From the IMG/VR virus record IMGVR_UViG_3300025732_001505, positions 1-49,566 of that record: 49,566 bases of DNA; one strand, given 5' to 3'. The position numbers were made by a program, and so were the translations under genes. The DNA is from a virus. The notes under the pieces were generated by a model. It was given only the letters and a program-made list of their open reading frames with translations, searched no databases and had not been told where the DNA came from. Numbering within the stretch: position 1 is the first letter of the stretch; the number at the start of each line of letters is the position of its first letter. This document shows positions 1-49,566 of this stretch, in pieces.

Positions 1-212
1 TCATTCGTGAGGCGTTTACCAATGGCGAGATCAGCCTGACACTGTCGCCTCGTGGTCTCAAGTCCATCGCTGAGACCTATGCGTTCTTCGACCCACTGCT
101 TGGCACTGCCAAGGCCATGGAGATGGCGGTCGAGATGGTCGTCATCGACCGCGCCACCATGGACAACCGCCAACGTGTGCTTGAGTTGCAAGAGCGTGCC
201 TTCAAGGCTTGA
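1..212 (+). CDS. CobS-like AAA+ ATPase, C-terminal fragment
   Basis: The reading frame is open from base 3 to the TGA at 210-212, so only the last 69 residues are in the window and the start lies outside. The visible part includes a segment resembling the helical lid of MoxR/CobS-type AAA ATPases, where a LSPRGL-like motif precedes an Ala-rich helix. The gene directly downstream encodes a CobT-like VWA protein 25 bases further on. CobS/CobT-like pairs (AAA ATPase plus VWA partner) are common in large phages without the rest of cobalamin synthesis, so a metal-chelatase role is not implied. The family call rests partly on this neighbour, because no Walker motif is visible. Another MoxR-type ATPase is possible. 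Confidence 0.55.
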   Translation, partial: IREAFTNGEISLTLSPRGLKSIAETYAFFDPLLGTAKAMEMAVEMVVIDRATMDNRQRVLELQERAFKA

Positions 213-237
213 ACCCAACCAACAAGGAGACCAACCT

Positions 238-2373
238 ATGAGTAACGATCTATCGTTCCTTCCGCCGGACGACCCCGACATGGATCAGCCATCCGTCTCA
301 GGTCGTGACTTCGAGAATGGCACTCGCGCTGCCGTGCGCACGCTCTCGTCTCAGTTCGACACGGACGTCGTGTTCGCTGGCGACGGTGCTTGCACCAACG
401 GCAAGCGCGTGACCCTGCCAGCCAATGCGCCTGACAAGATGCTGACCAAGCGCCAAGCGCACGTCGGTCGAGGCTTTGCCAACCACGAGTCACTGCACAA
501 CCTGCTGACCGACTTCGATGCGGGCTTGCCCAAGTTTCGTGAGTGGGGCACGACCGGACGCACGTTGACACTGCACTTGGCACAAGCCATCGAGGATGTG
601 CGCATCGAGAACGGTGGTGCTCGTCTGTACCCCGGGATGCCTAAGTCGATTGACAAGACCGCCGAGTTCGTCTGCCGACGCTTCGCCGAGAAGACGTTCA
701 AGGAGAACCCCGACATTGCCAAGGACATGGGCGCTGTGCTCCCGCTCGCCATCACTTGGGCAGGTCGTCTGCGTATTGGCTACCCATCGCCAGTCATTCG
801 CGTTGCGTTTGATGCACTTGGCGAGGACGTTCGCAAGCGTGCCGAGCAGGTGGTCGATGTCATCATGACCCTGCCACATGGTGTCGAGGGCATTGGTCAG
901 GTCAACCGTAGCGAGGCGTACAAGGGCTGTCGCATGGGTCTCGAACTCGCCAACCGCATCGGCAACGAGGTCGCCAAGGAAGTGGCTGATGAGGAAGAGC
1001 GACAACGTCAAGGCCAAGGTCAGGGTCAAGGCAATGGTCAAGGTCAGGGTCAAGGTCAAGGTGGTGGGCAAAACGGTGGGCAAGGTGGTGACGGCTCGTC
1101 TCAGGCAGCTGGTGGCAGCGGAGGCAACGGTGACACCGTCTCAGATCAGATGGCGAAGGGTGACGGGTACAAGGACTCGTCGCAGGAAGCCAAGGGCAAC
1201 GGTGGTGCGCACGGTGCGACCAACTCGCAAGCCCAAGAGGTGGGTAAGGTGACGGGCGAGTCTCGCTCGATTGACCCCAACCTCGACGAAGGTGTTGTCG
1301 AGTTGATGACCGAGGGTGTTGCGACCAGCAAGGACTATCGTCCCTACACGAGATCGTTCGACGTGTGGACTGACAAGCGTGATGGCACACTCAAGACTGC
1401 GCTGTATCACAACAATGGTCAGGCGCTGTATGCGCACGAGAAGTCTCGCGTTGTCGGCTCGCTGGCTACGATGCGTCGCAAGTTGGAGCGTGCGCTGATT
1501 GCCAAGGACACACGCCAATGGGAGCAGTCGCGTAGTGGCAAGCTCGACATCCGTCGTCGTGGCGTTGGCATCATGAGCGGTAGCGATCTGATCTTCAAGC
1601 GCAAGTCTGACGGTGACGATCTCAATGCGGCGGTGTCGATCTTGATTGACCTGTCCGGCTCGATGGCAGGCGACAAGGCGCATGTTGCAGGGCAGTCGAC
1701 CATTGCGTTGTGTGAAGCGTTTGCTTCGACTGGCGTTCCGCTTGAGGTGCTCGGTCACTATACGCATGGCTTGCCTTATGACATGCGCAATCAGATCGCC
1801 AAGGAAACTGACGAGCACTTGCGTGATGACGATGGCAACTATGTGGTACAGGCTGATGGTTCTTATGCGAAGAACCCCAACGTGCACAACTATGACCGCA
1901 CCGATGGGGTGACGATGCTTGTGTTCAAGTCGTTCGATGAGCCAATGACTCAAGCGCGTAGCGCACTAGGCATGATTCCGCACATGACGAGTGGTGCGAA
2001 TGCCGATGCTGATGCCATCATGTATGCGGCAGAGCGCTTGCTTGAGCAGAAGAATGATCGTCGCATCTTGCTTGTGATGGCTGACGGTTATCCCGCATGG
2101 CATTCGAGTGGTGGCAAGAAAGCCAACTATCGTCGCACTCGTGATGCTGTGCAGTGGTGTGAGACGAAGGGCATCAAGTGTGTAGGGATCGGCATTCAGA
2201 GCGACGCTGTTCGCCAGTTCTTCCCTCGCAATGTTGTGCTTCAGAGCGTGGCTGATCTGGGCAAGACGGTTCTCGATCAGGTTGCACGTCTCGTCTTGGG
2301 TGAGCGCTTCCGCGTTGACAACAAGGACTTGATTGCATCTGACAAGGATCGCGCTCGTGCAATGGCCCGCTAA
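238..2373 (+). CDS. CobT-like VWA-domain protein
   Basis: This is a 711-residue protein. The ATG at 238 is preceded by AAGGAGA at 224-230. The frame is open further upstream, but that part overlaps the preceding gene and has no ribosome site. The N-terminal half is helical with a HESLH segment near residue 83. A Gln/Gly repeat linker lies at about residues 257-285. A von Willebrand A domain follows, with the MIDAS motif DLSGS near residue 470 and a later VMADG strand. This is the architecture of cobaltochelatase subunit CobT: a metal-binding VWA domain behind an acidic or low-complexity linker. CobT partners CobS, whose relative appears to precede it here. In phages the pair probably acts as an ATPase/VWA remodelling machine on an unknown substrate. 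Confidence in the family is high and in the function low. Confidence 0.8.
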   Translation: MSNDLSFLPPDDPDMDQPSVSGRDFENGTRAAVRTLSSQFDTDVVFAGDGACTNGKRVTLPANAPDKMLTKRQAHVGRGFANHESLHNLLTDFDAGLPKFREWGTTGRTLTLHLAQAIEDVRIENGGARLYPGMPKSIDKTAEFVCRRFAEKTFKENPDIAKDMGAVLPLAITWAGRLRIGYPSPVIRVAFDALGEDVRKRAEQVVDVIMTLPHGVEGIGQVNRSEAYKGCRMGLELANRIGNEVAKEVADEEERQRQGQGQGQGNGQGQGQGQGGGQNGGQGGDGSSQAAGGSGGNGDTVSDQMAKGDGYKDSSQEAKGNGGAHGATNSQAQEVGKVTGESRSIDPNLDEGVVELMTEGVATSKDYRPYTRSFDVWTDKRDGTLKTALYHNNGQALYAHEKSRVVGSLATMRRKLERALIAKDTRQWEQSRSGKLDIRRRGVGIMSGSDLIFKRKSDGDDLNAAVSILIDLSGSMAGDKAHVAGQSTIALCEAFASTGVPLEVLGHYTHGLPYDMRNQIAKETDEHLRDDDGNYVVQADGSYAKNPNVHNYDRTDGVTMLVFKSFDEPMTQARSALGMIPHMTSGANADADAIMYAAERLLEQKNDRRILLVMADGYPAWHSSGGKKANYRRTRDAVQWCETKGIKCVGIGIQSDAVRQFFPRNVVLQSVADLGKTVLDQVARLVLGERFRVDNKDLIASDKDRARAMAR
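1008..1092 (+). repeat. Short tandem repeat encoding Gln-Gly linker
   Basis: Imperfect 6-base units (GGTCAA, GGTCAG, GGCCAA) are repeated many times inside the CobT-like gene and encode alternating Gly-Gln, then Gly-rich sequence. It is probably a flexible linker before the VWA half. Such a repeat is prone to length change by slippage. Confidence 0.85.
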
Positions 2374-2551
2374 AAAGAGGAAGGCGGGCGTTCCCAAGAT
2401 ACCAAGTGTGTGGTTTGCGCTGTTGCCCGGACAGTCGCTTGCGTTTTGGATTGGTGTTGCCAAGCGAGCCAAGTCTCGCAGGGTTCGCAAGCATGACTAC
2501 ACGAAGATCAAACAACTAGCAAAGGAGATTGCGTATGGAAGTAAAACCTAA
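2357..2551 (+). CDS. Small basic protein, unknown
   Basis: I take the GTG at 2357, preceded by AAGGA at 2344-2348, as the start. This gives 64 residues and overlaps the end of the CobT-like gene by 17 bases. The protein has a basic N-terminus (PAKKRK), a short hydrophobic centre around the Trp-Phe-Ala-Leu-Leu-Pro segment, and a Lys/Arg-rich C-terminus. It overlaps the next gene by 17 bases, which fits translational coupling. I do not recognise a family. A DNA- or RNA-binding accessory role is only suggested by the charge. A TTG further upstream (2333) would be an alternative start. Confidence 0.5.
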   Translation: MQWPAKKRKAGVPKIPSVWFALLPGQSLAFWIGVAKRAKSRRVRKHDYTKIKQLAKEIAYGSKT

Positions 2552-2813
2552 GTCAGAGTGGCGCAAGTCACTGTTCCTCGTTGCGCTTGAGGACTACCTG
2601 TTGAAGGGAGCCAATAGCGACCCATCGTTTGCGATGCGGGTCATCGTGAGAGACCCGATCATCGAACGCACTGAGCGCAACGAGACAAAGTATGTGCCGG
2701 AGATTGAGGGTGTGATGTCGATGCGTTGGCTCGCAGAAGACATCGTGACCTTCACGACGCATGATGGAAACGTAACGATCAAGGCTGACGAAGTCGTCGG
2801 CTACTACTCATAA
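2535..2813 (+). CDS. Hypothetical protein
   Basis: The protein has 92 residues, with its ATG seven bases after AAAGGAG at 2521-2527. It begins with charged residues, then a helical segment (about residues 10-25), followed by alternating beta-like stretches. It has no cysteines and no membrane segment. It ends 10 bases before the next gene, which has its own AAGGAGA, so this is one operon of small early genes. No family was recognised. Confidence 0.7.
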   Translation: MEVKPKSEWRKSLFLVALEDYLLKGANSDPSFAMRVIVRDPIIERTERNETKYVPEIEGVMSMRWLAEDIVTFTTHDGNVTIKADEVVGYYS

Positions 2814-2823
2814 GGAGAAAGCA

Positions 2824-3342
2824 ATGGACATTGACAAGATGGCTGACCAAGAGCTTGAGAAACTTGGTGTGAAGAAGAAGGAAGAACCGAAACCCCTGCG
2901 TTCGTCTTGGGGTGCGAGTGGATTCGATGACTTGGAGAGTGACGTGCTCGACTCGTCTTCGTATTCGAGCAATCGGTACAAGAATGGTGGATGGAAAGAC
3001 CCCAACTACTGGAGCAAGAAGAGCAAGAGTTCGCCTCGCCAAGGTGATCTTTGGAGTCGTGGCACTGCGCCAGCCGAGAAGCTGGAGACGATCTGCCGTC
3101 GTGAGTTCAACACGACTGTGTCTGCCGGTGAGGCGCTGATCGGTCACGTTGGTCTCGACAAGATCGTGACCGAGTTGCGCACCGAGTTCATGCGTTCGCT
3201 CGACAAGAGCAAGGTGTTGGTCATTGATGGTAGGCCCGGTAACGATGCGCTGTACATGGCGATTGAGGAGATCATCACGAAGCACTGCATCTACATGACT
3301 GACGACGCTGAGTATCTGAGCATTGGTGTGGAGGACAAGTGA
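2824..3342 (+). CDS. Hypothetical acidic/serine-rich protein
   Basis: The protein has 172 residues and a clear AAGGAGA before the ATG. The first 75 residues are charged and Ser-rich and probably disordered. A compact region starts near residue 80. Residues about 100-160 look alpha/beta, including a beta strand (KVLVIDG) followed by a helix. The stop overlaps the next ATG as TGATG. No motif allowed a functional call. The small-gene context suggests an accessory early phage protein. Confidence 0.7.
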   Translation: MDIDKMADQELEKLGVKKKEEPKPLRSSWGASGFDDLESDVLDSSSYSSNRYKNGGWKDPNYWSKKSKSSPRQGDLWSRGTAPAEKLETICRREFNTTVSAGEALIGHVGLDKIVTELRTEFMRSLDKSKVLVIDGRPGNDALYMAIEEIITKHCIYMTDDAEYLSIGVEDK

Positions 3343-3623
3343 TGAGGAAGAAGCAGATCGCAAACATCGTGCACCTGAATGACGAGCAACGCATGAGGGA
3401 AGCCGCTGAGTATCTTGGTGAGAATGTCATGAAGATGTTCAAGGCAATCCTCATGAAGCATGACCGCGCTGTGATTGAGGCGGGCTTTGAGGCTGTGATG
3501 GCGGAGCGGGAACGATGCGCCAGCATCGTGGAACGCATGGGCATGGACGGCTATGGGACTTTGTATATCGCACAACAGTTGAGGAGTGGTGATGACTATC
3601 AAGATCAAAACACAGCACTGTGA
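3342..3623 (+). CDS. Hypothetical helical protein
   Basis: The protein has 93 residues. The ATG at 3342 overlaps the preceding stop (TGATG), so translation is probably coupled; a GTG one codon earlier is the alternative. It is predicted to be almost wholly helical, with a charged N-terminus and an ERERCASIVERMGMDGYG-like segment. That segment resembles a short conserved motif found in many small phage proteins of unknown function, in which an Arg-Glu-Arg-Cys helix is followed by a Gly-rich turn. It overlaps the next gene by 32 bases. Confidence 0.65.
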   Translation: MRKKQIANIVHLNDEQRMREAAEYLGENVMKMFKAILMKHDRAVIEAGFEAVMAERERCASIVERMGMDGYGTLYIAQQLRSGDDYQDQNTAL

Positions 3624-3798
3624 GGATTGTTGGCACGGCAAGTGGGACGTGCCGACCAGTGACTTGGTTTGTGAGAAAGGACACAAGCCAAGGTTCTTTC
3701 GCATGAAGTCGCCGCTAGACCAGACGTTTGGGTTCAAGCGTAGGTGTGGTGACTTCGTCGACAAGATGGTGGCGAGACACTTTGAGAAGGAGAAGTGA
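3592..3798 (+). CDS. Cysteine-containing small protein, possible zinc-binding
   Basis: The protein has 68 residues. The start chosen is the ATG at 3592, five bases after GAGGAG; two GTGs just upstream are alternatives. A CEDC pair near residue 10, a further Cys near 26 and one near 52 could hold a zinc ion, as in small rubredoxin-like or zinc-ribbon phage proteins. The C-terminus is basic. It lies in the run of small early genes, with one base before the next ATG. Function is unknown, and the zinc-binding suggestion is inference from Cys spacing only. Confidence 0.6.
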   Translation: MTIKIKTQHCEDCWHGKWDVPTSDLVCEKGHKPRFFRMKSPLDQTFGFKRRCGDFVDKMVARHFEKEK

Positions 3799-3799
3799 G

Positions 3800-4201
3800 A
3801 TGGCTACGAGATGGGAGAAGGAGCAAGACAGAGCCAAGGTCGCGGCATACGAGGAGTGGAAAAAGAAGCGTGATGCTGAGACGAAGGCAAGTGTATCTAC
3901 TGAAGAGACTTCTTCAGTAGATACAAAGAATGGTGGCACGATCAAGTTGGGAGGTCAGACTCATGAGGTGGATGCAGAAGACTGCTTCATTTGGCTGAAG
4001 AACAACGCCGATCATGAGAAGCCACATCAGGTGATCTGTGCCATGCCGGAGCCGAAGGACGGTGTGCTTGTGATACGCAAGCCGTTCTTGATTGCATGGG
4101 GCTTGTACCACTTGCTGAGTGACGAGGAGTGGACGAACAAGTTGATTGAGAGAACGAAGGTGAAACTGGAAGCGCAACTCAAACCTATTACCAAGGAGTG
4201 A
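3800..4201 (+). CDS. Hypothetical protein with hairpin-encoded segment
   Basis: The protein has 133 residues. The ATG at 3800 follows AAGGAGAAG of the previous gene end. The N-terminal 30 residues form a charged helix rich in Lys, Glu and Ala. Then comes a Ser/Thr/Glu stretch whose DNA is a perfect 14-bp inverted repeat (3892-3925). After that a folded domain begins with a HEVDAEDCF-like strand and contains conserved-looking Trp residues. No family was recognised. The inverted repeat splits the gene into a helical leader and a domain, so the leader may be a late addition. Confidence 0.65.
   Translation: MATRWEKEQDRAKVAAYEEWKKKRDAETKASVSTEETSSVDTKNGGTIKLGGQTHEVDAEDCFIWLKNNADHEKPHQVICAMPEPKDGVLVIRKPFLIAWGLYHLLSDEEWTNKLIERTKVKLEAQLKPITKE
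3892..3925. repeat. Perfect 14-bp inverted repeat inside a coding region
   Basis: TGTATCTACTGAAG at 3892-3905 is mirrored exactly by CTTCAGTAGATACA at 3912-3925, with a six-base loop. No T-run follows, so it is not a normal terminator. It encodes a Ser/Thr/Glu linker. Confidence 0.85.
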
Positions 4202-4204
4202 ATC

Positions 4205-4708
4205 ATGGACATCGTTCAAGCTGTGGGAAACCTGATCGCAGGTGCTGATGACAAGACTGTGCGCACGTTGGCGCAGGTTGTCGTTGATCGTTACTCGAAG
4301 CTGATGGGTGAGGCTTACATCCTTGCGCCAGCATCGCAGACCTTTACGCAGACCCCTTCCGGGTCTGCCCCCGCCAAGGCTGGTGGTGGTGTGAAGAAGA
4401 GCAAGCGGTGGTCTCGTCTCATCACAGGATGCGACTACACGAAGCGGGCCAACGGGTATGCGGTCAAGGGTGGGTTTGCCAACCGTGATCTGAGCCAGCA
4501 TGCCGAGGGCAGTCTCGTCTTGATGGTCGTGCCTGACATCGGGATGATGTTGGGGACGGTGTGCAAGGGCGAGGAATGGGTCTACCAGTATCCGAGTGGA
4601 CAGACGGGAAGCGTCGAGAACTTCAAGGGCATCATGCCTCTGTTCAATGAGGGCGATTGGGCTGGCATCGTTGATCGGTGCAAGGCGATGGGTGTCCCAC
4701 AAAGTTGA
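4205..4708 (+). CDS. Hypothetical protein upstream of integrase
   Basis: The protein has 167 residues, with AAGGAG at 4193-4198 before the ATG. An N-terminal helical segment (residues 1-35) is followed by a Pro/Ala/Gly linker (45-65) and a C-terminal beta-rich domain with KGEEWVYQYPSG- and GDWAG-like motifs. Its last codons overlap the first operator-like palindrome and the -35 element of the integrase promoter. It is therefore the last gene of the cobT-led operon, and the integrase is a separate unit. No family was recognised. Confidence 0.7.
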   Translation: MDIVQAVGNLIAGADDKTVRTLAQVVVDRYSKLMGEAYILAPASQTFTQTPSGSAPAKAGGGVKKSKRWSRLITGCDYTKRANGYAVKGGFANRDLSQHAEGSLVLMVVPDIGMMLGTVCKGEEWVYQYPSGQTGSVENFKGIMPLFNEGDWAGIVDRCKAMGVPQS

Positions 4709-4711
4709 CAA
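4692..4711. promoter_or_regulatory. Operator-like palindrome 1 (integrase promoter)
   Basis: GTGTCCCACAAAGTTGACAA has the same frame (GTGTC, ten bases, GACA) as the sites at 4722 and 12644. It overlaps the stop of the upstream gene and the TTGACA -35 element. Inference: it is a weaker repressor half-palindrome. Confidence 0.5.
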
Positions 4712-4733
4712 AAGGGTGAGGGTGTCACATAAT
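4705..4733 (+). promoter_or_regulatory. Sigma-70 promoter for the integrase
   Basis: TTGACA (4705-4710), a 17-base spacer and CATAAT (4728-4733) form a near-consensus sigma-70 promoter. It ends about 44 bases before the integrase start codon. Two operator-like palindromes cover its -35 and -10 elements. Confidence 0.7.
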
Positions 4734-4741
4734 TGGGACAC
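4722..4741. promoter_or_regulatory. Operator-like palindrome 2 (over the -10)
   Basis: GTGTCACATAATTGGGACAC is a 20-bp inverted repeat with GTGTC/GACAC arms. It matches GTGTCACGTTACTGAGACAC at 12644-12663 at 16 of 20 positions. It includes the integrase -10 element, so a bound repressor would block transcription. Confidence 0.65.
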
Positions 4742-4776
4742 CGACGTTACGGTTACGTTAAATGAAGGAGGTGGCT

Positions 4777-5811
4777 ATGCCGCTCAAAATTGTGAGGAAG
4801 AGTGGGCGACTGTGGGTGATGGGTCGCATGCTCGGAGTACAGGTCAGACGCTCTACCCAGTTGCCAGTGGGGTACGAGAGAGAGGCCGAGAAGATGAGGC
4901 TCGACATCGAGCGAGACATCATCGAAGGCAAGTTCAACACCAAGAAGCATTCGTTCAAGGAGGCGGTCGATTCGTACCTCGCTTGGAAGCGGATGGAAAA
5001 GTCCGACATCAGGACGATTGGTGCACATTGCGACATGTTCGTGTCGCTGTTCAAGGATGTAGCGGTGGAAGACATTACCGCAGACATCGTTCAGACGAAG
5101 ACCACCGAGGCTTGGAAGACGCTCAAGGCGGGTAGCGTGAGGCGCTATCTGAATACCATGAGTGCGGTGCTCAACCATGCCAGTGATCGGTGGGGGTTCA
5201 AGGTTCCCAAGTTGAAGAAGCCCGTGGTGGATGACGCACGGGACGCGCACTTCAGTGCGGAGGAAGCCAACCTGTTCTTGGAGTGGGTGGAGCGCAACCA
5301 TCGGCACTACTTGGCGCACTTCACGGTGCTCATTGATTGCGGGGTTCGGCTCAACGAGTTGTTGCGGTTGACGAGACGCGACTTCAAGGAGGGCGTGCTG
5401 CGGATGCAGCGACGCACGACTGGCAACGGGAAGACTGAGACGAGAGTGATACCTCTGACCAACGGCGTCCTGCTGGCAGTCAAAGATTTCCCTGCGTTCG
5501 GGCCAGCGTTCTTGAAGCCAAGTGGCGAGGCGTGGAGGACGAGCGCCGATGCGTCGAGCTACTTGGGCAAGGTGCTGAAGGAGGGGTGCGCTGAGTTGGG
5601 GCTACCGGCGTTGAGGGTGCACGACTTGCGGCACACGTTTGCGTACTTGGTGGCGCAAGCGGGTGCAGATGTGGCTGACCTTCAGACGCTGTTGGGGCAT
5701 GAGGACATCAGTCAGACCATGAGGTATCGGGGCTTTGTGTTGAGTCGAGCGAAGCAGTTCGTGACTGCGGCGCGAGACAGTAGCGATGGGGAGACACGAG
5801 CATGCAAATGA
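4777..5811 (+). CDS. int: Tyrosine recombinase (integrase)
   Basis: The protein has 344 residues and should catalyse site-specific recombination of phage and host attachment sites. The ATG at 4777 is five bases after AAGGAGG; an in-frame ATG at 4762 lies before that site and is rejected. The order is: a short beta-rich arm-binding N-terminus, a SAM-like core-binding domain (about residues 50-140), then the catalytic domain. Visible catalytic residues are Arg191 (GVRLNEL), His282 and Arg285 (HDLRH), His308 (LLGHED) and nucleophile Tyr317 (MRYRGF). The essential Arg-His-Arg-His-Tyr set is therefore intact, and the length is normal for the family. It is preceded by its own promoter with operators and followed by a terminator, so it is a single-gene unit. 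An attachment site could not be identified. Confidence 0.95.
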   Translation: MPLKIVRKSGRLWVMGRMLGVQVRRSTQLPVGYEREAEKMRLDIERDIIEGKFNTKKHSFKEAVDSYLAWKRMEKSDIRTIGAHCDMFVSLFKDVAVEDITADIVQTKTTEAWKTLKAGSVRRYLNTMSAVLNHASDRWGFKVPKLKKPVVDDARDAHFSAEEANLFLEWVERNHRHYLAHFTVLIDCGVRLNELLRLTRRDFKEGVLRMQRRTTGNGKTETRVIPLTNGVLLAVKDFPAFGPAFLKPSGEAWRTSADASSYLGKVLKEGCAELGLPALRVHDLRHTFAYLVAQAGADVADLQTLLGHEDISQTMRYRGFVLSRAKQFVTAARDSSDGETRACK

Positions 5812-5903
5812 GACAGGGACGTCAAGGTGATTTGGGTGTGCAAGCATTGAAGTGCGCGAGGGGTTTTAGGTTTTTCCTCTACGCGCAGTCTCCTTCTTGG
5901 TTT

Positions 5904-5935
5904 GGGTGGGGGTCACAAGCCTCCACCCTTTTTTT
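5904..5935 (+). terminator. Rho-independent terminator after integrase
   Basis: The stem GGGTGGGGG/CCTCCACCC (5904-5912 with 5920-5928, one G-U pair, seven-base loop) is followed by seven T. Upstream in the same 135-base gap, TGCGCG (5853) and CGCGCA (5882) form a second, weaker hairpin around a T-rich loop. No gene is evident in the gap. Confidence 0.9.
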
Positions 5936-5946
5936 AGGGGACTGCG

Positions 5947-6267
5947 ATGAACCTCGTTGACAAAGTAATCCGGTACATGCGCCAGCATACCGAAGCCGAC
6001 AAGAATTGTTCGGAAGAATTCTGGGTCACAGGCACAGCACTCGAAGCAGTGTCTGGTGTGAGCCGCAAGACGATCTCAAGGTGGAAGACGACGAACGACC
6101 CGACGCTCTCCAACTTTGTGGCTGTCGTCGAATCATTGGGCGGGAGAGTGTTGGTTGAACTTCCCGAGCCGACAAAAACAAGCTGTCATAGATGTGGTCG
6201 TGAGACTGCGACGCTTGTGCGTAATGACCACAAGTTTTGTGGAAGGTGCGCATCACGAAAGGAGTAA
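5947..6267 (+). CDS. HTH plus zinc-ribbon regulator
   Basis: The protein has 106 residues. The first 75 contain a helix-turn-helix of the XRE/lambda-repressor kind: an alanine-rich helix, a SGVSRKTISRW recognition helix, then a SNFVAVVESLGGRVLVEL-like C-terminal helix and strand. The last 30 residues carry CHRC and CGRC pairs about 17 residues apart, a zinc ribbon. It sits directly after the integrase terminator and is transcribed the same way. It could be a repressor or excision/integration regulator, and is a candidate for the protein that binds the shared palindromes. The ribosome site is weak (AGGGGA) and the ATG at 5947 is the only reasonable start. Confidence 0.7.
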   Translation: MNLVDKVIRYMRQHTEADKNCSEEFWVTGTALEAVSGVSRKTISRWKTTNDPTLSNFVAVVESLGGRVLVELPEPTKTSCHRCGRETATLVRNDHKFCGRCASRKE

Positions 6268-6269
6268 TC

Positions 6270-6662
6270 ATGATGTTGACAGAAGCGATCATTTGTTTGG
6301 CGACTGCGGTCTACTTTGAGGCGAGAGGTGAGCCGCTCGTGGGGCAGGTTGCAGTAGCCAAGGTGGTGATGAATCGAGTCAAGGACGATAGGCATCCCAA
6401 GACGGTTTGTGATGTTGTTCGTTTCAGGGTGAAGACGACGTGTGCGTTCTCGTTCATGTGCGAGAAAGACAGGCTTGTTGTGAATGACATGAATGCTTGG
6501 AGAAGTTCGGTGAACATCGCAAGCCTTGTGTTCAATGGCAAGCTGACCGACCCAACGAATGGTGCGACACACTTCCATGCGAAGACGGTGCAACCAAAGT
6601 GGGGCAACGTGCAGGTGACTGCGAAGATAGGCAACCACATTTTTTACAGGAGCGAACAATGA
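6270..6662 (+). CDS. SleB-type cell wall hydrolase
   Basis: The protein has 130 residues, with AAAGGAG at 6258-6264 before ATG ATG (6270 or 6273). The motif YFEARGEPLVGQVAVAKVVMNRV begins at residue 15, and the GATHFHA-like motif follows near residue 100. These are the hallmarks of the Hydrolase_2/SleB family, peptidoglycan-cleaving enzymes with a catalytic Glu (here Glu17) found in spore cortex lysis and in many phages. The N-terminal hydrophobic stretch (about residues 6-15) is short and lacks a basic lead, so it is probably part of the fold rather than an export signal. It lies far from the late lysis genes, in the integrase-side transcript, so its timing and role are unclear. It overlaps the next start as ATGA. 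Confidence 0.85.
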   Translation: MMLTEAIICLATAVYFEARGEPLVGQVAVAKVVMNRVKDDRHPKTVCDVVRFRVKTTCAFSFMCEKDRLVVNDMNAWRSSVNIASLVFNGKLTDPTNGATHFHAKTVQPKWGNVQVTAKIGNHIFYRSEQ

Positions 6663-7177
6663 ACGTGTTCTACTTGGATGAAGACCCGAGAGCGGCGGCG
6701 CACATGCACTGCGACAAGCATGTGTACAAGATGATCTTGGAGTATGCGCAGTTGATGATGGCGGCTTGGTACAAAGAGGCAGAGAAAGACCCGATGGTCG
6801 TGCAGTACATCACGGACAACGAGTTTTGGAAGCCGTCACACTTGCATCATCCTGCGACCAAGTGGGTGCAGACAGGGATCATTCCGTATGCTTGGGTGTT
6901 CTCGTGCTGGGAAGAATTGTTGTTGATCTATGCGGGTAAGACGGGGAAGTTCCATGCGGCGATGAAGTACCACGACTCGTTGATGTTGTGTCCGCCGAGC
7001 ATTAGTGAGCAGATGGAGTGGGTTGAGCCACCGCTGTGCATGCCCGATAGCTACAAGTATGGGAGTGCGGTTGATGCGTACCGCAGGTACTACTGCATTG
7101 AGAAGGCTGGGTTTGCGAAGTGGGTTGGCAGGCAGACACCGGCTTGGTTCAGTGGGCCGACATCAGCGGTGCACTGA
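6659..7177 (+). CDS. Conserved phage protein (CDKHVxKMILE family)
   Basis: The protein has 172 residues. The ATG overlaps the preceding stop (ATGA). The N-terminus, MNVFYLDEDP then CDKHVYKMILEYAQLM, matches a widespread family in T4-like and other phages that begins with a short beta strand, an Asp-Pro turn and a His-containing helix. The middle has HLHHPATKWV, and several conserved-looking His, Trp and Asp residues suggest an enzyme. I know of no settled function. Some databases compare similar proteins with DNA-repair glycosylases, which I could not verify. It is the last plus-strand gene here. The convergent gene begins one base after its stop. Confidence 0.75.
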   Translation: MNVFYLDEDPRAAAHMHCDKHVYKMILEYAQLMMAAWYKEAEKDPMVVQYITDNEFWKPSHLHHPATKWVQTGIIPYAWVFSCWEELLLIYAGKTGKFHAAMKYHDSLMLCPPSISEQMEWVEPPLCMPDSYKYGSAVDAYRRYYCIEKAGFAKWVGRQTPAWFSGPTSAVH

Positions 7178-7684
7178 CTACCAACTTCCTTTTTGGGTGA
7201 GCATGTAGGCGATGAAGTAGTAGAGCGCCATGCTCGCTGAGACGCCAATGATGATGGCGAGAGTCCACTCAACGAGTGTGTCGACGAGGTCTTGACGACG
7301 CTTGAGTTGATCGCGAACCATCTTCTCACGGCTCGACTTGATGTCGCGACGGAGTTGTTGGAATTCTTGGTAGCCCGACATGCCAAGGTGACCGAGTTCT
7401 CCCCATGTGAACATGTGGTAAATCTCTTTTTCCATGTCGGCGAGTTTTTGTTTGGCAGCCATCTTGTCGAAAGCCTCTTTCGTCTCAGAGGTGTCGAACT
7501 TGATGGGCTTCCAGATGCTGGGCTTGGTGTCTTTGCCGAGCCAATGATTGAGATCGTCGACAGCTTCTGCCCACTTGGTGAGTTGCTTAAAGACGTCTTC
7601 GACTTCGCGCCCCGTCTTGACAACGGCCTTCACGCCATTGAAGGCGGCATTGAGCGCTGAGAATGCGGCGATCAGTTCTACCAC
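7178..7684 (-). CDS. Membrane-anchored helical protein
   Basis: The protein has 168 residues from the GTG at 7684. The ribosome site AAGGAG lies eight bases upstream, inside a hairpin loop (7683-7710). The N-terminus is an amphipathic Ala-rich helix, the middle is coiled-coil-like and charged, and one hydrophobic segment (about residues 140-162, ending YYFIAYML) precedes a short tail. With one C-terminal membrane span and a long charged soluble part, it resembles membrane-tethered accessory proteins such as spanin- or holin-associated proteins. No family was recognised. It ends tail-to-tail with the plus-strand gene, one base apart, without a visible terminator between them. Confidence 0.65.
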   Translation of the reverse strand: MVELIAAFSALNAAFNGVKAVVKTGREVEDVFKQLTKWAEAVDDLNHWLGKDTKPSIWKPIKFDTSETKEAFDKMAAKQKLADMEKEIYHMFTWGELGHLGMSGYQEFQQLRRDIKSSREKMVRDQLKRRQDLVDTLVEWTLAIIIGVSASMALYYFIAYMLTQKGSW

Positions 7685-7710
7685 TAGGCTTGCTCCTTGA
7701 TGAGCCTAGT
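7683..7710 (-). promoter_or_regulatory. Hairpin presenting the Shine-Dalgarno in its loop
   Basis: ACTAGGCT (7683-7690) and AGCCTAGT (7703-7710) are perfect complements flanking a 12-base loop. Read on the minus strand, the loop holds AAGGAG and the stem's 3' arm runs into the GTG start at 7684. Inference: an RNA switch or enhancer of initiation for the 168-residue membrane protein. Confidence 0.6.
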
Positions 7711-7742
7711 TTGCGAGCGCAGTAGATAGTTCGTCGTCCTCG

Positions 7743-7780
7743 TTTTTATAAGACAAACGGGCCACGCGAGAGCGTGACCC
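7743..7780 (-). terminator. Rho-independent terminator (minus strand)
   Basis: The stem (7772-7780 with 7759-7767, nine pairs including one G-U) has a four-base loop. On the minus strand it is followed by a T-rich stretch (GTTTGTCTT). It ends the small-gene operon that starts at 9273. Confidence 0.65.
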
Positions 7781-7789
7781 GACAAAACG

Positions 7790-7927
7790 TCAGCGCTTTT
7801 TCTTGGGCGCTGGTTTCTTTTCCGACATCTTTTCCGAGCGCTCCTTGCGAGGCGACTCGGCTTTCTCGTGCTTCTTCATTGCGGTGGTGGACTTGTAGGT
7901 CTCCTTGCCGCCGTATTCCTTTTTCAT
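7790..7927 (-). CDS. Lys/Glu-rich short protein
   Basis: The protein has 45 residues; the ATG at 7927 has AAAGGA upstream. It begins MKKEYGGKETYKSTTAMKKHEK, a pattern I associate with very short highly charged phage proteins found between structural and early genes. The C-terminus (KKPAPKKKR) is strongly basic. Roughly half the residues are Lys, Glu or Arg. The start overlaps the stop of the preceding gene (ATGA), and a terminator lies directly downstream. Nucleic-acid binding is plausible but unproven. Confidence 0.6.
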   Translation of the reverse strand: MKKEYGGKETYKSTTAMKKHEKAESPRKERSEKMSEKKPAPKKKR

Positions 7928-8103
7928 TTGAGCTTTCCTTTCACGGGCTTCTTGGTGGGACGTTTGGTGACCACGGGGATCACCTTCTCTTTGATGACCG
8001 CGACCTTGACGACCGCCTTCACCACATTGGCGGCGCAACCAAGCGACGCGCAAATGTTCGGGGACTTACAGCTTGAGCAGAGTGCATTCATGGGCTTCAC
8101 CAT
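7924..8103 (-). CDS. Short cysteine-containing basic protein
   Basis: The protein has 59 residues from the ATG at 8103. The first 25 residues have four cysteines (CSSCKSPNICASLGC), a plausible zinc-binding knuckle. The rest alternates Val/Ile with Lys and ends in a proline-lysine tail. It overlaps its upstream gene by seven bases and its downstream gene by four, so the three are translated as a coupled set. Small phage proteins with this CxxC...C pattern occur beside KARRKSYYARHN-type proteins, as here. Function is unknown. Confidence 0.6.
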   Translation of the reverse strand: MVKPMNALCSSCKSPNICASLGCAANVVKAVVKVAVIKEKVIPVVTKRPTKKPVKGKLK

Positions 8104-8372
8104 TTAACTTTGTTTGACCAGTAGCGGGCACTGAAGATGTCAGGGCTTGAGTCTTGTGCGTTGTGGCGGGCGTAGTAGGACTTGCGTCGAGCCTTGTCCT
8201 TTGCGGACTTGGGGTTCTTGCCTGCGCCGGTAACGCCTTGCTGACCAAAGCGCACAATTTTCTCTTTGCCATCTTTGCATGCCTTGACGACGTGAGACTT
8301 CGTCTTATGACCCGGAGTCTTCTGTGGTTTGTTGCAAGCCATCTTCGACTTGCTTGCTGGTTTCGTTGCCAT
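8097..8372 (-). CDS. DUF6321-like small basic protein
   Basis: The protein has 91 residues; the ATG at 8372 is preceded by GAGGAGA. The centre and C-terminus contain FGQQGVTGAG, KARRKSYYARHN and a final YWSNKVKW. I recognise this motif series from a widespread phage family (DUF6321) of short, basic, often duplicated proteins of unknown role. The first 68 bases overlap the 3' end of the upstream nuclease gene in another frame, so the nuclease's last 22 residues and this protein's N-terminus share DNA. Confidence 0.75.
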   Translation of the reverse strand: MATKPASKSKMACNKPQKTPGHKTKSHVVKACKDGKEKIVRFGQQGVTGAGKNPKSAKDKARRKSYYARHNAQDSSPDIFSARYWSNKVKW

Positions 8373-8778
8373 GTTGTTTCTCCTCAATGCGGAAGCCGAC
8401 CTGCGAAAGCAGGGCGGCGTATAGGTCAAGCCAATCATCGAGACGCATGACCACGAGGCTGTCGCCTGTCGCAACTCTGCTACGTCTCGATATTACAACG
8501 GGTTTCTCTGGTGCGCGTTTGCCACGGATGCCAGTCTCGGCCTGCTCCATGGCGGCATAGGGTTGGAATTTTTCTGTTCGCTTGGCTTCGACCCAGACTT
8601 CTGGGGTTCCAATGAGGTCGGCGCTGCCGCCGCCTGAGACGAACTGTCGACCGCCGCCTGAGAGGGGAGCGCGGTAGACCTGCTCTCGACCGCCGAAGAG
8701 TCGGTCATTCATGTAGTGGGCAATCTCACGCTCGTAAGCGTCGCCTTTTGCCTTTGCGCCTTTCGGGCTTAGTCCCAT
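8305..8778 (-). CDS. PD-(D/E)XK nuclease, Holliday-junction-resolvase-like
   Basis: The protein has 157 residues from the ATG at 8778. KGDAYEREIAHYM near residues 11-23 supplies the first acidic residue. A Gly-rich loop and SADLIG (Asp near residue 53) come next, then VWVEAKRTE (Glu-x-Lys near 63-65), completing the PD-(D/E)XK core. A conserved Gln helix (MEQAE) follows. Length and order match phage/archaeal-type Holliday junction resolvases or recombination nucleases, which cut branched DNA before packaging. The last 22 residues overlap the next gene and may be a dispensable tail. It starts inside the end of the HTH/zinc-ribbon gene. Confidence 0.75.
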   Translation of the reverse strand: MGLSPKGAKAKGDAYEREIAHYMNDRLFGGREQVYRAPLSGGGRQFVSGGGSADLIGTPEVWVEAKRTEKFQPYAAMEQAETGIRGKRAPEKPVVISRRSRVATGDSLVVMRLDDWLDLYAALLSQVGFRIEEKQHGNETSKQVEDGLQQTTEDSGS

Positions 8779-9092
8779 AAACGGTACTCCGTGTCATCGT
8801 CGTCAAGTGTAGAGCGGCATTTGTCGCAGAAATATTGCCACTTAGGACGAGGTCGGTCGTCCTTACACTTCATGCACGGGCGAACCCATACGTTCTTCTT
8901 GTTCGAGCGCGTCATTGAGACGGCATACTTTGCCCCCTCGAACTCCGCCAGACCCTCTCTTTGTAATATTCGTTTCAGCGTGTCGACGCACACCCCAAGT
9001 GACGTCGCCATGCTTGTGTAATGTTCACCGTTCTCGACGGCCTGCCGGAGGAACGCTCTCTCCATCTGAGAGAGAACCCTCGGCTTTGTCAT
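8769..9092 (-). CDS. HTH plus zinc-ribbon protein
   Basis: The protein has 107 residues; the ATG at 9092 has AAAGGAG six bases upstream. Residues about 8-45 form a helix-turn-helix (TSMATSLGVCVDTLKRIL). The C-terminal 40 residues carry CMKC and CDKC pairs, a zinc ribbon. This is a plausible transcription regulator. The combination repeats the layout of the 106-residue protein at 5947 without obvious sequence identity. Its start lies inside the upstream gene (68-base overlap) and its stop inside the resolvase gene (10 bases). Confidence 0.7.
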   Translation of the reverse strand: MTKPRVLSQMERAFLRQAVENGEHYTSMATSLGVCVDTLKRILQREGLAEFEGAKYAVSMTRSNKKNVWVRPCMKCKDDRPRPKWQYFCDKCRSTLDDDDTEYRLWD

Positions 9093-9273
9093 TCACGACT
9101 CCTTTCCTCAACCCCATTCCGACCCCGCAACTGACGCAATACTTGCCGCCCGCAGTGCCGGTGAGAAAGGTGCGGATATTCCTTGCACACCGTAGGCACT
9201 TGAACCACTTAAACTTTTGTCCAGCTTGTGTCGCATTCTGCTCTTGACAAGATTCTTTCACGCTCGCTACCAT
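9025..9273 (-). CDS. Small zinc-ribbon protein
   Basis: The protein has 82 residues from the ATG at 9273, with only a weak ribosome site (AGGG). CLRC and CVSC pairs 19 residues apart in the middle form a zinc ribbon, with basic residues between. The last 23 residues share DNA with the start of the next gene. It is the first gene after the 9301 terminator, so a promoter should lie at 9274-9345 on the minus strand, but I could not place one securely. It may be a nucleic-acid-binding accessory protein. Confidence 0.6.
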   Translation of the reverse strand: MVASVKESCQEQNATQAGQKFKWFKCLRCARNIRTFLTGTAGGKYCVSCGVGMGLRKGVVNDKAEGSLSDGESVPPAGRRER

Positions 9274-9280
9274 CCCTATT

Positions 9281-9346
9281 AAGAACTAACACACTGATAG
9301 AAACCACCCTTCGGGTGGTTTTTCAGTAATAAGTGTAGTAGTTCTT
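9281..9346. promoter_or_regulatory. Long interrupted palindrome around a terminator
   Basis: AAGAACTA (9281-9288) is mirrored by TAGTTCTT (9339-9346), and an ACACT/AGTGT pair lies further in. The centre is the 9301-9323 stem. Together they form one nested fold or paired operator half-sites around the terminator. Confidence 0.5.
9301..9323. terminator. Bidirectional Rho-independent terminator
   Basis: A nine-bp stem AAACCACCC/GGGTGGTTT (9301-9309 with 9313-9321) has a three-base loop. It is followed by T residues on the plus strand and by a shorter T-rich run (TTTCT) on the minus strand. It separates the replication operon (12572-9347) from the small-gene operon that begins at 9273. Confidence 0.75.
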
Positions 9347-9679
9347 TTAGGGCTTGACCTCCTTGGACACGAAAGCCTCGACATCACGGTAGACCTGTTG
9401 CCTCGCCACGTTGTCCGTCACCGCCTCCTTCCATCCCGCATAACGCATCTCGGTCTCGCACCGCTCAAGCAAGTCGAGCGCGTCACTCATGTCATTTGCC
9501 AAGTCCCAGTCAGGGTTGAACTCGTTCTCACCTTCAGGATCGAAGCGCTCTGGGTACGTCTCGATGTACTCCTTGACCGCCTCTGCCATTGGCGCGGCGT
9601 TGGATGTTGAGCCAACCGGCATTACGCCGGGGCGGGTTGTCAGCCACCCGGCGAAGTCATAAATGTCTTGCTGTCTCAT
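9347..9679 (-). CDS. Hypothetical acidic protein
   Basis: The protein has 110 residues from the ATG at 9679, which overlaps the preceding stop (ATGA); a GTG at 9688 is the alternative. It is strongly acidic and helical, with a central stretch rich in Asp, Glu and Asn followed by a helix bearing LLERCETEMRYAGW. It has no membrane segment or known motif. It is the last gene of the replication operon before the terminator. Confidence 0.65.
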   Translation of the reverse strand: MRQQDIYDFAGWLTTRPGVMPVGSTSNAAPMAEAVKEYIETYPERFDPEGENEFNPDWDLANDMSDALDLLERCETEMRYAGWKEAVTDNVARQQVYRDVEAFVSKEVKP

Positions 9680-10044
9680 TTCTGCCACCCCCTCATAAGT
9701 CGAGCGATCAGTTGGTGTTCTGCGCCAACGACCAGTTCATGATGCGTGTCGCCCAGCTTGGCAGCCGTCTCGCAGAAGTCGGCGACCAGCAGATGAAGTA
9801 CCTCGTGAAGCGCCAGCCTCTCGACGTCGTCCTCTATTCCGAAGTCGGCTTCGCACTGCTCGGTCAGTCGGATCGAAGCGTTCTTTGAGACGGAGTTGTA
9901 CTGCGTCTGAGCCACCACGTTCCCGCCAATCTGCTCGTGAACAATCATGAGGTTCCACTCGACCAAGCCGAAGAGCGCAACGAGTTCCTCGACGGACTCC
10001 TTGAACAGCTTGAAGTCGCACTCATCAAAACGAAATGTCTTCAT
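9676..10044 (-). CDS. HExxH putative metalloprotein
   Basis: The protein has 122 residues; the ATG at 10044 follows GGAGGT. Near residue 83 it carries ALHEVLHLL, an HExxH zinc-site motif inside a helix, preceded by a beta-rich half. The arrangement (small protein, two or three strands, one HExxH helix) resembles SprT-like or minimal zincin domains. A third zinc ligand is not certain; His98, His99 or a nearby Glu could serve. Operon partners are the primase-helicase and a coiled-coil protein, which would fit a protease acting on replication proteins, but this is inference. Confidence 0.65.
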   Translation of the reverse strand: MKTFRFDECDFKLFKESVEELVALFGLVEWNLMIVHEQIGGNVVAQTQYNSVSKNASIRLTEQCEADFGIEDDVERLALHEVLHLLVADFCETAAKLGDTHHELVVGAEHQLIARLMRGWQK

Positions 10045-10382
10045 CAGACCTCCAACCTGTCTCGGATTTGGCACATCCTTGTGATGAGCATGTCGATTTG
10101 CATGTTGCTCTCCCTCAAGCTGAGTACCAACATGGAGTTCCCGCGCACATCCTTCGACACCCTGCCAGTAGCTGGCACTTCGTTCTGAGACATGATGGGT
10201 CGCAGACGCATCTCCACCTGAGACACCATTTCTTCGAGAGTGGAAATACGGTTTCTGAGACCACCAAGTTCGTCTTCAGTTGCCGACTCTTGTCTTGGGA
10301 CTTCAGGCCCAAGCCCAAGCGTAGGGTTCAGAGTCGAGCCGAGTTGAGCGCCAATGCCCATGTGTGATTGACCGATGTTCAT
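10044..10382 (-). CDS. Coiled-coil hypothetical protein
   Basis: The protein has 112 residues; the ATG at 10382 lies five bases after AAAGGAG. The N-terminal third is Gly/Pro-rich. Residues about 38-62 form a leucine-heptad coiled coil (GGLRNRISTLEEMVSQVEMRL), and the C-terminus is another helix. Both ends overlap neighbours by ATGA-type junctions, so it is translated together with the primase-helicase. An oligomerising accessory factor of replication is possible. No family was recognised. Confidence 0.65.
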   Translation of the reverse strand: MNIGQSHMGIGAQLGSTLNPTLGLGPEVPRQESATEDELGGLRNRISTLEEMVSQVEMRLRPIMSQNEVPATGRVSKDVRGNSMLVLSLRESNMQIDMLITRMCQIRDRLEV

Positions 10383-12382
10383 GAGTTCTCCTTTATGCCC
10401 AGCCATCTACGAACTTCGTAGGCCGGGACTTTCATACGCATTGAAATCTCCACGGGTGTGGAGCCTTGGGTGTGGAGCAGGTGCATGGCCTGCTGCTTCT
10501 TGGATTTGGTTGAGACGATGAACTTCTCGCTGCTGCCCAACTTTTCGGCCCAGCCGATGTAGTGGGTGTCGTGAAGCTCAGTCTGCTGCCGGACTTTTCC
10601 GTAGGTGATTTGTGTCACCATGGTGAGACGGGTGTCGTCACCAGCTTGCTTTTCGAGGTATCCCCATGGGGTGAACTCGCGTCCGTCTATCGCATACACG
10701 GATAGGTCGCCGTCCCACAGACCGGCCTTTGACTTGGCGTCGTTCTTCTCGCGGAAGACCTGAGTGACAAAAACCTGCGTGTCGATGTCGGTCAACTGCG
10801 CGGTCGAGCCAGCCTCGCGCCCCAGCCCAGCTTCGCCCGGTTTGTTGCGGTGGTGCACCATGACCACGCTGGCTTGGTATCGGTTGCGGATTGCCTTGGC
10901 GACATGATTGACCTTCGCCCACTCACTTGCTGATGCTTCTTCGAGACCACGGAATGCGTTGCGGATGGTGTCGATCACAACAATGTCGGGCTGAACCACG
11001 TCGAGCCACTGACCAAGCATGCGAAAACCGCTCTCCTCCATCAGGTTCATCTCGCCGCCATCCTCTGGTGCAATCAAGGTGGGAGACCAGATACCAAGGT
11101 GGTGGCCCGTGTCGCCAAACATCTTGTTGAACTCTTTGAGACGACGCAGCACCGTGCGGCGCGGGTTGTCGTAGTCCATGTAGAAAATCTTGGCTGGCTT
11201 CCCGAGTTGGTACGGGCCAAACCATTCGTGCCCAGAAGCAAGGGCGGCGAGCATGGCTGAGAGGAAGTAGGATTTGCCGTGACCGTTGTAGCCTGCGATT
11301 TGGGTGATGGTTCCGGCGGGGATGATGGGGTCTGACCAGTAGACTTCGTCCTTCATTTCCGCCAAAAGGCGGTCGACTGCGTCTGAATAGATGGGGATCA
11401 GCGATCCAGTTGCGTTTTTGGGTGACTCTTTTTTGCGTCGGCTACCGTCTTCTGCGTAATCCTCGGGGTAGTTTCTGCGATCCATCTCCTGTGCGCTGCG
11501 TAGGGTGACCTCTACTTCGCGTCGATCAAGATGCTGATCGAAGAAGTCATCCATGAAGGCTTCGCACACCACCCTCAAGTCATCGCCAACCACGCCCTGT
11601 CTGATCTTCTGTCCCGCGAATCGGACAAGCCAGTTGTTCCTGCCGTCTCCGTCGGTCATCTTGCGACCAAGGTGCGCCACCCTCTGCGCGGCTTGCTCGT
11701 AGACGCTCATGGAGTCCGCCTCTGACGCCACACGGTAGTCGGACAGGTTCAAGGCGTCGAAGCTGAACTCCCCGTCAAGCTGTGTCTCAACCTCGGTTGG
11801 CTTGCCAGCCCATACCCATTCCCCCAGATCGTCAACAGAGGTCTCGTAGCCGCAGTCGAACTCATACTGGTGCGAGACGACACCGTTCTCGTCGAGCTTG
11901 ATGGATGGCGGCATGACCACATAGCCACCGTCGCCACGGAAGTCCAAGCCCTCGACCTTGGGCCAGTCTCGGGCCACGCCGCCAACCTTGTTGGCGAAGC
12001 GCTTGCCGTGCCCCGGGTGGGCAAAATAAAAGTGCTTGCCACGGGTGGTGTTCACCGTGATGGGCGAAGTCATTCCGTTCTTCTTGGCGTAATCGACAGC
12101 CGCTTGGTTGTCGCAATCCAAGACGAGCACCCCGCTGATGACTCCCGTCACCAAGGCGAGGTTGAAGACTTCCACGCGACCACCTTCCTTGGTAGGCGCT
12201 CCATTCTCAAACCAGTCGTCTACCTCTTCTTGGGTAGTCGCTTGGGTCTGGTATTTCTTCCACTCGTTGAGCGGCTTCTTGCTGGAGATCGAGAGAGGGA
12301 TGACCGTCCATCCCCTCTCAATCGCCATTGATGCTGCGTCATACAGCGTTTGTTTCAGGTCTTGCTTGGTCGGCGCTGTCAT
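10379..12382 (-). CDS. Primase-polymerase/helicase replication protein
   Basis: The protein has 667 residues; the ATG at 12382 follows GAGGAAG. The N-terminal 200 residues are a bifunctional primase/polymerase (AEP) domain. Visible landmarks are GVLVLDCDN (metal-binding Asp residues near 86-88), RGKHFYFAHP near 115 and DFRGDGGYVVMPPS near 144. The C-terminal half is a RecA-fold helicase of the AAA_25/RepA type. Walker A is GYNGHGKS near residue 366, a DYDN strand lies near 400, Walker B is IVVIDT near 470, and VVMVHHRNK is a sensor-like strand. Such fusions prime and unwind DNA during phage or plasmid replication. Its first 44 bases overlap the Cro-like gene, so its expression is tied to the switch. 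No replicative DNA polymerase gene is visible in this window. Confidence 0.9.
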   Translation of the reverse strand: MTAPTKQDLKQTLYDAASMAIERGWTVIPLSISSKKPLNEWKKYQTQATTQEEVDDWFENGAPTKEGGRVEVFNLALVTGVISGVLVLDCDNQAAVDYAKKNGMTSPITVNTTRGKHFYFAHPGHGKRFANKVGGVARDWPKVEGLDFRGDGGYVVMPPSIKLDENGVVSHQYEFDCGYETSVDDLGEWVWAGKPTEVETQLDGEFSFDALNLSDYRVASEADSMSVYEQAAQRVAHLGRKMTDGDGRNNWLVRFAGQKIRQGVVGDDLRVVCEAFMDDFFDQHLDRREVEVTLRSAQEMDRRNYPEDYAEDGSRRKKESPKNATGSLIPIYSDAVDRLLAEMKDEVYWSDPIIPAGTITQIAGYNGHGKSYFLSAMLAALASGHEWFGPYQLGKPAKIFYMDYDNPRRTVLRRLKEFNKMFGDTGHHLGIWSPTLIAPEDGGEMNLMEESGFRMLGQWLDVVQPDIVVIDTIRNAFRGLEEASASEWAKVNHVAKAIRNRYQASVVMVHHRNKPGEAGLGREAGSTAQLTDIDTQVFVTQVFREKNDAKSKAGLWDGDLSVYAIDGREFTPWGYLEKQAGDDTRLTMVTQITYGKVRQQTELHDTHYIGWAEKLGSSEKFIVSTKSKKQQAMHLLHTQGSTPVEISMRMKVPAYEVRRWLGIKENS

Positions 12383-12572
12383 TTGCTTCCTCAAAGTAAT
12401 GGTTCAAGTTAAGGTCAGGGTTAGAAGCGAGGAGCTTTTCAAACTGGCGGGTGTTCATCAGGCCAGTGGCGATCATCCGGTAGGGCGCAGTGCGCGTCTT
12501 GCCGAGAATCGTCGCGACACGCCTGATCCCACCGCAATCGTCGATGAGTTTCTTGGCGTTGAAATTTCTCAC
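12339..12572 (-). CDS. Cro-like helix-turn-helix protein
   Basis: The protein has 77 residues from the GTG at 12572, which follows AAGGAGA. Residues about 5-50 form a compact HTH: KKLIDDCGG, then IRRVATILGKTRTAPYRMI, resembling Cro-type repressors that read an inverted repeat. The C-terminus is acidic and polar and overlaps the primase-helicase gene. It is the first minus-strand gene beside the divergent control region holding the GTGTC/GACAC palindromes, so it is a prime candidate to bind them. A TTG start at 12611 is possible but would add an unlikely leader. Confidence 0.7.
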   Translation of the reverse strand: MRNFNAKKLIDDCGGIRRVATILGKTRTAPYRMIATGLMNTRQFEKLLASNPDLNLNHYFEEANDSADQARPETNAV

Positions 12573-12749
12573 GGTCTCTCCTTGTTTGCAGGGCGGTATG
12601 CCCAGCCCCAACTGTGCCAGAATTCAGACAGGTAGTCCATGACGTGTCACGTTACTGAGACACATTCTGGACAAAACTGTATGGCACACCTGTCCCGATG
12701 ATGATACAGTGTCCTCACCCTTAACCATAACCATGAGGTAACCATCACT
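12573..12749. promoter_or_regulatory. Divergent control region (genetic switch)
   Basis: This 177-base gap separates the minus-strand replication operon from the plus-strand recombination operon. It holds three 20-base sites with TGT/ACA arms: CTGTGCCAGAATTCAGACAG (12612-12631), GTGTCACGTTACTGAGACAC (12644-12663) and CTGTCCCGATGATGATACAG (12690-12709). The middle one is the best match to the integrase operator. Promoters must lie here, but no -35/-10 pair is close enough to consensus for me to assign it. Confidence 0.65.
12644..12663. promoter_or_regulatory. Operator-like palindrome in the switch region
   Basis: The 20-bp inverted repeat has GTGTC and GACAC arms with a ten-base centre. It matches the site at 4722-4741 at 16 of 20 positions with identical spacing. 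The two sites are about 7.9 kb apart, in front of different operons. Confidence 0.7.
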
Positions 12750-13160
12750 ATGAGCGATTGGGATAAATTCGAGGCGGCCTCTGCCGCCGCACCAAAGACA
12801 GCGCTTGCAGATGCGCTCGTCGCAGCCAAAGAAAAACTCGACGCAGCCGAGGCGGAGTACAAGAGGCTCTGCGATGAGGCCATCAGTCGAGTGTCAGACG
12901 ACTTCGGTGACCACGTCATTGACGCACCTGAAGCAATCATCACCGTGTCTCGCGGTTGCAAGTACGAATGGGATCAGAAAATTTTGACCGCCCTTTTTGA
13001 GAGTGGAGTCAAGATGCCCGACTTCGTCAAGAAACATCTCGCCGTAGACAAGCGCAAGTTCGACCGCATGTCGGAAGAAGACCGCGCACCACTTCTCCCC
13101 GCCCTCACACGCAAGCCCGGAAACGTGACTGTCAAAGTCACGAGGAAGGGCGAGGCGTGA
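12750..13160 (+). CDS. Hypothetical early protein
   Basis: The protein has 136 residues; the ATG at 12750 lies 10 bases after GAGGTAA. The N-terminal 55 residues are an Ala/Glu/Lys helix (coiled-coil-like), followed by a small alpha/beta part and a C-terminal basic strand pair (NVTVKVTRKGEA). It is the first gene rightward from the switch, so it should be expressed earliest. Its partners downstream are recombination proteins, which suggests an accessory or regulatory role. No family was recognised. Confidence 0.7.
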   Translation: MSDWDKFEAASAAAPKTALADALVAAKEKLDAAEAEYKRLCDEAISRVSDDFGDHVIDAPEAIITVSRGCKYEWDQKILTALFESGVKMPDFVKKHLAVDKRKFDRMSEEDRAPLLPALTRKPGNVTVKVTRKGEA

Positions 13161-13161
13161 C

Positions 13162-13476
13162 ATGGCAAACAAAAGAAAGTGGACAGACGAACAAAAGGAA
13201 CAACAAAGCCAGCGCCTCAAGAGGTACTGGAGTCAGAGACAGGCTCGTGAGCATCACTCGCAAGCCATGAAAGAGCATTGGGCAGAGCGTAAAAAAAGGC
13301 GAAGCCCTGCACCCACGCTGACAAAGCAACAAAGACTCGACAACCAAGCCGCGCTTGTTGCCATCGCCAGCATCAAGGAGTTCGTGGAACGCGACGTCGG
13401 CACATCGCTGACAGTCGCGCAAGTCGCGAACATCATTTGTTCAAACTATGCAAGGAACCACAATGTTCAATCCTAA
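13162..13476 (+). CDS. Basic DNA-binding-like small protein
   Basis: The protein has 104 residues, beginning one base after the preceding stop. The N-terminus is rich in Lys, Arg, Gln and Trp, with two similar repeats: KWTDEQKEQQSQRLKRYW and a second with REHHSQAMKEHW. Both resemble the short DNA-contacting modules of NUMOD-type or homeodomain-like proteins. The C-terminal half is a separate helical region (VAIASIKEFV). It overlaps the Sak4-like gene by 14 bases. DNA binding is inferred from charge and repeat pattern only. Confidence 0.6.
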   Translation: MANKRKWTDEQKEQQSQRLKRYWSQRQAREHHSQAMKEHWAERKKRRSPAPTLTKQQRLDNQAALVAIASIKEFVERDVGTSLTVAQVANIICSNYARNHNVQS

Positions 13477-14275
13477 AAACACGGCGGACGATGCGACTGC
13501 CAAGCGCAAGGTCTTGCTCTACGGTCATCACGGCTGGGGCAAGACAACGCAGATGAAGTATTTCCAAGATGCCTACGGCAAGGGATTCATCATCAGCGGA
13601 GAGAGCGGCTTGTCTTCCATCCGATCAGCCAACATCGACTACCTCCCATTCACCTCGTGGGGCGGCAAGAGTGACCCAGCCAAGGATGAGTATTCGTTCA
13701 TCGACATCTTCAAGTGGACACGCACCGAAGACTTCAAGAAGCGCGGCTACACATGGATTGGCATCGACTCCCTGACCGAGCTATCCGACATGTCGTTCAA
13801 GCATGCGGAAGCAGAGGCAGAAGAGGTTGCCAAACGTGCTGGCAAGAAGAACGCCGATGGCTTTGCAGTGTGGGGCAACCATGCTGCACAGTTGATCGGA
13901 GCATGTAAGGCAGTACGCGACATGGACATGCACGTCATCGTTACATGCCTCGCAAAAGAAACCACAGACGAAAACGGTGAGACGGAGTTCTGGCCCATGG
14001 TTGCTGGCAAGGCGACCATGCAACAACTACCGGGCATCTTCGATTGTGTATTCTGCGGTGTCCGTGTGACGAAAGAGGTGGACGGTAAACAGCGCGTCAT
14101 GCGCTACACCATCACCGATGAAGTGCGCGGCTGGCACGGCAAGGTTCGAGATGAGAAGCGTCGTCTCAAGCCGGTCGAAACCAGCGGCAACATCGTCGAG
14201 CTTCTTCAGCGCCTTGACATGGATGACAACGAGTGGGCGCGTATTTCTCAATCAACCCAGTCCAAGGAGGACTAA
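13463..14275 (+). CDS. Sak4-like RecA-fold ATPase
   Basis: The protein has 270 residues. The ATG at 13463 is six bases after AAGGA; an ATG at 13448 precedes that site. The Walker A GHHGWGKTT lies at residues 21-29, followed by a GKGFIISGESGLSS strand and helix, a Walker B-like YTWIGIDSLTEL strand near 100, and HVIVTCLAKE. This is the single-core RecA fold of Sak4/AAA_24 proteins, which act with SSB-like proteins in phage single-strand annealing recombination. The next genes are a DUF669/SSB-like protein and a Cas4-like exonuclease, the classical partners, so the module looks complete. Confidence 0.85.
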   Translation: MFNPKNTADDATAKRKVLLYGHHGWGKTTQMKYFQDAYGKGFIISGESGLSSIRSANIDYLPFTSWGGKSDPAKDEYSFIDIFKWTRTEDFKKRGYTWIGIDSLTELSDMSFKHAEAEAEEVAKRAGKKNADGFAVWGNHAAQLIGACKAVRDMDMHVIVTCLAKETTDENGETEFWPMVAGKATMQQLPGIFDCVFCGVRVTKEVDGKQRVMRYTITDEVRGWHGKVRDEKRRLKPVETSGNIVELLQRLDMDDNEWARISQSTQSKED

Positions 14276-14278
14276 ATC

Positions 14279-14773
14279 ATGGCATTCAGTTTCAAAGACC
14301 TCAACCTGTCTGGCGTAGAAGCAGCAAGCGCTGGCTCAGTTCTCAAGCCCGGTCGTCATGTTGTGACCGTGGCAGAAGCACAGATCAAGACGAGCCGTTC
14401 CAACGGCGCGATCTTGGAGTTGAAGTTGACCAATCAAGAGGGCGCAATTCGCCACTGGATCAATGTGCATGTACCAAACTCCGAGCAAGCAACACGCATT
14501 GGTCGCGAGCAACTCAAGGCATTGCTTGTGCACGGCGGTCACCCGAACCCCGATAACCCGGGCGGCGTGGAAAAGATTCGTGGTCTGACAGTTGGTGTGA
14601 GCGTTGGCTCAGACACATACACCGACAAGGATGGCAACGAGCGCACCGGAAGCAAGGTCAAGGGCTTCTTTGACCCATCGGAGGTCACCGGCAAGTCGAG
14701 CAAGCAAGCACCATCGTCTTCGCAAGGCGGCGGCGATGGGTTTGACGACATGAAGGACGACATCCCATTTTGA
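14279..14773 (+). CDS. DUF669/SSB-like recombination protein
   Basis: The protein has 164 residues; AAGGAGGA precedes the ATG at 14279. The first 120 residues form a beta-rich domain containing LELKLTNQEGAIRHWINVHVP, typical of DUF669 phage proteins. A Ser/Gly/Gln linker then leads to the acidic C-terminus MKDDIPF. An acidic tail ending in Pro-Phe is the hallmark of single-strand DNA-binding proteins that recruit partners through it. It probably coats ssDNA for the Sak4-like ATPase upstream. It is followed closely by a strong terminator. Confidence 0.85.
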   Translation: MAFSFKDLNLSGVEAASAGSVLKPGRHVVTVAEAQIKTSRSNGAILELKLTNQEGAIRHWINVHVPNSEQATRIGREQLKALLVHGGHPNPDNPGGVEKIRGLTVGVSVGSDTYTDKDGNERTGSKVKGFFDPSEVTGKSSKQAPSSSQGGGDGFDDMKDDIPF

Positions 14774-14782
14774 TGACAGCAC

Positions 14783-14812
14783 AAAAGGGGGGTGCTTCAC
14801 CCCCCTTTTTTT
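14783..14812 (+). terminator. Rho-independent terminator between SSB and exonuclease genes
   Basis: The stem GGGGGGTG/CACCCCCC (14787-14794 with 14798-14805) has a three-base loop, A-rich upstream flank and seven T after it. It lies directly before the next ribosome site, so it should reduce, not abolish, exonuclease expression. Confidence 0.9.
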
Positions 14813-14823
14813 AGGAACGAGAT

Positions 14824-15627
14824 ATGTTGAACGTCAGACAACTTGTGGATCAAGCCTATGAACGAGAGCAACGAAAAGAAAAACCCAGAACCTACATCGG
14901 TGCGTCGGCGGTCGGTGGTTCGTGCGAAGCCGCTATCGCTTACGGTTTTCGGGGCTACCCAGACACAGCCCCAGAACCAAGGCTCAAGCGAATCTTCCGA
15001 GACGGACACCGAATCGAAGAAACAGTTGTCTACGACCTCAAGAAAGCCGGACTCCATGTAATGGAGGTTGACCCAATGACTGGAGAACAGTGGACGTTCT
15101 CGTCTTACGAAGGCCACGCCATTGGGCATGCAGATGGATTGATTGAGTGCGACGGAGACACGATCCTTCTTGAGATCAAGTCGATGAACGACTCGAAGTT
15201 CAAGGAGTGCGAGAAGTCTGGCGTCAAGTTTTCGCATCGCCACTACTACGGACAGATTCAGTTCATGCTCGGCATGGCAAAGATCGAGAAGTGCTTGTTT
15301 GTGGCCTACAACAAAAACAATTCGGACTACCTATCAGAAGAGGTTTTGTTTGATGAGTTTGAATACGAGAACCTCAAGTCAAGAGTTGAGACGATCCTTT
15401 CCGGGAGAGCCAGAAAGGTGAGTCAAGACGAAGCTGACTGGAGATGTCGAGGGTGCTTCAAGTTTGATGCTTGCTGGAAAGGCAAAGAGCCTGAAGTGAA
15501 ATCTAAACGAACATGCGCAAACGCAAAGCCGTCAAAGCACGGAGAGTGGGTGTGCGATAAGGGATGTCAAGAATCATGTACCAACTGGACGAGATACGAA
15601 CCACTGGCAAAGGATTCTTCTATCTAG
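14824..15627 (+). CDS. Cas4-like PD-(D/E)XK exonuclease with Fe-S cysteines
   Basis: The protein has 267 residues. The nuclease core has His62, GHADGLI with Asp104, LLEIKS with Glu117 and Lys119, and a YGQIQFML helix, the RecB/Cas4 order. A lone Cys34 precedes the core, and Cys208, Cys211 and Cys217 follow it. This one-plus-three pattern coordinates the 4Fe-4S cluster in Cas4 and AddB. Further cysteines near the C-terminus (CDKGCQESC) may bind a second metal. It should resect DNA ends for the Sak4/SSB-like recombination pair upstream. No CRISPR array or Cas1/Cas2 is present. The last 64 bases overlap the next gene. Confidence 0.85.
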   Translation: MLNVRQLVDQAYEREQRKEKPRTYIGASAVGGSCEAAIAYGFRGYPDTAPEPRLKRIFRDGHRIEETVVYDLKKAGLHVMEVDPMTGEQWTFSSYEGHAIGHADGLIECDGDTILLEIKSMNDSKFKECEKSGVKFSHRHYYGQIQFMLGMAKIEKCLFVAYNKNNSDYLSEEVLFDEFEYENLKSRVETILSGRARKVSQDEADWRCRGCFKFDACWKGKEPEVKSKRTCANAKPSKHGEWVCDKGCQESCTNWTRYEPLAKDSSI

Positions 15628-15965
15628 CATCCCCGTATTCGCTTGACGGGGTCGCTACTGAAGAAGCCAAAGAACGTCGATTTGCGTCGGCGGTGAAGTG
15701 CCAAGCCTATTTGATGGAGAGCGGCGTTGATGTTTACTCTCCGATTGCGCACTGGCACGAGGCTCAAAAGACGATGAAGAAGCACGACACCAAATGGTGG
15801 CTTGCCAAGTGCCTGCCATTCTTGCGTGACTCAGAAGGTCTGATTGTTCTGATGTTGCCACTATGGGAAGTCAGTGCTGGTGTGAAGTGGGAAATTGAAT
15901 TCGCGCAAGCAAATGGAATGTCGATCTCGTACCTTCCAGACAATGTGTGGGAGGAGTCAAAGTGA
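15564..15965 (+). CDS. DUF1937 nucleoside-deoxyribosyltransferase-like protein
   Basis: The protein has up to 133 residues. The ATG at 15564 or the one at 15576 may be used; neither has a good Shine-Dalgarno at proper distance, and the gene starts inside the exonuclease gene. YLASPYS at about residue 20 and VYSPIAHW near 57 are the signature of DUF1937, related to nucleoside 2-deoxyribosyltransferases, with a Rossmann-like fold. SEGLIVLMLP and SAGVKWEIEFA complete the fold. The predicted role is in nucleotide or base metabolism, consistent with the dNMP kinase two genes later, but the activity is unproven. Confidence 0.75.
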   Translation: MSRIMYQLDEIRTTGKGFFYLASPYSLDGVATEEAKERRFASAVKCQAYLMESGVDVYSPIAHWHEAQKTMKKHDTKWWLAKCLPFLRDSEGLIVLMLPLWEVSAGVKWEIEFAQANGMSISYLPDNVWEESK

Positions 15966-16186
15966 ACGAACGAAAGAGAGTAGACCTTGTTCTTGAGGTC
16001 GTTGAACTTGAGCACGAAATTGACAGCGTGAAAGAGCGCATTCGAGACATCGAGTGGCGCATCGACCGTGGTGACACAACCGTCTCACACGATCATCGTC
16101 AGAAGGCGATTGATAAACACAGATGGCTGAGTCGTGAATTGGCTGAAAAACGTAAGGAGTTAATCAAATGCGAGTCATCGGTTTAA
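15962..16186 (+). CDS. Small coiled-coil protein
   Basis: The protein has 74 residues from the GTG at 15962, overlapping the preceding stop (GTGA), with GGAGG seven bases upstream. Apart from a short turn in the middle it is two charged helices with hydrophobic heptads, a likely antiparallel hairpin or dimer. It overlaps the dNMP kinase start by 19 bases. No function is assigned; it is probably co-translated with its neighbours. Confidence 0.65.
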   Translation: MNERKRVDLVLEVVELEHEIDSVKERIRDIEWRIDRGDTTVSHDHRQKAIDKHRWLSRELAEKRKELIKCESSV

Positions 16187-16752
16187 CAGGCCCAATGGGC
16201 TGCGGCAAATCAACTGTTGCTGCACATCTTGAGACGAAGGGGTACACCAGAATCAAGATGGCTGGCGTATTGAAAGAGATGATGCGAGCCATGGGCCTTG
16301 GCTACGAGCACATCGAGGGGAGCCTAAAAGAGGTTCCGTCTCCCTTGTTGTGTGGCAAGACTCCGCGCTTCGCCATGCAAACCATCGGAACCGAGTGGGG
16401 CAGGAACACTATTGGAGAAAACCTTTGGTGCAACATCTGGGTTGCTCAAGCTCTTCAGGCTTTGCGAACGCACTCGTTCGGAGTTGTGTGCGACGACATC
16501 AGGTTCCCGAATGAAGCTGACGCGCTCAAGTCTGTGGGCGGCGTACTCATTGAGGTCGTTCGCCCCGGTCATGAAAAAAGCGCGTCTCACGAATCGGAAA
16601 CCTTTGACGTAGTCCCAGAGATCAAACTGCTTAATGACCGCTCAATCGAGCATCTCATTTTTTCTGTTGACGCTTTGCTGGGCGTGATGCCTTCGGCTCA
16701 ACCGAGTCTTTTTTCGCAGGATGACGACGGGGTTTCTGGTCACCCTGTGTAG
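16168..16752 (+). CDS. Deoxynucleoside monophosphate kinase
   Basis: The protein has 194 residues; AAGGAG precedes the ATG at 16168. The P-loop GPMGCGKS lies at residues 8-15, followed by the base-selecting helix, a TPRFAMQTIGTEWGR motif near 70 and a VVCDDIRFPNEA motif near 108. All are typical of phage T4/T5-type dNMP kinases, which phosphorylate deoxynucleotides for DNA synthesis. The last 30 residues extend past the usual fold into DNA shared with an opposing gene. It closes the recombination operon and is followed by a strong terminator. Confidence 0.85.
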   Translation: MRVIGLTGPMGCGKSTVAAHLETKGYTRIKMAGVLKEMMRAMGLGYEHIEGSLKEVPSPLLCGKTPRFAMQTIGTEWGRNTIGENLWCNIWVAQALQALRTHSFGVVCDDIRFPNEADALKSVGGVLIEVVRPGHEKSASHESETFDVVPEIKLLNDRSIEHLIFSVDALLGVMPSAQPSLFSQDDDGVSGHPV

Positions 16753-16924
16753 AATCATTGGCATCAGTTGCCACTGAGTTCGGCGTCCCAACGGACGCCG
16801 TTTTTTTTGCCTCGTCTCCGCCGAATGCAGCAAGTCGTTTTCCCCATGAGTACATGGAGAAGGCTCGGCGCACATCGTTCCAGAACTTCACAATGTATGC
16901 AGTCATGATTGACCAGTACATCAT
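16655..16924 (-). CDS. Small late protein with basic tail, possible lysis accessory
   Basis: The protein has 89 residues. ATGATG at 16924 overlaps the stop of the holin gene, so it is likely coupled to it. The first 35 residues have a hydrophobic/aromatic segment (MMYWSIMTAYIVKFW) that could associate with the membrane. The rest is polar and ends in a Lys/Arg tail (KASRPAKRQQKK). It is the last gene of the late operon. Its position after holin and endolysin would suit a third lysis protein, but there is no recognisable spanin motif. The last 98 bases lie antisense to the end of the dNMP kinase gene, and the plus-strand terminator at 16781 falls inside it. Confidence 0.5.
   Translation of the reverse strand: MMYWSIMTAYIVKFWNDVRRAFSMYSWGKRLAAFGGDEAKKTASVGTPNSVATDANDSTQGDQKPRRHPAKKDSVEPKASRPAKRQQKK
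16781..16808 (+). terminator. Rho-independent terminator of the recombination operon
   Basis: The perfect stem CGGCGTCC/GGACGCCG (16781-16788 with 16793-16800) has a four-base loop and eight T. It stops plus-strand transcription before it collides with late minus-strand genes. It lies within the coding region of the opposing 89-residue gene. Confidence 0.95.
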
Positions 16925-17469
16925 TTGAGTCCCCTTTCCATAGCGTTTTGCATGGCCTCTGTCTTCTTGTCAGAGCCAGCGCTGGAGCCGAAGTAGTAGC
17001 TAACAACTTGGTCTGCTTTGGCGCTGACGTAGCCGATCAGCGTGCCGACAATGCCGGACATCACTGGGTCTTTGAGACCCTCGACCAATCCCGCAAGAAC
17101 CATATACACCGATGTCAGGAAGCCGCCAATGATGAGCGCAGCAAGAATGCGAGGAGTCCAGTCTTTGATCGCAGCTTCTCTGTCTCGGGCTGACTTTCTG
17201 TCATCCATCTCGATACGCTTGATGTCAACCTCAAGCTCTCGCATCTTGACCTCAAAGTCGAGGTTGGCTTTCTTCAATAGCAAGAGTTGGTCTGGCGTTG
17301 CACCAGCAACTGCTGCCGCAATTTTCGACTCGTCTGCTGCCTCGTCTCCGAGAAGGATGGTTGCAATCGTCTTGGCTGCAATGCCACCCATAGGGCCGCC
17401 GAGCGCGGCCCCCAGTGTTGGAGCAACTGCTCCGAGAATTCCTTTTGCTGCTCCCCATAGGTCTGCCAT
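16921..17469 (-). CDS. Three-TM holin (GTA_holin_3TM-like)
   Basis: The protein has 182 residues; the ATG at 17469 follows AAGGAGA. The N-terminal part is Gly/Ala-rich and hydrophobic (about residues 5-45). A charged coiled-coil segment follows (LLLLKKANLDFEVKMRELEV onward, about 60-100). Two further hydrophobic segments lie at about 105-125 and 130-152, and the polar tail has a YYFGSSAGSDKK motif. This is the pattern of the GTA/phage 3TM holin family. Such proteins open the inner membrane so that the endolysin upstream can act. The gene is preceded by the M15 endolysin gene and overlaps the next start. Confidence 0.8.
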   Translation of the reverse strand: MADLWGAAKGILGAVAPTLGAALGGPMGGIAAKTIATILLGDEAADESKIAAAVAGATPDQLLLLKKANLDFEVKMRELEVDIKRIEMDDRKSARDREAAIKDWTPRILAALIIGGFLTSVYMVLAGLVEGLKDPVMSGIVGTLIGYVSAKADQVVSYYFGSSAGSDKKTEAMQNAMERGLK

Positions 17470-17479
17470 GATCTTCTCC

Positions 17480-17929
17480 TTATGAAAGTTCAAAGTGCGG
17501 TGCGTCAATGAATGGACGCTTGTTTGATTTGCGGCAGAAGTCGATGTAGTACATCATCGCCTCCTCCATCGTTCCCCTCCACATGCGGATGTCAGGAACA
17601 TTCCACGCAGCGCCCCATCTGATTGCCACGTTCTTTTCGATTGCAGCCTGCTTCATCGCATCTGCGATGTCGTCGTAGAGGTTGTGCTCCCAACTGAGAC
17701 GACCATCAATGTAGGCAGCCAAGTCCACTGCCTTGCCGGTGATGTGCTTCGAGTTCATAGTCTGACTTGCGCCAGACTCGACGAGTTTCTTTTGCTCTTC
17801 CGGCGTTCTCAATCCCTGCGTCACACCAAAGTCGATCTTTGTGTACTCAATCGCCAGCTTGACGACATCGACAAGGTTCTTGTCGACGCCCTCAAGCCTT
17901 TGCTTGCTTCGTTCAGATAGTGCGAACAT
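17480..17929 (-). CDS. M15-family endolysin (L-Ala-D-Glu peptidase-like)
   Basis: The protein has 149 residues; the ATG at 17929 follows AAGGAG. TQGLRTPEEQ near residue 37, SKHITGKAVDLA (His62, Asp69) and APHFELS (His145) give the His-Asp-His zinc site of the M15/VanY-like peptidases used by T5 and other phages to cut peptidoglycan stem peptides. There is no signal peptide, so release should depend on the holin next to it. It lies 10 bases after the giant gene and belongs to the late operon. This is the second lysin-type enzyme in the window after the SleB-type one. Confidence 0.9.
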   Translation of the reverse strand: MFALSERSKQRLEGVDKNLVDVVKLAIEYTKIDFGVTQGLRTPEEQKKLVESGASQTMNSKHITGKAVDLAAYIDGRLSWEHNLYDDIADAMKQAAIEKNVAIRWGAAWNVPDIRMWRGTMEEAMMYYIDFCRKSNKRPFIDAPHFELS

Positions 17930-17938
17930 GGCTGCTCC

Positions 17939-20900
17939 TTACTTGAATGGATCACCGCCGAATGGGTCTTTGCTTCCACCGAACGGATCGTTGGACATAC
18001 CGTCAAAGTACGCTTTCTTCTTGCCGCCCTTGCTTGGTTGACCCATCAGGTCTGCGGCTGACTCTCGGAAGTCTCGGCTTCCACCAAGAACAGGGATGCG
18101 CGACGCAACCACTCGTGCGGCCTCGCGCTTCTGACCATTGGTGTCTGCGCCAGCAATCATGTCTTGCACGCCGCCAGCGACCTTGAAGCCACCGTAGGCA
18201 ACATCGTAAGACGGGCCGAGGATTGTGCCCATCATGCGGTTGAAGCCGTAGTTGCCGTTGTCGATCTGAGCGGCTGAGTTGAAGAACAGTTCGCCAACAA
18301 AGCCAAGGCCACCCATCGCCATCAAGCCCTCAACATACCAAGCGACCGCTTCGTACTTGTCCTTGATGTCTTCCTTGTCGACCAAGCCAAAGCCGACAGC
18401 AGCCTTGCCGACAACCGTCTTGTCGAGTGAGCGTGCACGCAGTTCTGGGCTGCGCTCGTCTTGACCGCCACGAGACTGAACAATGTCTTTGACGGCTAGA
18501 GCGGAAGCGCCGAGAGCAGAGCCTGCCGTCAGCATGTAGATCAGCGGCTTGGCATTGCCTTGCTTGGCTTCGTCCATGACGTAGCTGGTGAGACGACCCA
18601 TCATTACTGGGTACGACTTCAACTGGTAGACCATTGCACCCCAAGGAGTTTGTGCCCACAACGGAACATCGTTGGGGTCAGGGGTGAAGATCGCTTCGTT
18701 CGTGAACTTCATGACGGCGTAGCGCACTTGCGGGTTTTGCGCATAGGTGCGGATGTCGTCAACGCGAGGAGCACTCGGGCTTGCAAAGTTGATGTGACCG
18801 TCTGGCAGGTCTCGACCAGCCATGCCGTAGCGCTCCAAGAAGCGAACGGCTGTCTTGTAGCGTGCGCTGTCTACCGCGCCATTGTTGGCGTACTTGCGAG
18901 CAATCTCGATCTCAGACTTGAGGGCGTTGAAGCCAACCAGTGCTGCCACCTCACGCTGCATGTTCGTCCAAGGAGTTAGCAGTGTCAGGTTGAAGAAAGA
19001 GTTGCTGAAACGCTGAGAGCCATCGCCAGCCATATTGACCATGCGGTCGTGGATCAGGTTCTCGATGCCCACGCCAATGTCGCGAGCGGCGTTTCGGTAG
19101 GAAGGCTCTGCCCTGTACCACTGGCTCATGCCCTTTGCCCACGCTTGGAAGTTGCCAGAGCGGACGAGAGGCAAGACTGCATCAGGGATAGACGACAGAG
19201 TCGTGAAGCCCAACAGAGATACGGAGTTGAATGCACGCAGCTTGCGGCTTGCTTGGTAGATCAAGCCAGTGCCGTCAGTGCCGTCGATTGGGCGCTGGTT
19301 CAGCACGTTGACCATGTTGTCCATGAAGCGCAGGTCAGAAGCCGGGACAGGCTTCTTGAAGTCAGACAAGGCGTTGACCACCGCGTCGATTCTGAGACGA
19401 AGGTTTGATGCCATCGCCTCATCCATGTTCCCGAAATCGTAGTTGCTCAGAAGCTCCATCTTGGCGCGGTGCTTCATCTGCGCAGACGATGCGTTGGTGT
19501 CGCCCAGCATGTTGGTGACCTTCTTCACCAAGTCTCTGGTCTCCTCTTCGCCCAGCTTGATTGCGGGGACGATCAGGTTCTCAACGTCAGCAGAATGGAA
19601 GTATTCGCGGCGGTTGACGAAGATGTTCTTGTTGGAGCGCAACACGTTGACGGCTGCATCAACACCCATCTCTGCAACAGCGCGGTATGCGTTGTACGCA
19701 TGACCGCCAGCGCCGAACTCTTTTGCGAGTGTCAACTTGCGAGTTGTCTTGTTGTAGTAGCGGGCCAAGATTCCCTCAAGGTCATTGACCATGAAGGGGG
19801 TGAAGGCGGGCATGTCGCTTGCCTTCAAGTTGATGAACCGCTGGTAGAACGGATTCGAGAACTCGCGGTGAATGACGGAGTCAGCCGCCAAGTGACCGTC
19901 GTTGTCCAGAATCTTGTTGAAGATTTTGGTAGCCAACTCGTCTGCATCACGAGGGTCAAATGCGTCTCCATTCATGCGGTGATCTCGCATGATGTAAGAG
20001 CGCAACTCTTTCAGGAACGAATTGGGGTTCTCGCGAATTGCCTCCGCATCCCACATCTGCGGCACATAGGTGTCGGTGTAGCCGCGCATCGTTGCATCGC
20101 CGACAGGGATGCCAGCAGAACGCAGGCGCTCAAGCTCCGAGCGGAACGTGGTTTGGATGCGCTCTGCGATCATGCGCTCTTGCGGGCTGAGACGAGCCAT
20201 TGCCTGACGTCCTTGGCGCATTGCATCCAAGATTCTGGTGTGCGACGCAGGCTGACGAATCTTGATGTGAGAGCCAGCGGCTCCGCCAGCAATCATTCCA
20301 CCAAGACCACCAAGCACAGTTCCCACCCCGGGAAGTACGGCGCTGCCAGCGGCTGCGCCGCTCAGAGTACCGCCAACCAGAGGCATGGAGATCAAGCTCT
20401 TCTTGAACCATCGACCAACAGCATTGCCTGAATCTGGCAAAGCGCGAAGCTCAGACAGTAGCGGCTGCAAACGAGCAGAAAGGTCTGAGTTGTGACGGTC
20501 GTAGATGCTGCTTCCGGTCTGACCTTTGATTCGGTTTGCAAACCAGTGAGCGCCGAGACGACGGAGCACGGAAGAGTTTTCGCGGAGCACGTTGCCAACG
20601 GTGTTGGCGTGCACTACCTTCACGTCTTCAAGATCAAGCTCTTGCTTGCGGGTCATCTTCTTGACAACGCCTTGCAGCGCATCTGGGATGCCGAGTCGCT
20701 GAACTTCGTGACCAATGCCAACGTAGTCTTGGCTTGTGATGGTTCGGTTGAACGACTCCATCTCGTCTGCAAGACGATGAGTGATGCCCATGAGTTCGTC
20801 GCCAACCGTGCTGTTGTAGATGCCAGCACGCTCGTAATCGTATGTGTCTGCGTCGATGTGCTTGACTTGGTTGCTGTCAAACAAGACCATCGCGTCATGC

Positions 20901-23900
20901 TGACCAAGGCCATCAGGAGAAGGCTCGCTCACATGGTATGAGTCATAGCCAAGCTCGCGCATTGCAGATTGAAGTTTCGCTTTGGCTTCGGCAGAGTTGA
21001 CAGCCAATCCATCACGAACCATTGCGCTCTCCGTCAGCATCTCGAACAGGTCGGAGCCGCTGAACTGAGACGGAGCCTTGTTCACAATATCCTTGAACGC
21101 AGAGTCGGTCATGTAGTTGTGGTTGACCAAGTAGTCACCGAGCCACATGATGTTGTTGCCTTCTCCATTGAAGGAGTAGAACACGCCATCCCTGAAGTCG
21201 AATGACTCAGCCGCATGAACAAACAGCGGCATGACCTTCGGGTTGTATTTCAGGCCGGTTGCGTTTTGCAATGTAGACCATAGCGCGTGCTCTTCGGCGA
21301 TTGCGTTTTGCAAAGCCTTCTGTTTGTTCAGAAGCCCAAGCGCGGAGTCATCTGGATGCAAGTCTGCGATTGACTCGTTGTCCATGGATGTCTGAGCGCG
21401 ACGCTTTGTTTGCTCAGAGTACCCAGACAAAGTCATCTCTCGACTCATCTCGTCGATCTGATTGCGTTTCTCAACAATCATCTGCGCAAGCTCGTAGCCT
21501 TCGCGTCGTTTTGCGTCGAGCGGAGTTGCGTCGTCGATCATTCTGCGTATTGACGCAAGATGACCTGCTTCCGAGTAGTGCTTGCCAAGAGCCTGCGATT
21601 TGCTGACGTAGACCCCGGGGCCGAACAATGCGTCTGGCGCAGACGGTTCGAGGATCGGATCGAGCAAGCTGCCACGCTCCATGGCTGAACCATTTGGCGT
21701 GCCATGGTAGTAGATGAAGTCCATCAGGTCTTCGTTTGGAGAAGCCATGGTGAACTCGCGAGCCATCGCTTTCTTGGTGGCATCCATGGATGTCACGACA
21801 TCGCGGGCATAGTGTGGCGCAATCGACGCCATCACAGAGTAGTTGTTGGTGTTGTCGACGGCAGCCTTGAACGGAACCTTCGTCTTGTTCATGGAGAACA
21901 TGTCTCCGTAGAAAGTCAGACGACGGAACTGCTGACGAACAGTGTTCTTCTTCAGCAGGCCGTTGACGATGTAAGCGACGTACTCAATCAAGCGATCAGC
22001 CAGTGCGCTCAGTTGACCGCGCAAACGCAGAGGCTGCTCTCCGTTGCGAACTGCAAACATGTCGCCCTTTGCGACTCGCTCGCCGAGGTACTTCGCCCAA
22101 CCTTCAACAAACCACTCTTGAGCAGAACGATGAATGTCGCCAGCGCCGTACTTGGCTGCGATCTGCATCGCTTCGCGATTGCCCTTGATGAGGGCTTCGC
22201 TGTATTGCTTGGCAATCGTTTCCAACTGATCTTGATCGAACGTGGCGCGAACCACCATGTGACCGATCTCGTGCATCAAGTCGAATGGATCGCCAGTGCC
22301 GGAGCGCAGGCCAATAGCATAGCGGCGCAGGTCTTTGCGCAGCAAGTTGAAGCCCTCTCCGTCGAGTTGAGACATCTCCTTGAATGCTCCCCTCACGTCT
22401 TCAGGGGCGGTCAGGCCAGCCATGCGGTACACATCCTCCACAGTCATGAAGGTTGCGTTGTTGTTGACCAAGCCCTTTTCGGTACGTCCCATCAGGTTCA
22501 ACATGCGATACGCCATGGTGCGCATGGTGTACTCGGATGCTTTGTCACGATGAGTCAGCTTCATCAACGCTTCGCGGATGGCGACAGGCGCTGATGGAGG
22601 GATGCCGTTGTCTTTGTAGACGCCGATGTGCTGCTTCGTCTCAGTGTGCAGCGCACCGCCAACCCGGCTGTCTTGTGGCAGCAGGAACGGATCAGACTTG
22701 TCGCCAAGCCGCATCTGACGTGCGCGTAGTTCAACCGCAATCATGTCGACGCGAGCAGGGTCTGCTTTCTCAAATGCAGCAATCAGACCGTTGACCAACG
22801 ACTTGTTGGAGCGATCAGCCAGTTGTGAGAACTGCGCTGGGTCGTAAGCCTGCGCTGCTTTCGTGATCTCTGGCGAAGAGTTGATCTTGCGCATGAGTTC
22901 AGCAGAGAAGCCTTTGAAGCGAGAGTCTTGCGTGCCCATCTCAGCCATGGCCTTGACAAGCTGATTGACAGACATTTCGCGGATAGAGCTTGTAGACGCA
23001 GAGTCAAACGTCGCGTTGTTTGTGACCGCCGCGTTTTCCATGATGGTGTCGGCAGCATTGATGAGCGCATTGACGTTGACCTCTGCATTTGCGCTCGTGA
23101 TTGCCTTGCGGCGTTGAGCACGCTTGCGGTAGATGTTTCCAACTGCGCTGTCTCGTGTGCTGGTGATGACACCATTGGCAAGAATAGCCAGCCCGTCGCC
23201 AACATCCGTCTTGGGGAATGAGCGGCGGAACTGCTGACGCAGCGCTGTCTGGGCTTCGTTCAAAACCTCGACCGCTGCATTGCCAAGCAACTGAAGATCA
23301 ACTGGGTCACCAGTAAAGTTGCTCAGAGCCATCTCTTCCATTGAGCGGTTCTGACCAAATACTTCTGGGCCAAATGTGTCGTCTGCCTCTTGCGAAGCAA
23401 TCAGTCGGTCAAGCTCCGCCTTGGCAGCATCGTCATCGAGACTGAGTTGGCGCTTGCGCATGTCCGCTGTTGCACGCTGAATGTCGTACATGAGGCGAAG
23501 CATCTTGCCGCGAACAAAGTATCCATTGGGGTCGGCAGCCACATCAACCATGTCACCATTGGCGAGCGCCTTTTGACCGATGGTCTCTCCGCCGTCGAAC
23601 AGACGAACACGACCGCCGCCGCCAGTGCCGTCGGCCTTCTTCGGCAGGCGCATTGATCCGCGCTTGCCTGAGACAGCGAAGACCTCTGAGACGAAGTTGG
23701 CGCTGCCGGAGCCGTCTCCAGCCAAGACTGCAAGCAACTCTTCTGGCGTGCCAGAACGAATGGCGTTCTCGATCTTTGCCTTGAGCAGTTCGTAGTCGTC
23801 GAGCTTTTTGGCGATGAAGCCGGGACGACCACCAAGAGGTGCGAACTTCTTCGCCACCTTCTGGTACTTGAGGCCGCTCGTCTCCTCGTCGGGCATGATG

Positions 23901-26900
23901 CGCTCGAAGAGCGGGATCAAGTCCTTGTCGATCAAGTCGTACTCGGAACCCAAGAAGAACTTCTTGAGCACCTCGGTGACCTTCTTGGAGACACGCGCCC
24001 AAAGAGCGGCAAGCCCTTCCTTCTCACCGGCGCGACCACTTGAGATGACCCACTGAGCAAACTGATTTGCAAAGAACTCAGCAGCAGACTCAAGCTCATT
24101 GGTGGCGGAGCCGGGGAGGCGGCGACGCAGAGATGCGATGTCCACTCCGTCTTGCTTGACGTACTTGCCCATCGCCTGCCAGAACTGCATGCGCTCTTCT
24201 GGAGACAAGATGTTGAAGTAGGCCCAGTGTCCGATCTCGTGGGTGGCCTTTGCAAAAGACGGTTGCAGTCTATTGCTGTTGCCATCCATGGTGATGACGT
24301 TTCGATCCTTGGTGTCGAGCGACGTGTGCCAAGGAGCAAACGTGGGTTCGCCATTGTTCCCGCCGTTGGCGAATCGAGGCATAGAGCCACTGTCACCAGA
24401 CAGGCCGCGCAGCACATTGAAGATGGCAGTGGCGTTCTCTCTGTTCTCGCTGCCAAGGATGGCGGAGATTTGGTTCATGGCGGAACGTCGAGTGCCGTTC
24501 GGATACTTGATTCCGTGAGGAGCGTACTTAGCCAAGGTGGCGTAGTAGCCAGACAGAATCTCCATGAACTTGCCATAGCTGGCAGTGTCTTTGAATGCTG
24601 GGTTCTTCCAGTTTGCAATTTCAAGCTGGACGATCAGGTTGTGCAGGTCAGCAACCGTCTTGATTCCGCTCTTGCGTGCGTATTCAGGCAGGTCGTTTTC
24701 GTCAATCGAACGCTCGGCGATCTCGCCGATGGGAATTGGCTGCTTGCTTCCGTCGGTGACATCTGCGTCTTTTGCGTAGGCATGAGAAGACTTGTCGACA
24801 ACTGCTGCGTCTGCCTTGATGAACGATGCGTCTGGGTCAATGGGCTGGAAGGTGCGTGCGGCAGACAGCTTCGATGTGCCCGGAACAACGTGACCAATGA
24901 CGTAGGTCTGCTCTGCTTGGCGACCAAGAACTGAGCGTAGGCTGACGTCTTTGGCACGCTCCGCAGGCACGACTCGCACTGTTCCAGCCAACGGGCCAGA
25001 GGTGATCTGCACTGCAAACGAGCGACCTTCAGGGATGTCGTGAGACGAAACCCGCGCATCCAGAATAGCATCTGCTTTGCCAGCAGCAATGTCGTCTGCG
25101 GTTGGTGCGTCGAGACCTTCTTCCTTTGCGCCCTTGTATGTCTCAGTGTTCTTCCAGTTCTTCTGAACATGCGGCACGCCAGTCGGCGCAGTGGTTGTGA
25201 CCAGCTTGCCTTGGCGCGAAGCCAGCTTCACCTGCTCCTCGAACAAGTCGGGGAGGCCACGCAAAGCATGCTCCAGCGAGCCGTATGAAACCTGAACTTC
25301 TGCGTAGTCGCCAGTCATTGGCTCGATCACAAACTCGCCAGACTTTGCGCCCTTGCGAAGACGAGCTACCGGGTCTCCCAAGAAGTTGACTTGGAACGAG
25401 CCGTCTTGGTTGGCTGACATGCGGAAGTTGTTTTTGACGTCAACTTCAATGCCGTCACGGGTGACGACAACCATTGGCTCATTCTTGCCAACAGGCTTGG
25501 TGTCTGGGACAACCTCGGCAAGAGAGTTCTTCTTGCGGATATTCGTGATCTCATTTGCAAGACGAGCCTTGTCTCCATGACTCATGAAGCGAGCCATTGC
25601 GTCAGCAATCTCGTTCTGCATGGATGCTGCATTGGCGATCTTGCGACCAGCGGTGTCAGCGATGACCGTTGCCACCTCGATGTCTTTGGGTTCAATGACA
25701 ACGCCGGTTGCATTGGAAACTTCGTGCGCAAGTTGGGCGTCGGTCTTTGGGTTCTCGGAGCGAGCGTTTGCCACCTTGCTCTCAGCAAGCGCCTTGCGTG
25801 CTGCTCGCTTGGCTGCCTTGTCTTCAAAGAATGTTGGGTCTGCCTGACGAACGGCATCCTTGACCTTCTTCACCTCGGCATTGATTTGCGCGTATGCGGG
25901 AGAGTTGCGACCAGCGGATTTCTCAATCTCTGTGCGCTTGCGAACAAGCTCAGAGTAGCGTGCATACAGACGCTCTGCCTTGCGACGAGGATCGGTGCGA
26001 TCAGCCTCAACTTCGCGACCACGAATGGCCTTGTCTGTTTCTTGCGTCATCATCTTGCGCTCTGCGTTCAGAGCCTCAATGACTTGCGCAGTGGTCTTGA
26101 CCTCTGCCTTACCTGCTGAGTCGCCAGCTTCTGGGACGAAGTCTTCTGCTTTCTTCCCTGCCTTTGTCCACTCAAGCAGCTTGGCATCGTTGCGAGCCTT
26201 GCGGTCGTTGTACGCACGCAGGGTTTCGCCAGTAGGAGCTTCGCCAGTCACGGAACCAGTGATGGTCTTTTCGCCAACCATCCTCTTGTACAGAGCAACC
26301 GCTTGGTCGTCAGGCATGGTGTAGACGAGCTTGCCGTTCTGGTTGACTGAGACGTTCTGGAAGAATTCGTCGTCTGCCGCAGACGCAGCGTTCGGGTTGT
26401 TCTGCCACTCGGCATAACGCTCCGACTCCTTTTTGGTGAGACGGCGTGTCAGTTCTTTCTTGGCTGTGTCAATGGCATCGACTTGCTCTTGGTTCTGAGT
26501 TGTCAGAGCTTCGCTCTTGCGCATGCGCTCAGTTCCGCCAGCAATCTTTGCTTCCTCCATTGCGCGACGAGATGTTTCGTCGACGGAGAAGACGAGGTTG
26601 TTGCCAGCTTCGTCTTTGCCACGGGCTGCCTTGAACAGGCGATCCATGAACGGGCTGTCTTTGGGGCCAAAGCGGGCTGGCTTGAGAATGCTCTGGATGC
26701 CGCCTACTGCGTTGGCCTTGATGATCTCGCCGTTCTTGCTGTATGTGAGACCCGGCTGCTGGCGACCAATGTAGTCACCGGAATGTAGCGGGTTCATGTT
26801 CTGGTCATCGACCAAGCGCTTCTTGCCGTTGCCAAGATCAACGATCTTCACGTTGTCGCGCAAGCGAGCAACGTACATGTTGAGCGCCATTTGGACAAAC

Positions 26901-29551
26901 TCGGGCGACATGCCGCGAGCTTCTGCCTCGGCGATCATCTTTTTCTTGACGGCTTGGAATGCAGCCTGCGCCTCGGGGCCAAGGTCTACAACCTTGGGCA
27001 GACGAATCTTGTCGAACTTGGTTCCAATGCGGAGACGAACATCTGCATCACCGGAGACGCGGTTGATGATCTCAACCATCTCGGTTCCAAACTCTCGCGA
27101 AATTTGATCCATGACGGCGTCAAGCGGAGCGTTCTCGCCAAGACGAGTCATCATGGCTGCGACGATGCCGGGAGCCTGACCCTCAAGCCAAGCCGTGTAA
27201 ACGGCGTTGACGGTGGCAATGCGGTCTGCCGGAATGTCGATCAAGTCGAACAGGGCACGCATAGCCAGTGGTTGGTAGGCTGCTGGAGCGGAGTCGCCGC
27301 CAACAATGTCGATGGCACGCATCAGGTCTTGCGCGGCAATCGCCTCACGCATCTTGCGTGCAAGGAAGTTGGCTCGCTCAGTCTTGAGAGCTTCGCCCTT
27401 GAGGTTGCGAGTCAGGTTGCGCAGGTCTGCGATTTCTGCATCACCGAAGCCCATCTCGCGTAGTGCAGCAATGGTGTCTGCTTGGCTTTGCGAGTTGTTG
27501 ATGGCGAGCGTCTCGATGCTTTCGGTGGCTGTTGGAGTTGCGTCAACGGCATCAGGAGCGTCAGCCATGATGGCCTCGGCTTCGTTCTGAACGGTGTCAG
27601 TGCGAGCGGCAGCGGTCGCTGCGTCCTCGGCTGGTGTGGCAGTGTGAGTGACGGTTGTTGCAACCTCGCCACCATCAGCCACCGAGGCTGCTGCGGAGGT
27701 CTGGGTTTGCGCTTCTGCTTCGCGAACGACCTTGCGTTGAGCCTTCTTCTGCTCGTTGATTTGGTCACGCTTTGCACGCAAGTCAGCCAGTTCGGCTGCA
27801 TCAGCCTCACTGATGTTGCCGGACTTCTCTTTGCGGGTCAGGTTGTCGAGACGATTTTTGAAGGCGCGGGACTCTTCGTCCAAGCGGGTGAGTTCTGCGC
27901 GTGCCGCATCCAACGTCTGAGGTGTGACCGCAGTGTTGGTGGCGGTTGGGGCGGCAGCAGGATCGACTGCTGCGGGCGCAGCGGGCGCTGTCGTCTCAGC
28001 GGAAGTTGGTGCTGGAGCGGCCCCGTCAACCGCTCCAGCCGTGCCTGCCTCTTGGCCCGGTGCGGGAGGAGCACCTTCGCCTTGAGAGGCACGTTGCATC
28101 GTGAAGTTGCCTTCTCCACCGGGGCCACGAACAGGGGCGTTCGGGTCAAGGGGAAGCTGTGGAGCCTTCCCATCTGGGCCGGGGAGTTGGTCGACTTGTC
28201 TCAGAATGGCGTCGCCATCGTTCAGGGCTTTGGCAGCGCCGTCGTAGTCGCCAGCCAGAACGTGGTTCTTGAGTCTGCTGTATGTGGCTTCTAGGGCGGC
28301 AGCATGTGCACGAATCTTCCCAGCCTTGATTGGGTCTGTTGCAAGGATCGCGTCAGCCTCGGCTTTCATCGTCGAGATGCGAACCGGCATCTGACGGAAT
28401 GCCTGCATGGCTCCGCGAACCTTGATGAGGTTGTCTGCCTCAACAATGCCAGTTCCCTGACCGGATGCTGACAGTGCGTTGATGCCAGCGATCTGCTCGT
28501 CTGTTGCCCCGTCTGGAAGACCACGATCTACCGCGTCGTTGATCTCGCGCTCAAGGTTTCGGTCGAAGTCGTTGAACGCCGTGTTGAGGGCGCTGTCCTC
28601 GAAGGTGGCTGGATTGGATGGGTCGGGTTTACCCTTGGGTGCGTTGATGGCAGCCTGCTCGTCGGCAATTCGCTGCGCCTCTGCATCAGCCAGTGAGCGG
28701 TCGAATGTGGCGTTGCCGTCTGCAATACCCCGCTCAATGGCGGTTGTTGCGCCCTCTTTGAACGGGTTGCGAAGCACAGCGCCGCCAACACCAAAGCCAG
28801 CGCCCAGCGTGCCGCCAAGGACGCCGCCAGCGCCAGCGGAAATAGCGGCACGACCGAGGCTGACCTCGTCTTGGATGCCGACTTGCACGTTGCGGTTCTG
28901 AATGCCAAGGTCGAAGCCGCCCTCGATGACGGCATTGGTCAAGCCTTCTGAGACAAGACCCTGCTTGGCGGCTGCCTCTACGCCTGCTCGTGTTGCAGAC
29001 TTCCCAGCGTAAGCCACACCCTGTTCGGCGGCCTCTCGGGCCGCAATCTGCACACCCTTTGCAGCAGCATGGGCGGCTGCGGAACCGGAGCCAAAGCCAA
29101 CCAAGTTGACAGGATCAAGAATGACGGCCTTTGCGTTTTCGGCAAAGCCGGAGAAGCCGCGACCGCCTTCTTCATAGAAGTTGGGGAGGGCATCGAAAAC
29201 TGTCTGAAGACGACCAAGGCGTTGGGCCTGCTCCGTGTTGGACGTGTAAGCGTCATACAGGTCTTTGCCCATGGAGATCGAGTTCTGGTTGCTCCAGACG
29301 CGATCCTTGTAGAAGTGGTCGACTGCGTCCTCGACGGTCGCAAAGGTCTGACCTTGAGCGCCGTAGTAGTCGACGACGTCTTGAATAAATCGGGGGTCTT
29401 TGAGAAGGTCTTGCGCCTTCTGTTTGTCTAGGTTGGCTGCGTAGCCAAGAGGGGTCGACTTGTTGCCACCGGCGGTGGGGCTGACAATGCCGTCAGCGCT
29501 CATTTGCGACCATACGGACGCACCAATGTCGTTTACTTTCTCATTTGCCAT
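17939..29551 (-). CDS. Giant polyvalent virion-associated protein (two zincins, one ART)
   Basis: This is one uninterrupted frame of 3870 residues from the ATG at 29551. In order: a conserved helical start with a Gly-rich hydrophobic segment (about 235-265); a Pro/Ala/Thr linker and coiled coil (about 460-620); a long helical part; a metallopeptidase site HEIGH at 1771-1775 with a downstream ELESAAEFFANQ; a second site HEIGH at 2427-2431 with a downstream SAQEWFVEGW; a PARP-like ADP-ribosyltransferase core with HGT at 2616 and FGPGVY ending at Tyr2648; a glycine-zipper hydrophobic segment near 3060-3090; and helical sequence with a late hydrophobic stretch and a repeated DPFGG tail. This matches polyvalent proteins (MPTase-PolyVal, ART-PolyVal, LPD domains) thought to be packed in virions and ejected into the host. 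It sits among internal virion genes, which fits that. No N4-type RNA polymerase motifs were seen. Confidence 0.85.
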   Translation of the reverse strand: MANEKVNDIGASVWSQMSADGIVSPTAGGNKSTPLGYAANLDKQKAQDLLKDPRFIQDVVDYYGAQGQTFATVEDAVDHFYKDRVWSNQNSISMGKDLYDAYTSNTEQAQRLGRLQTVFDALPNFYEEGGRGFSGFAENAKAVILDPVNLVGFGSGSAAAHAAAKGVQIAAREAAEQGVAYAGKSATRAGVEAAAKQGLVSEGLTNAVIEGGFDLGIQNRNVQVGIQDEVSLGRAAISAGAGGVLGGTLGAGFGVGGAVLRNPFKEGATTAIERGIADGNATFDRSLADAEAQRIADEQAAINAPKGKPDPSNPATFEDSALNTAFNDFDRNLEREINDAVDRGLPDGATDEQIAGINALSASGQGTGIVEADNLIKVRGAMQAFRQMPVRISTMKAEADAILATDPIKAGKIRAHAAALEATYSRLKNHVLAGDYDGAAKALNDGDAILRQVDQLPGPDGKAPQLPLDPNAPVRGPGGEGNFTMQRASQGEGAPPAPGQEAGTAGAVDGAAPAPTSAETTAPAAPAAVDPAAAPTATNTAVTPQTLDAARAELTRLDEESRAFKNRLDNLTRKEKSGNISEADAAELADLRAKRDQINEQKKAQRKVVREAEAQTQTSAAASVADGGEVATTVTHTATPAEDAATAAARTDTVQNEAEAIMADAPDAVDATPTATESIETLAINNSQSQADTIAALREMGFGDAEIADLRNLTRNLKGEALKTERANFLARKMREAIAAQDLMRAIDIVGGDSAPAAYQPLAMRALFDLIDIPADRIATVNAVYTAWLEGQAPGIVAAMMTRLGENAPLDAVMDQISREFGTEMVEIINRVSGDADVRLRIGTKFDKIRLPKVVDLGPEAQAAFQAVKKKMIAEAEARGMSPEFVQMALNMYVARLRDNVKIVDLGNGKKRLVDDQNMNPLHSGDYIGRQQPGLTYSKNGEIIKANAVGGIQSILKPARFGPKDSPFMDRLFKAARGKDEAGNNLVFSVDETSRRAMEEAKIAGGTERMRKSEALTTQNQEQVDAIDTAKKELTRRLTKKESERYAEWQNNPNAASAADDEFFQNVSVNQNGKLVYTMPDDQAVALYKRMVGEKTITGSVTGEAPTGETLRAYNDRKARNDAKLLEWTKAGKKAEDFVPEAGDSAGKAEVKTTAQVIEALNAERKMMTQETDKAIRGREVEADRTDPRRKAERLYARYSELVRKRTEIEKSAGRNSPAYAQINAEVKKVKDAVRQADPTFFEDKAAKRAARKALAESKVANARSENPKTDAQLAHEVSNATGVVIEPKDIEVATVIADTAGRKIANAASMQNEIADAMARFMSHGDKARLANEITNIRKKNSLAEVVPDTKPVGKNEPMVVVTRDGIEVDVKNNFRMSANQDGSFQVNFLGDPVARLRKGAKSGEFVIEPMTGDYAEVQVSYGSLEHALRGLPDLFEEQVKLASRQGKLVTTTAPTGVPHVQKNWKNTETYKGAKEEGLDAPTADDIAAGKADAILDARVSSHDIPEGRSFAVQITSGPLAGTVRVVPAERAKDVSLRSVLGRQAEQTYVIGHVVPGTSKLSAARTFQPIDPDASFIKADAAVVDKSSHAYAKDADVTDGSKQPIPIGEIAERSIDENDLPEYARKSGIKTVADLHNLIVQLEIANWKNPAFKDTASYGKFMEILSGYYATLAKYAPHGIKYPNGTRRSAMNQISAILGSENRENATAIFNVLRGLSGDSGSMPRFANGGNNGEPTFAPWHTSLDTKDRNVITMDGNSNRLQPSFAKATHEIGHWAYFNILSPEERMQFWQAMGKYVKQDGVDIASLRRRLPGSATNELESAAEFFANQFAQWVISSGRAGEKEGLAALWARVSKKVTEVLKKFFLGSEYDLIDKDLIPLFERIMPDEETSGLKYQKVAKKFAPLGGRPGFIAKKLDDYELLKAKIENAIRSGTPEELLAVLAGDGSGSANFVSEVFAVSGKRGSMRLPKKADGTGGGGRVRLFDGGETIGQKALANGDMVDVAADPNGYFVRGKMLRLMYDIQRATADMRKRQLSLDDDAAKAELDRLIASQEADDTFGPEVFGQNRSMEEMALSNFTGDPVDLQLLGNAAVEVLNEAQTALRQQFRRSFPKTDVGDGLAILANGVITSTRDSAVGNIYRKRAQRRKAITSANAEVNVNALINAADTIMENAAVTNNATFDSASTSSIREMSVNQLVKAMAEMGTQDSRFKGFSAELMRKINSSPEITKAAQAYDPAQFSQLADRSNKSLVNGLIAAFEKADPARVDMIAVELRARQMRLGDKSDPFLLPQDSRVGGALHTETKQHIGVYKDNGIPPSAPVAIREALMKLTHRDKASEYTMRTMAYRMLNLMGRTEKGLVNNNATFMTVEDVYRMAGLTAPEDVRGAFKEMSQLDGEGFNLLRKDLRRYAIGLRSGTGDPFDLMHEIGHMVVRATFDQDQLETIAKQYSEALIKGNREAMQIAAKYGAGDIHRSAQEWFVEGWAKYLGERVAKGDMFAVRNGEQPLRLRGQLSALADRLIEYVAYIVNGLLKKNTVRQQFRRLTFYGDMFSMNKTKVPFKAAVDNTNNYSVMASIAPHYARDVVTSMDATKKAMAREFTMASPNEDLMDFIYYHGTPNGSAMERGSLLDPILEPSAPDALFGPGVYVSKSQALGKHYSEAGHLASIRRMIDDATPLDAKRREGYELAQMIVEKRNQIDEMSREMTLSGYSEQTKRRAQTSMDNESIADLHPDDSALGLLNKQKALQNAIAEEHALWSTLQNATGLKYNPKVMPLFVHAAESFDFRDGVFYSFNGEGNNIMWLGDYLVNHNYMTDSAFKDIVNKAPSQFSGSDLFEMLTESAMVRDGLAVNSAEAKAKLQSAMRELGYDSYHVSEPSPDGLGQHDAMVLFDSNQVKHIDADTYDYERAGIYNSTVGDELMGITHRLADEMESFNRTITSQDYVGIGHEVQRLGIPDALQGVVKKMTRKQELDLEDVKVVHANTVGNVLRENSSVLRRLGAHWFANRIKGQTGSSIYDRHNSDLSARLQPLLSELRALPDSGNAVGRWFKKSLISMPLVGGTLSGAAAGSAVLPGVGTVLGGLGGMIAGGAAGSHIKIRQPASHTRILDAMRQGRQAMARLSPQERMIAERIQTTFRSELERLRSAGIPVGDATMRGYTDTYVPQMWDAEAIRENPNSFLKELRSYIMRDHRMNGDAFDPRDADELATKIFNKILDNDGHLAADSVIHREFSNPFYQRFINLKASDMPAFTPFMVNDLEGILARYYNKTTRKLTLAKEFGAGGHAYNAYRAVAEMGVDAAVNVLRSNKNIFVNRREYFHSADVENLIVPAIKLGEEETRDLVKKVTNMLGDTNASSAQMKHRAKMELLSNYDFGNMDEAMASNLRLRIDAVVNALSDFKKPVPASDLRFMDNMVNVLNQRPIDGTDGTGLIYQASRKLRAFNSVSLLGFTTLSSIPDAVLPLVRSGNFQAWAKGMSQWYRAEPSYRNAARDIGVGIENLIHDRMVNMAGDGSQRFSNSFFNLTLLTPWTNMQREVAALVGFNALKSEIEIARKYANNGAVDSARYKTAVRFLERYGMAGRDLPDGHINFASPSAPRVDDIRTYAQNPQVRYAVMKFTNEAIFTPDPNDVPLWAQTPWGAMVYQLKSYPVMMGRLTSYVMDEAKQGNAKPLIYMLTAGSALGASALAVKDIVQSRGGQDERSPELRARSLDKTVVGKAAVGFGLVDKEDIKDKYEAVAWYVEGLMAMGGLGFVGELFFNSAAQIDNGNYGFNRMMGTILGPSYDVAYGGFKVAGGVQDMIAGADTNGQKREAARVVASRIPVLGGSRDFRESAADLMGQPSKGGKKKAYFDGMSNDPFGGSKDPFGGDPFK

Positions 29552-29617
29552 TTACGGTTCTCCAGTTTCCGTTAATGTACCCATCTTATGGGCGGACGTG
29601 AGAGATGTCGTCCCCAG

Positions 29618-30802
29618 CTACTTCTGCGCGTACTTGGACAGCGGAGCGTCCGGGAACATTTCTCTGAATCTTTGTGCCGCAGCCTTGCTTGTGAACTCAA
29701 TGTGCAGGTGTGGTGCGGTTGCATAGGCGCTCGGGCTGTTGGCCTCGTCTTGGATGTAGTAGTCAGACTGTGGAATCTGAAGCCGAGTCATGTGTTGAAT
29801 GACAGCCTGCTTCGCCGCAGCATAGCCCTTTTTGCCGCCATCGACGGCTAGGTCAAGTGCCAGTCCGTAGCGATGCTGGCTGTCTTGCCCCTTTTGTTTG
29901 TACAGCTTGTGGTGATACTCATCATCAAAGGACGAGTAATACTGAAAGCCCGGGACAACCCTAGTCAACTGTTGAGCCAAGACGTCGACCCCGGGCGAGT
30001 GGGGACGGTAAATCACGTCGCCACTCTGGCGGATGAACGGGTCTAGGTCAAAGTTGCCAGTGATGGGGTTGCGCTGCTGTGTTGGTTTCGCAGCCTCTTC
30101 CCTGAACACCTGATCCCACGTCTTCTTGTTCGTCTTGCTGATGGGCGCGTTGATGTCAAAGTTGAGACCCCAAGGGTTTTGCATACCAGAGCCTGCCTGA
30201 CCCACGTTCTCGCGAACCACCTTCCAGTATTGATCTTGAGACAAGCCGTAGCGCTTCCATGGCTCATTGCCATTCATTGAGACGACGGCATTGTTCTGGA
30301 CGGAGACGGAGCCTGTCTGCGTGCGACGCGCATCGCGTGCTTGTCTGTCGGCCTCGTACCTTCTCCACTGTTCGGTGTACTGCGGCGTGTTCTGCGCTGG
30401 AGGCTGTTGCGATTGCAACGCTTGTTGTTGCTGAAAGTACAGAGGAGCCGTGACGTTAAACGGCACGTTGTTGTTGATTGAAGGAGAAGACCCGAGCGCA
30501 GGTGATCGACCCACGCTCTCTCTGGCTCTTGCTTGTCTTGCTTGCTCAACGGCTGCGTTCCATCTATCGCCCGCAGTCACTGGTGCGCTTTGCTGCTGAT
30601 TTTTGGCATCAAAGTCACGACGCAATTCTGCGTATGACGGATAAACGATTGTCTCGTTTGGCCCGAGTGACTGACGTGGGTCGAGCGGAGCAGGCTCGAT
30701 GCGACCAGAAACCTCGCGTGAGGACGCGCGGTTTATGGTTGATGCTGGGGGTGCGTTGTTAGTTGCGCTAACCGCCCCCGGGAGGGAGACTCCCGGGGGC
30801 AA
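29618..30802 (-). CDS. Virion protein with C-terminal M15-like peptidase domain
   Basis: The protein has up to 394 residues. The only usable start is the TTG at 30802, which touches GGAGGAG and is followed at once by a strong hairpin, so the start is uncertain. Residues 1-270 are polar and rich in Gln, Asn, Pro and Ala, with a recurring KRYGLSQDQYWK-like element, probably extended in the virion. The C-terminal 110 residues contain HRYGLALDL (near 310) and PHLHIEF (near 365), the His-Asp and His-x-His zinc ligands of M15/LAS peptidases. It probably helps open the cell wall during DNA ejection. It lies between the 755-residue internal protein and the giant protein. Confidence 0.75.
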   Translation of the reverse strand: MPPGVSLPGAVSATNNAPPASTINRASSREVSGRIEPAPLDPRQSLGPNETIVYPSYAELRRDFDAKNQQQSAPVTAGDRWNAAVEQARQARARESVGRSPALGSSPSINNNVPFNVTAPLYFQQQQALQSQQPPAQNTPQYTEQWRRYEADRQARDARRTQTGSVSVQNNAVVSMNGNEPWKRYGLSQDQYWKVVRENVGQAGSGMQNPWGLNFDINAPISKTNKKTWDQVFREEAAKPTQQRNPITGNFDLDPFIRQSGDVIYRPHSPGVDVLAQQLTRVVPGFQYYSSFDDEYHHKLYKQKGQDSQHRYGLALDLAVDGGKKGYAAAKQAVIQHMTRLQIPQSDYYIQDEANSPSAYATAPHLHIEFTSKAAAQRFREMFPDAPLSKYAQK

Positions 30803-33035
30803 CTCCTCCGCCTGTCCTGACAGCTTGTTCTATCAGGCGCAGGCGATCAGTGATTGGGCGAAGGTCTCCAGTCTCACGAGCCTTGGCTGCAAGCGCTTCA
30901 AGGTTTCTTGCCTCGTCTGGGTGTGCAGACAGATACTCAGTCATGTGCTGGTTGTTGTACCCAGCAGATGAGCCAACTGCACCAGTGCCACCCATTCTCT
31001 CAACCCACGCATCAAACTCTTGAAAGTTTTTGAAGCCCAATTTTTGAACGTCGGCCTCTTTGCGCATGAGCCTGTCGTATGGGCCAAAGAACCCAGAGTA
31101 CACACCCATGGCTGAGTTAAGAGACTGACTGGCTTTCCCGGCGCGGTCAGTTCTATCAAGGTAGTTTCCAACCGCCGTCTTATTTGGATCGGAGTCTGGC
31201 ACTGGTTCGCTGAGTGCGTTATTCCTTGCGGCCTGCTCGTTTGTTGGCAAACTCGACCTTGGTGCTGCCTTGCTGTGGTCGATGCGGCTGATCTGCGAGT
31301 CGATGTTGTTCACCATCTTGTCGTACTCGGCAAGCTGCTGGTTCAGGTAATCCTGAACACTGCCAGAGCCAACTCTTGTGCTGCCGTCTGCGTTCTTGAT
31401 GGTGAACTGAATTTGCGTCCCATACTCTTGGAAGTTGGCAACCTCACCAGAAGTCCACTTGACACGCATGTTGCTGACAATGGTTCTGATGTTTTGCTTG
31501 TTGGCCTCGATCTCTGCCGCAAAGTCTTTTGTGTATGCGGAACCGTTCCAGTTTGCTGGGCCATCATTGGTAACCTTGGTCATGAGGTTGCCAATGAGTT
31601 TGTTCAAGAGGTCGGCGGACTCGGTGACATGACGACTGATCGACTCGCCCGGACGAACCGCCACACCCTTGGCAGCCATGTGCTCAGACGAATACTTGAT
31701 CGCAAGCTCAGGCTTGGTGCGCCATTGGTACTTTCTCTGGAGTCCAGCCAAGACGGTCTCAGCATTGTCTGCGCCCTTCTCAAGGGCAGCAGCAGTTTTG
31801 ACGACGTCGTCTAGCGGAGCGTCAGTGGATAGGCCACGCTCGACCAAGTTGATTAAGGCCAAGTACGCTGGGCCTTCTTTTTTCAGCGAGCCTGTTGCAA
31901 CGGCGCTGTTGACGCTCGTCTTGAGGTTGACCTTGAAGTTGTCGTAATACGATTCAGCTTGCGACTGACCGTATGCAGTTGCAGCAGCCTGACTTTGTTG
32001 GAAGTCGTAGCGAGCACGCATACGAGTGAACGTCTGCTCGAAGTCTGTTCCAAGAACTTTTCTTGCCTCTTCGATGCTGGCAAAGCGCTGCATGCCAACA
32101 CGCGCTGACGCATTGTTGATGATGTCAAGCATCATGTCTGGAGTCATCGCTTGACCGCGATAGGTCTCAAGCAAAGACTTCAGTTCACCGTCTGGCGCTG
32201 TCAAAAGATTATTGAGGTCTTTGACCTTGCGAGAATTTTCCGCAGAGGTCGTTACGTCTCTACGATTTTTCAAAGAGTCGATGAGTTGAGTGACTTCTTT
32301 GTCTGTTGGATTGACAAGTCCATGCGCAGAAGCAATACCCATGACACGCTTTTTGAGAGCGGCGTCATCCATGTAGATCATGGTGGGATCATTCAGCGCC
32401 TCAATAGCTTGGAAGGCATTCTGCATGCTTGTCTTGCGCTGAGTTTCAACGCGATCAGTCATCGACTGACGCAGCATTTGCCTGACGATTGCTGGCTCTT
32501 TCTCAAACAGTGCGTCAATGTCCTTTGGGTCATTGGCGTTCGTGAAGCGGGGTGTTGTGATGAGTTCAGCAACTCGCGTGTTGAGCTTCTTCGTTTGAAT
32601 TGTCTCTAGGCTTCCGCTGTGCTTTGACCACCATGTTGCGCCAGCATCAGGGCCAAAAGCCTTGATGATTTTTTGCTGGGCGATTTCTGGTGTGTCAGCA
32701 ATGTCGATGAATGCAGAACCAGTGTCGAGTTGCTTTTGATTGTTCTCGAAGTCTTTTGTTGTGCGTTCAAGGATGTTTGAGACGACGCGCTGGTTCTGGT
32801 TGCCAGCAATCGTCTTCATCATGGACTGGGCAGGAAGCGCATCAGAGAAGTATGGATCGCCGCCAGTAATCGACTGGCGGAAATTGTCCAACGCCTCTGC
32901 GGTGAGAGGCGTGTCATTCTTTGTGGCTTCGTCGATAAACATCTGCCACGCCTTGGCGTTCTCAGAGCGTTGCTCGCGAAGGAATTTTTTTCCTTCCTCC
33001 CAACCCTCTATGTAGCCAGCATAGTTGCGTGCCAT
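30768..33035 (-). CDS. Internal virion protein (large, helical)
   Basis: The protein has 755 residues from the ATG at 33035, preceded by GGGGGAAA. It is almost entirely helical, with many Lys/Asp/Gln-rich heptads. It begins NYAGYIEGWEEGKKFLREQ and ends in a Gly/Pro tail. There is no enzymatic motif and no membrane span. Its size and its place between a 270-residue structural-type protein and the peptidase protein match the second-largest internal core proteins of podoviruses. Its stop lies in the hairpin region that also holds the start of the next gene. The assignment is by position and composition. Confidence 0.7.
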   Translation of the reverse strand: MARNYAGYIEGWEEGKKFLREQRSENAKAWQMFIDEATKNDTPLTAEALDNFRQSITGGDPYFSDALPAQSMMKTIAGNQNQRVVSNILERTTKDFENNQKQLDTGSAFIDIADTPEIAQQKIIKAFGPDAGATWWSKHSGSLETIQTKKLNTRVAELITTPRFTNANDPKDIDALFEKEPAIVRQMLRQSMTDRVETQRKTSMQNAFQAIEALNDPTMIYMDDAALKKRVMGIASAHGLVNPTDKEVTQLIDSLKNRRDVTTSAENSRKVKDLNNLLTAPDGELKSLLETYRGQAMTPDMMLDIINNASARVGMQRFASIEEARKVLGTDFEQTFTRMRARYDFQQSQAAATAYGQSQAESYYDNFKVNLKTSVNSAVATGSLKKEGPAYLALINLVERGLSTDAPLDDVVKTAAALEKGADNAETVLAGLQRKYQWRTKPELAIKYSSEHMAAKGVAVRPGESISRHVTESADLLNKLIGNLMTKVTNDGPANWNGSAYTKDFAAEIEANKQNIRTIVSNMRVKWTSGEVANFQEYGTQIQFTIKNADGSTRVGSGSVQDYLNQQLAEYDKMVNNIDSQISRIDHSKAAPRSSLPTNEQAARNNALSEPVPDSDPNKTAVGNYLDRTDRAGKASQSLNSAMGVYSGFFGPYDRLMRKEADVQKLGFKNFQEFDAWVERMGGTGAVGSSAGYNNQHMTEYLSAHPDEARNLEALAAKARETGDLRPITDRLRLIEQAVRTGGGVAPGSLPPGGG
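30774..30800. repeat. Perfect 11-bp GC hairpin at a gene junction
   Basis: GCCCCCGGGAG (30774-30784) and CTCCCGGGGGC (30790-30800) flank a five-base loop. On the minus-strand mRNA the stem begins within the TTG start (30802-30800) of the peptidase protein, and the stop of the 755-residue gene lies three bases beyond it. Confidence 0.9.
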
Positions 33036-33046
33036 TGTTTCCCCCG

Positions 33047-33859
33047 TTACTTAGTAGTGCCGCTGGCAGTGCCCATTTGGCGCAAGATCGAGCCAATCTT
33101 TTCATCAAGACTTGCAGTTGTCCAGCCAGCGTACTTGTTGGCGTCTGTCGATGCCGTTGTGTAACTCTTGGACAAGTCTGCGTACCCTTGATTGACGCTT
33201 TGTGCGAGCGCACTGTTTTGCTGTGGCATGAGATTTCTCTCTGCGTTGAACTGGGTTCCGTACACAGTGCCCATCTCGTTGAGCAAGTTTGACCGACCCT
33301 TTTGGATGGTGTCTTGCATAGACGACGAGCGTTGAATGGCTTGATCGTATGCAGCCTGATCTGCCTTCATGAACTCTGGCGCAAACTTTGCCACGATCTC
33401 TGCTTGCTGATCGTTGTTGAGCGTGCTTTCGCCCATGCCTTTTGCAATGTTGCCAGCCCAAGTGCGGCTTGAGACCAAGTTGACTGCCTTGTTGATGTCG
33501 CCGAAATTCTGCTCGCGCAGAGTCAAATAGTCTTTTTGAATCTGAGACGGATTGACCGTGTAGGGCGTGCCCAAGTAGGCGTATGCCTGCTGCATCGCAG
33601 CGCCCAAGTTCGACGACTCCTGAAGCAGTCGATCACGCAGTGCAAGATAGTCAGCCCGATTCTGAGAATCGGTCTCCATCATGTACTGGAGATATTTAGC
33701 CTGATTGGCTAGGGCAACTTGGCGCTCTGCATCAGCTTGGCGTGCGTTCGCATCAGCTTGAAAGACATCCACTCCCTGACCGATAAGCTGCGCCCATCCG
33801 CCAGCCTCTCCGCCAAGGAGCTTGTTGCCTACGTTGCCAAGGAAAGAGCCGATAGCCAT
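33047..33859 (-). CDS. Internal virion protein (Ala/Gln-rich, helical)
   Basis: The protein has 270 residues from the ATG at 33859. The first 25 residues are Gly-rich (GSFLGNVGNKLLGGEAGGWAQLIGQG), a possible amphipathic membrane-active segment. The rest is long helices rich in Ala, Gln and Asn, with a coiled coil at about 35-75 and QxxYDQAI-like repeats. No catalytic motif. The start, composition and neighbours resemble the smaller internal core proteins of podoviruses that help build the ejection channel. The assignment is inferred from context. Confidence 0.65.
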   Translation of the reverse strand: MAIGSFLGNVGNKLLGGEAGGWAQLIGQGVDVFQADANARQADAERQVALANQAKYLQYMMETDSQNRADYLALRDRLLQESSNLGAAMQQAYAYLGTPYTVNPSQIQKDYLTLREQNFGDINKAVNLVSSRTWAGNIAKGMGESTLNNDQQAEIVAKFAPEFMKADQAAYDQAIQRSSSMQDTIQKGRSNLLNEMGTVYGTQFNAERNLMPQQNSALAQSVNQGYADLSKSYTTASTDANKYAGWTTASLDEKIGSILRQMGTASGTTK

Positions 33860-33871
33860 ATCGAGTGCTCC

Positions 33872-34630
33872 TTAGATGTTCATCATTCGAGCGCCAAAGC
33901 CGCGAGCCATGCGTGGGTTTTGCAGATACCGAGAGAAAGGCCCAGTTGCAACTTGCATTGCGAGCTTTGATCCGGGTACGAAGCCAACGCCCTGCTGGCC
34001 TTGCTGAGACAGAAGAACGTAGTTTACATCTGGAGCAACAGCTTGGTTCGGGGTGGGAGGAGTCCCCACTGGGACGACGTCGCCAGACGGAGCTACCACT
34101 GGCGTCTCAGTCTGCTGCACGGTATCGGCTGGAAGAGCCTGCGTCACAACATCACCCTCGCTGCCCATCAGAGCGCGACGACCAAAGCCTTCGCCACCGG
34201 GTGGGTTGCCAGCAAAGTTTTGAGGTGCGACCGCATAGGTTGCGGGCGGCAAGCCTTCGGCTGAAGGGATTTGCGTGCCGGGGTCTGCGCTCACCATGGA
34301 ACGCAAGTCAGCACGTCTGTCCACCATCATTCCGGGCTGTTGACCCATAGATGGCTGGCGCGTGCCTCCCATGAACTCAGGCATGCGCTCGTCTTTTTTC
34401 TTCGCGCCTTGCAGGTAAGTCTCACCAGATGGCGCTTGCGCCATGGGCGACGTTGCCAACGCTTGACGCAAAAAGTCGAGCGGCTGTGCCGTTTGAGTTG
34501 AGGGTGTGGATACGCCTTGACCACCAAGGAACGCAGTGTTGACTGGTTGAGGTGTAGTGGCCTTGGGTTGTGTGGTTTGTTGGACTACGGGTGCTGGTGA
34601 CCCGCCGCCGCCTCCGCCGCCTAGACTCAT
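33872..34630 (-). CDS. Gly/Pro/Gln-rich structural protein
   Basis: The protein has 252 residues; AAAGGAGA precedes the ATG at 34630. It starts with a run of seven Gly, then Pro/Thr/Gln-rich low-complexity sequence, and contains several GG- and PP-rich stretches. A short folded C-terminus ends MARGFGARMMNI. Such disordered proteins occur in phage head-internal or tail-linked clusters. No known domain. Its neighbours are internal virion proteins. Confidence 0.6.
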   Translation of the reverse strand: MSLGGGGGGGSPAPVVQQTTQPKATTPQPVNTAFLGGQGVSTPSTQTAQPLDFLRQALATSPMAQAPSGETYLQGAKKKDERMPEFMGGTRQPSMGQQPGMMVDRRADLRSMVSADPGTQIPSAEGLPPATYAVAPQNFAGNPPGGEGFGRRALMGSEGDVVTQALPADTVQQTETPVVAPSGDVVPVGTPPTPNQAVAPDVNYVLLSQQGQQGVGFVPGSKLAMQVATGPFSRYLQNPRMARGFGARMMNI

Positions 34631-34688
34631 GATGGTTCTCCTTTACAAGATTGTCTCAACGATACTACTAAGACGATTGTTGGTCGTC

Positions 34689-35138
34689 CTAGCCCAAAAG
34701 AACTTTTGAACCCCATCCGCTTTGTGGCTGACCAGCAAGCGAAGACGAGAATGTCCCAGCGCCGCCGCCCTGAACGGGACTCATTGATGGAGCAAAGCTG
34801 CTCAGTGTTGGTGTTCTGCCAGCGCCACCAGTTTGGGCTGGCTGCCGGAATGCGGCTGGAGCGGTGTTCTGCATTTGCATTTGCATGGGAGTCACTGCTG
34901 GGCCAGCCTGAACATTGGGGTTCATGTAGGGTTTTGCGTCATCAAGAAACATCATTTTTTGATCTATGGCCTGCTGCTGCTTTTGAGCAAGAGCCTGCTT
35001 TGCAATAACTTGCATGACCAGAGGAATGATTGCCCCAAACATCCCACCGCTGGGGGCGGGAGGCGGGGCTTCTTGCGGCTGGGCAAGGCCAGCACCAGCG
35101 ACCGCTCTTGCGATCAATTCATTCATGTTTTGAAACAT
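34689..35138 (-). CDS. Small structural protein with shared C-terminal motif
   Basis: The protein has 149 residues. The ATG at 35138 overlaps the preceding stop; a GTG one codon earlier is possible. Residues 1-20 form an amphipathic helix, then comes a Pro-rich stretch, then a hydrophobic helix (FGAIIPLVMQVIAKQAL). Low-complexity Gln/Met/Ala/Gly sequence follows. The C-terminus AGTFSSSLAG then SGWG matches the end of the 367-residue protein two genes upstream. It is probably virion-associated. Function unknown. Confidence 0.6.
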   Translation of the reverse strand: MFQNMNELIARAVAGAGLAQPQEAPPPAPSGGMFGAIIPLVMQVIAKQALAQKQQQAIDQKMMFLDDAKPYMNPNVQAGPAVTPMQMQMQNTAPAAFRQPAQTGGAGRTPTLSSFAPSMSPVQGGGAGTFSSSLAGQPQSGWGSKVLLG

Positions 35139-35587
35139 CACATTTCCTTTCTGAAGTAGAGGCCGGTTTTCTCAAAGCCAAGGTGGTTGGCAAACGACTC
35201 CCATCTTGGGTCAAGCCCCATGCCAGACGGAACAAAAGTGGCGATCACCGCGCCATTCTCCTTTGCCCAATGATCGTAAACCCTCATCAACTGTATGCCA
35301 GCCATGTGCCCACGGTCGTCTTTGTTGACAAACAGAAAGTCGTGGACAGCCATGATGTCGTTGCTGAAGGCTGGATTCTCCAAGTGAGCAATGACGAAGC
35401 CAATGACTCCGCTGCCATCTTCAGCCACCCAAAACAACGACCAAGGGTTTTCAATCACGTTCCTTCCATAGGCCACCGACTTGTCGGCGTCGAATGAGAC
35501 CATCTTGTAGATGCTTTCGTGCCAAAACTGCTCGGCAAGACGAAGGCATGGCTGGATGTCTGTCTCAGTCGCTGGCCTGACTTTCAT
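35138..35587 (-). CDS. GNAT-family acetyltransferase
   Basis: The protein has 149 residues from the ATG at 35587. It starts MKVRPATETDIQPCLRLAEQ, the usual first strand and helix of GNAT enzymes. Later it has an AVHDFLFVNKDDRG strand-turn and a GIQLMRVYDHWAKENGA helix that binds acetyl-CoA. It may acetylate a phage or host protein or small molecule; the substrate is unknown. It is embedded between two structural genes, an unusual place for an enzyme, and is coupled to the next gene by an overlapping stop and start. Similar GNAT genes occur within structural modules of marine podoviruses. Confidence 0.85.
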   Translation of the reverse strand: MKVRPATETDIQPCLRLAEQFWHESIYKMVSFDADKSVAYGRNVIENPWSLFWVAEDGSGVIGFVIAHLENPAFSNDIMAVHDFLFVNKDDRGHMAGIQLMRVYDHWAKENGAVIATFVPSGMGLDPRWESFANHLGFEKTGLYFRKEM

Positions 35588-35596
35588 GGTTTACCC

Positions 35597-36700
35597 TTAT
35601 GCGTAGACCACGTTTTGTCCCCATCCAGTGCGGCGACCACGAGAGAGGGAGCTTGAAAATGAACCTGCATCATAGGGTGCGCTGTTGTACGAGATTGCGC
35701 CGGTGTCCCGGTTCTTGATTTCGTTGAGCATGTTCACACCGGGGATGCCTGTGATGCTGGCTCCGCTCGCGTATGGCGCAGCACCACCCATGACGCCACC
35801 TGCGGATGTGCTGTTGATAGCCTCCGAGAAAGGCAGGAAGCTCATCTGTGTGGCAGTCGGCATTTGTTTTGCAGTGGCTGAACCCGGCAATGTCACCTGA
35901 TTTTTCATGGCGGCCTCGTACTGCTTTGCGGCATCTTCTGCGCCCAGCATTCCCGAGTAAGCTGCAATGCCGCCAGCAAGTTGTGTATTGAGGGCAACAC
36001 TTCCTAGCTGACCGATGTTTGTTGCCATGACGTTTTTGACGGCAGCATCTGGGAGCCAGTTGATGACATTGGTTGCGCCCTTGGCAAGAGTGGCGGTCAA
36101 ACCTTCTTTGGCGGCTGCGTCTGCAAGACCCTGACCAACACTTTGCTGCGCAAGAGTCTTTGTGGCTTCTGTTGCGGCAGTGCTTGCGGCGGATGAAGAA
36201 CCGGCTGCCATAGCACCTGCGGCTGTCGACGTGTCTGCCACAGCACCAGCGGCAGAGCTTGTGCCACCAGTCGACGGAGCGCTCATGGATGCGCCAATGT
36301 AGGACACACCAGCAGAAAGCGCTGCTTCTTCCCACGAACCGCCAGTTGCTTTGGTTGCCGCTGCGGAGGCTGCGGCAGCACCGGCTGGGCCACCCAGAGC
36401 GAAACCGACAATGGGCGCGGCAATGCGCACAAGGCTGCTCCAAAAGCCAAAGTTCTGTTCGCCCGTGTAGGGGTTGTACATGCCGTTCGGGTCGCCCGCA
36501 ATGTAGTTGCTGGGCAGGCCGCCGCTCTGAAGAATCGCGACTTTCGCCAAGTTGGCGATGTCAGGGTTTTGCTCCATGACTTGCCTTGGGATGACCAAGT
36601 CACCGGGCTGAGTTTTGGATGGGATGATGTCATCCTTGACGGCGTGCCAAGGGAAGGACGCGATCTCCTTTTGTCCGGGGATGTCAGGTAGGTATGCCAT
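35597..36700 (-). CDS. Ala-rich internal virion protein
   Basis: The protein has 367 residues from the ATG at 36700. The first 90 residues form a folded, Pro-containing region with a GDLVIPRQVMEQNPDI-like segment. A long Ala/Gly/Ser/Thr-rich part (about 95-260) follows, hydrophobic in places (IVGFALGGPAGAAAASAAA), then a Pro/Ser/Gly-rich part. The C-terminus AGSFSSSLSRG then TGWG matches the 149-residue protein. Composition and location suggest an ejected or channel-forming internal virion protein. No catalytic motif. Confidence 0.65.
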   Translation of the reverse strand: MAYLPDIPGQKEIASFPWHAVKDDIIPSKTQPGDLVIPRQVMEQNPDIANLAKVAILQSGGLPSNYIAGDPNGMYNPYTGEQNFGFWSSLVRIAAPIVGFALGGPAGAAAASAAATKATGGSWEEAALSAGVSYIGASMSAPSTGGTSSAAGAVADTSTAAGAMAAGSSSAASTAATEATKTLAQQSVGQGLADAAAKEGLTATLAKGATNVINWLPDAAVKNVMATNIGQLGSVALNTQLAGGIAAYSGMLGAEDAAKQYEAAMKNQVTLPGSATAKQMPTATQMSFLPFSEAINSTSAGGVMGGAAPYASGASITGIPGVNMLNEIKNRDTGAISYNSAPYDAGSFSSSLSRGRRTGWGQNVVYA

Positions 36701-36710
36701 TCAACACTCC

Positions 36711-38552
36711 TTAGATGTTCAGTGTTGCCACTGAGACGCCCACCTCCAAGGTGTTTGCGCTGGTGGCAGAAGTGACGACCAATTCCAGACGGCGACCAGA
36801 CGACGTTCCGTCGACTTCCAGAACCGTCGGCATGTCTTGAGACAAGCGAGAGTTCGTTACGGCGAAAGTCGTGCCAATGGTTGAACCATCGACCGCCAAC
36901 TGAATCGTGCAAGTTCCTGAGACGAGCTTTGCTGTGATGCCGTCAATGCGGATTTTTTGCTTGTAGACCACGCCAAGGAAGTATGTCTTGTTGGTCACTG
37001 TGGCTGCGCTGTCCTCGTGGGGCGAGAAGAAGTCGAGCGTGTAAGTGGCGAAGGTGTCTGGCAACTGGTTGACCGGCATCTTGCCGCCAGAGCCAAGCGT
37101 AGCAACACCGTTTGCAGCGCCCATGTAGGTCTTCGGAATAACGGCTGAGAAGTCGATGTTGCCGTATTCGAGCGCAGTACCAGTGCCGTTCACGCGAACA
37201 TACTGGCCCGCGTTCGATTGCAGGAATGTTGGCAAAGACGAGTCGGGCGATGTTTGCAGCCACTGAGTTCCGTCGTAGAACTTCAAAACGACAGGAGTCT
37301 TAGAGGTGTCGAGCCACAGATCAGACGTTGCTGCGCCTTGCGGTGTGCTCGACGCAATGGTCATGTTGGCCTTTGCAGCAAGCGTTGTCGCCAGAGCGGC
37401 AACTTTGCTTTGCGGAATTTCATTGGCGGCAACCGCCAATTTATTCCACAAAATATAGCCTTGGGCGTTGGTGTAATCATCCTCAAACATGAGGCCAGCC
37501 ACCGTCTTGAGCGAGGTGTTCTCAACAGTCAGCACGGTGACTTTGTCGCCGGTTGTCAAGCCAGCAGGGTTGAGGAACGTAATGGTGTCGGCTGCTGGAG
37601 ACGCCAAGTAGTCGGCAGCGCCACCCTCCTCCTGAAGAACACCGTTTAGCCACACCAAGATTTTTTCGTCTTCAGTGTGAACAAATGGAATCACGGTTGT
37701 CGAGCCTTGCACATCTGTATCTTGACGGCGGAAGTTTGTGACAGCCTGCGATCTGATCGAGTAAATCGTGACCTTGTCGCCAAGCACGACGCCATTTGTC
37801 AGTGTGACAGTGTTGGCTGTCGTGTTATATGTGAACTGTGATGGGATGCCAGTGTTGGTTGCGCCAACCAAAAGCAAGCCGTTTTGGTACACCACAATGT
37901 TTGAGACGGCTGGATCGAAGGAGTACGGAACAGTGGCAGCGGCAGAAGTTAAAGCCGCAAGCGTAGCAGTTGCGGTTGCTTGCACGCCACCAGCAGTTTG
38001 GGGAGCCTGAATTGTCACAGTTGGGGCTTGCGTATATCCAACCCCCGGTGTGACGATAGTGATCCCCGTGACTGCTCCAGAGCCATTGATCGTGGCAGTA
38101 GCTGTTGGCCTTGTTCCGTTTCCGTCTTGCGGCGCTGAGAACGAAACCGTTGGGGCGGTCGTGTATCCAGAACCAGCAGTTCCAACAGCAGCGCTTGCCA
38201 CGCCAGTGGTAATGAGTTTGTCTTGGCGGTTATAGAAGAACGGGCCTTCCACGTTGCCGACAGACGAACCAGATGGGCCGCGAAGCGATGCAATGTCGTA
38301 GAGCGTGATCCATCCAGACTCCGTGCTTGCATATTGACCGACTCGGTATTGCAGCCCAGAGACGGTGTCGACGCGGAACTCGATAGGGCCACGGAACTCA
38401 CCGGCCTCGTTGAAGAGGACAGAAAGAAGCTCGGCGACCGTCTTGTTGCCAAGCTCTGCCGTGTTGAGGTATCGAATTACGTTCTCAAAATCCGTGTGGA
38501 TGTTGCCTGAGTTGACGTAGTTCTGAGGGTGTTGCTGTCGTAGTCGAGCCAT
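36711..38552 (-). CDS. Tail fibre protein
   Basis: The protein has 613 residues. The N-terminal 90 residues ([44 protein letters not shown]) match the 169-residue protein at 47924 and probably anchor the fibre to the virion. Two beta-rich repeats follow, each with a [15 protein letters not shown]-like unit (about 125-185), then further beta domains with [14 protein letters not shown]- and DTITF-like elements. A stalk with [19 protein letters not shown] and a beta-rich C-terminal domain complete it. This is a typical trimeric fibre. It is the main host-receptor candidate and follows the nozzle gene directly. Confidence 0.8.
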
Positions 38553-38564
38553 TTTTTAAGTCCT

Positions 38565-40061
38565 TCAAGAAGTTCTTACCGTGACGGCAAAGCCAATGAT
38601 CTTCAGCAGCCCCTTACCACGGGTAGTGAACCGGAACTGTACACCGCGATAGCGGTGCTCAAACTTCCGTTCATACTGACGTGATAGCGGAACATCGGGG
38701 AATTTGTCGTCCGCGCCGCCGTCTTCGATCAGGAACTGCATCGAAGTCAAATAGCGACCACGCTCGTCAAAAGCCTCCACCTGAAGTTCGCCCTTGCCCG
38801 TTGCCTGCAAGATGAAGGAGAACGACTCTTTGATGTCGTTCAACGCACCCTGCCACAAAATTGGTGTAGTGACGATCATTTCCGGGCTGAAGTCAGCCGT
38901 CTCGTCTTCAATGTATTTGCGCTCCCACACACCACCCGGAGTGCCAAAAACAGTCACTCCGCCAAGTTGGCGACCACACATGGCGTTCAGGAAGTCTCCG
39001 GTAGACCACTTTGATTCGCCGCCCTGCATTGGGTTGAGGGTTAGGGTGAGCCGCTTGCAGATGAGGTCTGAGATGGGGAAGAAGACGTGGTACTGGCCCT
39101 CGTCTTGATCGAAGTAGGCCGAGATTTGCTCTGGGTCTTGAACCATCTTGACCATGCTGCGGTAGAGCGAGTCGATCTTGTTCGACATTGGGATCGAAAA
39201 GATCGTGATACCGTTTGTGTCGGAGCGACGCAGCGAGTGAACGCCGTCGCGAGAGCAGAACATCAGGTCTGATCCTGCGGTGACGATGGAGTTGTGGCTG
39301 ATGGTTCCGACCTTGACGTTGGCTTTGTCGTCAATGGCCCACTGTGTGTAGTCTGGGTGCAACTGGTAGACCAGAGTCTGGTCATTTGTGAACACGGCAA
39401 GACGGTTGTTTTCAAACACGCCAAGGCCGCGAATTTCGTCAGCGGTTCCAATGATGTTTGCAACGTCAATCTTGGCAGCCTTGGTTACGTCGGTGGAGCG
39501 TGCGTCTTCGTCTTCGGTGAAGACATCTTCGTTGTCGACTCGGCTGATGTCGATGATGGTGCGTTTGTCTGGAGCACCAGCGATTGCAAGACGGCGCTGA
39601 ATAGCGACGCCGTATGCTGGGCGAGCATTGTTCTTTGTCTTGATCTTCTCGAAGATGCTACCGTCGTAGTGATACATCGGGTAGTCACGGGAGAAAAACA
39701 TCAACTGGTTGTTGAACATGGCTGTCGCAACAACTGCATTTCGTGGGTATACCTCGTTGGCCTTGTGACCTTTTTCTGAGACGAGGCTTACGCCGCCACC
39801 ATCCTTCTGCGCCCAAGCCAATAGGTTGCGACCAAAAAACGTGACGTGTTTGATGAGTCGGTTGCCTTCTGTACGCTGGCTTGCGCCCGGGTCACGAACG
39901 AGAGCGCCTCGCCAATCGGCGAAGCCATTGAGGATCGAAAGCATGTGCTGCTTCTGACCAGTATCCAAAGCGCCTTTGTCGCGAGACGAGTCAATGCCTT
40001 GGTAATCCTCGTAGGGATATACCTTGACCTTAACTCCAGATGGCGCGTAGATCGTTGACAT
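38565..40061 (-). CDS. Tail nozzle protein (P22 gp10/T7 gp12-like)
   Basis: The protein has 498 residues; its ATG overlaps the previous stop (TAATG). The sequence is strongly beta, with a run of short similar strands (NRLAVFTNDQTLVYQL, SDLMFCSRDGVHSLRR) that suggests a beta-propeller followed by a C-terminal domain. Length, fold type and place between the adaptor-like protein and the fibre fit the nozzle that closes the podovirus tail, such as P22 gp10 or T7 gp12. It has no membrane spans or enzyme motif. Confidence 0.75.
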   Translation of the reverse strand: MSTIYAPSGVKVKVYPYEDYQGIDSSRDKGALDTGQKQHMLSILNGFADWRGALVRDPGASQRTEGNRLIKHVTFFGRNLLAWAQKDGGGVSLVSEKGHKANEVYPRNAVVATAMFNNQLMFFSRDYPMYHYDGSIFEKIKTKNNARPAYGVAIQRRLAIAGAPDKRTIIDISRVDNEDVFTEDEDARSTDVTKAAKIDVANIIGTADEIRGLGVFENNRLAVFTNDQTLVYQLHPDYTQWAIDDKANVKVGTISHNSIVTAGSDLMFCSRDGVHSLRRSDTNGITIFSIPMSNKIDSLYRSMVKMVQDPEQISAYFDQDEGQYHVFFPISDLICKRLTLTLNPMQGGESKWSTGDFLNAMCGRQLGGVTVFGTPGGVWERKYIEDETADFSPEMIVTTPILWQGALNDIKESFSFILQATGKGELQVEAFDERGRYLTSMQFLIEDGGADDKFPDVPLSRQYERKFEHRYRGVQFRFTTRGKGLLKIIGFAVTVRTS

Positions 40062-40693
40062 TAGCTGTTCCTTCTAGCGTCGTATGAAACAGCACCAGAT
40101 GGTTCGTTGCCAGCGCCTCTATCCACTGGCGAGAGTTCAATTTTTCCATTTCCGTACTTGCGGTTGAACAAAATTCTGTTCATGCCCTTGAAGTACATTG
40201 GGCCGTATGCCTCAACTTTGTTGGACTGTTGCTGAATGGAGTAGTGGTAGAGAAGGCCGGTGACCATGATTGGGTCTGGGATTGGCCTGATCTCTGAAGG
40301 GTGAGTGTAGTAGTCAATGTCAACGCCCTCCCAATATGGGTGAGCGCGAAGGTCTTCGATTACAAGATTGCCAAACTCAGTGAACATCATCATGACTTCA
40401 CCATCCACGGTTCCGGGGTGCATGTCGCCATAACGACGCAGCGCTTGGAAGACGAGGATTTCGAGCGGAGAGTATGGCTCTGCAATGTGAGGAGAGCTTG
40501 CGGAGTATCTATTGCGCTGCTCCTTTGCGTCGTACAAGTCGTGCCACGCAGCATCAGCTTCATTGAGTTTTGCTTTGTTGATGACTGCACGAGGGTCTGA
40601 AGCGCCAGCGGTCACGCGCCCATGAACATCAATGTGCGTAGGCTCTTGCGTTGGCTTGAACGTGTCTTTGTACGCTGTTGGGTCATGGGCCAT
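40061..40693 (-). CDS. Head-to-tail adaptor / tail tubular protein A-like
   Basis: The protein has 210 residues; AAGGAG precedes the ATG at 40693. The first 75 residues are polar. The core contains SPLEILVFQALRRYGDMHP, GEVMMMFTEFGNLVIEDLRAHPYWEG and MVTGLLYHYSIQQQSNK, a helical bundle as in gp4/gp11-type adaptors. A beta hairpin (RILFNRKYGNGKIELSPVD) follows. It lies directly before the nozzle gene and after the capsid genes, the usual place of the podovirus adaptor. The call is from position and fold type. Confidence 0.65.
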   Translation of the reverse strand: MAHDPTAYKDTFKPTQEPTHIDVHGRVTAGASDPRAVINKAKLNEADAAWHDLYDAKEQRNRYSASSPHIAEPYSPLEILVFQALRRYGDMHPGTVDGEVMMMFTEFGNLVIEDLRAHPYWEGVDIDYYTHPSEIRPIPDPIMVTGLLYHYSIQQQSNKVEAYGPMYFKGMNRILFNRKYGNGKIELSPVDRGAGNEPSGAVSYDARRNS

Positions 40694-40699
40694 GATGGA

Positions 40700-41041
40700 T
40701 TACTCCTTCGCTTTGATGATGCGACCACTCACAAAGTGAGAGTGCATCTCGAAACGGTCAGAAACTTCGGTGGGAATGCGCCAGCACAAGTGCTTTTTGT
40801 CTTTGTCCCATGCGGGTGAATAGTCAGTGCCAGCCACCTTGATGTCGAAGGTGATCTTCTCCGGTTTGGCGCTGACGTAGTAGACGTACTTGGACGGGTC
40901 TTTTGCGGCTGCCATTACGGTTGCTGCTGCGTCACGGGCGTCTTTCGTCTCGGCTTTTTTGGCTGCGCGTTTGCGAAGCTCATTGCGGTCTGTCGTCTCA
41001 ACAGAATCTTCTGCTTGGGGTGCGTTTTCGTTGTCAGACAT
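40700..41041 (-). CDS. Capsid-adjacent small protein
   Basis: The protein has 113 residues from the ATG at 41041. The N-terminal 50 residues are charged (Glu/Asp then Lys/Arg/Ala) and probably disordered. The C-terminal half is beta-rich (KITFDIKVAGTDYSPAWD, HLCWRIPTEVSDRFEMHSHF). It lies just downstream of the terminator that follows the capsid gene, so it should be made at a lower level than capsid. It could be a head-decoration or completion protein. Confidence 0.6.
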   Translation of the reverse strand: MSDNENAPQAEDSVETTDRNELRKRAAKKAETKDARDAAATVMAAAKDPSKYVYYVSAKPEKITFDIKVAGTDYSPAWDKDKKHLCWRIPTEVSDRFEMHSHFVSGRIIKAKE

Positions 41042-41058
41042 TTAAGTCTCCTTTTAGT

Positions 41059-41094
41059 AAAAAGGGCCGAGGGGGTGGGATACCTCCTCGGCCC
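41059..41094 (-). terminator. Terminator after the major capsid gene
   Basis: A 12-bp stem (41064-41075 with 41083-41094, one G-U pair, seven-base loop) is followed on the minus strand by five T. It is placed so that capsid transcripts outnumber those of the tail genes, as in T7. Confidence 0.9.
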
Positions 41095-41128
41095 ATTGTT
41101 GCCTAGAACTACCGAGGCTGTCGTCCGA

Positions 41129-42313
41129 TCAGCTTACGGCAGACCAGTTCTTCACGATGGCGTGAGGCTTGGCTTGGAGCATCTCCAGACCGCACTCAGT
41201 CATGTACATGTGCTTCATGCCGTCGAAGTCGTTGTTCTGGATTTCGCGCAACAGTTGGGTGTCGCGACCTTGGAGGTAGCGATACTTCAGGTTGGGCATG
41301 TCCAGAACCACCATGGTTTGTTCCATGTTGGGGATTTGACGGAACATGGGGTGCATGTACACGAGCAGGTCGCCTGCGAAGGTGGTGTAGCGTGTGAACG
41401 AGACACCGTAGGCGTTGTCCACTTGGGTAGGCTGCCAACGGTTCTTGCCGATCTCCATCATGTTGGAGATGACGCGAGAGCCGCAGAAGGCAACTTTCTC
41501 AGTGGAGCCATAAGCGAACAGGTTCTCGATCAACAGGCGGTCGAACTCTTTCTCCGTGATCTTGTTGGCAGTTGCGAAGCCAGAAGCAGCGTCATAGACG
41601 TTGGTGATTTGGCTCAACAGGCCGCCAGTGAAGCGGGTGGGAGTTGCGGTGCTGCCGTTCTTCTCGTGACGACGACCGAAGAACATTGCGCGTTCGATGT
41701 CGGACATGTGCAGCTTGAGCGCCTTAGTCAGTTGCTCTTGCTCCTTGTCGCCGGTGCGCAAGTAGGTGTTCTTCAAAGTACCGCTGACCTGCACCGCAGT
41801 CTTGAAAATCTGGGTGTAGTTGTAGTCAGTGGTGGGGTCGAACGACACGGGGGTGGGGCTAGTGCCACCTTCCTGATCTGCAAAGCCAGCAATGACGAGG
41901 TCGTCGTTGTCAGCGATGGTGAAGGAAGTGCCGCCAATGTTGCGCTCAACAGTGATGGTGTTGGCACCAGTGTTAGCGTCAGCACTTGCACGCATCAATT
42001 CACCAGTCTTGGTGTTGTAGATCAGAGTGCCAGCAACCACGAAACCTTCGTCGTCGCTGTTGTCCACGGTGATGGTCGTGGCGCTGGAGTTGTAGCCAGC
42101 AGCGTCGTTGACCTTCAGAACGCGGTTAGGCAATTCGTCGCGGAAGTGGTTGAACTTGGGGTCATCGGTAGATTCCGAGCCAGCCATTGCAAGCAGAGCT
42201 TGCAGGGGTGCAGTACCGTTCGGCTCCAAGAGAGTGAACAGTTCGCGATAGTTAGTGGGTCGGAAGTCAGCCGAAAACTGACCCGTCCCACGCAGTCCGG
42301 TGATAGCAGCCAT
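41129..42313 (-). CDS. Major capsid protein (SU10/DUF5309-like)
   Basis: The protein has 394 residues. The ATG at 42313 is eight bases after AAGGAG; the frame continues upstream without a ribosome site. It starts with a polar arm (TGQFSADFRPTNYRELFTLL). A beta-rich insertion follows at about 80-150, then an Ile/Phe-rich region with VQVSGTLKNTYLRTGDKEQEQLTKAL and HMSDIERAMFFGRR, which I associate with SU10-type HK97-fold capsid proteins. The C-terminal part contains a FAGDLLVYMHPMF-like strand set. It follows the scaffold-like gene and is followed by a strong terminator. Confidence 0.8.
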   Translation of the reverse strand: MAAITGLRGTGQFSADFRPTNYRELFTLLEPNGTAPLQALLAMAGSESTDDPKFNHFRDELPNRVLKVNDAAGYNSSATTITVDNSDDEGFVVAGTLIYNTKTGELMRASADANTGANTITVERNIGGTSFTIADNDDLVIAGFADQEGGTSPTPVSFDPTTDYNYTQIFKTAVQVSGTLKNTYLRTGDKEQEQLTKALKLHMSDIERAMFFGRRHEKNGSTATPTRFTGGLLSQITNVYDAASGFATANKITEKEFDRLLIENLFAYGSTEKVAFCGSRVISNMMEIGKNRWQPTQVDNAYGVSFTRYTTFAGDLLVYMHPMFRQIPNMEQTMVVLDMPNLKYRYLQGRDTQLLREIQNNDFDGMKHMYMTECGLEMLQAKPHAIVKNWSAVS

Positions 42314-42419
42314 GTTTATTACTCCTTGAAAAGTTGATGGCATTGGTTTGCGTGTTTCCAGTCTTTCGACTCAACTCCAACCAGATTAGCGTGCAGCATT
42401 TTGGTCTCGTCTCGTCTTT

Positions 42420-42464
42420 TCTCATGTCCCACATTTGAGGCCGTAGCGTCTGTGGGACATGAGA
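42420..42464. repeat. Perfect 14-bp inverted repeat upstream of the capsid gene
   Basis: TCTCATGTCCCACA (42420-42433) and TGTGGGACATGAGA (42451-42464) flank a 17-base loop inside the 187-base gap before the capsid start. No T-run follows on the minus strand, while the plus strand has six T two bases after CAA. It contains TGTCCCACA, also present in the 4692 operator. Otherwise the gap holds no gene. Confidence 0.85.
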
Positions 42465-42500
42465 CAATTTTTTACCATAAACGTGAATCCGTCGTCCCTG

Positions 42501-43595
42501 TTACACCATGTTTCGTTTCTTCATGATGTCTTGGGTGACGGTGTCAATAAATGCTTGGTTGGCGTCTGCGGCGGGGGCGCGACCATTGGCGGTCGGTTGC
42601 GTGCCGACGTTGCCAGTGAAGGCTGTCCGACGCTGGGCCATCAAGCGCAAGCGTTCCATCTCACCAGAGTTCATGTTGTTCCGAAAATCGGACACAACCT
42701 TGTCGGTGAGACGAGGGTCAACAAAGTCCTCGATGGTGTAGCCACGTTCAAAGGCGTAGGTGAAGAAGTCATTTTCGGCTTCGTCTGGAAGCTGATACCT
42801 CTGTTGGGCGCTGTTCAGGTTGTTGGCTGCCATTGAGCGCATGTTCTGAACCTGCGCTTGATGGGCGTCAACAACTTGCTGCTGAACTTGGCCTTGTACG
42901 CCTTGAGCCTGCTGAAGAATCTGCATCATCATCTGCTTCAGTTGGGCGTTGTCGTTTTGCAGGGCGGTCATTTGAGCCGCTGCTTGACGGTAGGCCGGAG
43001 GCAGAGAGATTGCGTTTTCTTGCTCCCATTGCTGCATAGCCATTTCCATGTCATGCGGCACTGGGAGACCAACTTGCGTTGGCTGGGTGGGCTGCCCGCC
43101 CATCTGGGCGTTGTGCACCATGGCGTTCAGGGCGGTCTGCACAAGCTGAACCACCTCGGCTGGGCCGACTTGGTAGCCTTGGGCGGCAGCCGCCTCCTGA
43201 ATCTGAGTAGCCATTTCCAGCAGTTGCTGGTTGGGAGCCACTTGCGTTTGATGGCGATAGTTGAGATCGCGGTAGCGCTGGAAGGTGTCCTTGATCTGGT
43301 TGGGTGAGAGACGACGCATTTGTCCGTCTCCAAAGTCAACGTCGATGAAGGTCATCGCATCCATGTTGGACTTGTCGCCCTCAGTTTGAGGTGACGCAGT
43401 CGCAGCCGCTTTTTCCATAGCGGTCGGTTTTTCTTGTGGGTTCTTTGGGTCTGCACCGGGCGTGTTCATCGCTTGCTGCTGCGCTTGAGCGGCCTGCTGC
43501 TGCGCTTGTTGCATACCCTGTTGTGCTGTGCCAAGCGTTTCATTGACGACGCTGTCGATGAAAGTTTGGTCTTGCTGTTGGTCAATACCTGCCAT
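42501..43595 (-). CDS. Scaffolding protein
   Basis: The protein has 364 residues; AAGGAG precedes the ATG at 43595. It is very rich in Gln, Ala, Met and Asn, with a long coiled coil (about 200-250), a polar start and a short basic end (DIMKKRNMV). The FIDVDFGDGQMRRLSP segment near residue 82 and the position immediately upstream of capsid fit a phage scaffold, which guides capsid assembly and then leaves the head. No protease gene is visible next to it. Confidence 0.75.
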   Translation of the reverse strand: MAGIDQQQDQTFIDSVVNETLGTAQQGMQQAQQQAAQAQQQAMNTPGADPKNPQEKPTAMEKAAATASPQTEGDKSNMDAMTFIDVDFGDGQMRRLSPNQIKDTFQRYRDLNYRHQTQVAPNQQLLEMATQIQEAAAAQGYQVGPAEVVQLVQTALNAMVHNAQMGGQPTQPTQVGLPVPHDMEMAMQQWEQENAISLPPAYRQAAAQMTALQNDNAQLKQMMMQILQQAQGVQGQVQQQVVDAHQAQVQNMRSMAANNLNSAQQRYQLPDEAENDFFTYAFERGYTIEDFVDPRLTDKVVSDFRNNMNSGEMERLRLMAQRRTAFTGNVGTQPTANGRAPAADANQAFIDTVTQDIMKKRNMV

Positions 43596-43624
43596 TTTTT
43601 TCTCCTTGTCAGCCGTAGCGGACG

Positions 43625-43924
43625 TTACATGCCAGCCGTAGCGGGCGGTTCTATGGTGCTGCCAGTTGGTTCTTTCGACATTGCTGCTTCCATCAGCACG
43701 TCGTTCTCAAGACGAAGTCTCAAGGCCATTGGCAGTTCGAGCAATCGGCGAGCAGCCCACATGGCTCCCCTCCGAAAATTGATTTCTTCTAGCGTCATGT
43801 TGGGGGACTCGGCAATGTTGTAAGCAGCACGCAAGATGTCGTCTTGCATTGCCTGCTTTGCGTAGGCCCAGCCTGCGCTTGCTTCGAGTTCTTGGACGGC
43901 TTTCAGCGCGTCCTTCGGTTTCAT
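43625..43924 (-). CDS. Small helical protein before scaffold
   Basis: The protein has 99 residues. The ATG at 43924 overlaps the preceding stop (ATGA); the frame is open further upstream without a ribosome site. It is helical, Ala/Glu/Leu-rich, with a DILRAAYNIAESPNMTLEEINFRRGAMWAARRLLELP region, and ends in a Pro/Thr tail. No enzymatic motif. It lies with a DUF6127-like protein and the scaffold and may be a small head-assembly factor. This type recurs beside scaffold genes in podoviruses but has no name I can give. Confidence 0.6.
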   Translation of the reverse strand: MKPKDALKAVQELEASAGWAYAKQAMQDDILRAAYNIAESPNMTLEEINFRRGAMWAARRLLELPMALRLRLENDVLMEAAMSKEPTGSTIEPPATAGM

Positions 43925-44166
43925 TTGCCCCATTTGGTGTATACCCCTAGAGCGATCACGCTGAGAATGCCAAGCGTGATCCACTTGACGAATGTTGCAA
44001 GCATGGTTTTCCTGACGTCGCGCCATCCATCAATAAGGTCGCGCAAGTCCGCAATGTCTTTGCCAGCATTGTCGTCGTGAAGTCCGACCTCTCTGAGAGC
44101 TTGTTGTGCGCCTTCGCGTGCGGCTTCTTTGAGGAGGGTCTGAAGTTTTTGTTCATCCAATTCCAT
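43921..44166 (-). CDS. DUF6127-like single-TM protein
   Basis: The protein has 81 residues. The ATG at 44166 begins just after the upstream stop region. A helical start (KLQTLLKEAAREGAQQALREVGL) is followed by DDNAGKDIADLRDLIDGWRDVRKT, then one membrane span (about 58-76) and YTKWGK. This matches the DUF6127 pattern of short phage proteins (REGAxxAL, DIxDLRDLxxxWR, TM), thought to be holin-like or membrane-bound. Here it sits among structural genes, not with the lysis genes, so a second holin is uncertain. Confidence 0.75.
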   Translation of the reverse strand: MELDEQKLQTLLKEAAREGAQQALREVGLHDDNAGKDIADLRDLIDGWRDVRKTMLATFVKWITLGILSVIALGVYTKWGK

Positions 44167-44167
44167 G

Positions 44168-44806
44168 TTAATAGTCCACATTGTTGGCGTCCCAGAGAAT
44201 GACGGGAGTCTCAAAAGGTTCAGTTGTTGCGTATTCCTCTACGCAGATTTGAGGCATGATAGCCAATGTATCGCCACCATCAAAGCGTTTGATCCAGCTT
44301 GGTGAACCGGCTTGATCGTCGAGCAAGTAGATGTTGGTTCTGAAGTAGCCGTTTGGATGGTAGTTTACGACGCGCCAGCGCACTGGACGCCGTCTTCCTT
44401 TGCCCCAAGACGGAACCTCAGTTTTGAATACTCGGTATCCGTCTGAGTCGTATTCTCGATGGAACTCCCAGCCGTAGGCTTCCTCTCCAAACTGCCACAT
44501 GTAGCGGAACATCATGTAGTCGTTTCTGACGGACACTCCATCTGAGGCAGAACCGCCACGATACAGGTAGCAGCCAACGCGGACTCTGATGATGCTGTTG
44601 TCTGAGACGGGTGTGTAGTTCATGTACATGCCGTCAGGGAGCGATGCGCCCGGAGCATCCGGCCTGTCGTAGTCATTACTGATGGTGGCAAGGCGCGGCT
44701 TTGGCGTGCTCATGAACAAAGAAACTCGACGCAGCAAGTTTCCGACTTGCCGCTCTTGAAGGAGTGGGGAGTCGTGCGATGCGTGAATCGAGTTCTGTGC
44801 AAACAT
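44168..44806 (-). CDS. Paralogous structural protein A
   Basis: The protein has 212 residues from the ATG at 44806, two bases after the previous stop. It shares a set of matching blocks with the 197-residue protein next to it: NYTPVSDNSIIRV, a YLYRGG-type strand, PSWGKGRRRPV, and VEEYATTEP ending LWDANNVDY. It is beta-rich with aromatic residues, and the N-terminal 40 residues look disordered. A tail or head-surface protein is likely by location. No known domain. Confidence 0.65.
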   Translation of the reverse strand: MFAQNSIHASHDSPLLQERQVGNLLRRVSLFMSTPKPRLATISNDYDRPDAPGASLPDGMYMNYTPVSDNSIIRVRVGCYLYRGGSASDGVSVRNDYMMFRYMWQFGEEAYGWEFHREYDSDGYRVFKTEVPSWGKGRRRPVRWRVVNYHPNGYFRTNIYLLDDQAGSPSWIKRFDGGDTLAIMPQICVEEYATTEPFETPVILWDANNVDY

Positions 44807-44808
44807 GG

Positions 44809-45402
44809 TCAGAAATCCAAGTTCTTTTCATCCCAGCGCATAACGGCTGGTTTCCCGGGTTCAGTGTTTTCCCACTCTTCAATCGTGAAGCGACGCAAGT
44901 ACGCATCAATGCGAGCGCCAGTGAAGGCAGCGTAGTTGTCACCCGGGTGAAGGTTGACCGTATTTCCATCCCAGCTTGCAGCGCGAATCGAGACGGGTTT
45001 CGTCATCCCTTTGCCCCAAGACGGCATATCCCACGTCCATTCGTCAACTGAGTCCATCGCGTAGGCGGTCTTGTAGTAGGTGTTGATGCCTCGACCATCA
45101 ACCTCGCAGTCGATTGAGTAGCGCTGGTATGTCGTGTCGCGGTAAATGTAGCCAGAGCACATGACGCGAATCAGGCTGTCTTCTGCAACGGGGGTGTAGT
45201 TGATCCGCCAGCCATCGAAGTGTTTTGCGTTTTGCTGGAACCAACATGAGTTGCCGCTGAAGTTTGGAAGCGCAACTCCATTGTCGGTGTCTGGTTTGGC
45301 GGGTCGAATAAAACACAAGCGCCGAAGGCAGGTGTAACCTTCCTCCCGGCGCTCTGTTTGAGACGACGGCACTCCTGCGAAGATGTTGTAGCCGTCAGCC
45401 AT
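44809..45402 (-). CDS. Paralogous structural protein B
   Basis: The protein has 197 residues from the ATG at 45402. It shares with its neighbour NYTPVAEDSLIRV, a YIYRDT-type strand, PSWGKGMTKPV, IEEWENTEP and a final RWDEKNLDF. I judge it a diverged tandem duplicate. It has several cysteines in the N-terminal half, which its paralogue lacks. It is beta-rich and presumably virion surface-exposed. It begins 11 bases after the preceding gene. Confidence 0.65.
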   Translation of the reverse strand: MADGYNIFAGVPSSQTERREEGYTCLRRLCFIRPAKPDTDNGVALPNFSGNSCWFQQNAKHFDGWRINYTPVAEDSLIRVMCSGYIYRDTTYQRYSIDCEVDGRGINTYYKTAYAMDSVDEWTWDMPSWGKGMTKPVSIRAASWDGNTVNLHPGDNYAAFTGARIDAYLRRFTIEEWENTEPGKPAVMRWDEKNLDF

Positions 45403-45413
45403 CTAGGCTCTCC

Positions 45414-45671
45414 TTATGCCAAGCCGACTTCTGCCTTGGTCGCTTCGCGATCACGGAAAAACGCTGGGCAGTATTTGGCTACTGAGTCGAGTTCCTCTTC
45501 GTCAGTGATGACAGACCAACCGATTTCAGCGGGCTGATCGGGGATGGTCACGTTGGTGTCAATGAAGAAGTAGCACTTCCCATTGACGCCATTCATACCA
45601 AGAGAGACGAAGCCTTCGGCGACATTGCAGTGTGTCTTTCCGTCAGGGGATTTGTATCCGTAGATTGCCAT
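45414..45671 (-). CDS. Small structural-module protein
   Basis: The protein has 85 residues; AAGGAG precedes the ATG at 45671. It begins AIYGYKSPDGKTHCNV, with a beta hairpin pattern (YFFIDTNVTIPDQPAEIGWSVIT) followed by an acidic helix (EEELDSVAKYC). It is probably a single small domain. No family was recognised. It lies between the RCC1 protein and the paralogue pair in the same operon and may be a minor tail or head-decoration protein. Confidence 0.6.
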   Translation of the reverse strand: MAIYGYKSPDGKTHCNVAEGFVSLGMNGVNGKCYFFIDTNVTIPDQPAEIGWSVITDEEELDSVAKYCPAFFRDREATKAEVGLA

Positions 45672-45682
45672 TTGTTTTCTCC

Positions 45683-47911
45683 TTAGACGATGATCTGCAT
45701 TGGCGAGTATGTGTTAGCGCCATCAGGGCGACCAGACATGTAGTTGCCTGAGTCGTAGCCGCACCAGTGAACCACGCCCTCTTCATCCAGCGCCATCCAT
45801 GCGTTTTCAAGCGTAGAGCCGGAGTGGAAGCCTTGAACCGAGATGTGGCGAATATGATTGCCGGAGCGATTGGTGAAACCAACTCGACCATACTGAGTTT
45901 GCGGGGACGCGCTGTTGGGTCGAGCAAGCGTTGGTTGTTGATGTCCTGCGGTAAACGCAGCGCCATTGCGGCGGTTGATGCGGTCGTTTTTGTTGGCATG
46001 CGCCAATACGACAATGTTGTTGTAGTAGTAGGTGGTGCTGGTTGTTTGGCCCGCCCACTGAACGTCAGACACCCATTGAACCTTTTGGTTCAGCACAGGG
46101 ACTGCGCGGTCGGTGGTATCGCCAAGGCCGAGCAAGCCGACGTTGTTCCGGCCCCATGTGTAGAACGTGCCGTCTTCGCACAGGGCGGCAGACGAACCGT
46201 AAACGCCACCGCCGCACCAGCAGTCGATGACGCGCTTGTTGGTATCTACGCCAATGACGTTGACTTGCGTCGGGGTGGAACGAGAGGTCGCTGAGTTGTC
46301 ACCCAACTGACCGTAGCCGTTGTAGCCAAATGAGTAGAGACGACCATCGGCGCGGAGAGCAAGAGTCCAACCGTTTGCGTTGGATGAGTCGCCGCAGATG
46401 GCAACCTTCACGACAGCGCCGCCAATGTTGCAGAGAGTCGGTGTAGAGAGGTTGGTTACCGTACCGTTGCCGCACTGACCAGAAGTGTTCAGGCCACAGA
46501 GGTAAAGCTGATTGTCGTTGGTGATGAAAGCAACGTGGTAGCCGCCGGTGCGAACGCAGCGGACGTTTTGGTTGAAGACCGTGATCTTGGTTGGAGTAAG
46601 GCGGTTGTTTGTGTCGCCGTGACCAAGCTGACCATAGTTGTTGTAGCCCCAAGAGTAGACATCTCCGTCTTCCATCAAGGCGTAGACAGACAATGAGCTT
46701 GCACCATGGAACTGAACGTGCAAATAGCGCACGGGGCCAGCGTCAATAGGAAAGTCAACCTTGCGGAAGAAGGCACGATTGGAAACTCCGCCATCGCCTT
46801 GTTGGCCTTGAACGCCATAGCCAGTGCTGTAAATCGTGCCATCAGTGGTGACGACTGCGGTGTACTCGTAGGCTGAGACGACCTGTTTGATGTCAAACAT
46901 TTCGTCTTCGGAGAACTCAATGCCTTCGTTCGTGTAGTTGTAGAGGGAGGGGCGGTACGGCATGCGAGCAGTGCCGGAAATGTCACCGTTACGACCGTTG
47001 GATGGAGAACCCCAAGTCCAGAAGCCGCCATCAAATGCTACGACCGAGCCGCCGCGATATGCGTAGCCGGGTTCTTGTGCAACGTCCCAAGTGCCTGCGT
47101 TGGCTGCAACAGGGAAAGTTGTGGCGTCTTCGATGTAGTTGCCGAGGCGGTTAGTTGGGACTGTGGAGATGGTGACCGGGGTAGCCGCTTGGCTGCCGTC
47201 GGGTTGGGTGTACTTGCCGCCTTTGTTGACGGAAAGGTCGGGGTTCATGCCGACGTAGTTGTTGTTGAGCGCCTTGATGCGGGTGTGCGGTTTTGCGCCG
47301 GAGAACTGCCAAGACGGAGCGCCGCTCTTGATGGTCAGTTGCGAGCCTTCTGCGCCAGCGCCAAGGCGAGCCTGAGCACCACCAGCGAAGACGACCATGT
47401 CGCCGTTGGTGGTCATGGGGGTTGTCAGTGCAGCCGTGATAGCGGCAATGTCGACCACAAACTCAACTTCAGCGCCATCGCAGTAGACCCAGCCGCGCTG
47501 GCCTGCGTTGATCTGCACATAGTCGTTTTGAGTTGAGGTCTTGATTCGGATGGGGATGGTGAGTCGGTTGTCGATAACGCTTGACCACCCGGTGTTGGGG
47601 GCAGTGACGCTCACGTTGCTGGCAGTGAAAGTGCCTGCTTGTGGCTTTACGACAATGACTTCTTTTTGGACTTGGTCGGTTGACAGCGTGATGGCTGCCG
47701 TGCCGGGAGCGGGTTGCATGATGATTTCCGCAGGACGTGCGGCTGTATCAATCAACTCCAAAAGAGCGTCTGCGCCCATGAGGCGCTCGACTGCCGTGGA
47801 CAGATAAACAAGGTCTCGCGGAGTTGCGGACGATGCGCCAGTGGCGGCGGCTAGAGACGTGCCACGGGTCTTGATGGTTTCTACGAGTTCGCGAAGCGAT
47901 GCTGTTGACAT
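45683..47911 (-). CDS. RCC1-like beta-propeller tail protein
   Basis: The protein has 742 residues; GGAGAG precedes the ATG at 47911. A helical N-terminus (about 1-60) and beta-rich part (about 65-240) are followed by at least four RCC1-type repeats. The clearest are DGDVYSWGYNNYGQLGHGDT, DNQLYLCGLNTSGQCGNGT, DGRLYSFGYNGYGQLGDNS and DGTFYTWGRNNVGLLGLGDT. Each has a strand, an aromatic-Gly turn, a GQLG turn and a Thr-Pro before the next strand. A further similar region near 290-370 may be an additional blade, so a six- or seven-bladed propeller is plausible. The C-terminal part (about 640-742) is beta-rich and ends DGANTYSPMQIIV. It is probably a receptor-binding or enzyme-like tail tip. Confidence 0.85.
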   Translation of the reverse strand: MSTASLRELVETIKTRGTSLAAATGASSATPRDLVYLSTAVERLMGADALLELIDTAARPAEIIMQPAPGTAAITLSTDQVQKEVIVVKPQAGTFTASNVSVTAPNTGWSSVIDNRLTIPIRIKTSTQNDYVQINAGQRGWVYCDGAEVEFVVDIAAITAALTTPMTTNGDMVVFAGGAQARLGAGAEGSQLTIKSGAPSWQFSGAKPHTRIKALNNNYVGMNPDLSVNKGGKYTQPDGSQAATPVTISTVPTNRLGNYIEDATTFPVAANAGTWDVAQEPGYAYRGGSVVAFDGGFWTWGSPSNGRNGDISGTARMPYRPSLYNYTNEGIEFSEDEMFDIKQVVSAYEYTAVVTTDGTIYSTGYGVQGQQGDGGVSNRAFFRKVDFPIDAGPVRYLHVQFHGASSLSVYALMEDGDVYSWGYNNYGQLGHGDTNNRLTPTKITVFNQNVRCVRTGGYHVAFITNDNQLYLCGLNTSGQCGNGTVTNLSTPTLCNIGGAVVKVAICGDSSNANGWTLALRADGRLYSFGYNGYGQLGDNSATSRSTPTQVNVIGVDTNKRVIDCWCGGGVYGSSAALCEDGTFYTWGRNNVGLLGLGDTTDRAVPVLNQKVQWVSDVQWAGQTTSTTYYYNNIVVLAHANKNDRINRRNGAAFTAGHQQPTLARPNSASPQTQYGRVGFTNRSGNHIRHISVQGFHSGSTLENAWMALDEEGVVHWCGYDSGNYMSGRPDGANTYSPMQIIV

Positions 47912-47923
47912 TTTTGGCTCTCC

Positions 47924-48433
47924 TTAAAGCACGTCAATTCCGAGTAAGGCATATTCCTCAAGCAAATCCAAACGAGGCTCTGACTGCGCCCGGAATAGTT
48001 GAACTTCTGATAGCAACGCATTGCCGTCGAAGATCATTGACCATTTCGTTTGATCGAGAACCGCGCCCCCTGTATGAGAATATAGACAAACCCATACCTT
48101 GTCGTCGTCCTCGACCATGTCGAGACGATTGTAGGACTCGCCGGAGGCGTATGGCCCCTTCTGGCGGAAGAAATATTGGTTGGTGTTGATCCACCCTGCG
48201 TTGGGATCGGTGAATGTGCCGAAGCGACTTTGGACGTATCCGGTTGTCTCGTTTACCCTAAATTGAAGAGTGGTTGGGTTGAGCGATCCGGTGGCGTCAA
48301 AAATCTTGTCGAGCAGTGCGGGCAGCGTGATGTCACCCTTTTCGCACGCTTCGAGGTAGGTGTCGAGGACGTGAACTCCCGTTCTGGATGAACGAAGTTC
48401 AAGTTGCTCGCCTTTTGGTCTGGTAAAAGCCAT
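47924..48433 (-). CDS. Fibre-head-like adaptor protein
   Basis: The protein has 169 residues from the ATG at 48433, overlapping the preceding stop by one base. It matches the first 90 residues of the 613-residue fibre: HVLDTYLEAC, LPALLDKIFDATGSL, FRVNETTGYVQSRFGTF, GWINTNQYF and RQKGPYA. After this the sequences differ: here a carbohydrate-binding-like part (YNRLDMVEDDDKVWVCLYSHTGG, TKWSMIFDGN) is reminiscent of small fibre or peptidase-associated domains, and a short helix ends it. It probably docks a second receptor-binding or branching component on the virion. It lies next to the RCC1 gene. Confidence 0.7.
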   Translation of the reverse strand: MAFTRPKGEQLELRSSRTGVHVLDTYLEACEKGDITLPALLDKIFDATGSLNPTTLQFRVNETTGYVQSRFGTFTDPNAGWINTNQYFFRQKGPYASGESYNRLDMVEDDDKVWVCLYSHTGGAVLDQTKWSMIFDGNALLSEVQLFRAQSEPRLDLLEEYALLGIDVL

Positions 48434-48696
48434 TATTTCACCTCGTGCTCTTCGATGAACATAAGCAATTTGGCCTTAGTCAATGTGAACTTGTCGTCCT
48501 CCTTGTAGCGTTTCTGGAGGTACGCCACTGTGTCGGACAGCGTTTGTATTGTGGCACAGTGCTCGCATGCGTTGGATTGCGGAGCGGCCTGCGGGATTGC
48601 GGCGATGGCCTCTTGAATGAGAGCCTTGATGTAGGCGCGACCGTTCGGGGTCAAGCCGGACATGGACTCAAGTTGCGATGCGCGTGGGGTCGTCAT
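48433..48696 (-). CDS. Small hypothetical protein after portal
   Basis: The protein has 87 residues; the ATG overlaps the portal stop (ATGA). The N-terminal region is an Ala-rich helix (TPNGRAYIKALIQEAIAAIPQAAPQ). A CEHC pair lies in the middle, followed by a helix and a charged C-terminus. The CxxC might bind zinc, though no partner pair is visible. It is coupled to the portal gene and to the fibre-head-like gene, so it is probably a virion assembly protein. Confidence 0.6.
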   Translation of the reverse strand: MTTPRASQLESMSGLTPNGRAYIKALIQEAIAAIPQAAPQSNACEHCATIQTLSDTVAYLQKRYKEDDKFTLTKAKLLMFIEEHEVK

Positions 48697-49566
48697 CTTC
48701 TACCTCCTTGTGCTTGGCTCAACGGAATGATGTTGCCCTTCTGGGCCTCGGCGGCAATCTGCTCTTCCGGCATGACCGAAGCGCCGCGCATTTTTTCCAT
48801 GAGCGCCATTTGCTGGGAAGGAGACGGGCCTTGGGCCTGATCTTCCTTGGTGATTTTGAATTGGTCAAGGTCGCTCACGCCCATGGCGCGGATGGCTTCC
48901 TCGGCGATCTTGCCCATCTTGTATTCCATCTGGAGGCCGGACTGCCCCATGATCTGGATCATGTTCAGCCACGTCTCAGCGTTGCGAGTTGGCTCGATTG
49001 GCAGCGTGCCGTCCACGACGAGGTAGTCGATTTCACCTTGGAGCATGGTGGAGTCGTAGTCGACGTAGCCGTCTTGAACCATGCGGGTGAGTTCGGACGG
49101 GGCGTCTTGCTGGTTGAGACGAAGACTGCCCTCAACGTTCAGCGCGTCCTGAATGTTGGCGACCATCATGTTGACCATGGGGCGCACGGTGGTGGCAGAC
49201 ATGACGCGAGCCAAAACGCCGAGGCGTTGGGAGCCGAGTTGCGTCAGGCGCTGGATTTCCGTGGCGGTGCGGATACCGTCGCTGGTCGGCACACCTTGCT
49301 GGGCGTCGCTGGCAGCGGAGATGCGCTGCTTCAGGTCGGACATGGCGGCAATGTCGTTCCAGTGACCACGGGTGACATCTGGAATTTCCGCGATGAAGAC
49401 GCCGTCACCGGGCTTCGCACCCGGCATGGTGCGCACGACGCCCCACGGGTTGCGGTCGATCAGGTCAGGCACGGAGACCTGCGTTGGGTCGACGAAGACG
49501 AGGTTGTTCAGGGCCGCCTGCACGTTGTCGATTCGGCTGCGCAGCAGCCAAGTCGAGACCTCGTGG
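48693..49566 (-). CDS. Portal protein, C-terminal fragment
   Basis: The frame is open to the end of the window, so the N-terminal part is missing. The visible 290 residues start HEVSTWLLRSRIDNVQAALNNLV and continue with VSVPDLIDRNPWGVVRT, then a long helical part with GSQRLGVLARVMSATTVRPMVNMM. The C-terminal tail is Gln/Met-rich and ends in QAQGGRR. These segments fit the podovirus portal (T7 gp8/HTVC-like), the ring that conducts DNA into and out of the head. It is the first gene of the late unit visible here and is coupled to the next gene. Confidence 0.8.
   Translation of the reverse strand, partial: HEVSTWLLRSRIDNVQAALNNLVFVDPTQVSVPDLIDRNPWGVVRTMPGAKPGDGVFIAEIPDVTRGHWNDIAAMSDLKQRISAASDAQQGVPTSDGIRTATEIQRLTQLGSQRLGVLARVMSATTVRPMVNMMVANIQDALNVEGSLRLNQQDAPSELTRMVQDGYVDYDSTMLQGEIDYLVVDGTLPIEPTRNAETWLNMIQIMGQSGLQMEYKMGKIAEEAIRAMGVSDLDQFKITKEDQAQGPSPSQQMALMEKMRGASVMPEEQIAAEAQKGNIIPLSQAQGGRR

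Follow-up and report, generated by a model that had tools for sequence, protein, structure and literature searches.

Does a single phage-encoded protein control both the integrase promoter of this virus and the divergent early promoters some 8 kb away? The window analyzed here is the whole 49,566-bp stretch of the IMG/VR record IMGVR_UViG_3300025732_001505, and a first-pass annotation of its letters had proposed that one repressor could silence integrase and both early operons at once, pointing to palindromes shared by the integrase promoter and the switch region (Table 1). The near-consensus integrase promoter that it described is borne out: a -35 element (4705–4710) and a -10 element (4728–4733), separated by 17 bases, match the consensus at 11 of 12 positions, and the promoter scores best among the three promoter-like sites found in a scan of positions 2300–17600. 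The palindromes lie where they had been placed, GTGTCACATAATTGGGACAC (4722–4741) over the -10 and GTGTCCCACAAAGTTGACAA (4692–4711) over the -35, and the integrase gene follows 21 bp downstream. In the switch region, GTGTCACGTTACTGAGACAC at 12644 is identical to GTGTCACATAATTGGGACAC at 16 of 20 positions, as had been reported, and the two looser sites near it, at 12612 and 12690, are present with five of ten pairs each. The divergent promoters of the switch are weak matches to the consensus, approximately 80 bp apart, with one dyad each in addition to the central dyad at 12644. The two divergent operons both have the look of early operons for lytic replication. No CI-type repressor gene was found adjoining them, nor did any of the left-arm genes scanned against Pfam match CI or S24. 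Downstream of integrase, an intrinsic-terminator-like hairpin (5904–5928) separates it from the next HTH gene.

Table 1. Positions of promoters, dyads and genes in the window, and of the operator-type dyads in phage CRP-810
Genome	Feature	Position	Strand	Basis or remark
Window	Operator-like site A, weak dyad, contains -35: GTGTCCCACAAAGTTGACAA	4692..4711	.	sequence; 30 bp before site B
Window	Integrase promoter, sigma-70-type, TTGACA-17-CATAAT	4705..4733	+	promoter scan
Window	Predicted operator dyad B, covers -10: GTGTCACATAATTGGGACAC	4722..4741	.	sequence and switch-only matrix
Window	Tyrosine integrase, PF00589	4762..5811	+	domain match
Window	HTH (XRE/CII-like) protein with C-terminal zinc ribbon, gene after integrase	5947..6267	+	conserved in group A relatives only
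Window	HTH and zinc-ribbon protein, leftward operon	8769..9092	-	homologue in 31/31 integrase-bearing relatives
Window	Primase-polymerase/helicase, leftward early operon, behind Cro-like gene	10379..12394	-	domain match
Window	Cro-like protein, 77 aa, GTG start at 12572, GGAGAG before start	12339..12572	-	likeliest binder, predicted
Window	Possible leftward promoter TGGACT-17-CACAGT, weak match	12611..12639	-	read by eye; promoter scan did not report
Window	Switch dyad CTGTGCCAGAATTCAGACAG, 5/10 pairs	12612..12631	.	sequence
Window	Central switch dyad GTGTCACGTTACTGAGACAC, strong	12644..12663	.	sequence and exact-pattern count
Window	Possible rightward promoter GGCACA-16-TACAGT, weak match	12683..12710	+	read by eye; promoter scan did not report
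Window	Switch dyad CTGTCCCGATGATGATACAG, 5/10 pairs	12690..12709	.	sequence
Window	First gene of rightward early operon, DUF7173-like, phrog_2480	12750..13160	+	domain match
CRP-810	Dyad before cobS	1707		TGTA-N10-TACA
CRP-810	Dyad before LuxR-integrase	7736		TGTA-N10-TACA
CRP-810	Dyads before gp15	9569 and 9589		TGTA-N10-TACA
CRP-810	Dyad before HTH-zinc gene (gene begins at 14316)	14359		TGTA-N10-TACA
CRP-810	Switch dyad	16971		TGTA-N10-TACA

A search of the whole record for this type of 20-mer, as the first-pass annotation had suggested, gave a divided answer. Perfect GTGTC-N10-GACAC occurs exactly twice, at 4722 and 12644, against an expectation of about 0.05 occurrences (49566/4^10), and a control pattern with the arms reversed is absent from the window. 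With two mismatches allowed, the GTGTC-type pattern stays at the level of shuffled sequences (30 versus 32.9), and TGT-N12-ACA by itself shows no excess over the window as a whole (17 versus 14.3), which is what chance palindromes around ordinary promoters would look like. Loose matching alone therefore proves nothing, and loose sites need other support; the loose counts in the window do not discriminate and were kept out of the evidence. A matrix trained on nothing but the three switch sites assigns the dyad at 4722 a score of 20.3, the highest outside the switch, the next site in the window reaching 15.3. Over the window and 5.2 kb of left flank, the same matrix finds six sites scoring at least 16, three of which are the training sites, whereas shuffled sequences have 0.08 such sites on average. 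The site at 4692 is weak by itself (four of ten pairs; the switch matrix places it 16th), and gains support from the relative L012, where a two-site layout has a 30-bp spacing identical to that of 4692 and 4722 and the first site lies over the -35.

The window comes from a phage of the CRP-810 type, as it keeps the gene order cobT, integrase, primase, Cro-like, DUF7173-like. Integration of Roseobacter phage CRP-810 (OR671924.1) into a tRNA-Thr gene has been demonstrated by PCR, and 217 of the 251 relatives described with it have an integrase (PMC11288001). The published guess for the lysis/lysogeny choice is a LuxR gene, which is present in CRP-810 and 107 of the 251 relatives, i.e. in under half of the described genomes, and the main text of that report nowhere mentions a repressor, an operator, a promoter or a palindrome (PMC11288001). 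In the window as in CRP-810, cobT and integrase are followed by a leftward primase operon with the Cro-like gene at its head and then by a divergent DUF7173-like operon, and the dyads at integrase and switch share one frame; the window differs in having no LuxR gene before integrase, and GTGTC arms instead of GTGTA. Relatives of the Cro-like protein (12339–12572), down to approximately 35% identity, are found among viral contigs and in one cultured phage, CRP-810. We distinguish group A, which has a KTRTAPYR-like recognition segment and includes the window, from group B, which has VVRTAPYG and includes CRP-810. When genome contigs were searched for prophages, the group A profile of the Cro-like protein hit nothing and the group B profile a single short contig from a single cell (L232). 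Contig L024, of the window's own lineage, is 99.8% identical over 12.8 kb. The window (1–49566) lacks end repeats, and the near-identical contigs L023 and L024 both reach 5.2 kb further left, so the record is less than a whole genome. Its minus strand also contains a single open frame of 3,870 codons (17939–29551), possibly encoding a giant virion protein.

The dyad geometry recurs throughout these relatives. In 51 distinct switch regions, where sites were not preselected, TGT-N12-ACA is found 64 times and the next spacing 23 times, compared with a mean of 2.1 and a maximum of 8 in shuffles. N12 is also the commonest TGT-Nx-ACA spacing in the integrase-upstream stretches of 27 genomes (19 occurrences; mean 2.6 and maximum 10 in 500 shuffles), these stretches being delimited by LuxR presence or, for L040 and L053, by a corrected integrase start. 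Of the 27 relatives, 18 carry the dyad at the promoter of integrase or of LuxR-integrase, usually over the -10, with L040 and L053 joining the 18 solely after that correction. The -10 of the best promoter begins inside the dyad in 14 of these 18 genomes; the promoter test omits L039, L087, L155 and L163, whose contigs end inside or just before integrase. No dyad precedes integrase in the other nine, among them L158 with too little upstream sequence, and four of the nine have a dyad just after integrase. The objection that the first-pass annotation had raised against itself, that the motif might be equally frequent at random positions in related genomes, does not hold: TGT-N12-ACA is far above shuffles at switches and upstream of integrase. 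With enrichment confined to the switch and promoters, chance palindromes are refuted at the level of the family, and we assign them a negligible probability.

We then compared each integrase promoter with the switch of its own genome, scoring the best dyad-weighted 20-mer between the 750 bp before integrase and the switch, with dinucleotide shuffles as the null. The same-genome match gives a Fisher combined p of 1.5e-7 over 27 genomes, relatives that are not independent. It reaches p <=0.03 in 11 of the 27, and the best places are mostly integrase or LuxR-integrase promoters. When its own switch is ranked against the switches of other genomes, the window takes first place out of 27; this ranking is decisive for the window, partly so for CRP-810, and not for most other genomes, because related genomes share the motif. 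In CRP-810, GTGTATTGTTTGTGATACAC before the LuxR-integrase genes matches GTGTATTGTATATACTACAC in the switch at 16 of 20 positions, and the best-matching dyads of L012 (integrase 49% identical), GTTGTCTTATATCTGTGACA and GTTGTCTAAGATGTGTGACT, also agree at 16 of 20. The group B dyad overlaps a TATAAT-like -10, which by itself adds some similarity. The arms read GTGTC in the window and GTGTA in CRP-810, each change being present at integrase and switch alike. The comparisons strongly support the prediction that the dyads at 4722 and in the switch are real shared operators, and equally strongly that the link between integrase and switch is kept across relatives while its sequence changes. A pairing kept with matched changes across distant relatives suggests that one phage regulator probably controls integration and early genes. 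The one-repressor proposal is partly supported: strongly as regards the shared operators, while the action of their ligand as a repressor is a step that we infer.

Host regulators, too, typically bind dyads that overlie promoters, and LexA, CRP or another dyad binder of the host could use these sites, coupling integrase and early genes to the state of the host. The E. coli LexA box is CTGT-N8-ACAG and the CRP box is TGTGA-N6-TCACA; both were rejected, as their spacing differs from the TGT-N12-ACA of the 51 switch regions. Moreover, the arms vary among related phages, jointly at separate sites, and a phage-encoded partner fits such joint change better. We regard control by a host regulator as very improbable.

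Among phage proteins, the Cro-like protein is the likeliest binder. That its gene adjoins the switch dyads in every genome follows from how the genomes were found. The AlphaFold model is a helical HTH protein (pLDDT 82.8), with Xfaso 1 Cro and operator-bound N15 Cro as the closest folds in the PDB; the match has a probability of 0.98 but an E-value of 0.18, which makes a Cro fold of the 77-aa protein likely, not proven. No Pfam family matched the protein from the window and a sequence-based PDB search found no relative; the group B proteins match YdaS (best E 5.5e-5) and, weakly, P22_Cro. The KTRTAPYR/VVRTAPYG segment is situated before and in the recognition helix, and appears to change with the operator: at base 5, 24 of 80 half-sites in group A have an A, versus 40 of 48 in group B (p 6e-9, relatedness not corrected for). 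Of the two candidate binders named in the first-pass annotation, the Cro-like protein fits, being found at every switch with a segment that tracks the operator, and the 5947 protein fares worse, being confined to group A.

The operators might be shared and yet have another phage HTH protein as their main ligand, of the 5947 type, LuxR or the 8769 type, perhaps competing with the Cro-like protein as lambda CI and Cro compete for the same sites. A 5947-type gene follows integrase in 15 group A genomes, but an HMM search did not find this protein in group B, which keeps the operators; CRP-810 gp15 is not an HTH homologue. LuxR, whose gene immediately follows the dyad in some 10 relatives, was rejected as the binder because eight genomes have the dyad without it (the window, L056, L059, L192, L215, L224, L040 and L053). 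The 8769 type, with homologues in all 31 integrase-bearing relatives, is conserved as widely as the Cro-like protein, but its recognition helix CVDTLKRIL hardly changes between groups with differing half-sites, and in CRP-810 its own gene is preceded by a dyad. A main ligand other than the Cro-like protein is on balance unlikely. In CRP-810 (contig L026 in our set), this HTH-zinc gene (14011–14316, minus strand) is missing from the annotation, and it is present in all integrase-bearing relatives.

The 20-bp dyads (TGT-N12-ACA) probably serve a single phage-encoded DNA-binding protein as the operators of a dispersed-operator repressor regulon, and the 77-aa Cro-like protein is the likeliest candidate; binding, the identity of the binder and repression as its effect are all predictions from sequence. 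A dimer at 4722 would cover the -10 of the integrase promoter, and with 4692 also the -35, excluding RNA polymerase; dyads over both elements fit steric repression. The same protein at 12612, 12644 and 12690 would block the divergent early promoters, its own included. Silencing and release would thus be simultaneous for integrase, for the replication operon to the left and for the recombination operon to the right. The CRP-810 switch, read by eye, has TTGCTT-16-TATACT rightwards and TTGCCA-16-TATATA leftwards, with both -10s in one dyad (16971–16990); the same arrangement is readable in L169, L192, L195 and L215. One dyad holding both -10s implies one polymerase at a time, so the promoters of group B would be mutually exclusive. 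Given replication-type operons with no CI-type gene beside them, the tie to the lysogeny decision is hypothetical: the Cro-like protein could either favor lysis, as Cro, or maintain lysogeny, as a repressor. It is doubtful that the Cro-like protein is the sole immunity repressor of a CI-less one-protein switch with one operator type for all predicted targets; if so, it would govern both divergent early promoters, cobS-cobT, the genes after integrase, and integrase itself whether or not LuxR accompanies it.

The predicted regulon is wider than was visible to the first-pass annotation. CRP-810 (57,692 bp) has six TGTA-N10-TACA dyads with at least six of ten pairs, where shuffles expect 0.44. All six are intergenic, in a genome with an intergenic share of 8.3%, and none is found in the structural half. 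One of them (1707–1726) lies approximately 100 bp upstream of cobS, which would bring cobS-cobT of the phage under this predicted regulator, too. L024 has extra dyads at 602, 1058 and 2140/2168, each shortly upstream of a start codon, for about nine operator copies in total in the window lineage. Several copies over separate promoters of one genome are thus found in both CRP-810 and the window lineage, and the inclusion of cobS-cobT, LuxR, post-integrase genes and an HTH gene in the predicted regulon is strongly supported.

Dispersed-operator repressor systems are a known kind. In Cluster A mycobacteriophages (L5/Bxb1 Rep), one repressor likewise acts on many dispersed sites, the stoperators, which vary with the repressor (PMC6550527). 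Stoperators are 13-bp, mostly one-directional sites, located also within genes and numbering up to about 30 per genome, and Cluster A lysogens keep integrase or parABS expressed (PMC6550527). By contrast, the sites described here are not asymmetric and oriented: they are symmetric dyads over promoters, intergenic in six of six cases in CRP-810, and one of them is on the integrase promoter. The CI-Cro switches of lambda, N15 and P22 resemble this one in their divergent early promoters and several dyad operators, and probably in a small protein of Cro fold. They differ in that no CI-type gene was found here opposite the Cro-like gene, where a DUF7173-like gene stands instead, in that the replication operon begins with the Cro-like gene, and in that the separate integrase promoter has its own operator. 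YdaS (PF15943), a Cro-like family of prophages, is approached through the weak profile match of group B, in which one member is under the Pfam cut-off; the protein from the window has no match. A CRP-810-type regulon is not described in the searchable literature, where we found no published account of the lysis/lysogeny choice in these phages. The CRP-810 type is a little-studied family whose members occur widely in the ocean and mostly carry integrases. Present whether or not a genome has LuxR, and tracking a conserved Cro-like protein, the shared operator provides a concrete candidate regulator with a predicted regulon. The model of shared operators is directly testable in a cultured phage–host pair.

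One more observation concerns the far side of integrase. No dyad was found just downstream of integrase in the window, and in many relatives a dyad at this place sits before the next operon. Relative to the integrase start, such dyads are located at +1304 in L012, +1316 in L014, +1269/+1289 in CRP-810, +968 in L030 and +1292 in L158.
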